48,746 nt of DNA, taken from assembly GCA_028700325.1 (NCBI GenBank), contig JAQVSV010000010.1:1-48746 (forward strand). The letters run 5' to 3'. Under the pieces are notes generated by a model. That model had not been told where the DNA came from and searched no databases. It was given only the letters and a program-made list of their open reading frames with translations. Source of the DNA: Elusimicrobiaceae bacterium (GTDB lineage Bacteria; Elusimicrobiota; Elusimicrobia; Elusimicrobiales; Elusimicrobiaceae). Positions 1 through 48,746 of the stretch are shown piece by piece (position 1 is the first letter of the stretch; each line of letters opens with the position of its first letter). A program made the position numbers and the translations under genes.

Positions 1-1182
1 CCGCATCAGCGCGGCGACCCCGCCCGCGCCTGCGGCGAAAACAATAGCGAACACCGGATACAGGTACCGGGCGCGCACGGTGATAAGAGTGTACCCGGCG
101 CAGTAAATGAACACGGCGAGCGCCAGATACAGATGCACCGGTTCGCTCCGCATTTGCCACTCCCTAATGCCCCGCGCCGCCAGCCAGCCGAGCGCGAGCA
201 GCGAAAACAGCGACACCACTTCCAGAATCCAGACAGCGGACAGACTGTTATCCGCCACAAGTCTGAGCTGATGGGCCAGCCCTCCCGGCGAAAAAACCGA
301 CCAGCGGCGCACCGGGATGCGCGACGGATCTTCCCATACGCTTAACGCCTTCACGTCCTTCGGCGCGAACAGGCCCTCGTAATTCACCGGATGGCCCCGG
401 TACCGCGGCCCCACAATCGCCGCGTTATACCCGCCCGTAGTGGAAAAGGTTACCGGCCCGTACTTGTAGCTTACCGCTATTATCCACGGCGCGGCCACAA
501 AAAAGAACGTGAACAGGCCCGTCAGCCAGCGATTGAGCACCGTCGTCCGCATTTGCGGCAGCCGATAGTAACGGAGCGCGTTCACCACGGTGAAATGCGC
601 CATAAAAAACGGCAGCGCATAGCTTTTTGAAAAAAACGCCAGCGCGCCGGCCAGTCCGCAGTAAACCGCGTAGCAGGGCCTGGCGATGTAATTGCGGTTC
701 AGCGCCCACGCCAGATACCAGACCGTAAACACCGCCACCGCCAGATCGGGCGAAATAATATTGCAGAAATATGAATAAACAACTGGCATGAACGCATACA
801 GGAACGTGGCGCGCGGCTTGCCGCCGCAGCCGGTCAGACCCAGCAGTCGGTGCAGCCCGGCCAGCAGCGCGCCGCCGCTTAACAGGCCGAACAGCTTGGC
901 GGCGAGCAGCGGCTTTATGCCAGCCGCCATAAACGCCGCCAGCGCCCACGACAGCAGCGGCCCCCAGTACCCGTTCAGCGCGCCGCCGAAATCACCCTCC
1001 AGATAACGGCGGGCGATGCTGATATAAGAGATGCCGTCCGCGTCCACCTGCCACACGAACCACGGCAGCAGCGCCGCGCCCGCGGCGAAGTAAATGAACA
1101 GGATCCCCCGCAGCCGCCAGAACAGGCCCCGCCGTAACGCCGCCGCGCGCGCGGCGGGACCGGTTAAAATACCGGCTGTCAA
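1..1182 (-). CDS. ArnT/GT-C-like membrane glycosyltransferase (3' part cut by window edge)
   Basis: Integral membrane protein, probably a polyprenyl-phosphate-sugar-dependent transferase of the GT-C fold (ArnT/PMT-like), acting on the outer face of the inner membrane. I read 394 codons without a stop before the window ends. The start is a TTG whose last two bases lie in the stop of the FAD oxidoreductase gene (TTGA overlap), with an AGGAG ribosome site 8-12 nt upstream. After a first membrane helix ([16 protein letters not shown]) comes [20 protein letters not shown], which matches the first periplasmic loop of GT-C enzymes, where an acidic pair binds metal and donor. Several further hydrophobic helices follow (for example [40 protein letters not shown]). 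It is the last visible gene of a four-gene overlapping glycan operon. The fold is well supported; donor and acceptor are unknown. Confidence 0.75.
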
Positions 1183-2783
1183 TTTTTTTTCTCCTCGTGG
1201 TATTCCTGTTCGGTGTTGACCGCCCAGATGTTTGACTTTCCGGCCACGCCCGCCATCATGTTTTCCGCGGCGGTCATGGCGGAAAGCATCGAGTGGTCCA
1301 TATTATTGTAGCGGTGCATTCCGTTTCTGCCGATCAGGAAAAGATTGGCGATCCCGTCCGTGAACTCGCGGATCTCGCTGAACCGTTCGTAAGTGCCGTA
1401 GTATACCGGATAGGTTTTGCGCGACCGCACAATCGTGGAATCCAGAATATCGGCCCGGTCAGCCACGCCGATTTTTTCCAGTTCCCCGGCCGCGATCGCG
1501 CTTATTTCCCGGTCGGACAGCCGCCAGAAATCATCGCCCTCGTTGGCGAAAAACTCCGTGCCGAGCCACACATTGCCCGGCTCCGCCACGAGATAGGGGC
1601 TCCAGTTGTTGAAAATCTGGATGCGGCCCATAAGCACGTCGCGCTCCTGCACATAGATCCAGGTGTCGGGCAGAATGTCGTTCACCGTTTTTTCCGGCGA
1701 CGTGTTTTTCATTTTCAGCCGCCTGAGCAGAAAACCCGCGGTCAGAAAATCCCGGTACTCAAGGCCGGCCGCCACTTCGCGCACGTTTTGCGGAACTCCG
1801 CTTTCGGGCATAGCCGCTATCAGCTCGCGCACCGGCATGGTTGAAACCACAAAATCGCCGCGCACTTCCGATTCCGTATTGGTTTCCAGATCCAGCACTT
1901 TAAGCCCCTCCGCCCGGCCGTTTTTCAGCAAAACTCCGGTAACGCGGCGGCGGTAGTGAAGCTCGCCGCCCTTTTCCAGCACCAGTTCGGCGGTGCGCTC
2001 CCACAGCTGGCCGGGCCCGTATTTGGGGTACAGATAGCGTTCGATAAGCGTGGTTTCCGTGTCTTTCTGGCGGATATCGCCGCCCGCCGCGCCGGCTGAA
2101 AATATTTTTTTCACCGCGTGCAGAAGCACCCCCATTATCGAAAGCCCTTTAACGCGCTGCGCGCCCCATTCGGGCTTTAGCTGGGAACAGGGCCGGCCCC
2201 ATACTTTCCGGGTATAATCCTCGAAAAACGTGGCGTACAACTCGCGCCCGAACCGGTTGATGAAAAAATCCTCCAGCGAGTTCTCCGGCCTGATCGGGGC
2301 GGCCTTCGCGGCCATATAGCTGAGCCCGATTTTCACCATGCGGACCAGCCCCAGATTCCGCACCGTCTCCGCGCTCAGGGAAACCGGGTAGGTGTAAAAT
2401 TTCCGCCCGAACAGTATATGCGAAACCCGGCGGCGGGCCAGCATGACGCCGTCGGTTTTTTCCGGATCCGCCGAACCGGCGGTTTTGCCCGCTGCGAACG
2501 ATGTGAAAATATCACGCCCGAGCGCGAGGTCGTCGCACGCCGGAGCCGACTGCAACGGCAGGGTGTCGAGCCAGCGGTCCATCACCCGGTCGGACTTTGA
2601 AAAGAAACGATGCCCGCCTATATCTATGCGGTTGCCCTTGTAATTGACGGTTTTCGAGATCCCGCCGGGCTGGACGTCCGCTTCGAAAATCACGGGTTTT
2701 ATATCGCTTCCGGCAAGCAGATCCAGCGCGCAGGTAAGCCCCGCGGGCCCCGCTCCGATGATAAGCGCAGTTTTTTTATTCAT
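1179..2783 (-). CDS. FAD-dependent amine-oxidase-fold oxidoreductase (UDP-galactopyranose mutase/HemY-like)
   Basis: A 534-residue flavoprotein. The N-terminal strand-loop-helix [18 protein letters not shown] is a Rossmann FAD site (GxGxxG at residues 10-15), followed by [11 protein letters not shown] with the acidic ribose-binding residue and [10 protein letters not shown], typical of the amine-oxidase/protoporphyrinogen-oxidase superfamily. The C-terminal [20 protein letters not shown] is the second FAD-contact region. I chose the ATG preceded by AAGGAG rather than a longer in-frame opening, which would add 39 Arg/Cys-rich residues. The start overlaps the stop of the upstream GT87-like gene by 8 nt, and the gene's own stop overlaps the next start. 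Such enzymes in glycan clusters are often annotated as UDP-galactopyranose mutase-like or COG1232. The neighbouring glycosyltransferases favour a sugar or lipid-linked role over haem synthesis, but the substrate cannot be read from the sequence. Confidence 0.8.
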
Positions 2784-4260
2784 AAAACTCCTTTTTAAAT
2801 CCCTCCGCAAAAGTATGCCGCGCCGCAATGAGCAGGCCGGCAAGCATGCCCGCCACCGCAACCGCGCGCAGCACGCGGATATAATCCAAAGCCCAGTCAT
2901 ACACTCCGCCGGAGAGGAAAACCGGTATATAAACCGGCGACAGCAACGCCAGTTCCGGCCGATGAAACCCGTAAGCCGGATTCAAAAACCAGTAATACGA
3001 AGTCGGCGCGAACAAAAGCGCGCCGCCCGCGCAGAAAACCGCCGGGCCGTACACCCCGAAAGCCGCGCGCCCGCGCCGGGAATAACCCAGGCCGAGCATA
3101 GCCGCCAGAACCGGCATAAGCGTGACGAAATGATATTCATATACCACGGCATAACTGGTGTAAAAACCCAGCAGCCCCAGCGCGCAGACTGTTATGACGC
3201 AGGCAAGCCGTTTTTCCGCGTTTTTAATAAAGTAACACCCGCCCGACAGAACCAGCATAAGATAAACCGGCAGCATATACACCCGCTGCGAAAGCGGCCG
3301 CCCGGCAAGATGCGCCAAAAACGCGGAGAGCGAAAAAAATTCCATATGTTCCGGTTCGAAAAAACCCGACCGCGACTTCATGTTCAGCCAGTGAATGGCG
3401 TTATCGCGCACGAACTCCATTTTGTAGGTATAGAAAACGATATCGCCGCTTTTTTCCGGCCGGAACAGGGTTTTGGGATCCAGCAGCGCGCTCACCAGCC
3501 CGTCAAACCCTATGCCCTGCGGATTCAGCCGCGGCAGCAGCACAAACAAAACCGACACCAGCGCATAAACCGCTCCTCCCCCAAGCAGCGTCGCGCGATA
3601 GCCGGGCACGGCAAACAGCGCGGGCAGGATCAGCAGCAGCACGGGCTTTGAAAACAGCGAAAGCAGTAACCCTGCCAGCAGAACTGGCCGCAGTTCATAC
3701 CGCCCGATCCGCCAGTTCCAGCGCGCGGTTTTGACCAGCAGCAGATCCAGCAGGTCCGCCATGATCAGCGCGGCGGAAACGACGGTAAACACATGCATCT
3801 GCCCGCACCACAGCATCAGATAGGCCGCCGGAGAACACATCAGTATGAAATACCCGGCTTGCCGGGCGGCCGGATTATCCGTAAACCGCCCCAGCAGGCG
3901 GGCGCAGAAATAAAGCAGTGTCCCCGACAGCGCGACAAACGCCGCATAGCCTGTCCACGGCTTAAAAAGCGAAAGCGGCCCGCCCAGCCACACCGCTAGC
4001 GCCGGATGGTACGGATACCACGAGGCGTACGGCCCGTACTGCCCGTCCGGCGTGGCGAAAACACTGACGCCCCGGCAGAGATTGACGAACGCGCGCGGCA
4101 CGGAAAAATAATCAAACGCCAGCCGCCCGTGCCATGTCGTAACAAAGAACCGGTCCAGAAACCCGAATTGCAGCGACAACAGCATCACGGCGAAACAAGC
4201 CGCCGTGACAAACGGCAGAACACGCGCCAGCCGGGCTTCAAAACGGTCAGGAGCCGGCAT
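2776..4260 (-). CDS. GT87-like multi-pass membrane protein (paralogue 1)
   Basis: A 494-residue protein with about ten hydrophobic segments. The N-terminal region has [20 protein letters not shown], then [13 protein letters not shown]. This layout (a conserved Asp soon after the first helix, then an aromatic Y-x-P loop before the next helices) is typical of GT87-type polyprenol-phosphate-mannose-dependent transferases. The YEYH motif near residue 380 and [14 protein letters not shown] near residue 280 are shared with the adjacent upstream gene, so the two are tandem paralogues. The chosen ATG has GGAGG four bases upstream; an in-frame ATG 30 nt earlier lacks one. The start lies inside the upstream gene (14-nt overlap), implying translational coupling. 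Assignment to GT87 is inferred from layout; catalytic activity is unproven. Confidence 0.65.
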
Positions 4261-5692
4261 CAGCCCTCCGCGCAAGTCCGCGAAAAACACAGTCTGCGGC
4301 GCAGACCGCCGCCGCTCCGAACATCACGCACGCCGGCAGCACCCGGAACGCGCGGATCCAGCCCAAAGCCCAGCCATAAATATTTTCCGACAGGCCTATG
4401 CTGATAAACGGATCCTTAAACGCCGCCGCCGCGGCCGTATGATGCACCAGCCCCGTATGCCTGAACAGAAAATACGGGGTAGGCGCGTACAAAAGCGCGC
4501 CCGCGCAGCAAAACAACACAAGCGCACCGCGCTCCGCTCCACCGGCGGAGCGGTGTTTCAGCCACGCCGCCGCTATCAGCGGCAGCGCCACCGCGTAATG
4601 ATATTCGTAAACCGCTTCATAAGACAGAAAGAACGCCAGCACAAACATCGCCGTACACCAAAACGCGCAGCGGGCCGCGTCGGCCCGGCCTTTGACAAAA
4701 TAAACCGGCCCCGCCAGCGCCGCCGCCAGCAGCACCGGCGTTTTCGCCAGCCAGCCTTTGACTCCAACCCCCAGCGCGCCGATAAAAGCCGGCAGGGAAA
4801 AAACCTCGAAATTATACCGTTCGCTCACGCCTGACCGCATTTTCATGTTCAGCCAGTGGATGGCGTTGTCGTTGACAAATTCCGGTTTGTAGGAGGAGAT
4901 AGTGATTCCCCTGTATAATTCGGTTCTGAATATATGGTCCGGGTTGAGCAGGACATCCACCAGCCGGTCCAGCCCCGCGCTTTGAGGATTGAGCCACGGC
5001 ACCGCCAGAAACAGCGCCGAAACAAACGCATAGAGCCCGACGGCAAGTACAATTGTGCGGCGGCATTGCCGGACCGCAAAAAACGCCAGCAGCGCGGGCA
5101 AAAGCACCGGCTTGGAAAACAGGGAAATCAAAATCCCGGCCAGCAGTTTGCCGCGAAACCTGCGCTCCGCGGCGGGCGGACCGGCCTCGATTTCCGCCAG
5201 ATCAGCCAGCGTAAGCGTGACTGCCAATACCGCCAGCACCTGCAGCTGCCCTGCCCACAGCATGAGATATACAGCCGGCGAACACAGCACTAGAACATAA
5301 CACGCCGCCCGCCGGACAGGACTGCCCTCCCGCCGGCCCAGCAAATACCCGCAATAAACCAGCAGCCCGGCCGACAGCGCCACAAAAACCGCATAAGCAA
5401 CCCACGGCGAAAACAGCGACAGCCAGCTCCCGGCCAGAAGCGATACCGCCGGATGGTACGGAAACCAGGAAGCATACGGCCCGTAATCACCCGCGCGGGT
5501 AAAGTAAATGCTTGCGCCGTGCGCGAGGTTTATAAACGAACGCGGGATTGAAAAAAAATCGAACCCCAGCCGGCCATGCCAGGTACCCGGCAGAAAAACA
5601 TCGAGGAACCGCAATTTAAGCGACAACAGCATCACGACGGTATAAACCGCCGTGATCAGGCCGAGAAGATTTACTTTGGTAATATTTTTCAT
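4247..5692 (-). CDS. GT87-like multi-pass membrane protein (paralogue 2)
   Basis: A 481-residue paralogue of the following gene. It carries the same blocks: [47 protein letters not shown] and YEAVYEYHYA. It has about ten hydrophobic helices and a likely inner-membrane location. It is the first gene of the four-gene overlapping module (paralogue 2, paralogue 1, FAD oxidoreductase, ArnT-like). No clear Shine-Dalgarno sequence precedes the ATG, but a TATAAT hexamer lies 15-20 nt upstream; no convincing -35 accompanies it. The most likely role is sugar transfer from a lipid-linked donor during assembly of a surface glycan. The tandem copies may add successive or different sugars. This is inference from family layout and context. 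Confidence 0.65.
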   Translation of the reverse strand: MKNITKVNLLGLITAVYTVVMLLSLKLRFLDVFLPGTWHGRLGFDFFSIPRSFINLAHGASIYFTRAGDYGPYASWFPYHPAVSLLAGSWLSLFSPWVAYAVFVALSAGLLVYCGYLLGRREGSPVRRAACYVLVLCSPAVYLMLWAGQLQVLAVLAVTLTLADLAEIEAGPPAAERRFRGKLLAGILISLFSKPVLLPALLAFFAVRQCRRTIVLAVGLYAFVSALFLAVPWLNPQSAGLDRLVDVLLNPDHIFRTELYRGITISSYKPEFVNDNAIHWLNMKMRSGVSERYNFEVFSLPAFIGALGVGVKGWLAKTPVLLAAALAGPVYFVKGRADAARCAFWCTAMFVLAFFLSYEAVYEYHYAVALPLIAAAWLKHRSAGGAERGALVLFCCAGALLYAPTPYFLFRHTGLVHHTAAAAAFKDPFISIGLSENIYGWALGWIRAFRVLPACVMFGAAAVCAADCVFRGLARRADAGS

Positions 5693-6072
5693 TGCGCGAT
5701 AATGTTTATATTATAGTTATTTGACGCTTTCGCCGCTATCCGGGGATGCAGGGCCATTTGCACAAGGCAGCTCCGCTCTGCATATCCGGCGCTTTCGCCG
5801 CCGTCAAGAACGCGGAGCGGATCCGGCCGCCCGTCCCCTGCGGCAGAAATACTCCGCAGCGTGATGGACCGCTCCCCGCATAAGCCGGCCCCGCCGCCTC
5901 ACGCCGCCGTTTACCCCGCCAGGCAAAGCTATGCTGTTCAAGCTCATGTGCCGCGCCGCCGGCCCGCCGGCAATACTTGCGGTTCTCCGGCCCGGAGCCT
6001 GTATGCTGACTGCGCAAACGACGTGCCCGCCGCAGACGGCGCGCATCGTGCGCGACCGGATTATGCTGATTG
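5693..6072. other. Intergenic stretch without a supported gene
   Basis: About 380 bases between the GT2 terminator and the first GT87-like gene. Short open frames exist on both strands, but none has a ribosome site, a recognisable domain or a credible composition. The only signal is a possible TATAAT -10 element close to the downstream gene. Confidence 0.5.
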
Positions 6073-6111
6073 CAAAAAACGCCGGTTCTGCATCATGCAG
6101 AACCGGCGTTT
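6073..6111 (-). terminator. Rho-independent terminator of the GT2 gene
   Basis: A near-perfect inverted repeat with 16-bp arms (AACGCCGGTTCTGCAT and its complement, single central base) is followed on the minus strand by a run of T. It sits about 90 nt after the stop of the GT2 glycosyltransferase gene and separates it from the GT87-like operon. Confidence 0.85.
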
Positions 6112-6120
6112 GAAATTAAA

Positions 6121-6168
6121 CTGCCCGGCTGGCCTCTGACCTGCCAGCAGTGATTACGGTTTGCCGGC
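6121..6168. repeat. Dispersed intergenic repeat, copy C (partial)
   Basis: About 46 bases match the left module of copy B (12134-12180) at roughly 80% identity by hand alignment, sharing CCCGGCTG, CCTGCC, ATTACG and CCGGC in order. It lies between the GT2 stop codon and its terminator hairpin. Confidence 0.5.
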
Positions 6169-6199
6169 GCACGGGACTGGATGTATAAAATCCGGCGGG

Positions 6200-7129
6200 C
6201 TAGAAGTTGATCCGCTCCTTGACCACCACCAGAGGACGGCGCAGCACCTGCGTGTGTATCTCGCCTATATACTCGCCGATTATGCCTATAAAAATCAGCT
6301 GCACCGACGAGAAAAAGAAAATGCCTATAATCATCGGCGCCATGCCTACGCTGAACGAATACCAGAACACCAGTTTATACAGCAGATAGACCGCCGCCAT
6401 GAAAAGGCTCAGCCCCGCCGTGATAAACCCCACGAAAACCGCCAGCCGCAGCGGAATGCGGGAGTAATTGGTAATGCCCAGCATCGCCATGTCATAAAGC
6501 GTATAGAAATTATTTTTTGTGAGCCCGAACTTGCGCGCCGGCTGGCCGTATTCGATCAGCGCGGGCGGAAACCCGATCTCGGCTATCAGGCCCCGGAAAT
6601 ACGGGTAAGGGTCGTTAATATCGCGCAGGATTTTTATTACAGACCGGTCATACAGCCCGAACCCGGTGAAATTCTCGATCTGCGGCACATGCGACAGCGC
6701 GTTGATGATTTTGTAGTACATCCGCCGGACTAAAAACATCAGCCCGTTTTCCTCGCTGGATTTCTTCACGCCGCATACGATTTTGAAACCCTCTTCCCAT
6801 TTCTTCAAAAACTCCACGATCAGTTCCGGCGGATCCTGCAGATCAGCCACCAGCGAAACAACCGCGTCGCCCTGAGCGTTTATGATCGCGTAGCTGGGCG
6901 AGCGGATATGCCCGAAGTTGCGCGCGTTGACGATTACCTTTACCCGCCTGTCGCCCGCGGCGAGTTCGCGCAGAACGGCCACCGTATTGTCTTCCGATGC
7001 GTTGTCTATGAAGATATGCTCGTACTCATATTGCGGCAGGCCGGCAAAAACCCGTTTCACCCGGCGGTACACCTCTCGCACGTTCTCTTCTTCGTTATAT
7101 GTTGCGCAGACAATGCTTACAGTTTTCAT
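6200..7129 (-). CDS. GT2 glycosyltransferase, DPM1/GtrB type with C-terminal membrane anchor
   Basis: A 309-residue enzyme probably transferring a sugar from a nucleotide donor to polyprenyl phosphate on the cytosolic face of the membrane. The GT-A domain begins TVSIVCATYNEEENV, carries HIFIDNASEDNT for nucleotide binding and the metal-binding loop LVADLQDPPE (DxxD, residues 96-99). Two C-terminal hydrophobic hairpins (residues about 228-250 and 262-285) and an amphipathic tail GEYIGEIHTQVLRRP match the GtrB/DPM1-like subfamily. The ATG before KTVSIVC was chosen because the 22 codons upstream fall inside a dispersed repeat and do not resemble the family. No good ribosome site is visible; TATACT lies about 10 nt upstream. 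It would supply the lipid-linked sugar used by the neighbouring GT-C/GT87 proteins. Confidence 0.88.
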   Translation of the reverse strand: MKTVSIVCATYNEEENVREVYRRVKRVFAGLPQYEYEHIFIDNASEDNTVAVLRELAAGDRRVKVIVNARNFGHIRSPSYAIINAQGDAVVSLVADLQDPPELIVEFLKKWEEGFKIVCGVKKSSEENGLMFLVRRMYYKIINALSHVPQIENFTGFGLYDRSVIKILRDINDPYPYFRGLIAEIGFPPALIEYGQPARKFGLTKNNFYTLYDMAMLGITNYSRIPLRLAVFVGFITAGLSLFMAAVYLLYKLVFWYSFSVGMAPMIIGIFFFSSVQLIFIGIIGEYIGEIHTQVLRRPLVVVKERINF

Positions 7130-7150
7130 AAACAAAAGTATACAAAATTG

Positions 7151-7283
7151 CAGGCCGCAGGACAGAACGGCCATCCTGATTACGCGGGATTGCATGCTCC
7201 ATCCACCTGCTTGAGCTATGCCAGGCCGGCAAGCATCATGCCGTGCCGACCGGGCGCCGGACTTTTGTGCCCGGAATGTATAA
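7151..7283. repeat. Dispersed intergenic repeat, copy A
   Basis: Shares two blocks with copy B: the left end CAGGCCGCAGGAC and a roughly 78-base right core at about 80% identity, running from CCTGCTTGAG through ATGCCGTGCCG and GCGCCGG to CGGAAT and TATAAA. The right end abuts the terminator of the P8 gene, as copy B lies just beyond the P5 terminator. Confidence 0.65.
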
Positions 7284-7314
7284 AAAAAAGCCCCCTTTCT
7301 CAGGGGGCTTTTTA
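7284..7314 (-). terminator. Rho-independent terminator of the P8 gene
   Basis: Ten-bp stem (AAAGCCCCCT / AGGGGGCTTT) with a 5-base loop and a T-run on the minus strand, about 30 nt past the stop codon. The flanking A-run and T-run make it potentially bidirectional. Confidence 0.9.
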
Positions 7315-7345
7315 TCAGGCCGGAACGGATTCAACCGGTTCGGCT

Positions 7346-9865
7346 TCAACTCTTGTATCTGCAGGTCAGTCCTATCTTGGCGCGCACTTCGGCGGAAAGC
7401 ATTTTACAGGTCGTATTGAGTTTGCCGTTTAATCCGGTCGCCACCGATGTTTCGGCCTCGATTTTCTTGTTAAAAGCGCCGGACTCGATGCGCCGACCTT
7501 CCCTCACAAGCCCTTTCATAAACAGCAGCGTGGGCTCCTTGGTTTTATCCTGAATCTGCGTCAGCATCGTGGGATAATCGGCTTTCATCGGCAGAATATT
7601 GACCAGCCCGCCCTTGCCGAAAAGCACATTGTTGGCGGCCTGCTCGGTGCCATCCACATAATTGACGCAGCCGATAAGCGAGCTGCATTCCTTGGACGCA
7701 ACATCCTCGGCCGTGAGAATATTAAACGCCGCTTCCATGGTTTCCGCGGTGGGATTGGCCTGCAGTTCGGTCAGCTTGGCTGAAACGTCGGCAAGCTTGG
7801 CGGAGAATTCCTCGTTACGCTGCTCTAGTTTCGTTTTCGAAGTGGTCACGTTATCAATCAGCAGCTGCTGCTCGTTGAGGATCCTGGCCTCCAGATCCTG
7901 CTGGGCCGCCGTCTTCGCCAGCTGGATCTGCCGGTTGATAGCGCCTACCTCGCCGGATAAGAAAGTATAGGCGTTGACCACATTATTGCCGCTGGTGGAA
8001 ATGGAAATGGTTTCCAGGTAATCCTTGTTCCGATCAAGCGTGCCGGCGAAAGAATCGCCGTTGGCGTTAACTTTCTCGTATTTGGCGATCAGCTTGGTTT
8101 CCGACTCGGTCATCTTGGGAATAGCCGTATCCTGCCAGCCCTTTATGCCGGTCCCGACTTCTTCGATCTCTTTGGTAAGGCCCTTGCTGGCATTGGTGTA
8201 TTTGTTCACAACCGACTTGGACTGCGACACAAACGGCCGCACCGCCGCAACTTTCTGTGACGGATCCGTCGCAGCCTGCATCCCCGTCAGCGCCGTCTGC
8301 TTGCTGGCCGACAAAGTGGTTCTGTCGCCCGGAGCATTTTCCCGCAGCTGTTTCACTATCTCCTGCGCCGCGCCGGTGTAGGTGCCGGTATCGGGCGTGA
8401 TATCGTCATCGTCATTGTCATTATCATCATTGCCGCCCGGCGAAGGTTTGGGGTTAAGTTCGGACTCAGGAACAACCGAACCGCGGCGTTCCTTGCACGA
8501 CTTCTTAAACTCGCCGATTTTTTTATCGTCGCTCATTTTGCGGATAGCGTCATCTATTGTTATAAGGTTGCCGTCCGGCCCTTTGCAGACCAGCCATTTC
8601 GGTTTATCATTGGCGTCTTCAGGATTGAGAATATCTTTGACAAAATCAGTGATTTTCTCCGCAACGGGGGTCGCCGCCGCGGTGATCATCATCTGTGGCA
8701 ACTGGACAGACAGGAACTGTTCCATGGCGAGTTTGTTCTGCACTTTGGCCTGCTTGGCCATAAACTCCAGTTCCAGTTCCTTTTCAGCGCGTTTCTCGGC
8801 CATTTTCTGGGCCGTGGACTGCTGCCGGCTTACCGTGGTTTTGCTGCCGGAACCGCTTGCGCTGCCCGCCTTCTTTGCGGATTTGCCGCCGCCGCCCAGC
8901 GAACTGCCGGACAAACCGCCGGTGTAACTTGACGCCTTGGAAGCCTTGTCGGCCGCGGCCGTGGCAGATCCGGCGTTCATTATATCGGCGACGTCGTTTG
9001 ACTGGGCTTTCAGCGCCTCATACGCGTCGGCGCTGCTTTTGTTGCTGCGGGAAGAAGTGCCGGAAAACCCTTTCATCGCGATCGGGTTGACCATATCCGA
9101 CGACGCGATCTTCGACGGCGCGCTGCCGGCCGTGCCGGTTATTTTTCCGTTGTTGATCTGGCCGGTGATTCCACCGCTGCCGCCGGCGCTCACCGCGCCC
9201 AGCCCGCGCACCGCACCGTTAAGGCGCGGAATATTCGGCGCGGATATCACTTCCGAAACCGCCTGCGCCGCCATGGGGGCCGCCGCGGTTATGGTATCGC
9301 GGAAATCGCGAGTGTCCTGCGGAGGAGGCGTATACTCGGGCGCGCTCGCTTCGGGTTCCGGTTTCTTTTCCTCCTGTCCGAGAATCAGCGAAAGCGGATC
9401 CCGCACGCTTAACGGAGTGATCGTTTCGCCTCCGATTCCGGTGCCGCCCGGCGCAAATCCGTTCAAGCCCGGCTCAAACAGTTCCCCGCCTGCCTTTGAC
9501 GCGTAAAACCCCGGCTTGCCCGCGCCGCCGCTGTCTTCCGCGCTGCCGGACGACATGTAATGCGCACTTATCGGCAAGACCGCCACCGTGGCCAGCCCCG
9601 CCAGCAGAAGACTCAGGTCTTTGGTTGAAAGTTTTTTAACCCGGCCCAGCATGCCCGCCAGATTGAACTTCCCCCCGAACTTGCTGCCGGTTGACGAAGA
9701 CGTGCTTTTCAGTTTCGGTATCTTCGCAAGAATGGATTCCGTCCTGCGCGTTGATTTTTTCGCCTCGCTCTTCTTGCGGACATTGAGCATGCTGCCCTCT
9801 GTGTTTCCCACAAGGCTTATCGGCGGCAAACTTTGATCGGTGCTTTTTATCTTGCGCTTTAACAT
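7346..9865 (-). CDS. P8: large Ala/Ser-rich membrane-anchored coiled-coil protein, unknown function
   Basis: 839 residues, no recognised domain. A basic cytosolic N-terminus of about 80 residues contains MLGRVKK just before a single membrane helix (about 84-103), like the L-L/F-G-x-K motif of P1-P5 and P7. The extracytoplasmic part holds a Pro/Glu stretch, the shared NIPRL motif (about residue 215), Gly/Ser-rich linkers, a charged helix (AEKRAEKELELEFMAKQ), an Asp-rich patch (NDDNDNDDDD), a long coiled-coil region (about 560-720) and a Cys-containing C-terminus ending TCRYKS. Six Cys are visible (CKG, SCKE, ECSS, GCV, TTC, LTC), so disulphides are possible. The ATG has GGGAGGGG four bases upstream. 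It has its own promoter and terminator, so it is a single-gene unit. It is the most coiled-coil-rich member of the array. Function unknown; an envelope-spanning structural role is inference. Confidence 0.85.
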   Translation of the reverse strand: MLKRKIKSTDQSLPPISLVGNTEGSMLNVRKKSEAKKSTRRTESILAKIPKLKSTSSSTGSKFGGKFNLAGMLGRVKKLSTKDLSLLLAGLATVAVLPISAHYMSSGSAEDSGGAGKPGFYASKAGGELFEPGLNGFAPGGTGIGGETITPLSVRDPLSLILGQEEKKPEPEASAPEYTPPPQDTRDFRDTITAAAPMAAQAVSEVISAPNIPRLNGAVRGLGAVSAGGSGGITGQINNGKITGTAGSAPSKIASSDMVNPIAMKGFSGTSSRSNKSSADAYEALKAQSNDVADIMNAGSATAAADKASKASSYTGGLSGSSLGGGGKSAKKAGSASGSGSKTTVSRQQSTAQKMAEKRAEKELELEFMAKQAKVQNKLAMEQFLSVQLPQMMITAAATPVAEKITDFVKDILNPEDANDKPKWLVCKGPDGNLITIDDAIRKMSDDKKIGEFKKSCKERRGSVVPESELNPKPSPGGNDDNDNDDDDITPDTGTYTGAAQEIVKQLRENAPGDRTTLSASKQTALTGMQAATDPSQKVAAVRPFVSQSKSVVNKYTNASKGLTKEIEEVGTGIKGWQDTAIPKMTESETKLIAKYEKVNANGDSFAGTLDRNKDYLETISISTSGNNVVNAYTFLSGEVGAINRQIQLAKTAAQQDLEARILNEQQLLIDNVTTSKTKLEQRNEEFSAKLADVSAKLTELQANPTAETMEAAFNILTAEDVASKECSSLIGCVNYVDGTEQAANNVLFGKGGLVNILPMKADYPTMLTQIQDKTKEPTLLFMKGLVREGRRIESGAFNKKIEAETSVATGLNGKLNTTCKMLSAEVRAKIGLTCRYKS

Positions 9866-10095
9866 AACCCCTCCCGCGCCCTATCGCGTGCCCTTTCGCA
9901 TCCGAACCACACTGCCACGCGTTTTCGATTAATTTATGCGCCGGCAAGACGGAAATATTTTTCCCTGACATTCCTGCCGGACGCGAAACCCTGACGCAAC
10001 ACGCTAAACCTATATATGACAGTCCTGCCCGCGAGCAGACCTCATATAACTGCAATAGTCATTCCCGTCACACTCTGTATTGCGCCCTACAGTGG
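9866..10095 (-). promoter_or_regulatory. Long 5' leader of P8
   Basis: About 225 nt lie between the predicted P8 transcription start and the ATG. I see no gene or recognisable riboswitch in it. The leader resembles those of P1 and P6 in length and includes GCGAAAGGGC, also present in the P1 leader. Confidence 0.4.
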
Positions 10096-10124
10096 AGTCT
10101 ACAACTAATGGGGAAGGGCGGCAA
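10096..10124 (-). promoter_or_regulatory. Promoter of P8 (TTGCCG-17-TAGACT)
   Basis: Minus-strand -35 TTGCCG and -10 TAGACT separated by exactly 17 bases. The -10 hexamer and spacing are identical to those of the P1 and P6 promoters. A perfect 9-bp inverted repeat lies just upstream. Confidence 0.6.
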
Positions 10125-10132
10125 GGGACAGT

Positions 10133-10154
10133 GGGCCTATGCCCTCATAGGCCC
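10133..10154. promoter_or_regulatory. Inverted repeat upstream of the P8 promoter (candidate operator)
   Basis: Perfect 9-bp arms GGGCCTATG / CATAGGCCC around a 4-base centre, 8 bases upstream of the P8 -35 element. The position suits an activator or repressor site. It has no T-run, so it is not a typical terminator. Confidence 0.35.
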
Positions 10155-10223
10155 TAAGGCCTATATTCATCCGCGCAAATACCAGCAATCCCTGCCGTGC
10201 CTGCATCCGGCGCCGGCGGAGCT

Positions 10224-10424
10224 TCACGCGCTTTTGCCGGCGCACATGATGCGGACAGCCAGCACCCCGGCCAATAGCAAAGCGACACGGACAATTCCCG
10301 CCACGACTTTTTGTGCGGATGATGACTCTGCCCGGCTGCGATTCTCCCTCTTCATTATTCCAACGCACCGGCTGAAATCCGATCCGGCAAGCGCAGCAAG
10401 GCCAATACGCAATGCCGCTTTCAT
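10224..10424 (-). CDS. Possible small membrane protein (doubtful)
   Basis: A 66-residue frame starting ATG (MKAALRIGLAAL) with a C-terminal hydrophobic helix (VVAGIVRVALLLAGVLAV) lies in the 590-base gap between the P7 stop and the P8 -10 element. The upstream GGTG is a poor ribosome site, and composition is not better than chance for this GC content. It could be a small membrane peptide or the remnant of an array gene. The rest of the gap holds only the promoter, the inverted repeat and the P8 leader. Confidence 0.2.
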   Translation of the reverse strand: MKAALRIGLAALAGSDFSRCVGIMKRENRSRAESSSAQKVVAGIVRVALLLAGVLAVRIMCAGKSA

Positions 10425-10518
10425 CACACCGACAAGCGCAACCAAACCACCGCGTTCCGCAAAAACAACGTGCAAAAACCCGGAACGGCATGCAGCAAGG
10501 CAGGATTGAAATTGCAGG

Positions 10519-11931
10519 TCAGGGTTCGGGGTCCGCGGTATAACCCCGTTCCGGTTGGGGAGAAGAGGCGAACCCCGACAGGATATCAGAAGACGCCGCG
10601 GGAGCCGGAAGCAGCGCAGTCCTGAGGCTTTCTTCCGCGATTGATTTAAGCGCTTCTATATAAGCCGGTTCCACTATCAGCTGCGGTTGCCGGACCAGCG
10701 CGACCGTGCCGCCGCTCAGAAAAATTCCGGCGCCCAAAAGCGCCGCGCCCGCTAGCGAAAAAAACGGCGCGGACAAACCGGACAGGCTTAACGCCAGCAA
10801 CGCCGCGCCGACAGCAATAGCCAGCGCGCCGGCTGAAAATTTCATTCCGCACAACATCCTGCTCTCGGGTTTTTTTGACAGCATCGAATATGCCGAACAG
10901 GAAACCGACAGCCCGCCGGACAGGCACGCCCGCGCAACCTCCTGCGCATGCTCGTTGCGTTCGGCGCAAAGTTTATTGAGCCGGGCGATTCCGGCGTTCC
11001 ACGACAGCAGGCTTTCTCCGCAGCAGGAAGGTTCCCTGCCGAGCATTTCCGCGATTATGGAAATTTCGGTATCAATGCCGGAAATCACGGCGTTATGTTT
11101 TACGGAAGCGGCATCACATGTTTTGCCAAGCTCGCCGCCATCCCCCCGGTCGGCAAAATACTGGCCGGAACCGGACGCAGCCAGCTGATTTTCAGTCATC
11201 AGAACCGGCACGGTATAGTTCATCTTGACATCCGGCGTTTTTTCGCCGTCAAATCCGGAAGACCGGGCTGTTGTTATAGCTCCGGCGCCTTTCTTGGGCG
11301 CGGCGGAGGTGGCGGCATAGCTTTTGGTCAGCTGCCGCAGGTTGTCAAGCCTCAGCTTGCTGTTTCTGAGAACGGCGCGCTGATACATGAAAGTCTGCTG
11401 CATGTTCGGCGAAACGGGCACTTTGGTCACCGGGCCTTTCCGGCCGGCCTCTTTAACCTCCGGCATTTCGTAAGCCGTCTGCCGGAGAACCCGGTCGGCC
11501 GTGCCGCCGGAAGCGCGGGCCCGGCCGTCCGCGGGCAAAATCACTGTCGTCCCTTTCCTTCGCAAAAACGACACGGCGGGACTTGGCGGGCCTTTGCTTT
11601 TCTGAAACCCTGCCAGCGGCAGCCCCGAAACACGATCCTTGAGCGCCTCCCGCAACATCCGCGCGCCGCCAACCACAGGCAGATTGGCGCGCTGAACCGC
11701 GCCCATGGTTGATTCCGTCTGACGGAGCTGCCGTTTAGGAATATCGGTCATCATCGCGCGGCTCTGGTCAGGCGCAAAAAACCGCTGCGTCACGCCGGAA
11801 AACGCGAGTCCGGCAAATATCGCCGCGCCCAGCGCGAAAAACGTCGCCAGCTGCCTTTTTTGCGTGCCGAACAGAATCAGAAAAAAATTCCGGTGTTTCC
11901 ACCCGCCACGGCCAGAAAATTCGTTTGCCAT
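10519..11931 (-). CDS. P7: membrane-anchored protein of the low-complexity array, unknown function
   Basis: 470 residues. The N-terminus reads FFLILFGTQKRQ directly before the first membrane helix (about 27-47), a good match to the juxtamembrane L-[LF]-G-x-K motif of P1-P5. The middle is basic and helical rather than Gly-rich and contains a Cys cluster (REPSCCGESLL, NKLCAERNE, ARACLSGGLSVSCS). Two close hydrophobic helices follow (ALAIAVGAALLALSLSG and SLAGAALLGAGIFLSGG), then RQPQLIVEPAYIEAL and a Pro/Ala-rich tail. The helical pair followed by Q-x-Q-L-x-V recalls the QGQ domain of P1-P4. I chose the ATG with GGAG five bases upstream; an in-frame GTG lies 42 nt earlier. I found no clear promoter, yet P5 ends with a terminator, so P7 probably has its own start signal between about 11940 and 12360. 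Function unknown. Confidence 0.8.
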   Translation of the reverse strand: MANEFSGRGGWKHRNFFLILFGTQKRQLATFFALGAAIFAGLAFSGVTQRFFAPDQSRAMMTDIPKRQLRQTESTMGAVQRANLPVVGGARMLREALKDRVSGLPLAGFQKSKGPPSPAVSFLRRKGTTVILPADGRARASGGTADRVLRQTAYEMPEVKEAGRKGPVTKVPVSPNMQQTFMYQRAVLRNSKLRLDNLRQLTKSYAATSAAPKKGAGAITTARSSGFDGEKTPDVKMNYTVPVLMTENQLAASGSGQYFADRGDGGELGKTCDAASVKHNAVISGIDTEISIIAEMLGREPSCCGESLLSWNAGIARLNKLCAERNEHAQEVARACLSGGLSVSCSAYSMLSKKPESRMLCGMKFSAGALAIAVGAALLALSLSGLSAPFFSLAGAALLGAGIFLSGGTVALVRQPQLIVEPAYIEALKSIAEESLRTALLPAPAASSDILSGFASSPQPERGYTADPEP

Positions 11932-12097
11932 ATCCGCTCCGCCATCGTCGCCGGGACTACCCCCGTTTTTCACATATCAGGCGCGAGTCAGGCGTTACCT
12001 GATTCCACCGCCCGCAAAGATCAACCGCGCGCTCCCCGGCCCGCCACAAGACAATTTTACATTATTTAAAGTGCGCGAAATGCGCTTTCCGGTTTTT

Positions 12098-12324
12098 CAG
12101 GCCGCAGGACTCCACTCCGGCGGCATGAACTTCCCCCGGCTGTGCCATTGGCCTGCCGGCTGTTATTACGCTTTACCGGCAAGCCGGGGGGGTTCTTTTG
12201 CTCCAGACTTCATTTGCCCCGCTTGCGCAGGGTTACACACTCCAGCCCCTGCTTGAGTTATGCCATATTGGCAGTCATTATGCCGTGCCGGCCAGCGCCG
12301 GGTTTTTGTGTGCGGAATTTATAA
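12098..12324. repeat. Dispersed intergenic repeat, copy B (longest)
   Basis: The longest of three copies. Its left end CAGGCCGCAGGAC matches copy A, its left-central module (12134-12180) matches copy C, and its right core (12248-12324) matches copy A at about 80%. It lies just past the P5 terminator. The remaining bases between P7 and P5 hold nothing I can identify besides this repeat and the terminator. Confidence 0.65.
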
Positions 12325-12363
12325 ACAGCAACCGCCATTGCCGTCAGAAAAAAACCTGGCGAT

Positions 12364-12408
12364 AAAAAAAGCTTGTCCGGAGCGGACATTCTTATCCGCC
12401 CCGGACAA
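12364..12408 (-). terminator. Rho-independent terminator after P5
   Basis: Arms TTGTCCGG + GCGGA and TCCGC + CCGGACAA (one A/C mismatch) around an 8-base loop, followed on the minus strand by seven T. It lies about 72 nt after the P5 stop and ends the P6-P3-P4-P5 unit. Confidence 0.85.
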
Positions 12409-12479
12409 ACCGACCTCCCGTCCCTATCCAGCCAACCCGTTACCGCCCGGCGCCGCAGGGACCTTCCCCCGGAAACCGA

Positions 12480-14453
12480 TCAGGAAAGAAAGAGCAATAA
12501 CAAATTCCAGGCTATCCGCAGCGCATCCATAACAAGGCCCAAGAAACTGTCTCCGTCGGAAGCCGCCTGCACGGCCGCGGCAATCTTTGACACCATGGTG
12601 CTTTCCGTCAGCTGGCCCTGCTGATACTTTAACTGCCCGGCTATCGTATACAGCTGGCGCGCTATATCCCTGAGATCACGCCTCAACTCGGCAATCCGCC
12701 TGATTATCGGAGTCGGATCAACATCATCCGGAAGAGCCGCTAAAATAGCTTCCAATATAACAATCTGGACGATGTCGCTTAACGCACGCCAGGCAAGACT
12801 GTTAGCCAACCGCAATGATTCTATCCACGGCGCAGATATATGCGCCCCGTCATTGCCCGGAGGCACTCCGCCCACCACCGCTGATTTGTCGAAGTCATCA
12901 TCAAGCTCGAACGGCGTATCGCCAATAACGTCGCCGGAGGTTTCCTGCCCGGCAAAACAATCTTCGGCACCCTGCCTGACAGATTCAAGACTGCTGGTAT
13001 CAATATTCGCGCATTTGTCCGCAACACATGCCGCCTGAGCCAGCGCGCCTTCCCCCTCGCATGTCGTATCGGTTTGCTGAACGGGCACCGGTGTCGGATC
13101 CTTCTCCTTTGGAACTTCAGGCATGATAATCGGAACTATCTCGGAATCGGTTCCGGTTCCGGTGTTGGTGTCGGTCCAGGTATTGGTCAAAGTATCAGTC
13201 CAAGTATTGGTATTGGTGCCGGTGTTGGTATCCGTACCGGTATCCGTACCGGTATTCGTGCCGGTATTCGTGCCGGTGTTGGTATTGGTGCCGGTATCCG
13301 TGCCGGTATTGGTATCAGTTCCACCGCCACCTCCGCCGCCACCACCTCCGCCACCGTCGTCACCACCTCCGCCGCCGCCACCTCCGCCATTGTCACCGCC
13401 GCCGCTTCCGCCGCCATTGCCGCCACCGCTGCCATCGTCATCGCCATCTGACCCGCCGGATCCGCCATTTGCTCCATCGGAACCGTCGGAACCGTTCGAT
13501 CCGTCAGAACCACTCCCTGAAGAACTGCCGCCCGAGATACCGCTATGGCCGCCGCCACCCACTCTCCCGCTCACCGCACCCGACCCGCCTGACCCGCCGG
13601 GGCCTACGCGTCTGGAAGCGCCCCCGCCGCCTGGAATAGGCATGATAATGGAGTCCGGATTTACCACTATGGGCCCCACCGATGCGTCTTGTGAAGGATT
13701 CCCGCTGATATCGTTGCTAAGATTGACGCTGCCGCCGCTTCCCCCGCCGCCCGTAAATCTGCCGGAAGTGCTGTTGCCCGAACCCAGCACATCGCTGTTC
13801 ATCCGGGCCAGCATGCCGAGCGAATTGGCTCCGGTTCCTGTACGGCCATTGCTTTGCTGTGCGATATCGTCCAGCAGTTTGTCCCGGCCGCCAGTTTCGG
13901 ATAAACCGCCTTTGCCATCCCTGCCGGAACCATCGCCGTTGTTATAACCGCGCCCGCTTCGGCGCGACAGCCAGTTCTCATCTTCAATTTCGCCATTGCC
14001 GTTAAGCCGGGCGGTGAACCGCGTTTTCTTCAATTCGTTCGCCCAATAGCCCATATTGCCGGGTATTCTGAGCGCCGCCAGCCCGCCCGGAGAATTGGGA
14101 TCGGTCCCGGTCAGCACAGCCCCTATCACCGCCAATACTACCGCCGCCATCAGTAATCCCAGCAGCGCGCCCAGTTTCCGCCCCAAAAGAGAGCCGAGCC
14201 GGACTCCGAGCATCCGCTCAAGCCCGCCAAAACCGAATAGCGAAGACAGCATTTCACCCAGAAACTTCGCCGGCGCCGAGAACAGCCGGCTCAGCCAGCC
14301 GCCCGCTGACCCCAGCCCTGACCCCGCAAAGGAACCACCCGTTCCGCCGCTGCCAAACAGCACAGGCGGAAGCTTTTTCTTTTCTTTGTCTTCCTCTTTT
14401 TTATCCGGCACACGCGAGGTATAAAGATGCGAAGTATCGTTATCTCTTTCCAT
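12480..14453 (-). CDS. P5: low-complexity membrane-anchored protein with Thr/Gly repeat stalk
   Basis: 657 residues. Residues 1-30 (MERDNDTSHL, then EKKKLPPVLFGSGG) align with the starts of P4 and P1. SRLF occurs near residue 55. LGSLLGRKLG precedes the membrane helix (about 92-116). A Gly/Ser-rich region follows, then an extreme poly-Gly/Asp tract and a Thr-Asn-Thr-Gly/Asp repeat of about 60 residues. After a segment with four Cys (TTCEGEG, AACVADKC, DCFAG), the C-terminus is helical (IVQIVILEAILAALP; RRDLRDIARQLYTIAGQL) and ends in a hydrophobic tail WNLLLLFLS. The start was placed by homology to P1/P4; two in-frame ATGs upstream (24 and 51 nt) are possible. The 125-nt gap from P4 contains a hairpin. 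Last gene of its transcript. Function unknown; the Thr/Gly tract looks like an extended stalk. Confidence 0.8.
   Translation of the reverse strand: MERDNDTSHLYTSRVPDKKEEDKEKKKLPPVLFGSGGTGGSFAGSGLGSAGGWLSRLFSAPAKFLGEMLSSLFGFGGLERMLGVRLGSLLGRKLGALLGLLMAAVVLAVIGAVLTGTDPNSPGGLAALRIPGNMGYWANELKKTRFTARLNGNGEIEDENWLSRRSGRGYNNGDGSGRDGKGGLSETGGRDKLLDDIAQQSNGRTGTGANSLGMLARMNSDVLGSGNSTSGRFTGGGGSGGSVNLSNDISGNPSQDASVGPIVVNPDSIIMPIPGGGGASRRVGPGGSGGSGAVSGRVGGGGHSGISGGSSSGSGSDGSNGSDGSDGANGGSGGSDGDDDGSGGGNGGGSGGGDNGGGGGGGGGDDGGGGGGGGGGGGTDTNTGTDTGTNTNTGTNTGTNTGTDTGTDTNTGTNTNTWTDTLTNTWTDTNTGTGTDSEIVPIIMPEVPKEKDPTPVPVQQTDTTCEGEGALAQAACVADKCANIDTSSLESVRQGAEDCFAGQETSGDVIGDTPFELDDDFDKSAVVGGVPPGNDGAHISAPWIESLRLANSLAWRALSDIVQIVILEAILAALPDDVDPTPIIRRIAELRRDLRDIARQLYTIAGQLKYQQGQLTESTMVSKIAAAVQAASDGDSFLGLVMDALRIAWNLLLLFLS
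13146..13320. repeat. In-gene short tandem repeat encoding Thr-Asn-Thr-Gly/Asp
   Basis: Degenerate repeat of 6- and 12-base units (GGTATTGGTGCC, GGTATCCGTACC and variants on the plus strand) inside P5. It encodes alternating TNTG and TDTG. In-frame units could change copy number without breaking the gene. Confidence 0.8.
13321..13440. repeat. In-gene poly-glycine tract
   Basis: GGC/GGT/GGA codon runs inside P5 encode stretches of 9-12 Gly broken by Asp, Asn and Ser. The run is contiguous with the Thr repeat, forming one low-complexity stalk. Confidence 0.8.
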
Positions 14454-14484
14454 ATGGCCGCCCGCCTTAAATAGCATATCCGTC

Positions 14485-14540
14485 CCGCCGGAGAGAGCTG
14501 CCATGCAAACCTGCCACGCGGCAACTTCCCTCTCCGGCGG
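14485..14540 (-). other. Intergenic hairpin between P4 and P5
   Basis: An 11-bp perfect stem (CCGCCGGAGAG and its complement) with a 34-base loop lies in the 125-nt gap upstream of P5. There is no T-run. It may be a processing, stability or attenuation element tuning P5 relative to P4. Confidence 0.5.
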
Positions 14541-14578
14541 AACCGGACTAAAACAACTTACCTGCCTGCATCACCTAA

Positions 14579-16396
14579 TCAAAGCAAATATCCGCTTTCC
14601 CGTAAGATCTTCAAATCCTCTTCACTTTGTTCAAAGTACTTGCTCGCATTTGCATCAACCTTGGTATCAGTGCTGGTAGCAATACTGGTTGGAGCGACGG
14701 TATCAACAGCGGTATTCACGTCAGAGGCTGTGCCTGTGTCGGCAATAATACCGAGCGATTCAAGCTTTTCCGAGAATGAAGAGCTCCCGGTGCCCGAACT
14801 CATGAACAGGCCGGCCGCACCCACGGCAAGCGCCAAAAACCCTATAATCATACCTGCTGCGACAGCACCACCAGTCCCGAAAAACGCAAGGCCCGTGCCA
14901 ATGGCAAGTATGGCACCGCACCCTATGACTAACGAACCCAGCAATGCCTGACCCTGTTCCGCTATAATCAACGCCCCTGTAACCGCCAGAATACCGATAC
15001 AAACAGCCAGGCCGGCCAAAATAGCAAGAACAGCCGCCGCGGCCGCGGGAGCTAACGGACCCGCCGGCAACAGCAACGCCGCAGCCGACAAAGCTATCAG
15101 CAATGCCGAACCGATGGCAAGCGTCGTCGCCGCTGTTTTCAGATAACTGTCAAGCGGGCTGGCGACTTCTTCGGTAGTGGTGACATTCGGAGTCTGCGTA
15201 CTTGTCGTGGTGCCATCCGAGGTCGTAGCAGCGGTAGGCGTGACGGTATTGATAGTAGTATCGGCTTTGGTAGACTCGGGTATATTCCCGGTTCCGCCGG
15301 AATTTCCATCGCTGTTGTTTGCGCCGGGAATCACAGGATCGTTGCTGTCAATCGAACCGCTGGGCGCATTGCCCCCGTCCCAGGCAACATCCCCCGTACC
15401 TTTTTTGGCCATTGCGTCACTGCTGACTTTTGCCGCGCCCATATGCTCCTGCACCGCATTGGCCTGAGAAATCGCGCCGCGCGAATTGCGGGTGGGAGTT
15501 TTTACGCCGCCGCGCGAAGTCGCTTTCCGTCCGCCGATGCCGGTCGCTTTGCCGAACGTCGGCTTCTGGAATGAAGCCATCAGGTTGGACATGCCGCTGT
15601 CAGCGCCGCCGGAGCCGGGCTTGGCCGTGCCAAGCGAGCCGGAGGAGGAACTGCCTCCGCCGGACGCGCTTCCCAGTCCGCTGAGCGCACCCATGCCGCT
15701 GCCGCCCGCGCCAGCGCCGCCGCCCGCGCCATTAAGCAGGTTTCCCAGCCCGTCCGCGGCCGCATTCGCGCCCGCAACTTTAGGATCAGCCGCTCCGGCA
15801 TCCGCGTCCGAAGTTTCAGCTTCGGAAAGGGTTTCAGCGTCAGCGTCCTCATCAAGGTTGCTTTCTTCGCCGTTGCCGGATTTCCGGGCGTTGGCGTCAG
15901 AAAACATCGCAAGGGAACTCTGCCCCGCGCCGGACCGTTTCTCGCGCGAGCCGGACGAATAGTCGTCGCCCCTGGCGAAATTGACAAGCGAGGGTGACCT
16001 GAGCGCGCTGTTGCCTTTGCTGTCTTTCACCATATAGGCTCCGCCGAGCGCAAGCAGACCCGCCGAAAGAGCCAGCGCGGCGCCAATGGCAAGTTTGGAG
16101 CCGAACAGCGAGGCCATGAACCCGCCGGAGCCGCCAAAACCGCTGCCGAACAGGCCGGTTACAGCCCGGCCGAACAGCCCGCCGCTGCCGCCCATGCCGC
16201 CGCCGAGCAGCCCGCCTCCGCCCGAGCCTTCAAGCGCGGTGCCCGTAAGCGACGCGCCGTTTTTGCCGCCCATAAGCCAGGGAGGCAACAGTTTTTTCTT
16301 CTTCTCCTCCTGCTGATCGGGAGAAGTGACTTTCAGTTCAACCGTCGCGCGCTTGATTTGCGGCCCGGTGATTTTGCTGGTATCATTATCTTTCAT
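14579..16396 (-). CDS. P4: low-complexity membrane protein with C-terminal QGQ domain, paralogue of P1
   Basis: 605 residues. N-terminus MKDNDTSKITG, then EEKKKKLLPPWLMGG, corresponding to EKKGLPPWLLGG of P1. Gly-rich FG repeats lead to MASLFGSK directly before a membrane helix (about 102-123). The next region has SLAMFSDANA and EESNLDED, also seen in P1 (SLQMLSDRNF; KESNLDDEE). A long Gly/Ser stretch and a Thr-rich linker (TTTSTQTPNVTTTEE) precede a C-terminal domain of about four hydrophobic helices with IIAEQGQALLG between helices two and three, then SSGTGSSSFSEKLESLGI, nearly identical in P1. The ATG has GGGGA seven bases upstream. It follows P3 by 57 nt in the P6-P3-P4-P5 transcript. The Gly/Ser/Thr region is probably extracytoplasmic between two membrane domains. 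Function unknown. Confidence 0.85.
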   Translation of the reverse strand: MKDNDTSKITGPQIKRATVELKVTSPDQQEEKKKKLLPPWLMGGKNGASLTGTALEGSGGGGLLGGGMGGSGGLFGRAVTGLFGSGFGGSGGFMASLFGSKLAIGAALALSAGLLALGGAYMVKDSKGNSALRSPSLVNFARGDDYSSGSREKRSGAGQSSLAMFSDANARKSGNGEESNLDEDADAETLSEAETSDADAGAADPKVAGANAAADGLGNLLNGAGGGAGAGGSGMGALSGLGSASGGGSSSSGSLGTAKPGSGGADSGMSNLMASFQKPTFGKATGIGGRKATSRGGVKTPTRNSRGAISQANAVQEHMGAAKVSSDAMAKKGTGDVAWDGGNAPSGSIDSNDPVIPGANNSDGNSGGTGNIPESTKADTTINTVTPTAATTSDGTTTSTQTPNVTTTEEVASPLDSYLKTAATTLAIGSALLIALSAAALLLPAGPLAPAAAAAVLAILAGLAVCIGILAVTGALIIAEQGQALLGSLVIGCGAILAIGTGLAFFGTGGAVAAGMIIGFLALAVGAAGLFMSSGTGSSSFSEKLESLGIIADTGTASDVNTAVDTVAPTSIATSTDTKVDANASKYFEQSEEDLKILRESGYLL

Positions 16397-16453
16397 AACA
16401 TTCCCCTATTACGGCTCGGCGACACAGAATAAATACTGAAAAACAGCATCCCG

Positions 16454-18019
16454 TCATCCCAACAATTTATAAGTGGTATTGCCAATGATATTCCCGCTTG
16501 AGTCCAGCACGTCGGCAACCATTTCGCCGGTATTGGAAGCCGAAGCCGCCGCTTCGCCGGCGGCCGGGCCGGGAGGCAGCGCAAGCTGCGCGCTCCTGCC
16601 GCCGTCAGTCAGCGCAAGCTGACCGCTCGTCGTGTTTGCCGCGGGAGCCGCGGTTTGCGCGACAGCCTGCCCGGAACCGGCGTTTTCAAGAGCCGTCATC
16701 GTTTTGGCGGCTGCTGCGGTTTCCGCCTCTATCTTCTGCTGGTCCAGCTGGGTTTCATAACCGACCATGGCCTTATAGGCGGAGAAAGTCGTTATACCGC
16801 CTATTGCCGTGAGCATAAGGCCCTGCACAAGCTGGCCCTGCGTAGTCATGATCAGAATACCTAAAAGGGTCATCACCGCGGCGCAGGCAAGCGCTATTTT
16901 CGCCAGTATGATCGCGGTGGGAAGCGAAGCCGGAGTTTTGGCCAGCTTGCTCGCGATAAAAAGCAGCAGCATGGAAGCCACCATCAGCGCGTAGGAAGCG
17001 ATTTCTATCCATTTCCAGGGGGAATCATTCTCTTCGGCTTCCGTTGTTTCGGGCGTGGCGGTGGAACCGGCAGGATTGCCGAGATTGATGGAATCCTTCG
17101 GATTAAGAGCGGGGTCGGATGACCCGGACCCGCTGGACATGCCCGCCCCGTTGGGATTTACTTCGCCGCTTTTTCCGCTGTTTTCATAGGCGTCCACCAG
17201 CGCGCCGCGCCGGGAATCAGCCGAGGGCCCGCCGCCGCTTAAAGTAGCGTTCACCGCCGCCGCCTGATTGCGCGCGCCGGACAGCGAACTGGTTTTCCGG
17301 CTGGAACCTGACAGTCCGGCACGGGCCGCGCTCTTCAGCCCGTTCGCGGAGCCGGTTCTCACGGCTCCCTCGGACAAACCGCCGGCCGCGCCGGACCGCT
17401 GCCCCAAAGCCGAAGACGAACCGCCGCCGCTCGTGCTGCTTCCGCCGGAACCGCTCCCTACCCCCGCAACGGCGGACAGCCGCGGAATAACAGCCGCGGG
17501 CGCTTCAGCCGCCGCGTCGGCTTTCATCTCCTCGCTTTCGGCGGAAGAAGCCTGCTCTTCCGCTCCGGCCGCCCCGGCCGGAGCGTCTTCGGAAAAAACT
17601 TCGTCGCCCTGCTGTCCTTCTTTAAGATAATCAAGCGAGGACCGGCTGTCCACCACATTCGACTTTGCGGCACGGTTGCTCTCCGCGTCGCTTACCAGCG
17701 CGTCATAATAAGGATCGCTGAAAAGGCTGTGCGCCTCCGCGCCGGGAGAATTGTTGCTCATCACGTTATACACCAGACCCGCTCCGGCAACCAGCGTCAT
17801 CCCGCCTACCGCCAGCCCCGCAATACCGGCCTTTGTCCCCAGCAAAGCGGACAGAACTCCCCCTGAAGAGCTTCCTCCGAACAAGCTTCCGGCCGACGCC
17901 GGCACGGCTTCCCCGCCCGCCCCCACCGCGCCGTTTCCGCGCAGCAGGCGGGAAAGGTAAGGGATCAGCCCTTTTCTTTCTTTCTTGTCCTGCGCCTGTT
18001 CTATATTCGGCATCATCAT
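16454..18019 (-). CDS. P3: low-complexity membrane protein with C-terminal QGQ domain, paralogue of P2
   Basis: 521 residues, closely related to P2. Shared blocks in order: DKKERKGLIPYLSRLLRG (11-28), LSALLGTKAGIAGL before the membrane helix (about 64-85), LFSDPYYDALVSDAESNR (99-116), KSNVVDSRSSLDY (119-131), an acidic Ala-rich stretch, VIPRL, a Gly/Ser linker, SGARNQAAAV, SADSRRGALVDAYEN and DSINLGNP. The C-terminal domain has about four hydrophobic helices with TQGQLVQGLML, an IEAETAAAAKTMTALENAG helix and an Ala-rich tail. DNA blocks are also nearly identical to P2, for example CGTCATAATAAGGATCGCTG on the plus strand, which implies recent duplication or gene conversion. The start follows the P6 stop by 18 nt with AAGG nearby, so P6 and P3 are co-transcribed. 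Function unknown. Confidence 0.87.
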   Translation of the reverse strand: MMMPNIEQAQDKKERKGLIPYLSRLLRGNGAVGAGGEAVPASAGSLFGGSSSGGVLSALLGTKAGIAGLAVGGMTLVAGAGLVYNVMSNNSPGAEAHSLFSDPYYDALVSDAESNRAAKSNVVDSRSSLDYLKEGQQGDEVFSEDAPAGAAGAEEQASSAESEEMKADAAAEAPAAVIPRLSAVAGVGSGSGGSSTSGGGSSSALGQRSGAAGGLSEGAVRTGSANGLKSAARAGLSGSSRKTSSLSGARNQAAAVNATLSGGGPSADSRRGALVDAYENSGKSGEVNPNGAGMSSGSGSSDPALNPKDSINLGNPAGSTATPETTEAEENDSPWKWIEIASYALMVASMLLLFIASKLAKTPASLPTAIILAKIALACAAVMTLLGILIMTTQGQLVQGLMLTAIGGITTFSAYKAMVGYETQLDQQKIEAETAAAAKTMTALENAGSGQAVAQTAAPAANTTSGQLALTDGGRSAQLALPPGPAAGEAAASASNTGEMVADVLDSSGNIIGNTTYKLLG

Positions 18020-18037
18020 AACCTTGCTCCGGACACT

Positions 18038-19057
18038 TCAAAATTTAAGGCTGGACGACAAATTTGAAAATATTATGGAAGCCACCGTCACTCCCATCGA
18101 ACCGAAAAGCGCGCCCATAGCCACTGTCAGGCCGATCTGCAAAAGCATCTTCATCATCTGGGTTTTCGTATCCTCTTCGGAAGTGGATTCCTCGGTGGCC
18201 TCGGGAACGGTTGGATAGGTGATAGTCCTCACATTGCCCGTGGTGTCGTGATTGGTATTCAAACGGTCAGCACCCAGATCAGGCAGACGACTGATCCCGG
18301 ATTTTACAACCTCCACCCCGTCCATTGACACTTTAAGTTTGGGCGAACTGTCGCCAAACGCCGCGCCGGCGGCGGCAGCCATGGAAGCGACATTGCCGCT
18401 CTGGGCGGCGGCCGCGCTTAGCTGCACGGTCTTTTCAAGAGAGGACAGCGAGCGGTTGCCCGTGCCGGAACCGGCCGGCCCGCCCATTGAACCCGACCCG
18501 ACGGTCCCGCCGGGCGAAAACGCGCTTTTCTGGCTGGCCGAGGCGGTAACGCCTTTTGAGGCGCCCGCGCTGCCACTGCTGCTGCCGCCTCCGCCACCGC
18601 TCAAACCGCTGGACATGGCCTGCAGCTTGGCCTGCAATGCGGCCGCCAGGCCGCCCGCGCTGTAGTCAGCCGAAGCGCTTTTGCTGCTGCGCGGCGCGGA
18701 CACTCCGCGCCCGCCCGAAGAAGCCGCCGCACCGGCTGACGCGCTGGCCGAGCTTGCTCCGACCCCGTTATATTGGAACATCAGCCCTTCGTCGCCGGTG
18801 GGCATATACAGGCGCGAGGAAGCCGAGTCGCCGTTCTCGCCGTCAATCGCTCCGCCCGGCGCAAGGCCTTCATACACGCTGTCCCACGATTTCATGCTGG
18901 CGACCGCGCCTTTCGACTTCCCGCCATTATAATAATCGCTGGTGGCGGTATTTGTAAGCATCGGATAAGAGATCCACAGCCCTGACAGGAACAGCAATAT
19001 GCCGCCGATAACGGCATATTGTTTAGCCTGATTCCTTGTCTGGGTTGCGAAATTCAT
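18038..19057 (-). CDS. P6: Ala/Gly/Ser-rich bitopic membrane protein, first gene of the P6-P3-P4-P5 unit
   Basis: 339 residues. A short basic N-terminus (MNFATQTRNQAKQ) leads straight into a membrane helix (about 14-34), without the L-F-G-x-K motif of its neighbours. SWDSVYEGLAPGG, a long Ser/Gly/Ala-rich region (ASAGAAASSGG; LSGGGGGSSSG), an Ala-rich helix (TVQLSAAAAQSGNVASMAAA) and SPKLKVSMDGVEVVKSG follow. A C-terminal helix (MLLQIGLTVAMGALFGSMGV, about 307-335) closes the protein. I chose the ATG with GGGGGAG five bases upstream over an in-frame start 93 nt earlier that lies within the leader. A strong promoter lies about 170 nt upstream. Small bitopic relative or partner of the larger array proteins; function unknown. 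Confidence 0.82.
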   Translation of the reverse strand: MNFATQTRNQAKQYAVIGGILLFLSGLWISYPMLTNTATSDYYNGGKSKGAVASMKSWDSVYEGLAPGGAIDGENGDSASSRLYMPTGDEGLMFQYNGVGASSASASAGAAASSGGRGVSAPRSSKSASADYSAGGLAAALQAKLQAMSSGLSGGGGGSSSGSAGASKGVTASASQKSAFSPGGTVGSGSMGGPAGSGTGNRSLSSLEKTVQLSAAAAQSGNVASMAAAAGAAFGDSSPKLKVSMDGVEVVKSGISRLPDLGADRLNTNHDTTGNVRTITYPTVPEATEESTSEEDTKTQMMKMLLQIGLTVAMGALFGSMGVTVASIIFSNLSSSLKF

Positions 19058-19228
19058 AACTCCCCCGCTGACATAAAAAACCAATCCGCGCTCAGGGACC
19101 CAGCCGCTGCCTGCTCCCTGAAGAGCTTTGATGCCTGTTCCGGTTTTCAAAAAACAAACGGCGCATCCTTTCTCGCCGGGCGAATAAATGCTTCCGTATT
19201 GCTATTCGCCCCCGCAGGATACACGCCT

Positions 19229-19257
19229 AGTCTAACCCGGCGACCGCGGTTTGTCAA
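19229..19257 (-). promoter_or_regulatory. Promoter of the P6-P3-P4-P5 unit (TTGACA-17-TAGACT)
   Basis: Consensus -35 TTGACA, 17-base spacer, -10 TAGACT on the minus strand. It gives a leader of about 165 nt whose start contains GTATCCTGCGGGG, matched by GTACCCTGCGGGG at the same position after the P1 promoter. Best sigma70-type promoter in the array. Confidence 0.85.
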
Positions 19258-19371
19258 GACCCAAAAGCCCTCAAAACGCCTTCTCAAACCCGTCGGGCCG
19301 AACACTGTTCCCGGTCAACGAAATCCGGCCCGGCAACATTTGACACAAACTTCCCGGATAATGCGCTTTGA

Positions 19372-19404
19372 GCGGGCCGGCCCGGTTCTACCGGGCCGGC
19401 CCGC
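19372..19404 (-). terminator. Strong hairpin after P2, probable transcription end
   Basis: Perfect 14-bp GC-only stem (GCGGGCCGGCCCGG and its complement) with a 5-base loop, 8 nt after the P2 stop. It lacks a T-run, so it is either an atypical terminator or a 3' stability element. The P6 promoter is about 115 nt further on. Confidence 0.65.
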
Positions 19405-19412
19405 CATGCACA

Positions 19413-20870
19413 TCAGAAACCAATACCGGTAAACCCTTTATCCAGCCAGGCTTCCACACCGGAAAGCGCTCCTCCGGAATGCAGCCCGCCGGCCATGAAC
19501 AGCGACATCCCTGAAAAAACCATGGAAACAACCGAACAAATCGCAATAAGCGTTTTGCTCCCCTTGGAAAAAGCGTCAAGATCTTTCAACCCGGTCATGG
19601 CCTTGAACCCGGCAACGGCGGTAAGCAAACCGGACGCGGCCATAGCCAGACCTTCCAGCCGCTGACCCTGCGCAAACATCAGGTAAAGCCCGTATGCCAT
19701 CACGGCCAGACCGATAACCATGACAACTTTCGCGATAATCTGCGAAACAGCCAGACTAAGCAGTTTCGGAGCGAATGTGATCAGCAGCAGCAAAGCATTG
19801 GCCGCAATCAGCGCGATTTTCGCTATCTGGCTTATCTTGGCCCACGGAGTAGTGCTTTCTTCCGATTCGGTAGTATCGGCCGTTGAACCGCTGCCGCCGG
19901 TGGGATTGCCAAGATTGGTGGAATCCTTCGGCATGGCGGCCGGATCCGAAGCGCCTGACCCGCTGGAAAGGCCCGCGCCGCCCGATGCCACTTCACCGCT
20001 CTTGTCATTATTTTCATAAGCGTCCACCAGCGCGCCGCGCCGCGAATCGGCGGAAGAACCGGCGCCGCCCAAAGTCGTCCCTACCGCACGCGCCTGATTG
20101 CGCGCGCCGGAAAGTGCGCCGGCTTTTCTGGTACCCGCTGTCCGGCCCGCCCGCACCGAACTTGAAAACGCGCCGGATTGTCCCGTCCGCACCGCGCCGG
20201 CGGAAGTCGAGCCGCCGCGGGCGGTCGCGCCGGAGCCGATCGCTCCGCTGGAACTGCTGCCCCCTGATCCGCCAGAACTGCCGCCAAGCCCCATGCCGGA
20301 CGTAGCCGCCAGGCGCGGGATTGAAGCCGCCGGCGATGCCGCGGAGGCGTCAGCTTTCGTTTCCTCGGTATCGGAAGCGGGCGCGGCGCCCGCGTCATCA
20401 ACAGCGGCTTCGTCAGCCACATCGTCCGACGCGTTCGCCTCGTTGAAATAGTCAAGCGAGGATTTGCTGTCCACCACATTCGATTTGGCCATGCGGTTGC
20501 TTTGCGCGTCGCTCACCAGCGCGTCATAATAAGGATCGCTGAAAAGACCGCGCGCGGCATCGCCGGAAGAATTGTTGCGCATCACGTTATAGGCAAGACC
20601 AAGCCCGGCGAGCAATGTCATCGCCCCGATAGTCAGCCCCGCTATGCCCGCCTTGGTTCCCAGCAGCGTAGCCAGAAACCCGCCGCCGAACGGCGAACCG
20701 CCGCCGAGCAGCCCGCCGAAAAGGCCCCGTCCGGCCGCACCGGTGACACCGGTCGCGGCTTCGCCCGAGCCCACAGCCCCGCTCCCTTTGAACAAGCGGG
20801 ACAGATAAGGAATAAGACCTTTCCTTTCTTTTTTATCTTTCTGCTGAACTGTCACATGATGCACATTCAT
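19413..20870 (-). CDS. P2: low-complexity membrane protein with C-terminal QGQ domain, paralogue of P3
   Basis: 485 residues. DKKERKGLIPYLSRLFKG (12-29), Gly-rich GLLGGGSPFGGG, then LATLLGTKAGIAGL and a membrane helix (about 74-95). The block LFSDPYYDALVSDAQSNR (109-126) and KSNVVDSKSSLDYF are almost identical to P3. An acidic Ala-rich segment, SIPRL, a Gly/Ser linker, SGARNQARAV, SADSRRGALVDAYEN and DSTNLGNP follow. The C-terminal domain has about four hydrophobic helices with FAQGQRLEGLAM and ends GFTGIGF. The ATG follows GGAAGGTT. It is the second gene of the P1-P2 unit, separated from P1 by a 210-nt gap without a clear promoter. Predicted topology: cytosolic N-terminus, long extracytoplasmic loop, C-terminal membrane domain. 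Function unknown. Confidence 0.87.
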   Translation of the reverse strand: MNVHHVTVQQKDKKERKGLIPYLSRLFKGSGAVGSGEAATGVTGAAGRGLFGGLLGGGSPFGGGFLATLLGTKAGIAGLTIGAMTLLAGLGLAYNVMRNNSSGDAARGLFSDPYYDALVSDAQSNRMAKSNVVDSKSSLDYFNEANASDDVADEAAVDDAGAAPASDTEETKADASAASPAASIPRLAATSGMGLGGSSGGSGGSSSSGAIGSGATARGGSTSAGAVRTGQSGAFSSSVRAGRTAGTRKAGALSGARNQARAVGTTLGGAGSSADSRRGALVDAYENNDKSGEVASGGAGLSSGSGASDPAAMPKDSTNLGNPTGGSGSTADTTESEESTTPWAKISQIAKIALIAANALLLLITFAPKLLSLAVSQIIAKVVMVIGLAVMAYGLYLMFAQGQRLEGLAMAASGLLTAVAGFKAMTGLKDLDAFSKGSKTLIAICSVVSMVFSGMSLFMAGGLHSGGALSGVEAWLDKGFTGIGF

Positions 20871-20995
20871 AACCTTCCTCCCTAAGCAGTATCAGGCGGG
20901 GCGCCGGACACAAGAACAAAAAAACCTGTCCATACCGCTTTTTTTAGTCCCTATTGCCGACATCGCAACGTCATCACAAAATACACTATTTGCTC

Positions 20996-21025
20996 TCAGA
21001 GACCCACTCGCAACTTGCTCTCTGA
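20996..21025 (-). other. Weak hairpin in the P1-P2 gap
   Basis: A 7-bp stem (TCAGAGA / TCTCTGA) with a 16-base loop and no T-run. The rest of the 210-nt gap holds nothing I recognise; a possible TTGCGA...TAAAAA pair near 20950 is too poor to call a promoter. Confidence 0.25.
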
Positions 21026-21080
21026 AGGGCCGAACCGCAACAGACTGTTCAAACATACTCTTCTCATCTATACAAAACTA

Positions 21081-23021
21081 TCATCCGGTAGTACTGTCAC
21101 TGCCATCCGTTTTCATCACTGACATCACGGATGAATTGGAAGTAAAATCTACAGGAGTGGTTGACGCAGGCGTGGCATTTCCGTTAATACCCAGGGAATC
21201 CAGCTTTTCCGTGCAGGTGGATCCGCCTGCACCGGAAGTGAGAAGGAAACCGGTGGCTCCCAGAATAGCTCCGCCGATAGCAAGCGCGACAACCGGCCAG
21301 GCTATGGGACAAAGCGCCGCCAGGCTCAGTCCAATCGCGCCGTCCCTTATAAAGGTGCCGACAACAAGCTGGCCCTGTTCATTTATGATCTGGTTGCCGA
21401 TATAAGCCGCTCCCATGCATAACGCAAAAGCCGCCGCGCGCAAAGCTATAACCAGCCAGGGAATGACACAGACAAGCGCAGCGAGCAGCAGGGCGCAGGC
21501 AAGAATCATAAACCCGCATGCCCAGTTTATAAGCCGTTCCAGCTGCACGTTTGCCTGAACCGCAGCCTCTTTTTCTTCCGGAATAATATTGGTCGAGCAA
21601 TCCTCTTTCGCCTTACCATACTCGTCAATACATGTGGTGGTGTCGGTATTAAGATCGGTCGTCCTGCTGGTGACATTGCTGGTTACAACGCTGGTCAGAA
21701 TGCTTGTGGTATTGACGGTTACGACACTTGTAGTATTGACGGTCGTAACGCTCGTAGTGTTGCCGGTCGCGCCGCTGCCGCCTGAAGTTGTCCCGCCCGA
21801 CGGCGTGACTATCGGCGTTTCGGAGCCGGGTTTTTGAGGATCGCCGGACCAGGCGGAATCGGAACCCGAACGCCGGTCCTGCTCATTCTCGGAATCCAGC
21901 ACCGCGGCTGTCATGCCTTTATTAATCGCCGCGGCCTGCGAATGCGCCTTGCCCGAACTGCCGCGGCTGTCGCCTGAAAGCGCCGCTGCCGAAAAACGCG
22001 AGGCTTTTCTGAGCCCGGACACCTTGCCAAGACTCAGGCCGCCGGTGGACAGACCTGCGGAACCGGGCAAAGCCGCCGAACCGGAATCCCCGCTCCAGCC
22101 GGCTCCCCGTGAACTGTTCCCGATGCTTCCCGTCCCGCCGCCCATGCCGCCGGTACTGCCGCCGCTGCCGCTGCCCCCGAGATAACTGTATTTGGAGCCG
22201 CTAAGCACATCGTTAAGGCGCGGCAGGGAAGCCGGGCCGGCATCGCCTGCGCTGCCGGCCGGTTTGCCGGCCGCTTTGGCTTCATCGGCGATTTCGGGCA
22301 TTTCCTCATCATCAAGATTGGATTCTTTTCTCTCATCCCCGTCAACAGCGAAATTTCTGTCCGACAGCATCTGCAGGGAGGACTTGTTATTGGCCATACG
22401 GTCAACTTCAGGTATATAGGGCTGGCTGGTGTTCATGCTCACAAGCCCTGACCGGCCGACAGCTTCCTCGTTTTTCCCGAACCAGCCGGACTTGGCCAGC
22501 AGCAGACCCGCTCCCGCCACACCGGCGGCAAGCAGAGCCATCGCGGCAAGCGCCCCGATTTTTCCGCCGAGCAGCCCGCCGCCCGCGCCGAACGCGCCGA
22601 ACAGTCCGCTTCCGCGCGAACCGGCTCCGGCCAGACCCCGCACCCCTGCCGCGCCGCGCCCGCCTCCGAACAGCGATGAAAACAGGCGGCTGAAAAACCC
22701 GCCTCCTTCACCCGCCGCGCCGCCAAGACCGCGGGCGCCGGTTGCAAGCCGCGAACCGGCCGCCAGATCCTCGGCACCGGCCGCTCCGCCAGACAACCCC
22801 CGTCCGCCTTTGCCAAAAGAAGAAAAAAGCCGGCTGAAAAATCCGCCTTCCTGAGCCGCGCCGCCGCGCACTCCCACGCCAGCCGCAGAAGAAGCGTTTT
22901 CGCCTCCCAAAAGCCACGGCGGCAGCCCCTTTTTTTCCTTTTTCTTCTTGTCTTCGGCGTTTTCGAAAACGGGTACCGTTATTTTGATTACCGAATCGGT
23001 CTGTTTGTTATTGTCGTTCAT
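21081..23021 (-). CDS. P1: low-complexity membrane protein with C-terminal QGQ domain, paralogue of P4
   Basis: 646 residues. A Lys-rich N-terminus (DKKKKEKKGLPPWLLGG, 24-40) is followed by a duplicated module, GGFFSRLFSS near residues 59 and 107, separated by Gly/Ala-rich sequence. GGLLGGKIGAL precedes the membrane helix (about 155-177). IPEVDRMANNKSSLQMLSDR and KESNLDDEE correspond to P4, then SLPRL, a Gly/Ser linker with SYLGGSGSGG, GKAHSQAAAIN and a Thr/Val/Asn repeat (TTSVVTVN type). The C-terminal domain has about four hydrophobic helices with IINEQGQLVVG and ends in SGAGGSTCTEKLDSLGI, nearly matching P4. I chose the ATG aligning with the P4 start; a TTG 36 nt earlier is possible, and the ribosome site (GGTGG) is weak. 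First gene of its unit, promoter about 200 nt upstream. Function unknown. Confidence 0.85.
   Translation of the reverse strand: MNDNNKQTDSVIKITVPVFENAEDKKKKEKKGLPPWLLGGENASSAAGVGVRGGAAQEGGFFSRLFSSFGKGGRGLSGGAAGAEDLAAGSRLATGARGLGGAAGEGGGFFSRLFSSLFGGGRGAAGVRGLAGAGSRGSGLFGAFGAGGGLLGGKIGALAAMALLAAGVAGAGLLLAKSGWFGKNEEAVGRSGLVSMNTSQPYIPEVDRMANNKSSLQMLSDRNFAVDGDERKESNLDDEEMPEIADEAKAAGKPAGSAGDAGPASLPRLNDVLSGSKYSYLGGSGSGGSTGGMGGGTGSIGNSSRGAGWSGDSGSAALPGSAGLSTGGLSLGKVSGLRKASRFSAAALSGDSRGSSGKAHSQAAAINKGMTAAVLDSENEQDRRSGSDSAWSGDPQKPGSETPIVTPSGGTTSGGSGATGNTTSVTTVNTTSVVTVNTTSILTSVVTSNVTSRTTDLNTDTTTCIDEYGKAKEDCSTNIIPEEKEAAVQANVQLERLINWACGFMILACALLLAALVCVIPWLVIALRAAAFALCMGAAYIGNQIINEQGQLVVGTFIRDGAIGLSLAALCPIAWPVVALAIGGAILGATGFLLTSGAGGSTCTEKLDSLGINGNATPASTTPVDFTSNSSVMSVMKTDGSDSTTG
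21655..21765. repeat. In-gene degenerate repeat encoding Thr-Thr-Ser-Val / Thr-Val-Asn
   Basis: Alternating units encode TTVNTTSV, TVNTTSI and TSVVTSNVTS inside P1. The position just before the C-terminal membrane domain matches the Thr-rich linker of P4 and the Thr/Gly stalk of P5. Confidence 0.65.
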
Positions 23022-23223
23022 ACTGACCACCGCCTGAAGTTCCGCGCGAATTTCCAAATGAATGCCGGCCCTTTCGCCCGGAAAATATTAAATGAACCCG
23101 AAAACCGCCTGCAACGATTTGCCGCCTTATACCGGATCAAACAAAAATATTTGAGCACCCAATCCGCCGGACCGGCGGGCAAACTGCGCGCCCGACTACC
23201 GATCCCCGCAGGGTACTATCCTT

Positions 23224-23252
23224 AGTCTACAGCCACCTGCCCGTTTTTTCAA
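23224..23252 (-). promoter_or_regulatory. Promoter of the P1-P2 unit (TTGAAA-17-TAGACT)
   Basis: Minus-strand -35 TTGAAA, 17-base spacer, -10 TAGACT. It shares the -10, the spacing and flanking bases (GGG[CT]CTTGA before and within the -35, TAGACTA at the -10) with the P6 promoter, and GTACCCTGCGGGG follows the start point. Leader about 195 nt to the P1 ATG. Confidence 0.8.
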
Positions 23253-23299
23253 GGCCCAAGTTGTGAAATTTCAGCCGGGCCGGACTAAGCGACTCCTTC

Positions 23300-23315
23300 A
23301 GCGGAGCGCTCCGCT
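23300..23315. promoter_or_regulatory. 16-bp perfect palindrome upstream of the P1 promoter
   Basis: AGCGGAGCGCTCCGCT reads the same on both strands. It lies about 48 bases upstream of the P1 -35, in the roughly 190-base gap after the last tad gene. It could be a regulator site or, less likely, the end of the tad transcript (no T-run). Confidence 0.35.
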
Positions 23316-23439
23316 TTAAACAGCCTGCGCCTGCAATCGCCATTCCATAACGCCCGCCACTTCCGTAACTTCACAAAAACCAGCCGTAACTGCAATCCGG
23401 ACTTGCGAAAAAATCCCGCGCAAAGCCTTGGGAACACAC

Positions 23440-23988
23440 TCAGTTGCTCAGGCCCGGCAAACTGAATTCAAGATACCGGTCGCGCGGAGCGACATATTTG
23501 GTCGTGTTAAGAATCGCGCCATTGCCGCACATCGTGTCATAACCGCGCCCGCAGGTGACGGAATCGTAATGCGAGCAGACGGTGTTTTCGCCGCCCCTGC
23601 ACAGCATGGTCTGCAGCGCGCCGGAAAGCACGGTAATATGCGCGTTTATATCGATCTGGCACCACACCTGGGACTGCGTGAACTCGACATCCACACTCGA
23701 CAGCCCGGGATAACTGCCCACACCAAGGTACTCGCGCACATATTCGCTGATCCTGAACTCGAGATTATCGTTGTATCCTTGATATGTCACCGAGCGGTGC
23801 GATTGCAGCTGATACCGCCGCGCGGCATAAAAAGCCGCGATCTCCATTTTCTGAACCAGTACAAGCAGAAAGAAAATACGCACCATGAAAAGCATGAAAA
23901 TGAAAAGCAGCGGCAGCATCAGCACCACTTCAGTGATGGCCTGGCCTTTCCGGTTTGATTTGCGGAGAAAAAATTTCATAATGCTCAC
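23440..23988 (-). CDS. tadE: TadE-like pseudopilin (second copy)
   Basis: 182 residues from a GTG whose GTGA overlaps the stop of the TadG-like gene; an ATG three codons later is an alternative. The N-terminus RKSNRKG is followed by QAITEVVLMLPLLFIFMLFM, a class IVb prepilin-like processing site (G before Q, Glu at +5) and hydrophobic spine, as in TadE minor pilins. The remaining 130 residues are extracytoplasmic with six Cys (VWCQ, MLCR, VCSH, TCGR, MCGN among them), suggesting disulphides. TadE proteins are minor pilins or adaptors of the Tad pilus, normally cut by a TadV-type peptidase, which is not in this window. Last gene of the tad unit before the P1 promoter. Confidence 0.8.
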   Translation of the reverse strand: MSIMKFFLRKSNRKGQAITEVVLMLPLLFIFMLFMVRIFFLLVLVQKMEIAAFYAARRYQLQSHRSVTYQGYNDNLEFRISEYVREYLGVGSYPGLSSVDVEFTQSQVWCQIDINAHITVLSGALQTMLCRGGENTVCSHYDSVTCGRGYDTMCGNGAILNTTKYVAPRDRYLEFSLPGLSN

Positions 23989-25367
23989 GGATCCAGCACT
24001 ACAAGGTATTTCGGCGTGGGGTCCGGCCAGAGGGTGTTATTGTCCCCGCCGCCGCCCTGCGTGAAAATTGAAGAACGCACGGACACTTTATTGTGCACGC
24101 ACAGGCCGCTTCCGCATTGCGCGTCGCCGGCGAGACTGTTCACATCCGTATTGAAGAAATTGTCCTCGGCCACCCAGTTCTGATAGACATCAATCCCGTT
24201 GCCGAGCGCCGTGAGCCTGCCTATCTCGGCGGGTGTAAACACCCGGAACTGGAACAGCTTGTCCTGCGCGCCGGGCGTAGCTGCGAACACCGAATCTACC
24301 GGCTGAAAATCCCGCGTGATGCTGGATAAATTCGTAAGGCTCATGACGGTCTGCTGGGTTGAATACCAATACCTTATTGATGTCAGAAACTTCGGGTCGG
24401 TTTCAAAATTGAAACTCCCGATTCCGGAATTGGGCGCATCGCCGGAAAGACCGGACTGGCCGCAGGAATTTTCATCGGTTATCGGAGAGCCGCGCGATTC
24501 GGTGCAGTCCCCCGCGTTCAGATGATAGGCCTTGCGGAAAAAAGCATGGTTTGCGATAAGCGTCTTAAACACCGCCGTCTGCGAATTGCTCACGTTGCCC
24601 AGCAGCGCGTACACCTGGAACCAGAATGAATACTGCGCGTAAGCCACGTCCTTGTTGATATACACGTCATACGCGGGATAACGGCAGGCAGATTCCCATA
24701 CCTGCGGCGTCACGCATTGCAGGGGCCGCGCGGAGCCGGTAAAAGAGGCGCGGTCCCGGAACAGATAGTTATGCGGATCCCATGCGGGATTTTCAACATT
24801 CCAGTTCGTCACGTTGTTCGATCCGCTCGCGCCGTCGCCATGCGCGCCGAGAAACCTTATCGGCCACAGCTTTGAAGAATCAGCAATCCCCTCCACGGTA
24901 TCAAGGCTCATGGGCCCGGCCAGGTTATAAAGGGTGGCCGGCGACTTGTTTGCGATAGCGGCCCGGCTGGTTTCGTTCCAGGTCGGGTAATTGCCGTTGG
25001 CCAGCATGATGTCCTGCATGTAGACCTTGACGCAGCTTGTCAGCGAATTGGCGGCAAGGCAGGAATAATTGCCGGCGGCATCGGTGTGGTCCTGATAATT
25101 TTCCGTGAAGATACGGTATGGAAACGCGCCGTTCACATAAGCGGTGCGGTTAAAGAAATCCGAATAGTTCTCCATCTCGATGGTGGAAGCGATGTCGGCG
25201 GCAAGCTGGTATTTGATTTTGGCGCGCGACAGTTTGGCCGTTTCCAGCAGCAGGATCACGAATATCCAGAGCGTCGGCAGCACGAATATGGCAGGCATGA
25301 GCAACTGGCCCTTTTTTGTAAGGGCCAGCCGGCGCAAAGACTTCATTGGTCCGTCGAAAATGCGCAT
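23985..25367 (-). CDS. TadG-like pilus-associated protein
   Basis: 460 residues. The N-terminus ALTKKGQLLMPAIFVLPTLW has the KG/Q junction and hydrophobic segment of TadE/TadG proteins but a Pro where pilins have Glu+5, so it is probably retained as a membrane anchor. LSRAKIKYQLAADIASTIEM is the usual helix after the anchor. The large extracytoplasmic domain is rich in Asn, Tyr and Trp and has several Cys (SCLAA, TSCVK, ESACRY, GDCTE, NSCGQ, AQCGSGLCV). I cannot see a von Willebrand A domain with an intact MIDAS, unlike many TadG proteins. Translation of tadE begins inside its stop codon. Likely a pilus-tip or envelope-anchoring component. An internal ATG (MKSLRR) seven codons in is another possible start. 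Confidence 0.7.
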   Translation of the reverse strand: MRIFDGPMKSLRRLALTKKGQLLMPAIFVLPTLWIFVILLLETAKLSRAKIKYQLAADIASTIEMENYSDFFNRTAYVNGAFPYRIFTENYQDHTDAAGNYSCLAANSLTSCVKVYMQDIMLANGNYPTWNETSRAAIANKSPATLYNLAGPMSLDTVEGIADSSKLWPIRFLGAHGDGASGSNNVTNWNVENPAWDPHNYLFRDRASFTGSARPLQCVTPQVWESACRYPAYDVYINKDVAYAQYSFWFQVYALLGNVSNSQTAVFKTLIANHAFFRKAYHLNAGDCTESRGSPITDENSCGQSGLSGDAPNSGIGSFNFETDPKFLTSIRYWYSTQQTVMSLTNLSSITRDFQPVDSVFAATPGAQDKLFQFRVFTPAEIGRLTALGNGIDVYQNWVAEDNFFNTDVNSLAGDAQCGSGLCVHNKVSVRSSIFTQGGGGDNNTLWPDPTPKYLVVLDP

Positions 25368-25399
25368 ATCGAATACCGCCGATTACCCGGCGCCGGATC

Positions 25400-25618
25400 C
25401 TAACTGCCTGCCGGCACTATCAGACCGACCAGCGTGAAAAACCCGCCCCGCAGAATATCGCTTGCCGAGGTGAAAATAGTAACCGCCAAAGCGACAACCA
25501 TCGCTATCAAAAGCAGATACTCTATAGCCGTCTGCCCGCGCCGGCACACAGCCCGCCGGGCAAATAAGCCCGCGACACCCGCCAGACTCCGCGCCGTTCT
25601 TAAAAACGCCATATCCAT
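25400..25618 (-). CDS. Flp-type pilin with long leader (third pilin)
   Basis: 72 residues. RRG followed by QTAIEYLLLIAMVVALAV is a canonical Flp prepilin site (Glu+5, Tyr+6) and hydrophobic N-terminal helix. The leader is about 28 residues (MDMAFLRTARSLAG...), about twice that of the other two pilins, and contains its own hydrophobic patch, so the true start could be later, though no in-frame start codon with a ribosome site is obvious. Its position next to the TadG-like and TadE genes, about 16 kb from the main pilin, suggests a minor pilin. Confidence 0.7.
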   Translation of the reverse strand: MDMAFLRTARSLAGVAGLFARRAVCRRGQTAIEYLLLIAMVVALAVTIFTSASDILRGGFFTLVGLIVPAGS

Positions 25619-25670
25619 GTTATAGCCCTAAACCGAACCGCCCGCAAGGCTTATTCATTCCCCCGGTGAC

Positions 25671-26357
25671 TCAGGACTCGAATTTGCTGTCCTCGGCCGA
25701 AATAAGCCCCCGTTCGATCGCCTTGACAACCGCTTCGGTCCTGTTGGAAACGCCAAGCTTCTGGAATATGCTGTTAAGATGGTTTTTTATCGTCTTGACG
25801 CTGCAGTTCAGTTCGCTGGCGATTTCCTTGTTGCTTTTGCCGCGGCCCAGCAGATCCAGCACCCGCATTTCAGTTTTGGTCAGCGCCGCGGGCGACGACG
25901 CGGTGCCCGGCGCGCCGTTCATCTGGCGCAGGCCCTGTATCAGCTTGCCCATCAGCTGCTGCGGAATCATTACGCCTTCGCTGGCGAATGTTTTGAGCGC
26001 GTTCACCAGTTCGGACGCGGGCAGCATTTTCGACAGGTAACCGTTGGCGCCCGCCTGAATGGCTTCCATGACGTGCGCCTCGTCCTCAAAGCTCGACAGC
26101 ACGACCACGTTCGTCTGCGGCACCTCTCCGCGTATTATCCGCGTGGCGGAAATACCGTCCATTTTAGGCAGTTTGATATCCATCAGGATAACGTCGGGTT
26201 TCAGCTTCCTGGCCATTCGCACGGCTTCCTCGCCGTCCGGCGCCTCGCCCACCACCTGGATCCATTTCTCGCCTTCCAGCAGGTCTTTTATGCCTTCCCG
26301 GAACAAAGTCTGGTCATCCGCAATCATGACGCTTATCGTTTTTTTGACCTTCGCCAT
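25671..26357 (-). CDS. NarL/FixJ-type response regulator
   Basis: 228 residues. N-terminal receiver with the acidic pair DD (14-15), phospho-acceptor D60 in VILMDIKLPKMDG, Ser88 and Lys110 in YLSK. The C-terminal LuxR-type helix-turn-helix (about 157-215) has LTKTEMRVLDLLGRGKSNKEIA and CSVKTIKNHLNSIFQKLGV. All catalytic positions are present, so it should be a phosphorylation-controlled DNA-binding protein. Its ATG overlaps the TAA of the REC-kinase by one base (TAATG), pairing the two. Plausible targets are the tad promoter or the array promoters, but no binding site can be assigned. Confidence 0.92.
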   Translation of the reverse strand: MAKVKKTISVMIADDQTLFREGIKDLLEGEKWIQVVGEAPDGEEAVRMARKLKPDVILMDIKLPKMDGISATRIIRGEVPQTNVVVLSSFEDEAHVMEAIQAGANGYLSKMLPASELVNALKTFASEGVMIPQQLMGKLIQGLRQMNGAPGTASSPAALTKTEMRVLDLLGRGKSNKEIASELNCSVKTIKNHLNSIFQKLGVSNRTEAVVKAIERGLISAEDSKFES

Positions 26358-27547
26358 TATATGGCCTCCCCTGTTACTGTGCCTTGCCTTGCTGCGCCTT
26401 CGGTCTGCACCGCTTCTTCAGCCGCCGGAGCGGCGGTAGGAATAACAAACTGGAACACCGACCCTTTGCCGTTGCCTTCGCTCTCCGCCCAGATCCTGCC
26501 GTTATGCGACTCTATAATCTCTTTCGCTATCGAAAGACCCAAGCCCAGCCGCCCGGCTTTTTTGCCTTTGCTGCTGCTTTGATAAAAACTCTGAAACAGT
26601 TTGCCGGCGTCTTCCGGGTCAAGACCCTGGCCGGTGTCTTTCACCGCGACGCGCACCCGCCCTTCCTCCACCGCTTCCACTATAACCTTTATGGACCCGC
26701 CGCGCAATGTGTGTCTTATCGCGTTTTCCAGCAGATTCTGCAAAACCTGCGTTATCCGCCTGCGGTCCGCGCAAACCATGAAACTGCCGCGCACGTCGCT
26801 GGCGACCGAAACCTCTTTCTGCGCCGCCCGGCTGCGGGGCCCTTCAATGAGATTTTCCACAAGTTTTTCAATCTCGAAATAGTTTTTCTCAAGCCTGAAC
26901 TTGCCTTTCTCTATGGAGGCCCAGTCAATCAGGTCGCCTATCAGCTGGGAGATCTGCTCTATCCCGCTGGTAATATAGGCAATCTTCTGGGCCTGCTCCT
27001 CGTTGGGAGTCAACGAGGTCACCAGCATCTCGAAACTTATCTGCAGCATCATCAGCGTGTTCGACAGGTCATGCGAAGCCATTGAAAGAAACTTCGATTT
27101 CATGTCGCTCAGATTGGTCAGTTCGCCGTTTTTCTTTTTCAGTTCCGCGACCAGATTCTTTATATTCTGCTCAAGGTAATATTTTTCCAGCGCTTTCTGG
27201 ATGATCCGCTTTAGATACGCGAAATCAACCGGCTTGATCAGGAAATCATACACCGACTCCTGGATCGCTTTCACCGCAGTATCCAGCGACGCGTGCGCCG
27301 TCATCATCAGGATCTGGCTTTCGGTGTTGAGCCCGCGGATATCGCGGATAACTTCTATGCCGGTTTTGTCCGACAGGTTGAAATCCATCAGAATCACATG
27401 AAAAAACTGCGAAGCCACCAGTTCCATCGCCTGCGCGCCGCTGGCCGCCTGAAACACCTCATACCCCTCCATCGCCAGCAGATCCGCCAGCGTGTCCCGG
27501 AGATTGTCGTCATCGTCCACAATAAGTATCTTGGCTGCGCCGTCCAT
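26357..27547 (-). CDS. REC-histidine kinase (cytosolic, receiver-first)
   Basis: 396 residues, no membrane helix. Receiver at 6-120 (DDDD at 11-14, D55 in VILMDFNLSD, K105 in DFLIKP), a short coiled coil, then HisKA with the phospho-acceptor His159 in SMASHDLSNTLMML, and HATPase_c with LQNLLENAIRHT (N box), DTGQGLDPED (G1), LFQSFYQ (F box) and GLGLSIAKEI (G2). The H-box has SHDLSN instead of the common SHELRTP but keeps the His. The ATG before DGAAKILIVDD has AGGAA seven bases upstream and follows the previous kinase by 10 nt. The receiver-first layout suggests that it is an intermediate in a phosphorelay: input from the Cache kinase, output to the NarL-type regulator. Confidence 0.9.
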   Translation of the reverse strand: MDGAAKILIVDDDDNLRDTLADLLAMEGYEVFQAASGAQAMELVASQFFHVILMDFNLSDKTGIEVIRDIRGLNTESQILMMTAHASLDTAVKAIQESVYDFLIKPVDFAYLKRIIQKALEKYYLEQNIKNLVAELKKKNGELTNLSDMKSKFLSMASHDLSNTLMMLQISFEMLVTSLTPNEEQAQKIAYITSGIEQISQLIGDLIDWASIEKGKFRLEKNYFEIEKLVENLIEGPRSRAAQKEVSVASDVRGSFMVCADRRRITQVLQNLLENAIRHTLRGGSIKVIVEAVEEGRVRVAVKDTGQGLDPEDAGKLFQSFYQSSSKGKKAGRLGLGLSIAKEIIESHNGRIWAESEGNGKGSVFQFVIPTAAPAAEEAVQTEGAARQGTVTGEAI

Positions 27548-27557
27548 AGTCAGTTCC

Positions 27558-29426
27558 TCACGCCCGGGAATCGCCCGGATATACGGGTATATACATTCTG
27601 AAAGCCGTGCCGTGTCCAACCGCGCTTTCTATTTCCACCCGGCCTTTGTGCCGGTCTATCGCCTTTTTTACCACCGCCAGCCCCAACCCGGTGCCGCGGG
27701 CCTTGGTGGTGAAGAAAGGGGTGAAAATCTTTTCAATCACATCCGGCGCGATCCCGGACCCGGTGTCCGACACGCTCACCCGCGCGTATCCGCCGGACAG
27801 CGCCGATTCCACGGTCAGTTCCCCGCCCTCCGGCATCACCTCCAGCGCGTTGCCCAGCAGATTTCGGATCGCCTGCTTCATTTCCTCCGCGTCAATGCTG
27901 ACTTCCGGGTTTTCCTGCGCGTAATACGTGACCACTTTCACGGTCTCCGGAACCGGATACGCCGCCATGATATCTTCCAGATAGTCGTTTATCCTCACCG
28001 GTTTGAGGATCAGCTCCCGCGTCCGGGCAAAACCGAGTATCTCGTTTATGATGCCGTTCGCCTGCTGGATTTCGGACTCGATAATGGAAAGATGCTTGCT
28101 GATTTTCGCATCCACCTCGCCACGGGCGTTCAGCTTGGCTTTTATAAAATACGCAGAGTTGTTTATTACCGCCAGCGGATTGCGGATCTCGTGGCTCACC
28201 ACCGACGACATCTGCCCGATCGCCGCCAGCCGCTCTTTTTTTATCAGCTCCTCATGGGCGGATTTCAGCTCCCGCGTCCGCGCCTCCACCCGGCTTTCAA
28301 GCGAGCGGTTCAGATTTTCAAGCTCGCTTTTTGCGCTGAGCAGTTCGATCCGCTTGCGGTGTATGCTCTCGCTCATCTGCAGAAACGACTGCGCCAGATC
28401 GCCGATCTCGTCGTCAGGCATCCGCAGCGTCGGCAGCGACTCGAATTCCCCGTCGCCCAGCATTATCGCCGCTTCGCGCAGGGTGCGGATCGGCCGCGTA
28501 AGTATCAGCGAAAAAACATAGCCCACCGCGAAAATCCCCAGCACGAGTCCCGCAAGCAGGTGCAGCGTCTTCTCCATCATTTCGTCGGCGGGCCGGTAAA
28601 TGATCGCAACCGGCTTCTGGATATACACCGTCCAGCCCAGATCCTTCACTCCGGCAAACGCGCCCAGCACCTGGGTTCCGTCCGCCAGCCGGATCTCCTT
28701 TCCGCCGCTCTGCCCGGGATAGCGGATCAGCACATCCGACACCTCGCGCGGCATTTTCGATTCCGGCGCAAACACCTGGCTCATATCGGAATGGGCGACA
28801 AGAAATCCGTCCCGCGCCACGATCGCCGCCTCCACGCCCGAAGCCGCCGGAAAACCGGTTTTGAGAATGCTGCTCAGCCCGTTGAGACTGAGTTTAACCA
28901 GAATCGCGCCTTTGGCTTTGCCCGTAGCGTTGTCAATAACCTGCACGCCCAGCGTTATTGTCGGATACTGCCGCATGAAACGCTCAAGCGAACCCATATA
29001 CTCGCCGTTTTTCATCGTTTCGGCAAAAGCCGGTTCCTGCGCGAAACTGCGCAGTTCCGGCTCCTGCACGAACCGGTCGGCCCGGGCGGTTTCGTTGCCG
29101 GCGGAATCCACCACCGACATCTCAAGAAAAGCCGCGTGTATCTGCATCAGCCGGTTAAGCCCGGCTTTCTTCTGCGCCAGCCCGTCGCCCTGGAAATCCG
29201 GCAGACGCACGGCATCGAACAAAACATTGCGGAACGAACTGACATAGGTATACGCCGTATCGCTCATCCCGGCGGCAAGCGACTGCTGGTCTCCGAGCGC
29301 GGCCTGCTTCAGTGTCCGCCTGCTCAGCGACAGCATGTAATAGCCCACCAGCATCAGCGGTATCAGCGATACCGCAAGCAGGATCAGCAACAGCTTCGTA
29401 AACAGCTTTCCGCGTTTTCTGTTCAT
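27558..29426 (-). CDS. Cache-HAMP sensor histidine kinase
   Basis: 622 residues. Membrane helix 1 (about 10-32), a periplasmic sensor of about 250 residues with double-Cache features (VVDSAGNETARADRF; VAIIYRP at the end), membrane helix 2 (about 288-309), HAMP beginning TRPIRTLREAA, a coiled coil, HisKA with His412 in VVSHEIRNPLAVINNS, and HATPase_c with AIRNLLGNALEVMPEGG, DTGSGIAPDV, FTPFFTTKARGTGLGLAVV. All kinase boxes are intact. The start is uncertain: an ATG before NRKRGKLF is used, while an in-frame GTG 24 nt upstream is nearer to GGCGGG. It is followed 10 nt later by the REC-kinase. It should sense a small extracytoplasmic ligand; which one is unknown. Confidence 0.9.
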   Translation of the reverse strand: MNRKRGKLFTKLLLILLAVSLIPLMLVGYYMLSLSRRTLKQAALGDQQSLAAGMSDTAYTYVSSFRNVLFDAVRLPDFQGDGLAQKKAGLNRLMQIHAAFLEMSVVDSAGNETARADRFVQEPELRSFAQEPAFAETMKNGEYMGSLERFMRQYPTITLGVQVIDNATGKAKGAILVKLSLNGLSSILKTGFPAASGVEAAIVARDGFLVAHSDMSQVFAPESKMPREVSDVLIRYPGQSGGKEIRLADGTQVLGAFAGVKDLGWTVYIQKPVAIIYRPADEMMEKTLHLLAGLVLGIFAVGYVFSLILTRPIRTLREAAIMLGDGEFESLPTLRMPDDEIGDLAQSFLQMSESIHRKRIELLSAKSELENLNRSLESRVEARTRELKSAHEELIKKERLAAIGQMSSVVSHEIRNPLAVINNSAYFIKAKLNARGEVDAKISKHLSIIESEIQQANGIINEILGFARTRELILKPVRINDYLEDIMAAYPVPETVKVVTYYAQENPEVSIDAEEMKQAIRNLLGNALEVMPEGGELTVESALSGGYARVSVSDTGSGIAPDVIEKIFTPFFTTKARGTGLGLAVVKKAIDRHKGRVEIESAVGHGTAFRMYIPVYPGDSRA

Positions 29427-29486
29427 ATATACACGCCGCGCATCTCGCACAGACCCGCCGCGCCAACGAGGCCCGGCATACCCGTC

Positions 29487-30938
29487 TTAATTGCTACACG
29501 AGCCGTCCGCTTTTCCTGTCAGTTTTATTTTTTCAAAACCCGGCAGTTTTTTAAGCGAGTCAAGCCCGGGCAGAATCACCCTGCCTTCCCAAACCAGAGT
29601 CGGCGACGCGCCTATCCCAAGCCCGCCCACATAAGCCGCGTCGCGTTCCAGAAGCGTCTTGCCGTGCTCAAAACCAGCCTGTATATCCGCGACGGCGATG
29701 CCGGCTTTCTCGGCCGCGGCCTCCCACAGGCTGGAGCGGTAATCTTTATTGCGTTGCGTCAGATAATCCCAGAATTTCTCCGGGTATTTTTCGTTTATCA
29801 GCAGTTGCCGCACCGCCTCTTCCCATTCGGCGGTTCCGTGCAGACTGTCAAACGTCACGCCTTTCGGGCCTGTCGAGGCGGTCACAATGTAATGCACGCG
29901 GACAGGCACATCCTCCGGCCAGGTTTTGTCTTTCCTGTTCTCGATCACGGCGTCAAGCGCCTGCACCCCGAACGGACACTGCGCCATCACAAAAAGTTCC
30001 AGCTGTTTCTCCGCTTTCGGACGCGAAACAAAAACTCCCGCGCGGCTGGTATCGTTTACAACCAGCAGTTCGCCCCGCCGCACAAGCAACCCGTTCTTTA
30101 TCGGATACGCGAGCGTTTTCGCGACAGCCGGATTGTACCTGATGGCGTAAAACGGCAGAAAATTCATGTCAACATCCTTGAATTGCGCCATGCCCGACGC
30201 TTTGGAATAAGGAATAGCGGAATATTCCGGCTTATGCGCTTTTAAAAGCCGCTTGAGCCCGCCAGACAGCTGCGGATCCTCCTTTCCGAACCCGTCCTCG
30301 TCGGAAACCACAACGTAAATGTACGCCCGGTCCTTTTCTGAAAACTCGATTTTCGGTATGGTGCAGCGCTTCGCTTTCGGCAGAATCTCGTTAAAAGCGG
30401 TAAGCAGAGGAATCAGCCCGTATTCGCCCGAATACGGCATGTCGTTGATGAACAGCATCGGAAATTTTATTCCGATCCGCTCCTGCTTCTCGTTCGCCTC
30501 GGCCAGCTCGGTTTTCGCGGTTCTGGCGACATCGGCTTCCAGTTTCACCGGGTCTATGCCCGCGAACTGGGCGGCGTCGCGCCAGCCGTCGGACCAGGGG
30601 CTCATGCTCCGCCCGACTATATAATTCCACATCCGCTCCGGATACAGTTTTTTCACCGTCAGCATGCGGCCCGCTTCCTCCAGCCCGTCAGGGCCGGTGC
30701 CGCCGGCCGAATAGACTCCGGCCGGATCCTTCAGAACCAGCGGCGCGACCGCAAATCTGAACCGGCCCGGCAGCCGCGTTTCAACCGCGTTCAAAATCAG
30801 CAGCATCTGCCAGCTGTTCTGGGACGTAGCCTCCACATAAAGATCAATCCGCGGTTTTTCCGCCGCCGTCGCGCCATACCCCGGCGAAACCGACGCCACA
30901 GCAAATATGCACACACAGGCAGCTAGCAGCTTTTTCAT
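29487..30938 (-). CDS. Periplasmic tandem DsbA/thioredoxin-fold protein with degenerate active sites
   Basis: 483 residues with a signal peptide (MKKLLAACVCIFAVASV, cut near residue 22-25). Two copies of a DsbA-like domain are visible. The second (about 312-470) has LFVMAQCPFGVQALD, NEKYPEKFWDYLTQR and GIGASPTLVWEGRV with the cis-Pro. The first (about 31-185) has LYVEATSQNSWQML, KKLYPERMWNYIVGR and GIKFPMLFIND at equivalent places. The active site of copy 2 is CPFG with one Cys (C321) rather than CxxC, and copy 1 has no Cys there. A disulphide-exchange role of the classical kind is therefore unlikely; binding, chaperone or mono-thiol chemistry is possible. The ATG abuts the stop of the receiver gene (TAGATG). 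It lies within the signalling block, so a sensory accessory role is plausible. Confidence 0.75.
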   Translation of the reverse strand: MKKLLAACVCIFAVASVSPGYGATAAEKPRIDLYVEATSQNSWQMLLILNAVETRLPGRFRFAVAPLVLKDPAGVYSAGGTGPDGLEEAGRMLTVKKLYPERMWNYIVGRSMSPWSDGWRDAAQFAGIDPVKLEADVARTAKTELAEANEKQERIGIKFPMLFINDMPYSGEYGLIPLLTAFNEILPKAKRCTIPKIEFSEKDRAYIYVVVSDEDGFGKEDPQLSGGLKRLLKAHKPEYSAIPYSKASGMAQFKDVDMNFLPFYAIRYNPAVAKTLAYPIKNGLLVRRGELLVVNDTSRAGVFVSRPKAEKQLELFVMAQCPFGVQALDAVIENRKDKTWPEDVPVRVHYIVTASTGPKGVTFDSLHGTAEWEEAVRQLLINEKYPEKFWDYLTQRNKDYRSSLWEAAAEKAGIAVADIQAGFEHGKTLLERDAAYVGGLGIGASPTLVWEGRVILPGLDSLKKLPGFEKIKLTGKADGSCSN

Positions 30939-31316
30939 CTAGGAATTCCTCTCTTTAAAAAATCCGCCTATCCGGCGGCACAAAGCGGCGATATCAAAGG
31001 GCTTAAACAGGTATTCGTCCACGCCGGCGGCATCGCCGGCGGCGCGCTCCGCGTCCGAGAGCATGCGCCCGGTCATCACCATGACACGCACCGTTTCTCC
31101 AGGCATGGATTTCAAATCCCGGCACAGTTTGTATCCGTCCGTGTCCGGCAGCTGAAAATCAGCAAGCACCAGCGCAGGTTTGCGGGCCGCGGCCGCCAGC
31201 GCCTCGGCGCCGCTGGCCGCGCCGTACGCATCTATACCGGAAAGCTCCAGAATTTCGCACAGACTCTCCCGGAGGTTCTTGTCATCGTCCACCACAAGCA
31301 CTCCGTATCCGTTCAT
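30939..31316 (-). CDS. Stand-alone receiver-domain response regulator
   Basis: 125 residues, one receiver domain: VDDD (9-12), phospho-acceptor D53 in VLADFQLPDTDG, Thr in VMVMTGR and Lys in YLFKPFD. There is no output domain, so it acts through protein contact or as a phosphorelay carrier. Its ATG overlaps the stop of the winged-helix regulator gene, and its stop abuts the DsbA-like gene. It could take the phosphate that the neighbouring degenerate receiver cannot accept. Confidence 0.92.
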   Translation of the reverse strand: MNGYGVLVVDDDKNLRESLCEILELSGIDAYGAASGAEALAAAARKPALVLADFQLPDTDGYKLCRDLKSMPGETVRVMVMTGRMLSDAERAAGDAAGVDEYLFKPFDIAALCRRIGGFFKERNS

Positions 31317-31999
31317 TACTCCGGCCTCCGCTCGAATTTATACCCGAGGCAGGGCACGGTTCTTAAATTCCGCCCGAACCCGCCCAGCTTGTTGCGCAGC
31401 CGGCTGACATGCACGTCCACCGTGCGCGGCGAACCGAAATAATCCGGCCCCCAGACTTTCCTCAGCAGCCCGCGCCGGTCAATAACGCGGCCGGGATTTT
31501 TCAGCAGTTCAAAAAGCAGCTCGAATTCCTTATGCGTAAGGTCAACCGCCGCAGTGCCGAGCTTTACCGTCCTGCGCGTAATATTCAGCTCAAGCCCGTC
31601 AAACCCGATAGCGTCGTCATGCTCGTGAAAAAACATCCGCCTGAGTACCGCCCTGAACCTGGCCGCTATCAACCGGCTGCCCTGCCCGGGCGAGAAACAC
31701 TCGTCCGCGCCCGCTTCAAAAAACGCCAGTTCAGAAGCGGCGTTTAAACCGCCGCTCCCGTCCAGCGCGCCAAATGCCGCCACACCCAGCAACAGGCCCC
31801 TTTTGCCCAACTCGCGCACGGCAACCGGTCCGAACTCCGGGCTTTGCCCGGCCACAACCGCATAACAATCGCCGCCGCCCAGCAAATTAACCGCCGTTTC
31901 CATATTATCGGCAAATACCGCCGCCACGCCCGCCGCCTGCAGCGGCGTGACGATAAAACTGGCCTGCTCGCAAAGAAAAACCGTCCTGACGCTTTTCAC
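31316..31999 (-). CDS. OmpR-type winged-helix regulator with degenerate receiver
   Basis: 227 residues from a GTG 16 nt after the upstream stop; a longer frame starting 60 nt earlier would overlap that gene. The C-terminal winged helix (about 130-225) is canonical: VDLTHKEFELLFELLKNPG, RVIDRRGLLRKVWGPDYFG, TVDVHVSRLRNKLG and GYKFE. The N-terminal 120 residues have receiver-like length and strand pattern (VRTVFLCEQ; CYAVVAGQSPE; LLLGVAAFG), but no Asp where the phospho-acceptor should be and no acidic pair. It is therefore probably a phosphorylation-independent regulator, controlled by dimerisation, ligand or partner. A regulatory target within the tad/array region is inference. Confidence 0.82.
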   Translation of the reverse strand: MKSVRTVFLCEQASFIVTPLQAAGVAAVFADNMETAVNLLGGGDCYAVVAGQSPEFGPVAVRELGKRGLLLGVAAFGALDGSGGLNAASELAFFEAGADECFSPGQGSRLIAARFRAVLRRMFFHEHDDAIGFDGLELNITRRTVKLGTAAVDLTHKEFELLFELLKNPGRVIDRRGLLRKVWGPDYFGSPRTVDVHVSRLRNKLGGFGRNLRTVPCLGYKFERRPE

Positions 32000-32015
32000 T
32001 GTTATCGCGGATGCG

Positions 32016-32327
32016 CTATTCGGCTGCGTCCTCGACTTCTTCCGCCTGCACAAGATCAATCTTTATGCCGCGCAACCCCAGAACCGAACAGAAAAGATTG
32101 TAAATGAACGCGCAAGCAAGCTGTATCCCCATTATAGCGACCATGTAAAGCACCGCGAAAATCAGCACCCCGGCAATCCGGGAGGTGGTGGTCATCGGTT
32201 CGATATACGGACTGGGCGCTATCACAAAGGTCATCAGCCCGGCAATAAGCCCTATTACTGAAACCACCAGCGGCACCGCCGAAAAAACCAGCGACATCAA
32301 TGGAATTGCTTTTATTTCGTATTTCAT
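32016..32327 (-). CDS. Small two-helix membrane protein (DUF3566-like)
   Basis: 103 residues. MKYEIKAIPLMSLVFSAVPL, helix 1 (about 12-37), a short loop (APSPYIEPMTTT), helix 2 (about 51-83) and LFCSVLGLRGIKIDL at the end. The layout (MKYEIK..., two helices, then a G-G/R-I-K/E-V/I-x-L tail) recalls small DUF3566-type membrane proteins, usually of unknown function. AAGGAG lies 8 bases before the ATG. It sits between the HAMP-PAS sensor and the winged-helix regulator and may assist signalling. The family assignment is tentative. Confidence 0.65.
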   Translation of the reverse strand: MKYEIKAIPLMSLVFSAVPLVVSVIGLIAGLMTFVIAPSPYIEPMTTTSRIAGVLIFAVLYMVAIMGIQLACAFIYNLFCSVLGLRGIKIDLVQAEEVEDAAE

Positions 32328-32351
32328 CGGACAATCTCCTTAATTATAAAA

Positions 32352-33461
32352 TTACCGCGTTTGAGGCTTGAACAACACCAGCGTGCGGCGTATGGTGCCG
32401 CCGGTCTGCACCTGCATGGCGCGCACATGGCAGGGCACGCCGTTCAACTGGACATCACCCTCCACCGTCTGACGTGGATTATCCATCGCCATGCCGATTA
32501 TCCGCAGCACGTCCTGCTGCTGGCTGTCAATAATATCCAGCAGATGTTTCTTCTCGCCGGCATGGTTTAAATCCAGCTCGAAATTGGCGAACAGCACATA
32601 ATTATCCTCATCAACCACAAACGCCCGCGAAGAAGTGTCAACCGCGGTGGACAGCACCGACAGCCACCACATGGACTCGTCCGACTGGCGCTGCCGCTCC
32701 CGCTCCGCGAACAGTTCGAACTCCTGCCGGATCTTTGCCAGAAGCCCCGCCAGCGCGTTCGCCAGTTCGCCCAGCTCGTCCCGGCGCGGCGCGTATTTTA
32801 TTTCAAGGTTTTTCGTGGAAATGGCCTCCACGCTGTCACGCAGCAGCATGAGCGGCGCGAGTATGAAAAACCGCAGGTAAATCCACAGCGGCAGACCTAT
32901 AAGTATCAGCACACCGACCGCGCCGAAAATGTACTTCGTCATCGCGGAACTGATAATCTGGTCCGAGCTTTCCTTTGAAACCTGCAGGTTGAGTATGCCG
33001 ATTATCGTTTCGCCTTTGGCCTTGAGCGGAATGGCGATATCAAAAAACGGCTGGTTTTTAAATGAACGCACCTTCGGCTGGCCCGTATTGTAGGCCATCG
33101 CGATAGCCGGAGTTTCAACCCCGATCTCTTTTTCATACTGGTCAAACGGCATGCCGATCAGCCGGGCCTGCCGATGCCAGCGCACGATACCGTTCCCGTT
33201 AAGATACAACACATCCGCGATACGCTTGTCGCCGCCCAGCCAGCTCATCACATCCACTTCTTCCAGCGTGGGATAGAGTTTCTGGCGGATCAACCCCTTG
33301 ATCAGGTCTGGAGTTTTGATGCGCACCGTCTCAATCATATCCTGTTTGAGTTTTTCCTCGAACGTCCACCGGAACAGGTTATAATAAAACAGCCCGCCCA
33401 TCACCATCACATAAACGCCGACCACAAGAAAACATAAAGTCCATTTGATGGATATTTTCAT
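32352..33461 (-). CDS. Membrane HAMP-PAS sensor without kinase domain
   Basis: 369 residues. Helix 1 (about 7-28), a periplasmic sensor of about 155 residues with Cache-like features (IADVLYLNGNGIVRWHRQ; FFDIAIPLKAKGETIIGILNL), helix 2 (about 187-210), HAMP (LAPLMLLRDSVEAIS; RRDELGELANALAG), a coiled coil and a C-terminal PAS-like domain (SSRAFVVDEDNYVLFANFELD; RTLVLFKPQ). There is no HisKA, HATPase, GGDEF, EAL or methyl-accepting signalling tip, so the output must be by protein contact. No strong ribosome site is visible. It opens the signalling block directly after the TPR gene and might feed one of the soluble kinases downstream. Confidence 0.8.
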   Translation of the reverse strand: MKISIKWTLCFLVVGVYVMVMGGLFYYNLFRWTFEEKLKQDMIETVRIKTPDLIKGLIRQKLYPTLEEVDVMSWLGGDKRIADVLYLNGNGIVRWHRQARLIGMPFDQYEKEIGVETPAIAMAYNTGQPKVRSFKNQPFFDIAIPLKAKGETIIGILNLQVSKESSDQIISSAMTKYIFGAVGVLILIGLPLWIYLRFFILAPLMLLRDSVEAISTKNLEIKYAPRRDELGELANALAGLLAKIRQEFELFAERERQRQSDESMWWLSVLSTAVDTSSRAFVVDEDNYVLFANFELDLNHAGEKKHLLDIIDSQQQDVLRIIGMAMDNPRQTVEGDVQLNGVPCHVRAMQVQTGGTIRRTLVLFKPQTR

Positions 33462-33496
33462 ATCATGCCCGTGCTGTCACACATTGTCCTTCGGCC

Positions 33497-34825
33497 CTAC
33501 TGCGCATACATTTCCTCAATGCGCTTAAGCCCGGCGTCCGGTTCGGAATAGCCGGGATCAAGCTGCTTGGAAATGGTCCATTCCTCGCGCGCCTTGTCAT
33601 AGTCGTTCTGCTGAAAGAAAATCAGGCCACGCAAATAATGCTGGCGAGCCGCTTTCTTGTTTTCCGCGCTCACATCCTGCGTCGCGCCCGGCAGAGAGCT
33701 TCCGTCGGGATTCGTGCCGCCGTTGCCCATTTCCTGCTGCATCCTGGCCTTGCGCGCCTCTTCAGCCTCCCTGCGTTCCCGCTCCGCGTCCTCCGCGGCC
33801 GCGCGCTGGGCTTCCTCCGCCTTGCGCAGCTTGGCTTCTTCGTCGCGGCGCATCTGTTCCTTGGCGCGCGCGATAAGCAGATTCACATACTTTTTGTCGT
33901 AGCCCCATTCCTTGGCCTTGTCCCACTGCTCGATCGCCTGGTTGTAGCGCCGCGCGGAATAAGCTTTCTTGCCGCTGGTTATAAAACTCCCGCCTATCTC
34001 GTTGCGCACTTCTTCCGCCAGTTTCTGGGCTTTGGAATCGCCCGGCTGGATGACAAGCACTTCTTTAAGAGCCTTGTACGCCTGCACGACTTTTCCCTGT
34101 CCGTAATAGTCAAGCGCAAGCTGCAGCTGCTTGTTGGCCCGGTCGGCCCGCAGTTCGTTCTCGACTTCCGCGATCTTGCCGATAATCTCCTGGTCGCCTT
34201 TTTTCAGCAGCAGCGCGTTATACCACTGCATAAGCGCTTCGTCCAGCCGATGCTCGCTGTACGCGATATTGCCGCGGCGCAGATGTTCCGCCGCTATCTC
34301 CCGGTTGGCTTTTTTCAGCCAGTAACTGGCTTTCAGGTTGCCGGGAGAGAGCTTGAGCACATCGTCCCACAGCCGCGCCGCCTCTACCAGCCGGCCTTCC
34401 TTATAAAGCCCCAGCCCCTGCGAAAACTTTTCGTCAATGAGCGCCGATTCCGATAAAACGCCCCTGCGGGCCCCGCCCAGCTCGCCGGACGCCTGCATCA
34501 GCAGCCGCGCATCCTGATAATTGGGATCTATGGAGAGAATTTTCCGGGCCAGTTCCTGACTCTGTTCGTAATCGCCCTCTTTGTACAGGCGATACGCATT
34601 GTCGTAAATACCGCCCAGCATGTGATGCTGCACCCGCTGTTTTTCCAGCTGGATGGTCATCAGATACTGCCGTTTCTCTTCCGCGCTGGAAATGGTGCCC
34701 ACATCAACTTTCTTCAAATCCAGAAACAGGCTCTCCTCACTGCCGCGCGGAACAACCGGCTCCTCCGCCGCGAAAAGCTGCGGAACCGCGCCCGCCAGAA
34801 ATAAAAAAAATGCGAGTTTCTTCAT
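33497..34825 (-). CDS. TPR-repeat periplasmic protein (TadD-like)
   Basis: 442 residues. Signal peptide MKKLAFFLFLAGAVPQLFA, then several TPR units: YRLYKEGDYEQSQELARKIL, LGLYKEGRLVEAARLWDDVL, IAYSEHRLDEALMQWYNALL, LDYYGQGKVVQAYKALKEVL, KKAYSARRYNQAIEQWDKAK and, after a charged helix (RRDEEAKLRKAEEAQRAAAE), IFFQQNDYDKAREEWTISK. Tad loci usually contain a TPR lipoprotein, TadD, needed for secretin assembly. This one has no lipobox Cys after the signal peptide, is longer, and has an inserted Lys/Glu coiled coil. It starts 7 nt after tadC. A TadD-equivalent role is likely from position but not certain. Confidence 0.8.
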   Translation of the reverse strand: MKKLAFFLFLAGAVPQLFAAEEPVVPRGSEESLFLDLKKVDVGTISSAEEKRQYLMTIQLEKQRVQHHMLGGIYDNAYRLYKEGDYEQSQELARKILSIDPNYQDARLLMQASGELGGARRGVLSESALIDEKFSQGLGLYKEGRLVEAARLWDDVLKLSPGNLKASYWLKKANREIAAEHLRRGNIAYSEHRLDEALMQWYNALLLKKGDQEIIGKIAEVENELRADRANKQLQLALDYYGQGKVVQAYKALKEVLVIQPGDSKAQKLAEEVRNEIGGSFITSGKKAYSARRYNQAIEQWDKAKEWGYDKKYVNLLIARAKEQMRRDEEAKLRKAEEAQRAAAEDAERERREAEEARKARMQQEMGNGGTNPDGSSLPGATQDVSAENKKAARQHYLRGLIFFQQNDYDKAREEWTISKQLDPGYSEPDAGLKRIEEMYAQ

Positions 34826-34832
34826 AATCGGA

Positions 34833-35726
34833 CTATTTCACTCCCCCCCCCATCGAGCGGACCATATCCATCGCCATCGGAGCCAATACCAGCAGGAACA
34901 CCGGCGGAAATATAAAAAAGAACAGCGGAAAAAGCATCTTGGTGGAAGCCTGGGCCGCCAGTTTCTCCGCTTTGTTCATGCGGCGAAACCGCATATCAGC
35001 CGCGAAACTGCGCAGCAAATCCACCAGACTTGTGCCCAGCTCGTCGGACTGCACGATAAGCCCCACAAACGAACGCAGATCCTGCAAGCCCGTGCGCGCG
35101 GCAAACCGGCCCAGAGCATCTCGCCGGGTATGGCCCAGCTGGATTTCCACAAGCATCTTGTCCACTTCCTGCTCAAGCGCGGTTTTGTTTTCCGTCAGCC
35201 TGATGATCCGGTCAAACGCAGTTATATAGTCAAGGCCGGATTCGATAATCAGGGCCGACAAATCCACAAATGTCGCGAAATTGCCCAGAATTTCCTCCTG
35301 CCGCGCCTTGATTTTCGCTTTCAGGATAACGCTCGGCAGAATAAACCCCGGCACAGCCATGATAATCCCCAGCAGACTGCCCGTCACATAAATGGAAAAT
35401 CCGCCAAAACACAGGGCGCCAAGCTGCTGGAAATGCAGTATCTGAAGCGGATTGGGGCGGTCCGGCGAACCCAGCAGCATATGCATGTTTTCCAGTTTGC
35501 TTTTAAGCCCGAGCTTTTCCAGGCAGAACACATCCAGCTTGTCCAGAAAATTACGCTCCGGGTCCAGCCCGTCAAAAACGGAAATCTCCTTGCGTTTGTC
35601 TTTAACCAGGTCGGAAACGGCGTTTTCCTCTTTCTGAGTGGGCACCAGCAGCCGCTGCAGGAACACGAACAGGGCCATCGAACTCAGCATGAGCATCGCC
35701 AGCATCAATAATCTGCTTATGTCCAT
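34833..35726 (-). CDS. tadC: TadC inner-membrane platform protein
   Basis: 297 residues. N-terminal membrane helix (about 4-23), a cytosolic stretch with FLDKLDVFCLEKLGL, a paired helix (FGGFSIYVTGSLLGIIMAVPGFILPSV), the T2SSF domain (about 148-255) with ATFVDLSALIIESGLDYITAF, EVDKMLVEIQLGHTRRDALG and VGLIVQSDELGTSLVDLLRS, and a C-terminal helix KMLFPLFFFIFPPVFLLVL. This is the standard GspF-like layout of TadC, which with TadB forms the inner-membrane platform moved by TadA. AGGAG lies 9 bases before the ATG; the gene begins 13 nt after tadB. Confidence 0.95.
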   Translation of the reverse strand: MDISRLLMLAMLMLSSMALFVFLQRLLVPTQKEENAVSDLVKDKRKEISVFDGLDPERNFLDKLDVFCLEKLGLKSKLENMHMLLGSPDRPNPLQILHFQQLGALCFGGFSIYVTGSLLGIIMAVPGFILPSVILKAKIKARQEEILGNFATFVDLSALIIESGLDYITAFDRIIRLTENKTALEQEVDKMLVEIQLGHTRRDALGRFAARTGLQDLRSFVGLIVQSDELGTSLVDLLRSFAADMRFRRMNKAEKLAAQASTKMLFPLFFFIFPPVFLLVLAPMAMDMVRSMGGGVK

Positions 35727-35739
35727 ATCCGTTTTCTCC

Positions 35740-37353
35740 TCAAACCTTCACTACGCCCATTTTGGCGACAACTTTCATGCCTATGCCGATCCACAGCGCC
35801 GAAAAAATAAGCACGCCGACGCCGACGGGACTGCTGTAGAATTTAATCATCACTTTCGGCTGGAAAACGAACATCATAAGCAGTATTATCCACGGCATCA
35901 GACCCACCACGATTGACTGGATCTTCTGCTGCGCCGTAAGCGACTGGACTTTTTCCTCCAGCTTCGACTCCTCGCGGATATTGTCCACTATCCGGGAAAA
36001 TATTTTCGTGAGGTTTCCGCCGACCTGCCGCTGCAGCACCACGGCCTTGATCATGTACGCCAGCATCCTGCTGGCGACGCGTTCCTGCATTCCGAACAGC
36101 GCCTGCTCAAAAGCCGTGCCGAGCTGGTAATTCTTTATGACCAGCCCGAACTCGTCGGAAATCGGCGGCTGCAAATCCTTCGCCACCAGTTCAAAGCCCT
36201 GCACGATATCAAGCCCCGATTTAAGCGAGTTGGAAAGCAGGATCAGCGCGTCCATAAGCTGCGCGTCCACCCTGTGGCCGCGCCGTTCTTTCATATGGGT
36301 GAGGATCGTAGCGGGCATCCTGAGCCCGAGATACGCCCCGAACAGCGTCAGCATTATGAAAACCAGAAAGTTGAAGGTCAGAAGTCCCAGTATCATGCCG
36401 ATCGCCACGGGAGCAAGCACCATATACTCCACCTTCACCTGCATGAACTGCCGGTTGAAATCTTCCGTCCATTTTTTGCTCTTTACTATGTAATCCGCGA
36501 TATACTCGTCCATGGCGCCGCGCCGGTTGACAATCATCACCACAACCGCTATGAACACCAGCAGCATGCCCGCCAGCTTATACAGCAGCGCCGCCATTCC
36601 GCTGCTTTTGCTGGCTTCTTTTTTCTCGTCTATAACCTGCCGGGGTTCGGTGAAAAGCTGTCCGAACGCGGTCTGGCTCATGACGGAAATGGCGACAACC
36701 GCCTGCGCGTACCGCTCCACGTCCTGGCTGGACAGGGAATCGGCCACGCTCTCCATTTCCTTCGCCATCAGATCCAGCGAGGACAAAAGCGCGCGCCCGC
36801 GCCCGTTGAACGAATCGTACAGCCGTGCGCGGTACACCCGGTCCAGCGAAAGCTGATACCTCAAACGGATATCGGAATATTCCTTGATCAGCTTGTTGGG
36901 CGGAATACCGTCGCCGCCCACATCGCGCGGAAAAGTCTTTCTGGTCAGGTCGAAAAAACTGTAGAGCAGGGAAATCGTGGTCTGCCACAGCGCGGCCTCG
37001 CTCAGGTCGCCTTCGGACGGATCGCGCCACACCATGTTCTGCGACATGGAGTTGACGTCTTCCTCCAGCCATTTCGGATAGGCGATGGCCACATTGTCTT
37101 TCTTGTCTTTGTCCCGCTCCGCTCCGCAGTTGATGACCGCGTTGGTAACATCCGCCGGACGTTCCTTGTCCAGATAAAAATAGAAAAGACGCATCTTCTG
37201 GTTCGCGCACTGCACCTGCGCCATTTCCTGCGGCAGCAGCGCATTCGCCGCCGCGGCGGGGACAAACACCCCAACCAGAAACAACACCAGCCCGCATTCC
37301 AGAATGGCGCGCCTGAACAATCCGGTTTTCGCTGTCATTGTGCATTGCCTCAT
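35740..37353 (-). CDS. tadB: TadB platform protein with N-terminal signal peptide and extra domain
   Basis: 537 residues, against about 300-330 for usual TadB. The C-terminal 285 residues are standard: helix about 255-275, a helix pair (LAPVAIGMILGLLTFNFLVF), the T2SSF domain with DALILLSNSLKSGLDIVQGF, LVIKNYQLGTAFEQALFGM and VVLQRQVGGNLTKIFSRIV, and two C-terminal helices. Before this lies a signal-peptide-like segment (LFRRAILECGLVLFLVGVFVPAAAANA, 12-38) and about 200 hydrophilic residues with two Cys (49, 76) and helical segments (SSLDLMAKEMESVADSLSS). The domain should be periplasmic. I used the ATG with GGAG seven bases upstream; another ATG five codons on is possible. It follows the TadZ-TadA gene by 64 nt. 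Confidence 0.88.
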   Translation of the reverse strand: MRQCTMTAKTGLFRRAILECGLVLFLVGVFVPAAAANALLPQEMAQVQCANQKMRLFYFYLDKERPADVTNAVINCGAERDKDKKDNVAIAYPKWLEEDVNSMSQNMVWRDPSEGDLSEAALWQTTISLLYSFFDLTRKTFPRDVGGDGIPPNKLIKEYSDIRLRYQLSLDRVYRARLYDSFNGRGRALLSSLDLMAKEMESVADSLSSQDVERYAQAVVAISVMSQTAFGQLFTEPRQVIDEKKEASKSSGMAALLYKLAGMLLVFIAVVVMIVNRRGAMDEYIADYIVKSKKWTEDFNRQFMQVKVEYMVLAPVAIGMILGLLTFNFLVFIMLTLFGAYLGLRMPATILTHMKERRGHRVDAQLMDALILLSNSLKSGLDIVQGFELVAKDLQPPISDEFGLVIKNYQLGTAFEQALFGMQERVASRMLAYMIKAVVLQRQVGGNLTKIFSRIVDNIREESKLEEKVQSLTAQQKIQSIVVGLMPWIILLMMFVFQPKVMIKFYSSPVGVGVLIFSALWIGIGMKVVAKMGVVKV

Positions 37354-37417
37354 GGTTAATCTCCAACTGCATCCGCTCCAGCAGTTTCCCCGGCGGGCCG
37401 GCTCCGGCCCGCCAGAC

Positions 37418-39637
37418 CTAAGCCTTCGCCGCGCCGCCGCGCTGCTGTTTCTGCTCGTCGGTCCAGAAACTTTCGATCGGCAGGTTAATGCCTCGGGACT
37501 TGAATTCCGGGTAAAATTTCGGCGGCTCGCCCGTAGGATAGAACTTGCCGACCACCTTGCCGCGGTCGTCCACGCCGGTCTGCTTGTACCGGTAGATATC
37601 GTGCGTAAGGATCTGGTTTTCCTCGCGCCCGGTGATCTCCGTAACCGCGGTGACCTTGCGGCTCCCGTCCGAAAACCGGGTAAGCTGCACGACCACATGC
37701 ACGGCGGAGTTGATCATTTCCCGCAACGCCCAGATCGGAAGTTCCGCGCTCGCCATCATGCACATTGCTTCAAGTCTGGTCAGCGCGTCGCGCGGAGTGT
37801 TGGCGTGAATGGTGGCGAGCGAGCCTTCGTGCCCGGTATTCATGGCCTGCAGCATGTCCAGCGCTTCCGAGCCGCGGCACTCGCCGACCACAATCCGGTC
37901 CGGGCGCATCCGCAGGCAGTTCTTCACCAGGTCCCGGATGGACACTTCACCCTTGCCTTCCACGTTCGGCGGCCGGCTTTCCAGCCGGATCCAGTGCACC
38001 TGCTGCAGTTTAAGTTCGGCCGTGTCTTCCACCGTGATGATGCGCTCGTCTTCTGGAATATAGCTAGAGAGCGCGTTTAAAAATGTTGTTTTGCCGGTGC
38101 CGGTGCCGCCGGAAACAATTATGTTTTTCCGGAGTTTCACGCACGCGGCAAGAAACTCCATGCAATCGCGTGAAATTGTGCCGAACCGGAAATAGTCTTC
38201 CGGCCCGTACGGCTTCTGCGAAAAACGCCGGATGGTCAGCGTCGGCCCGGAAACAGCCAGCGGCGGAATGATGGCGTTCACCCGCGACCCGTCTTTCGTG
38301 CGCGCATCCACCAGCGGAGTTGATTCGTCAATGCGCCGGCCCAGCGGCGCCACGATCCTTTTTATAACCTGGATAATCTGCTCGTCGTCCCGGAATGTAT
38401 GCTTGGTCAAAACCAGCTTGCCGGATTTTTCAATAAATACCCGGTCTGCCGCGTTTACCATTATTTCCGAAATGGAAGGGTCGCGCATCAGCTCCTGCAG
38501 CGGACCCAGCCCCAGGATTTCGTCCAGCAACTCGGTTATGAAACGCAGCCGCTGTTCGCGGCCCAACTGCAGGTTCGGCTCCTTCTGCAGGATCTGGTCC
38601 ACGATATTGGAAACTTTCTGGCGCACTTCCGGATCCAGCGCGGACTCGTCCGTAATACGGATGCGCTCCAGTTCCAGCCCTTTTACCACATCTTTGTGGA
38701 TTTTCCGTTTCAGTTCATCCCAAAAAGGCGGCAAGTCGGCAGCGTTAAGCGCTTCCGGCTCGTTGGCTTTCGCCGCCGGCGCCGCGCCCGCGTGACCGCT
38801 CCCCGCCGGAGTTTCCCAAACCGCGCCGGACGCGCGCCGGAAATCCTCGTCCGACACGGAAGTGGTCCACGACTTGTCCAGCGGCTGCAGATTCATCACC
38901 TTGCCAAGGATCATTCTCAGACCCTTGACCCACAGCGTCTGCGGATTGTCCACCACCTCTATGCGCAGCTGGTTGGCCAGCGCGGGAATGCTGTCTTCCC
39001 ACGGCAGAAAAGCCAGTATCCGTTTGTTGAGCTGGTTATAAAACTTTTCCATCTCCTCGGGCGGAATGGAACCAGGAAGATCATAGCAGTTGCAGACGAT
39101 GTCAAACCGGTCCAGCGGAAAATGCATATCCCGGTATTCCTGGAACAGCTGTACCGTGGCGTTGAGGTTCTCCCGGCTGGCATGGGTGATCCAGAACACC
39201 ATGTCCGCGACGTCAAACGCGAAAGTCTGCATCGGAAAACTTGATTCCACGTCAATAAAAATATCAAAAGCGCCGGACAGCTTGCCTATTATCGGCATCA
39301 GCACGCCCGGCGAAATGGTTTCCACCTCCGCCCGGCGGTTGCCGAGCGGGAGCACTCCCACGCCCCACTGCGAAATAGGCAGTTTCCCTTTTAACAGGCC
39401 GCCCGCCACGCTAAGCGACTGCACCCCGATGCTTTTCACCAGATCAGCCACTGTCGGGGGCGTCAGCTTAAGGAATTCCGCGTGCTCGTTGCGGGCCAGC
39501 GGATCAAGCGGAAGTATCAGCACATTGCGCCGCTGAATCCCCGCCCAGGCCAGCGCGAGGTTCATCACCATAGTGGTTTTGCCGACGCCTTCTTTCGGCC
39601 CGGCAACAGCTATAATTCGGGGCACATTGTCTGACAT
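37418..39637 (-). CDS. tadA: TadZ-TadA fusion: localisation ATPase joined to pilus motor ATPase
   Basis: 739 residues holding two normally separate Tad proteins. Residues 1-255 are TadZ/CpaE-like (MinD/ParA superfamily): deviant Walker [11 protein letters not shown] (13-22, signature Lys15), [11 protein letters not shown] at the Walker B position, and no separate receiver domain. A Pro/Ala-rich linker (about 270-300) leads to TadA/CpaF (about 305-739): [19 protein letters not shown], Walker A GGTGTGKT (510-517), [10 protein letters not shown] (Asp box), Walker B RIVVGE (581-586) and the His box [15 protein letters not shown] (605-619). All catalytic motifs are intact, so both ATPases should be active. 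Start supported by GGAG eight bases upstream. Fusion would lock motor number and polar positioning together. Followed by tadB. Confidence 0.95.
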
Positions 39638-39670
39638 TGTTGATTCTCCGCCGGCAGCTTGACAGCCCGC

Positions 39671-40450
39671 TTATTTCACGATTTCCACGGTCACGAACAG
39701 AAACAGCGACCGTTGCTCTTCCGTTATATCCGTCTGCCGGAACAACATTCCGATCAGCGGTATCCGGCCCAGGAACGGAACCCGGCTCTTGCTTATGTTG
39801 CGCGAACTGGATTTAAGCCCGCCGATAACCAGCGTCTCTCCGCTGCGCAGCTCCACTTCCGTTTTGATCTGCCGCGTAAGCATGCTCGGAATCGTTGTGC
39901 CGGACACGATGACCGGATTCGAATAATCCGGCCGCGACACCTCCAGCTGCAGCTGCACATCCACCGTTTCGCGCTTGGGATTGACCACGAACGGCAGAAT
40001 GTTCAGCACCACGCCGAATTTTTTCATGTCCGCGCCGACTCCGCCGCTTGAGTTGGTGTAGGGAACGGGTATTTCTCCGCCCACCACAAACATCGCGTCG
40101 GAGCCGCTTTTCGTGATCACTTTCGGGTTTGAGATGATCTGCGCCTTGCCTTCCTGCTCCAGCAGTTTCAGCGTAGTGCTCAGCAGGGTCTGGCGTTCAA
40201 ACTCGCCGACCGTGAAAATCCCCGGAATGGTGGCCTCGTTAAACGTAAGCGTGGTGTTCCAGGAGAACCCTATATTCTTGCTGATCGAACCGCTGATCTC
40301 AACCACATCCGCACTGACCGCGATCAGCGTCGCCGCCGGCGGTCCGTTCTGCTGCGAGGAGGATTGCTGCGCCCATGCCGCCGGCCCGCCCGCCTGCGCA
40401 AGCGTCAGGCAGGCGAATAAAGTGCGTGTAACTCTAGCTAGTCTGCTCAT
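39671..40450 (-). CDS. Short secretin (CpaC/RcpA-like, C-terminal domain only)
   Basis: 259 residues, about half the usual 420-600 of Tad secretins. Signal peptide to AWA near residue 27, a Gln/Ser-rich stretch, then directly the secretin core: VSADVVEISGSISKNIGFSW, LKLLEQEGKAQIISNPKVIT, GGEIPVPYTN, VGVVLNILPFV-type strand (FGVVLNILPFVV), LQLEVSRPDY, RQIKTEVELRSGETLVIGGL and VPFLGRIPLIGMLFR, with a short C-terminal strand FLFVTVEIV. The N-terminal periplasmic BON and ring domains that contact CpaB and TadA-platform proteins are absent. The frame is complete from ATG (AGGGA upstream) to stop, so this is not a frameshift. Another periplasmic protein may supply the missing ring. Confidence 0.85.
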   Translation of the reverse strand: MSRLARVTRTLFACLTLAQAGGPAAWAQQSSSQQNGPPAATLIAVSADVVEISGSISKNIGFSWNTTLTFNEATIPGIFTVGEFERQTLLSTTLKLLEQEGKAQIISNPKVITKSGSDAMFVVGGEIPVPYTNSSGGVGADMKKFGVVLNILPFVVNPKRETVDVQLQLEVSRPDYSNPVIVSGTTIPSMLTRQIKTEVELRSGETLVIGGLKSSSRNISKSRVPFLGRIPLIGMLFRQTDITEEQRSLFLFVTVEIVK

Positions 40451-40468
40451 TAATTTGTCCCTGCCCGG

Positions 40469-41230
40469 TTAATTCTGGCGGAATAGTTTGCGGAAACTGG
40501 CCATTTCCATGGGATGCTTTTCCATATCGCCCATGCCGCGCACGACTATCGAAACATCGCCCTGTTTCTCCGAAAGCGCCAGGAACTGCGCCTCGATCGG
40601 AGAAAGCGACAGGCTCAGCACGCTCTTGTCCGAAAACGCCTGCGCGCTCTTTTCCGCTTTCTTCTTCGCCTCGGCGGTGCGCTCGCTCATGCCCTGTCCG
40701 AGATTGCCGCCCACTCCCAAAACCAGAATATTCTGCAGGATGGTGGCCGTCACCTTCTCTTTGCGCCCGTCCAGCATCACCGCTTCGAACGTGACCATGA
40801 TGTCAATCCTGTCGCCGGGCTTGACCAGCCCCATGATCGCCGCGTCAACCCCGAGCACCGCGCCGCGCTCGCCGGGCGGAACTTTTACGCTCAGGCCGGC
40901 TTCCGGGCTGAGCGACATCAGCGTTGACTGGGTCAGCTGGTTGCCGCGCGGAATACGCACGGTCGTCACCAGATTGGCGACCATCTTAATGTCGGAGGGA
41001 GTTCTTACCTCAAAAGCGTCCTGCTGCACGAAACGCCGCGGGATCGGAATCGCTTCCACCAGATCGTCCGTTATGACCGTGCGCGCCGGCAGATCCGTCC
41101 GCGCGACTATTATATTGGCGGTTTCGTAAGCCTTGTTCAAGGCGGTTTCCTTGCTGCTTAACGCAAGCCAGTAAATCATGGCGGCGACAAACGCCACCAC
41201 AAGCGGCATCATCAGTCCCTTTTTTTCCAT
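40469..41230 (-). CDS. cpaB: CpaB/RcpC pilus assembly protein
   Basis: 253 residues. N-terminal membrane helix (about 7-26), SAF domain (about 38-100: NIIVARTDLPARTVITDDLVE and MVANLVTTVRIPRGNQLTQS), then the RcpC/CpaB domain with PPGERGAVLGVDAAIMGLVK, PGDRIDIMVTF and ATILQNILVLGVG, and SLSLSPIEAQFLALSEKQGD near the end. This is the usual layout of CpaB/RcpC, a periplasmic partner of the Tad secretin. AGGAGGAG five bases before the ATG is the best ribosome site in the window. It precedes the secretin by 18 nt. Confidence 0.93.
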   Translation of the reverse strand: MEKKGLMMPLVVAFVAAMIYWLALSSKETALNKAYETANIIVARTDLPARTVITDDLVEAIPIPRRFVQQDAFEVRTPSDIKMVANLVTTVRIPRGNQLTQSTLMSLSPEAGLSVKVPPGERGAVLGVDAAIMGLVKPGDRIDIMVTFEAVMLDGRKEKVTATILQNILVLGVGGNLGQGMSERTAEAKKKAEKSAQAFSDKSVLSLSLSPIEAQFLALSEKQGDVSIVVRGMGDMEKHPMEMASFRKLFRQN

Positions 41231-41334
41231 TTAACTCCTCCTAAAAAGCAATGCCCGTAGAAAATTCTTTCAGCAATAAAACCGATCCGGCGCCAAACCC
41301 GCACGGCACAGAAATCTTCCTAAATGAAAAACCA

Positions 41335-41850
41335 TCAGACGCAGGTCCCGTTTTTGCACCAGACCGGGTATTCCACCGGCATCTTCAGCCTGGCGTCAAA
41401 ATCCTTTGTCATGTGCCCGCAGTCGCCCAGCGCGTGGCAAGTCAGCGGAAAAAACAGTTTAAGCTTGAACTTCGCCTCAACCACCATATCCTGATACTCC
41501 ACATCATTCTGCCCGTCCTGCTGCCCGTCCGGCTCGCAGATCGCGGTCACCTGCTGGAACTGGATTATCCCGTCCGCGCTTGTGCCGAACATCTGCCCGA
41601 ACAACTGGTTAGCCTTGCCGGTTTTCTCATCACATCTTCTGCCGTTGCGGGCATCTTTGGGGCCCGCCGAAAGCGCGCAGATCCGGGCAACTTCATACAT
41701 CGCATGGTTCACCAGCAGCATCTGATAGCACAGCATCCCCAATTCCATTATGAGGAATATTACCATCAGGAATACCGGCAGAACCAGCAGCAACTCAACC
41801 GTTGCCTGGCCTTTCGGACCCGGACCCCCGCGACACGCATTGCTGCGCAT
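41335..41850 (-). CDS. tadE: TadE-like pseudopilin (first copy)
   Basis: 171 residues from ATG; an in-frame GTG 21 nt upstream is the alternative. GPGPKG then QATVELLLVLPVFLMVIFLI is a prepilin-like site with Glu+5 and a hydrophobic spine. The start used gives a 14-residue leader, similar to the pilins. The extracytoplasmic part has seven or eight Cys (ARICAL, RRCDEK, AICEPD, TCHALGDCG, WCKNGTC). Position between the Flp pilins and cpaB is normal for a tad minor pilin. The 104-base gap after it holds no feature I recognise. Confidence 0.85.
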   Translation of the reverse strand: MRSNACRGGPGPKGQATVELLLVLPVFLMVIFLIMELGMLCYQMLLVNHAMYEVARICALSAGPKDARNGRRCDEKTGKANQLFGQMFGTSADGIIQFQQVTAICEPDGQQDGQNDVEYQDMVVEAKFKLKLFFPLTCHALGDCGHMTKDFDARLKMPVEYPVWCKNGTCV

Positions 41851-41884
41851 AACGCCAGACCGCCTTAGCACTTTCGGCCCGGAA

Positions 41885-42073
41885 CTAATTGGTGCTCAGC
41901 GTACCGATCGCGCCGGTAATTTTGGTCATTACCTCATTTGCGGCGGCCGGCAACTTGTTCTTAAGCGCGATGCCGACTACCAGCGCAACACCGACGATAG
42001 CCGCCAGAATCAGCAAATACTCGACCGTATTCTGACCGCGTTTTCCTTTGATTAACGATTTAAGCTTTTTCAT
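41885..42073 (-). CDS. flp: Flp major pilin
   Basis: 62 residues. Leader MKKLKSLIKGKRG (13 residues), then QNTVEYLLILAAIVGVALVV with Glu+5/Tyr+6, and a short C-terminal segment ending TLSTN. This is the standard size and sequence of a Flp/Fap pilin and probably the main subunit of the fibre. GGAGG ten bases before the ATG is a strong ribosome site. The 74-nt gap upstream is AT-rich (TATATATA, TATAAG), so an additional promoter is possible, but I cannot name a -35. Confidence 0.95.
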   Translation of the reverse strand: MKKLKSLIKGKRGQNTVEYLLILAAIVGVALVVGIALKNKLPAAANEVMTKITGAIGTLSTN

Positions 42074-42147
42074 AAGTCACTTCCTCCGTAGCCTGCATAT
42101 CTTCCTTATAGTCTTGCTATATATACATACTACGCCGGTTTGCGCCG

Positions 42148-42336
42148 CTACACCGGCTCCGAATACTGCCGTACAATCAATCTGGCACCAGCCGGAAATA
42201 CCGAATTCTTCAGGCCGCTGCCGACAATTCTGTAAATAAGCGCAAAAATCACTACAAGCGTCACCATGGCTAATAGATATTCTACGATAGCCTGGCCTTT
42301 TCTGCCTACTGCGAATCTTCTAAAAAATCTAATCAT
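42148..42336 (-). CDS. Second Flp-type pilin
   Basis: 62 residues. Leader MIRFFRRFAVGRKG, then QAIVEYLLAMVTLVVIFALI (Glu+5/Tyr+6) and an extracytoplasmic part with GLKNSVFPAGARLIVRQYSE. It is the same length as the neighbouring Flp but differs strongly after the helix, so it is a minor pilin or an alternative subunit. No good ribosome site is visible; it starts 6 nt after the PorV-like stop, so reinitiation is likely. Confidence 0.85.
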   Translation of the reverse strand: MIRFFRRFAVGRKGQAIVEYLLAMVTLVVIFALIYRIVGSGLKNSVFPAGARLIVRQYSEPV

Positions 42337-42342
42337 ATTACA

Positions 42343-43323
42343 TTAGAACACAAACCTTAACCCCAACTGGTTCACCGTACCCAGCGCCCCGAACGGAGTG
42401 AACGCATAATCAATCCCCACGCCGTAGCCAAGCAGCTGGCTGGTATAAACACCTACACCGAACGACAGTTTCGAAGTTTTCGACAGGTTAAACCGATCCA
42501 GAAAACTGCTGTCGTAATTCTTGCCGTGGTCATCCGAGTCATAATAGCCGAAGCGAAAACTCAGCCGGCCGACTTCGGTAGTTTCTTCCGGGATCAGTAT
42601 TTCGACACCCAGCCCCGGCCGCACACGGTTGTCGGACGGGTTTTCCAGCTCGCCGGAAACCGTCAGATAAGAACCCAGGCTCAAAGCCGCGCCGACGCGG
42701 GAAACCTGCACGACCTCGTCCTTATTGCCCATATTCATCATCGCGCCGCCCAAGTGCAGCAGATTGCCGAAATGCAGCTGCGCGCCGACATCAAAAACCA
42801 TATTGGCGTATTCGGTGCCGGCATTATCCTCCGACACGCGCTTTAAGGACGCGCCCACCGAAAAAGATTCCACGAAAAACGACCGCGCCAGCGTCAGCGT
42901 AATGAAATCATTGCGGACGGTAACCTCATCGTTCGGCTGGGGGATATTGTTCACGTCGCGCGCGTCGAACCCGTCCACCGTCATATATGCGGCGTTGACC
43001 CCGATCACCGTCTGCCCGACAGGGTGCACATAGCCGAAATAATAGCCGCCATAATCCTGCACCCATTTAAGGTATGTGAAATACATTTCCCGCTGCTTGG
43101 TCATCCCCACGCCCGCGGGGTTCCACACCAGCGCGTCCGGCCCTTCGGCCAGCGCCGCATATGCGTGGCCAAGAGCCTGAGCCTTCGGCGACCCGATCCC
43201 CAGTTTCATAAACGAACCCGCCTGCGTGCCGGCGCTGCTGCTTATCGCAAACACCGCTTGAGCCGGATACAGGCCCGCGCCTATTATAAGGATTGCAGCT
43301 GTCTTTAAAATGGATCTTTTCAT
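42343..43323 (-). CDS. PorV/PorQ-family outer-membrane beta-barrel protein
   Basis: 326 residues. Signal peptide MKRSILKTAAILIIGAG to about residue 24 (QAVFA), then SSAGTQAGSFMKLGIGSPKAQALGHAYAALAEGPDALVWNPAG, as short motifs LGIGSPKAQALGHAYAA and DALVWNPAG, which is the hallmark of PorV/PorQ/UPF0164 FadL-like barrels. Alternating strands with aromatic ends fill the rest, and it terminates NQLGLRFVF, a C-terminal aromatic barrel signal. The ATG overlaps the TAA of the FlgD-repeat protein gene (TAATG). PorV in type IX secretion escorts cargo with C-terminal sorting domains at the cell surface. The tight pairing with a large secreted protein fits that, but no PorKLMN or SprA gene is in the window. 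Confidence 0.85.
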   Translation of the reverse strand: MKRSILKTAAILIIGAGLYPAQAVFAISSSAGTQAGSFMKLGIGSPKAQALGHAYAALAEGPDALVWNPAGVGMTKQREMYFTYLKWVQDYGGYYFGYVHPVGQTVIGVNAAYMTVDGFDARDVNNIPQPNDEVTVRNDFITLTLARSFFVESFSVGASLKRVSEDNAGTEYANMVFDVGAQLHFGNLLHLGGAMMNMGNKDEVVQVSRVGAALSLGSYLTVSGELENPSDNRVRPGLGVEILIPEETTEVGRLSFRFGYYDSDDHGKNYDSSFLDRFNLSKTSKLSFGVGVYTSQLLGYGVGIDYAFTPFGALGTVNQLGLRFVF

Positions 43324-46300
43324 TATGGCACCAGTATTTTCTTCACAGTCTGGCATACCTGCCTGTTGCCCTGTGCGCTCTTGAGTTCCATCACCGCAAA
43401 ATACACGCCGCGCGCCACTGTCCTGCCGCTTGAATTCTCGCGCCTCCACACGGCTTCCAGATTGGGATAATTGGAACCCGGCACCTGATAACCCCAGTCA
43501 TATTCGTAAATCAGATCGCCCGGCAGATTATATATCTTGTACGAAAAGTATCCCGGCGTAGGAACTTTCGTTATTCTGAAAGTGCCTGAGCTTTGCCGCA
43601 GCGGATTAGGATAAAAACTGGTCGTGTTGGCGAATGAAGTGCAGGGATCGGGATCCTCGCCTTCCGAAACCGCGATCACGTTCGGCGTGATATATGCGTT
43701 GAGGTCGGCCAGCGCCGATTTGTTGCTGATTTCGCCGGTGACGGAATCTATAAGCGCGGTGTCGGTGGAAGACACTATGCGGAATACATACAGTCCGTCG
43801 GGAACGGGGGTGAGCGTGCGGTCCGTACCGTCCCATAATTCAGTTATGGAAGTAAAGGGCGGACGCACTCCAACCACCGCTTTGACCAGCGATTTCGCCA
43901 GCACCGGGCTCGGATTGCCGTTATAGTCCAGCGTGGTGCCGGGCTTGAAAATCTGAACCGCGACTTTCATGGGAACCGATATCTGGTAACTGACGATGCC
44001 GTACCCCTGCGCCTCGCTGATGTCGCTTATTGCCAGATCGTATATCTTGAACGGATCCATATCTATCGTTTCATACCAGGTGGTGGGAGTCTGCAAAGAC
44101 GGATCCGGATAATTGTACGCAATCAGCTGGATCGTGTAGGCGTCGGCGTACAGATAATTGCCGTAATCGTCGCGCCCGTCCCAATAGACGGTATTGACTA
44201 TGTCCGGCGAATAAACCGCGCCGGACTGGATATTGCGGCACACGTTGTTTTTGTAAACCGGAGCCTGGCACAGCGTGGGATTGATCGCCTGAATAGTCAC
44301 CGAAGCAAGACGCGGAACCGTGAAATTTATCTCGTAAGGCGGCAAAGTCACCGTTTCGCTGGAAGACGCCATTGAGGGAATCGTGGGGATTATTTCAACG
44401 GCGTTAAAGTAAACCGGCCCGCGCGAAACGGTAAGCGTGCCCACGATGCGATCCGTCGGATATATCAGCGACTCAACCTGCCCAGTCGAATAGTTTTTCA
44501 TCGTGGAGGAGCTGTAGCCGACAATCGTGTAGACATATTCTCCGTCGGCCGCCATGGTATCGTTGTAAATGCCGTCCCATGACACCACGGTCTGCACCCG
44601 GCCGGGCCGCACCCCGGTAAACGTGATTATCGGGCTGGAACTCACCGCAGGCGGCCACACACTGGTGCCGATTACCGTGCCCGGCTCGTAGATGGACACG
44701 GTCACATACATGCTCTGCGACGGCGAATACGCGATCTGCGCGTAATCGCTGGAGCCGTTGGGCAGGGATGTCACGGCCACATCCGTTATTCGGAACAGGT
44801 CCACCGCAAACATCGTCATCTTGCGCGTGACGCGCGACGGAAACAGGTGATCCTGCGCCGACACTTCCATCATATACACCCCGGACGACACATAATAGCC
44901 GTTGTCGTCACGCCCGTCCCAGACTTCGGTATTGGTGCCCTCGGAAGAGGCCGCCCGCGCTTCGCTGCTGATGATCGTGCGGACCTGGGTGTTGCCGTCG
45001 GCCGTCATTACCCGCACGGAAACCAGCGCGGAGCGCGACAGCAGATAGGTGATGAAAAACGGATTCAAGCCGCTGACCGTGGGACTGGAACCGATCGAGG
45101 TGTTGTCAACCGACGGGCCGGTGATGCCCACATAGCCTCTGGAAATAGTGATGACCCGCTGGTAAAATTTCTGGGTATACACTTTCCCGCCGGACCCGTC
45201 CGGTATCTCCGCCCATTGCACGACAAGATAATTGCCGTCGTCAACGGCGTTGCCTGCGTCGTCACGCCCGTCCCAGTAGGTATATGAATAGGTTCTTCCG
45301 GTCTGCACTTCGGAAAAACTGCGGATCGGAGAGGCCGCGGTTCCTGAAGCGACCAGAACGGTGGGCCCGCCGGTGCCGGTGTTGTTTACGTTGGTAAGCT
45401 GGCAGTCGGGGTTATAAATCCTCGTATAAACCGTGGCGGATTCGGTGAGCACGTATTTGATGTATGCCTGTGAAGTGGAAAGCGATTCCAGCGCAGAAAC
45501 CGCAAAATCCGTCATCTGCAGGGGATCAATGGAAATCTGGCGGTGGGCGCGATACGCGTCGTCCCGGCCCCATTCGTCGTTGGCGTGCGCGTCTATCTGC
45601 AGGATGTAGTTGCCCGCCGGGAGCAGCTTGCCTTCGTAATCGCGGCCGTCCCACGCGTCGCCGTTCTGAAGCGTGCCGTCGGGCGTGCCCTCGCCGATTT
45701 TCGCCTGTTCGTAAGCGACAACGCGCTTGAGCGTCATCGTGCCCGACTCGGACGGTTCAAAAACGCCGATATTGACATACCCGTCCTTGCTCAGCCGGTA
45801 GACTATGTTATATGGCGCGGCTGCGACGGGCGTGGTGGAACCTACAACCGTCGGGGTCGTCTGCACGCAGTGGATGTCCATCACGTCAACCTGAATCGGA
45901 ATCTGATCCTTGCCGGGATACGCGCTCGTCTGCTCGATCGCGATATTGGCGTCGTCCGTGACATAGTTGGTTTTAACCGTGGCGCGAAAACCGTAAAGCC
46001 CGTTAGTGCGGCCGAACTCGCCGTCAATGTTATAACTGGCGTCCCACGAAGTGCAGTAAGTCCCTATTGGATGGTCGGAAGAACTGGAGGGACAGACGCC
46101 AATGTCATAATTGAAATAGGTCCGCAATGACGGCGCGGAACCGCTGTCGAGCGGATTTATTCCGTCGGCGTACTTGAATACCTCGAAATACATTTCGTCA
46201 ATGCCGAACTCCAGCTCGCTGGTGCATTTGATGGACGCGCACAGAGTCAAACAAGAGCCGGGATAATCTCTGTGCGCCACTGCGGTTTCATAGACCGAGT

Positions 46301-46610
46301 TCCCCGTGGCATCATAGTGAGTATACGAACCCTGCATCTGGTTATATTCGATAAGCGCCGACCAGGTCCAGGGGTTGTCGTTTCCGTTCGGCACCATCAT
46401 CGAACGCGAAGTCGAGGCCAATGTCGTTGTACTGTCAGGACATTTAAAGTCACCCGCAACAAGTTGGCCGTCATTGGGATAATAGACATCCATCCAACTC
46501 ACATAAACCTGCTGCGCGAAAATATTGGGCCCGGCAAAAAGCAAAAACGCGACGACAGCCGCGCGTAATATATTAATATAAAATATCTCGCTACTCATTT
46601 TTTTTATCAT
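43323..46610 (-). CDS. Large secreted FlgD-repeat protein with sorting-type C-terminus
   Basis: 1095 residues. Signal peptide ends near FLLFAGPNIFA (about residue 31). The first 250 residues are Cys-containing and Tyr/Ser-rich. Six FlgD Ig-like units follow, each with the WDG signature: DAWDGRDYEG, TYWDGRDDAGN, EVWDGRDDNGY, SWDGIYNDT, VYWDGRDDYGN, LWDGTDRTL. The last 90 residues (SFYPNPLRQSSGTF, SYKIYNLPGDLIYEY, GVYFAVMELKS, VKKILVP) resemble FlgD-like or type IX (type A) C-terminal domains. The ATG before IKKMSSEIF gives a plausible signal peptide; another ATG lies four codons on and neither has a ribosome site. A strong promoter ends about 35 nt upstream. It is followed by a PorV-like barrel with overlapping start. 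Probably a surface protein associated with the pilus or envelope. Confidence 0.85.
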   Translation of the reverse strand: MIKKMSSEIFYINILRAAVVAFLLFAGPNIFAQQVYVSWMDVYYPNDGQLVAGDFKCPDSTTTLASTSRSMMVPNGNDNPWTWSALIEYNQMQGSYTHYDATGNSVYETAVAHRDYPGSCLTLCASIKCTSELEFGIDEMYFEVFKYADGINPLDSGSAPSLRTYFNYDIGVCPSSSSDHPIGTYCTSWDASYNIDGEFGRTNGLYGFRATVKTNYVTDDANIAIEQTSAYPGKDQIPIQVDVMDIHCVQTTPTVVGSTTPVAAAPYNIVYRLSKDGYVNIGVFEPSESGTMTLKRVVAYEQAKIGEGTPDGTLQNGDAWDGRDYEGKLLPAGNYILQIDAHANDEWGRDDAYRAHRQISIDPLQMTDFAVSALESLSTSQAYIKYVLTESATVYTRIYNPDCQLTNVNNTGTGGPTVLVASGTAASPIRSFSEVQTGRTYSYTYWDGRDDAGNAVDDGNYLVVQWAEIPDGSGGKVYTQKFYQRVITISRGYVGITGPSVDNTSIGSSPTVSGLNPFFITYLLSRSALVSVRVMTADGNTQVRTIISSEARAASSEGTNTEVWDGRDDNGYYVSSGVYMMEVSAQDHLFPSRVTRKMTMFAVDLFRITDVAVTSLPNGSSDYAQIAYSPSQSMYVTVSIYEPGTVIGTSVWPPAVSSSPIITFTGVRPGRVQTVVSWDGIYNDTMAADGEYVYTIVGYSSSTMKNYSTGQVESLIYPTDRIVGTLTVSRGPVYFNAVEIIPTIPSMASSSETVTLPPYEINFTVPRLASVTIQAINPTLCQAPVYKNNVCRNIQSGAVYSPDIVNTVYWDGRDDYGNYLYADAYTIQLIAYNYPDPSLQTPTTWYETIDMDPFKIYDLAISDISEAQGYGIVSYQISVPMKVAVQIFKPGTTLDYNGNPSPVLAKSLVKAVVGVRPPFTSITELWDGTDRTLTPVPDGLYVFRIVSSTDTALIDSVTGEISNKSALADLNAYITPNVIAVSEGEDPDPCTSFANTTSFYPNPLRQSSGTFRITKVPTPGYFSYKIYNLPGDLIYEYDWGYQVPGSNYPNLEAVWRRENSSGRTVARGVYFAVMELKSAQGNRQVCQTVKKILVP

Positions 46611-46644
46611 AAGCTTATAGTGATATATCCAAAACGCTTTCTCA

Positions 46645-46673
46645 ATTCTATATGATATGACCCGGGCAGTCAA
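46645..46673 (-). promoter_or_regulatory. Promoter of the FlgD-PorV-tad unit (TTGACT-17-TAGAAT)
   Basis: Minus-strand -35 TTGACT, 17-base spacer, -10 TAGAAT; predicted start about 28 nt before the ATG of the FlgD-repeat protein. All genes from there to 23440 are co-directional with small gaps or overlaps, so one long transcript is possible. Confidence 0.75.
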
Positions 46674-46734
46674 TACCAAAAAGCGCGGAAAAGCACCCGC
46701 CCGGAAAACCCGGACAAAGCGCCCGGAACCCGGC

Positions 46735-48231
46735 TCAAAGCTCGTCTTTCACATCGCTGTACAGAACGTAGCCTCCGCGCCCGTGGCTTTTCACCCAGTA
46801 AAGCGCGTCATCCGCTTTTTTCAGCAGTTCGTCACCTGAAGCCGCGTCGCCCGGATAGGTGCTGATCCCCTGGCTGATGGTGACGCCGATATCGCCTTCC
46901 TTCGAAAACGGCACGGGTATGCGGATTTCGCGCACTTCCTCATCCAGCCGGCGGGCGATGGCTTTGGCCTCCGTAGCCGTGGCCTGCGGCAGCATGATCT
47001 GGATTTCATCGCCCCCGTAACGGCCGGGAAAGTCAATTTTGCGCAGGTTCGACAGGATCACCCGGCTCACCTCCTTCAGAACCTTGTCGCCGACCTGATG
47101 GCCGTAGGTGTCGTTCACGTCCTTGAAAAAATCTATGTCAATCCAGATGATCGCCATCGGCTGGCTGAACCGTTCCGCGCGATACATTTCATCCTGAAAC
47201 CGCTGGTTGAAATAACGGCGCAGGGGCAGGCCGGTCAAATCATCGTACTGCGACAGGTCCTGCACTTCCTCAAACAGCATGGCGTTGTCAATAGCCAGCC
47301 CGATCTGTCCGGCGAACGAACTGAGCGACACGATATCGTCTGGCTCGATGCGCTGCTGCGAAACCAGATTGTCCACCACCAGCAGCCCCACCCGTTTGCC
47401 CTGAACCGTGAGCGGCAGGTGCAGCACGGTGTCGCGGTATTTGTCCACCACGGTCGAATCGGGCCCCAGCACGATGTCCGCGAAGCGGTGCGTGCCCGGC
47501 AGCAGCGGAATTTCCTCGTGCGAAAGGCTGCGCACCTGCCCGTGTATGTCGGTGCTGAGTTCCCCTTTGAGCTTCTGGTCCTTGCTGTTCACCAGATACA
47601 GCCGTACCCGGTCAAACCCGAAATATTTCTGGATGCCCTGCAGAATGAACTTCATGTTCTCGCCCGACCGCATCGTCGAGGCGAACACCGCGTTGAGATT
47701 GGTCAGAGCCGTCAGCCGCCGCACCTGGCTGCGGTGCATATAATCAAGCTCCGCGAGCATAAGGCTGTGCGCCAGCTCCTCGGCCAGCCCGCGCGCCAGT
47801 TCCTTCTCGCGCGTGGAAAACGCCCACGACTTTTTCAGCCGCTCCAGCCGCAGCGCCGCGTAACGCATCGTGCGCTGTTTGCCGCCGGCGGCGTACTGAT
47901 CGGCCTGCTGCCAGCGCAGCGGCACATACATCGCCGGATAATTCAGGTCCTGCGACACATGCACTCCGCCCAGCGTCAGCACCGAAAGCAGCGGCGCGTT
48001 GTCGGGCACATAAATGTCTTCCTCCAGCTCCATGCTGTGCCCGTCGCGCCAGACCATGCCGAGCGACAGCACCGAGCTTTTCGGTTCCCATTCGAAATAA
48101 AAAACCTGGTCGAGCTTCATGTACCGCGCTATTATGTCCAGCCCCAGAGACAGCAGCTCGCCCGGGCTGTCAACCGGATGGTTCAGCTCTTTGTAAAACT
48201 CGTAAAGCACCTGGGTGGACTGTTCAAGCAT
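46735..48231 (-). CDS. GAF-GGDEF diguanylate cyclase
   Basis: 498 residues, soluble. Two GAF-like modules (about 22-160 and 170-320; AEELAHSLMLAELDYMHRSQ is the linking helix), then GGDEF (about 328-490): DLTGLPLRRYF, IIWIDIDFFKDVNDTYGHQVGDK, and the active site GRYGGDEIQI with GGDEI at 406-410. An inhibitory I-site RKID (397-400) sits five residues before GGDEI, so product inhibition is likely. ITISQGIS-type strand (VTISQGISTYPGD) and ADDALYWVKSHGRG complete the fold. The enzyme should make c-di-GMP in the cytosol. Its ATG is 2 nt after the solute-binding gene stop. Adjacency to tad suggests control of the sessile state; direct control is inference. Confidence 0.93.
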   Translation of the reverse strand: MLEQSTQVLYEFYKELNHPVDSPGELLSLGLDIIARYMKLDQVFYFEWEPKSSVLSLGMVWRDGHSMELEEDIYVPDNAPLLSVLTLGGVHVSQDLNYPAMYVPLRWQQADQYAAGGKQRTMRYAALRLERLKKSWAFSTREKELARGLAEELAHSLMLAELDYMHRSQVRRLTALTNLNAVFASTMRSGENMKFILQGIQKYFGFDRVRLYLVNSKDQKLKGELSTDIHGQVRSLSHEEIPLLPGTHRFADIVLGPDSTVVDKYRDTVLHLPLTVQGKRVGLLVVDNLVSQQRIEPDDIVSLSSFAGQIGLAIDNAMLFEEVQDLSQYDDLTGLPLRRYFNQRFQDEMYRAERFSQPMAIIWIDIDFFKDVNDTYGHQVGDKVLKEVSRVILSNLRKIDFPGRYGGDEIQIMLPQATATEAKAIARRLDEEVREIRIPVPFSKEGDIGVTISQGISTYPGDAASGDELLKKADDALYWVKSHGRGGYVLYSDVKDEL

Positions 48232-48233
48232 GG

Positions 48234-48746
48234 CTACCCGCCGTAAAGCGAAATGAGATAATCCATCTCCTTGGAAACGCGCTCCATCTTCTCCTGCATC
48301 ATTTTATGGGAGTAGCGCCCCTGCGCTATCTTGTGGCACAGCGAATTCAGCGCGCCGTCCACGATTTCAAGGTAAGTGCCCGTAACGCTGAACGCCGGCA
48401 CGGTGCCCGCGTCGCCCACGATAGCCGAGTAGGTCCGGATACGCTCGGGCGAGGAAAAGATAAACTGCTCGAACGCAGTCATGCTGCAGGGAAACGCGCT
48501 GACCATGCGGGAATAATCCATCGCGGCCTCGTTTTCGCAAAGCAGGCTGATGATCTCGGCGCTCCGGCGAACCTGCGGCGAGCGGCTGAGCACCGCAAGG
48601 TTATAGCTGGACAGAAAACTGTGCGATCCGAAAATACCGCCCGGAATGGACACCGTTTTGAGCGGAAACGGCTCCGTTCCGTCGGCCATGAAAACCGCGT
48701 CGCCCTTGCGCCGCGAAATGCACAGGCTGGCGCGCCCGTCAAGCAT
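48234..48746 (-). CDS. Extracellular solute-binding protein, C-terminal part (cut by window edge)
   Basis: 171 codons are visible to the window edge. The first visible codon is ATG, but the reading frame looks internal: GRASLCISRRKGDAVFM, then TVSIPGGIFGSHSFLSSYNLAVLSRSP, AAMDYSRMVSAFPCSMTAFEQF, and GTYLEIVDGALNSLCHKIAQ match the closing third of family 1 ABC sugar-binding proteins (a cross-strand G-R-A segment, a G-G loop, the sliding-scale helices and a final amphipathic helix). It ends EMDYLISLYGG. If so, the gene begins beyond the window and has a signal peptide there. The next gene, a diguanylate cyclase, follows after 2 nt, so the binding protein may act as a sensory input. The family call is moderate. 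Confidence 0.6.
   Translation of the reverse strand: MLDGRASLCISRRKGDAVFMADGTEPFPLKTVSIPGGIFGSHSFLSSYNLAVLSRSPQVRRSAEIISLLCENEAAMDYSRMVSAFPCSMTAFEQFIFSSPERIRTYSAIVGDAGTVPAFSVTGTYLEIVDGALNSLCHKIAQGRYSHKMMQEKMERVSKEMDYLISLYGG

Follow-up and report, generated by a model that had tools for sequence, protein, structure and literature searches.

The window analysed here, a stretch of 48,746 nucleotides, lies on contig 10 of an Elusimicrobiota genome of 2.2 Mb. Eight adjacent genes, P1–P8, lie on its minus strand at 7346–23021 and encode products of ~339–839 residues, their starts being picked mechanically. An earlier note on this DNA had claimed eight consecutive open reading frames rich in Gly, Ala, Ser and Thr, and all eight exist, with a share of these residues of 38–52% per protein vs 25–33% in six neighbouring proteins of the window. 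Its label of low complexity suits this composition but not several stretches that are strongly conserved across families. Each of P1–P8 has a hydrophobic helix close to the N-terminus and most have extra C-terminal ones; these come from a simple hydropathy scan, so the topology described below is a predicted one.

P4 (16454–18019, 521 aa) is the type member of a duplicated family. P2 (19413–20870, 485 aa) is its paralogue with 53% identity, and P1 (21081–23021, 646 aa) and P5 (14579–16396, 605 aa) belong to the same P4/P1 family. P1 runs from a basic LPPWL start through a Gly-rich linker, LLGGK with the membrane helix, an acidic stretch, LPRL and a Gly/Ser region to hydrophobic C-terminal helices that carry an EQGQ motif. 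P6 (12480–14453, ~657 aa) has an LPPVL start and LLGRK with a helix, followed by Gly repeats and Thr-Asn-Thr-Gly repeats, and its remainder is unique.

The other three genes are of different types. P3 (18038–19057, 339 aa) has a single N-terminal helix, a Gly/Ser-rich, putatively periplasmic region akin to that of the P4 family and a C-terminal hydrophobic helix. P7 (10519–11931, ~470 aa, with a possible alternative upstream GTG start at 11973) has an N-terminal helix, a Cys-rich helical domain and C-terminal hydrophobic helices. Several Cys columns are invariant or nearly so in the alignment of its family, which suits an oxidising periplasm. P8 (7346–9865, 839 aa) has a basic start, one membrane helix and then the conserved ITPLSVRDPLSLILG block, a PxxP stretch, IPRL and a conserved Ala/Ser helix region, and its C-terminal part is predicted to be coiled-coil-like.

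The strict motif L[LF]G.K stands at the first membrane helix in five of the eight proteins (P1 LLGGK, P2 LLGTK, P4 LLGTK, P5 LFGSK and P6 LLGRK). When the same residues were shuffled within the stretch of at most 35 residues around the first helix, a mean of 0.13 proteins carried the motif and none of 20000 shuffles reached five. In relatives, the motif column reads LFATKAG or LLAGKAG, and its Lys is invariant in one P4-family alignment. P7 LFGTQK aligns in its own family with LLLLFRGRAKY, and P8 MLGRVK in its own with IMERLKNLSKKD; hence neither is homologous to L[LF]GxK and neither is to be counted.

The motif that the earlier note had drawn through the array therefore holds for those five genes and fails for P3, P7 and P8. 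The note placed an LLGTK in the third gene, but that motif is in the fourth, P4, and P3 has none of this kind. Of the other short motifs it listed, [IL]PRL is found in P1, P2, P4 and P8 and is absent from P5. The basic starts of the LPPxL or GLIPYLSRL type are present as described, but in the set of P1, P2, P4, P5 and P6.

By sequence comparison, P1, P2, P4 and P5 are homologous, P3 has their periplasmic part in common and P6 their motif-plus-helix block. A profile built only from relatives retrieves P1, P2, P4 and P5. Whole-protein profiles miss P6, so it was rejected as a full member of the P4/P1 family; its motif-helix block alone matches the P4/P1 profile, with an E of 8.5e-5 and a score of 36, while 60 shuffles give at most 22. 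The profile-profile probabilities are 100% for P4–P1, 96% for P3–P4, 85% for P0–P3 (P0 being an extra gene of relatives, described below) and 71% for the C-terminal parts of P7 and P1, but shared composition can raise such values and the weaker ones are leads only. Profile-profile comparison found no kinship of P8 to the other array families, so P8 was dropped as their relative and stands apart.

None of P1–P8 is known to the protein-family libraries searched, which supports the earlier note's statement that no known family is recognisable. Pfam, NCBIfam, PHROGs and the anti-phage defence models of PADLOC gave no usable match for any of P1–P8, and no profile search assigned them to a known family. 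The weak matches to YtpI and CyanoTRADDas_TM are below the curated cut-off, and those to Gly-zipper and RNase_Y_N occur in just one or two of the proteins. The sequences of the P7 and P8 alignments gave nothing in Pfam beyond isolated weak matches, and profile searches of the PDB gave only coiled-coil or weak matches, none convincing. Among the Tad family models of Pfam and NCBIfam (TadE, RcpC/CpaB, secretin, T2SSE and T2SSF), none matched P1–P8.

Structure prediction points the same way. The AlphaFold model of P4 has a mean pLDDT of 57.5, with three long C-terminal helices at block pLDDT of mostly ~90–95 and the rest mostly of low confidence. That of a P7 relative (L041) has a mean of 58.3, with the helices of the Cys-rich domain at block pLDDT of ~83–97. 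Foldseek found no PDB match at E ≤ 0.001 for these two mostly low-confidence models. As the confident helices lie only near the C-terminus and Foldseek is empty, we claim no fold for P4 or the P7 relative.

Directly upstream of the array, and like it on the minus strand, lies a Tad locus in two parts. The nearest gene (23440–23988) encodes a TadE/TadF-like minor pilin, which matches the TadE model at E 0.0025, below Pfam's cut-off. The next (23985–25367) encodes a TadG-like minor pilin, so named by its position and pilin-like start since Pfam gave no match, and upstream of it is a small Flp-type pilin by sequence (25400–25618, with GQTAIEYLL). A regulator cluster (25671–33461) follows, with a LuxR-type response regulator, a receiver-histidine kinase, a dCache histidine kinase, CheY-like, OmpR-like and other members. 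The core tad genes (33497–42336) were identified by matches to Tad family models and comprise a TPR protein, tadC, tadB, a tadZ-tadA fusion, a secretin, cpaB/rcpC, TadE and two Flp-type pilins.

Some details of this locus may be recorded. Its three Flp-type pilin reading frames (25400–25618, 41885–42073 and 42148–42336, all on the minus strand) are split, as one adjoins the TadG-like gene and not the core tad genes. A second TadG-like gene elsewhere in the window genome (G000:C46:3184-4557) is 59% identical to that of the window. Within the regulator cluster, 29487–30938 on the minus strand encodes a protein whose start resembles a signal peptide and which contains a CPFG stretch; it is thioredoxin-like by eye, has no Pfam match and has a counterpart of 39% identity at the same place in the genome G003.

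We sampled 295 Elusimicrobiota genomes, mostly draft metagenome-assembled ones, whose contig breaks hide some linkage and may inflate its absence. Their families are coded f1–f14, with f1 being that of the window. The P8 profile matches 87 of the 295, all in the class Elusimicrobia, and has no match in the sampled genomes of other classes. These 87 comprise 45 genomes from family f2, which belongs to the window's order, 40 from elsewhere in the class and two from f1, namely the window genome and G003. Outside the phylum, the distribution rests on one pattern scan of public genomes, biased to f2-like P4, in which the named relatives are Elusimicrobia or unlabelled bins.

Wherever the genes are present, the order of P3, at least one P4/P1-type copy, P7 and P8 is kept, as read in 20 f2 loci and 20 others (19 of other families and one in G003), several of them incomplete. 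The array described by the earlier note is thus conserved in f2, f7 and f8, all of one class. The P8 tree agrees with taxonomy: f2, f7 and f8 each form one well-supported group and f1 a weak one. The tree and the distribution fit inheritance within the class and argue against recent mobility. The array is real and old.

Two further genes recur at its ends. P0, of ~400 aa with one helix, lies upstream of P3 in f2 (L031:10425-11669 on the plus strand and L030:12078-13328 on the minus strand). P9, a long protein whose start resembles a signal peptide and which has no Pfam match, recurs directly downstream of P8 in f7 and f8 (L123:4925-7567 on the minus strand, L122:11096-14503 on the plus strand and others), and it was not detected in the f1 and f2 genomes tested.

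The array is linked to the Tad minor pilins and regulators in distant genomes. TadG served as the marker in the 40 genomes with P8 that belong to neither f1 nor f2; in 14 of them it is on the same contig and strand, 10.98–28.2 kb upstream of P8. A simple binomial model with 40 independent genomes gives ~1e-22 for this, but kinship among the genomes means that this value overstates the independent evidence and that the linkage truly weighs far less. The f7 loci run from the regulators through TadG and TadF to the array as in the window, and the regulator cluster itself keeps the same order there and in G003. In G003, ~210 bases separate the end of tadF from a contig end, and on another contig the array runs towards the end, which fits the tadF-array linkage without proving it.

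The linkage is not universal. In almost every f2 genome, the array and TadG occupy separate contigs, and in G270 52 kb lie between them, so related arrays do not always lie near tad and the array can work from elsewhere. Tad without the array is widespread, including in the reduced-genome f1 genera and other classes; most sampled f1 genomes (1.1–1.8 Mb) keep TadG and TadZ-TadA and have no P8. A TadZ-TadA match is present in 83 of the 87 P8-bearing genomes, but co-occurrence says little as Tad is in ~80% of the sampled genomes (236 of 295). Hence the Tad link suggested by the earlier note has support from the gene order in the window and 14 other genomes, while the f2 arrays away from tad and the sister genera with tad and no array weigh against it.

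An ordered set that recurs and often adjoins pilus genes probably builds an undescribed envelope structure working with the pilus. Our favoured reading, at a probability of only about 0.42, is that P1–P8 form a single complex of the inner membrane and periplasm that is specific to the lineage and serves the Tad machine of the class Elusimicrobia as an accessory. That the products make up one multi-subunit assembly, as the earlier note proposed, is plausible. Judging from the anatomy, each subunit would have a short basic cytoplasmic N-terminus, pass once through the inner membrane close to that end and reach into the periplasm with a flexible Gly/Ala/Ser region that bears short conserved blocks. 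P1–P5 and P7 would re-enter the membrane via their C-terminal helices, and the duplicated P1, P2, P4 and P5 may be a repeated part of the complex. P7 would contribute a helical domain that disulfide bonds probably stabilise. P8 is the subunit detected most widely and may be the one that reaches furthest outwards, in the direction of the cell wall or outer membrane. The complex might then brace or gate the Tad machine across the envelope or couple it to surface sensing via the neighbouring kinases, as a scaffold working with Tad rather than a filament subunit.

The detached f2 arrays with their own upstream P0, the many genomes having tad without the array and the probably secreted P9 behind P8 in f7 and f8 would all suit a self-standing envelope complex of the class, for example for secretion, motility or cell-wall bracing, that shares the tad locus by chance in some lineages. 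Chance sits poorly with the same-strand TadG linkage in the window and 14 distant genomes and with the regulator order common to the window, the f7 loci and G003, and we hold this as a possible but somewhat less likely account. A bolder reading, which we consider rather unlikely, is an ancient class-specific envelope machine distinct from any secretion, pilus or motility system described so far, with the Tad locus as its home and an ability to run outside Tad. It would consist of tandemly duplicated multi-helix membrane subunits and the P3, P7 and P8 types. The composition could also mean membrane-anchored secreted or surface structural polymers, silk- or fibre-like and little constrained in sequence, and the Thr-Asn-Thr-Gly repeats of P6 agree with that. 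Blocks conserved across families (such as ITPLNxRDPxSLIMGPG of P8 and SSLDMF of the P4 family), the C-terminal multi-helix membrane parts and the fixed gene order make such polymers improbable.

Interchangeable tip complexes have been described for Tad pili (PMC12075869), and the array comes directly after the TadG and TadE/F-like minor pilins, as genes for further minor pilins or tip proteins might. By eye, however, P1–P8 show no prepilin-type start and no signature of pilin-type cleavage plus helix: their first helix starts at residue 16–157 and lacks a GxxxxE-type site. C-terminal membrane helices are present in several members and would be out of place in a filament subunit, so that a tip complex like that of Myxococcus Kil is very improbable. 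A run of unknown families could likewise come from a phage or mobile element. That origin is largely refuted and scarcely credible by now, given no PHROGs match, no P8 relative confirmed in 2.9 million viral contigs and the well-supported f2, f7 and f8 groups in the P8 tree.

The alignment subunits PilN/O/P and GspC/L/M have a short cytoplasmic start, one helix and a periplasmic part, and PilP has an RDPF motif. The array proteins resemble them in this general plan, and the RDP block after the P8 helix recalls RDPF as a lead only. They differ in that there is no profile match and no recognisable ferredoxin-like or HR domain, and most of them have C-terminal membrane helices. For the PilP, PilO and GspC domains in particular, neither Pfam nor the PDB sequences gave a match to P1–P8.

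Earlier work had already noted Tad systems in Elusimicrobia (PMC6668835). Recent work on Tad covers the filament, secretin, alignment and motor parts and finds that the systems vary in how the inner and outer complexes are connected, with CpaB, CpaC, CpaD and CpaI as the envelope parts in Caulobacter (PMC13170226). The array adjoins the core tad locus, directly downstream of the TadG and TadE/F-like pilins in the window and several families, but P1–P8 are unlike any Tad component in sequence and the Caulobacter parts are other proteins. Tad tips vary through minor pilins, and the Kil system of Myxococcus likewise extends its Tad locus by lineage-specific genes beside the minor pilins (PMC12075869). 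The Kil tips are pilins whereas P1–P8 are not pilin-like, as compared by gene setting and start only. Under our Tad-accessory reading, this would be a Tad locus with a new extension.

Much of the class Elusimicrobia, known mostly from uncultured genomes, thus has a set of unnamed families in a recurring order, located next to Tad or away from it. If it is a Tad accessory, the Tad machine would be enlarged by several dedicated membrane subunits, a concrete target for studies of pilus building and control. The sampled reduced-genome sister genera, with Tad and without the array, offer a natural comparison. The P3, P4/P1, P7 and P8 profiles allow annotation as families and not as low-complexity hypotheticals.

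One more gene recurs near the array. In f7 and f8, an FtsH-like membrane protease (AAA and M41) lies between TadF and P3, directly after TadG-TadF. As it is also beside TadG in f2 genomes that have the array elsewhere, we group it with the minor pilins and ruled it out as an array component. We did not find it in the window genome, which has only an FtsH of 39% identity elsewhere. An example is L151:9264-10973 on the minus strand, similar places are occupied in f7, f8, f2, f5 and f21, and the housekeeping-type FtsH is only ~40% identical to it.
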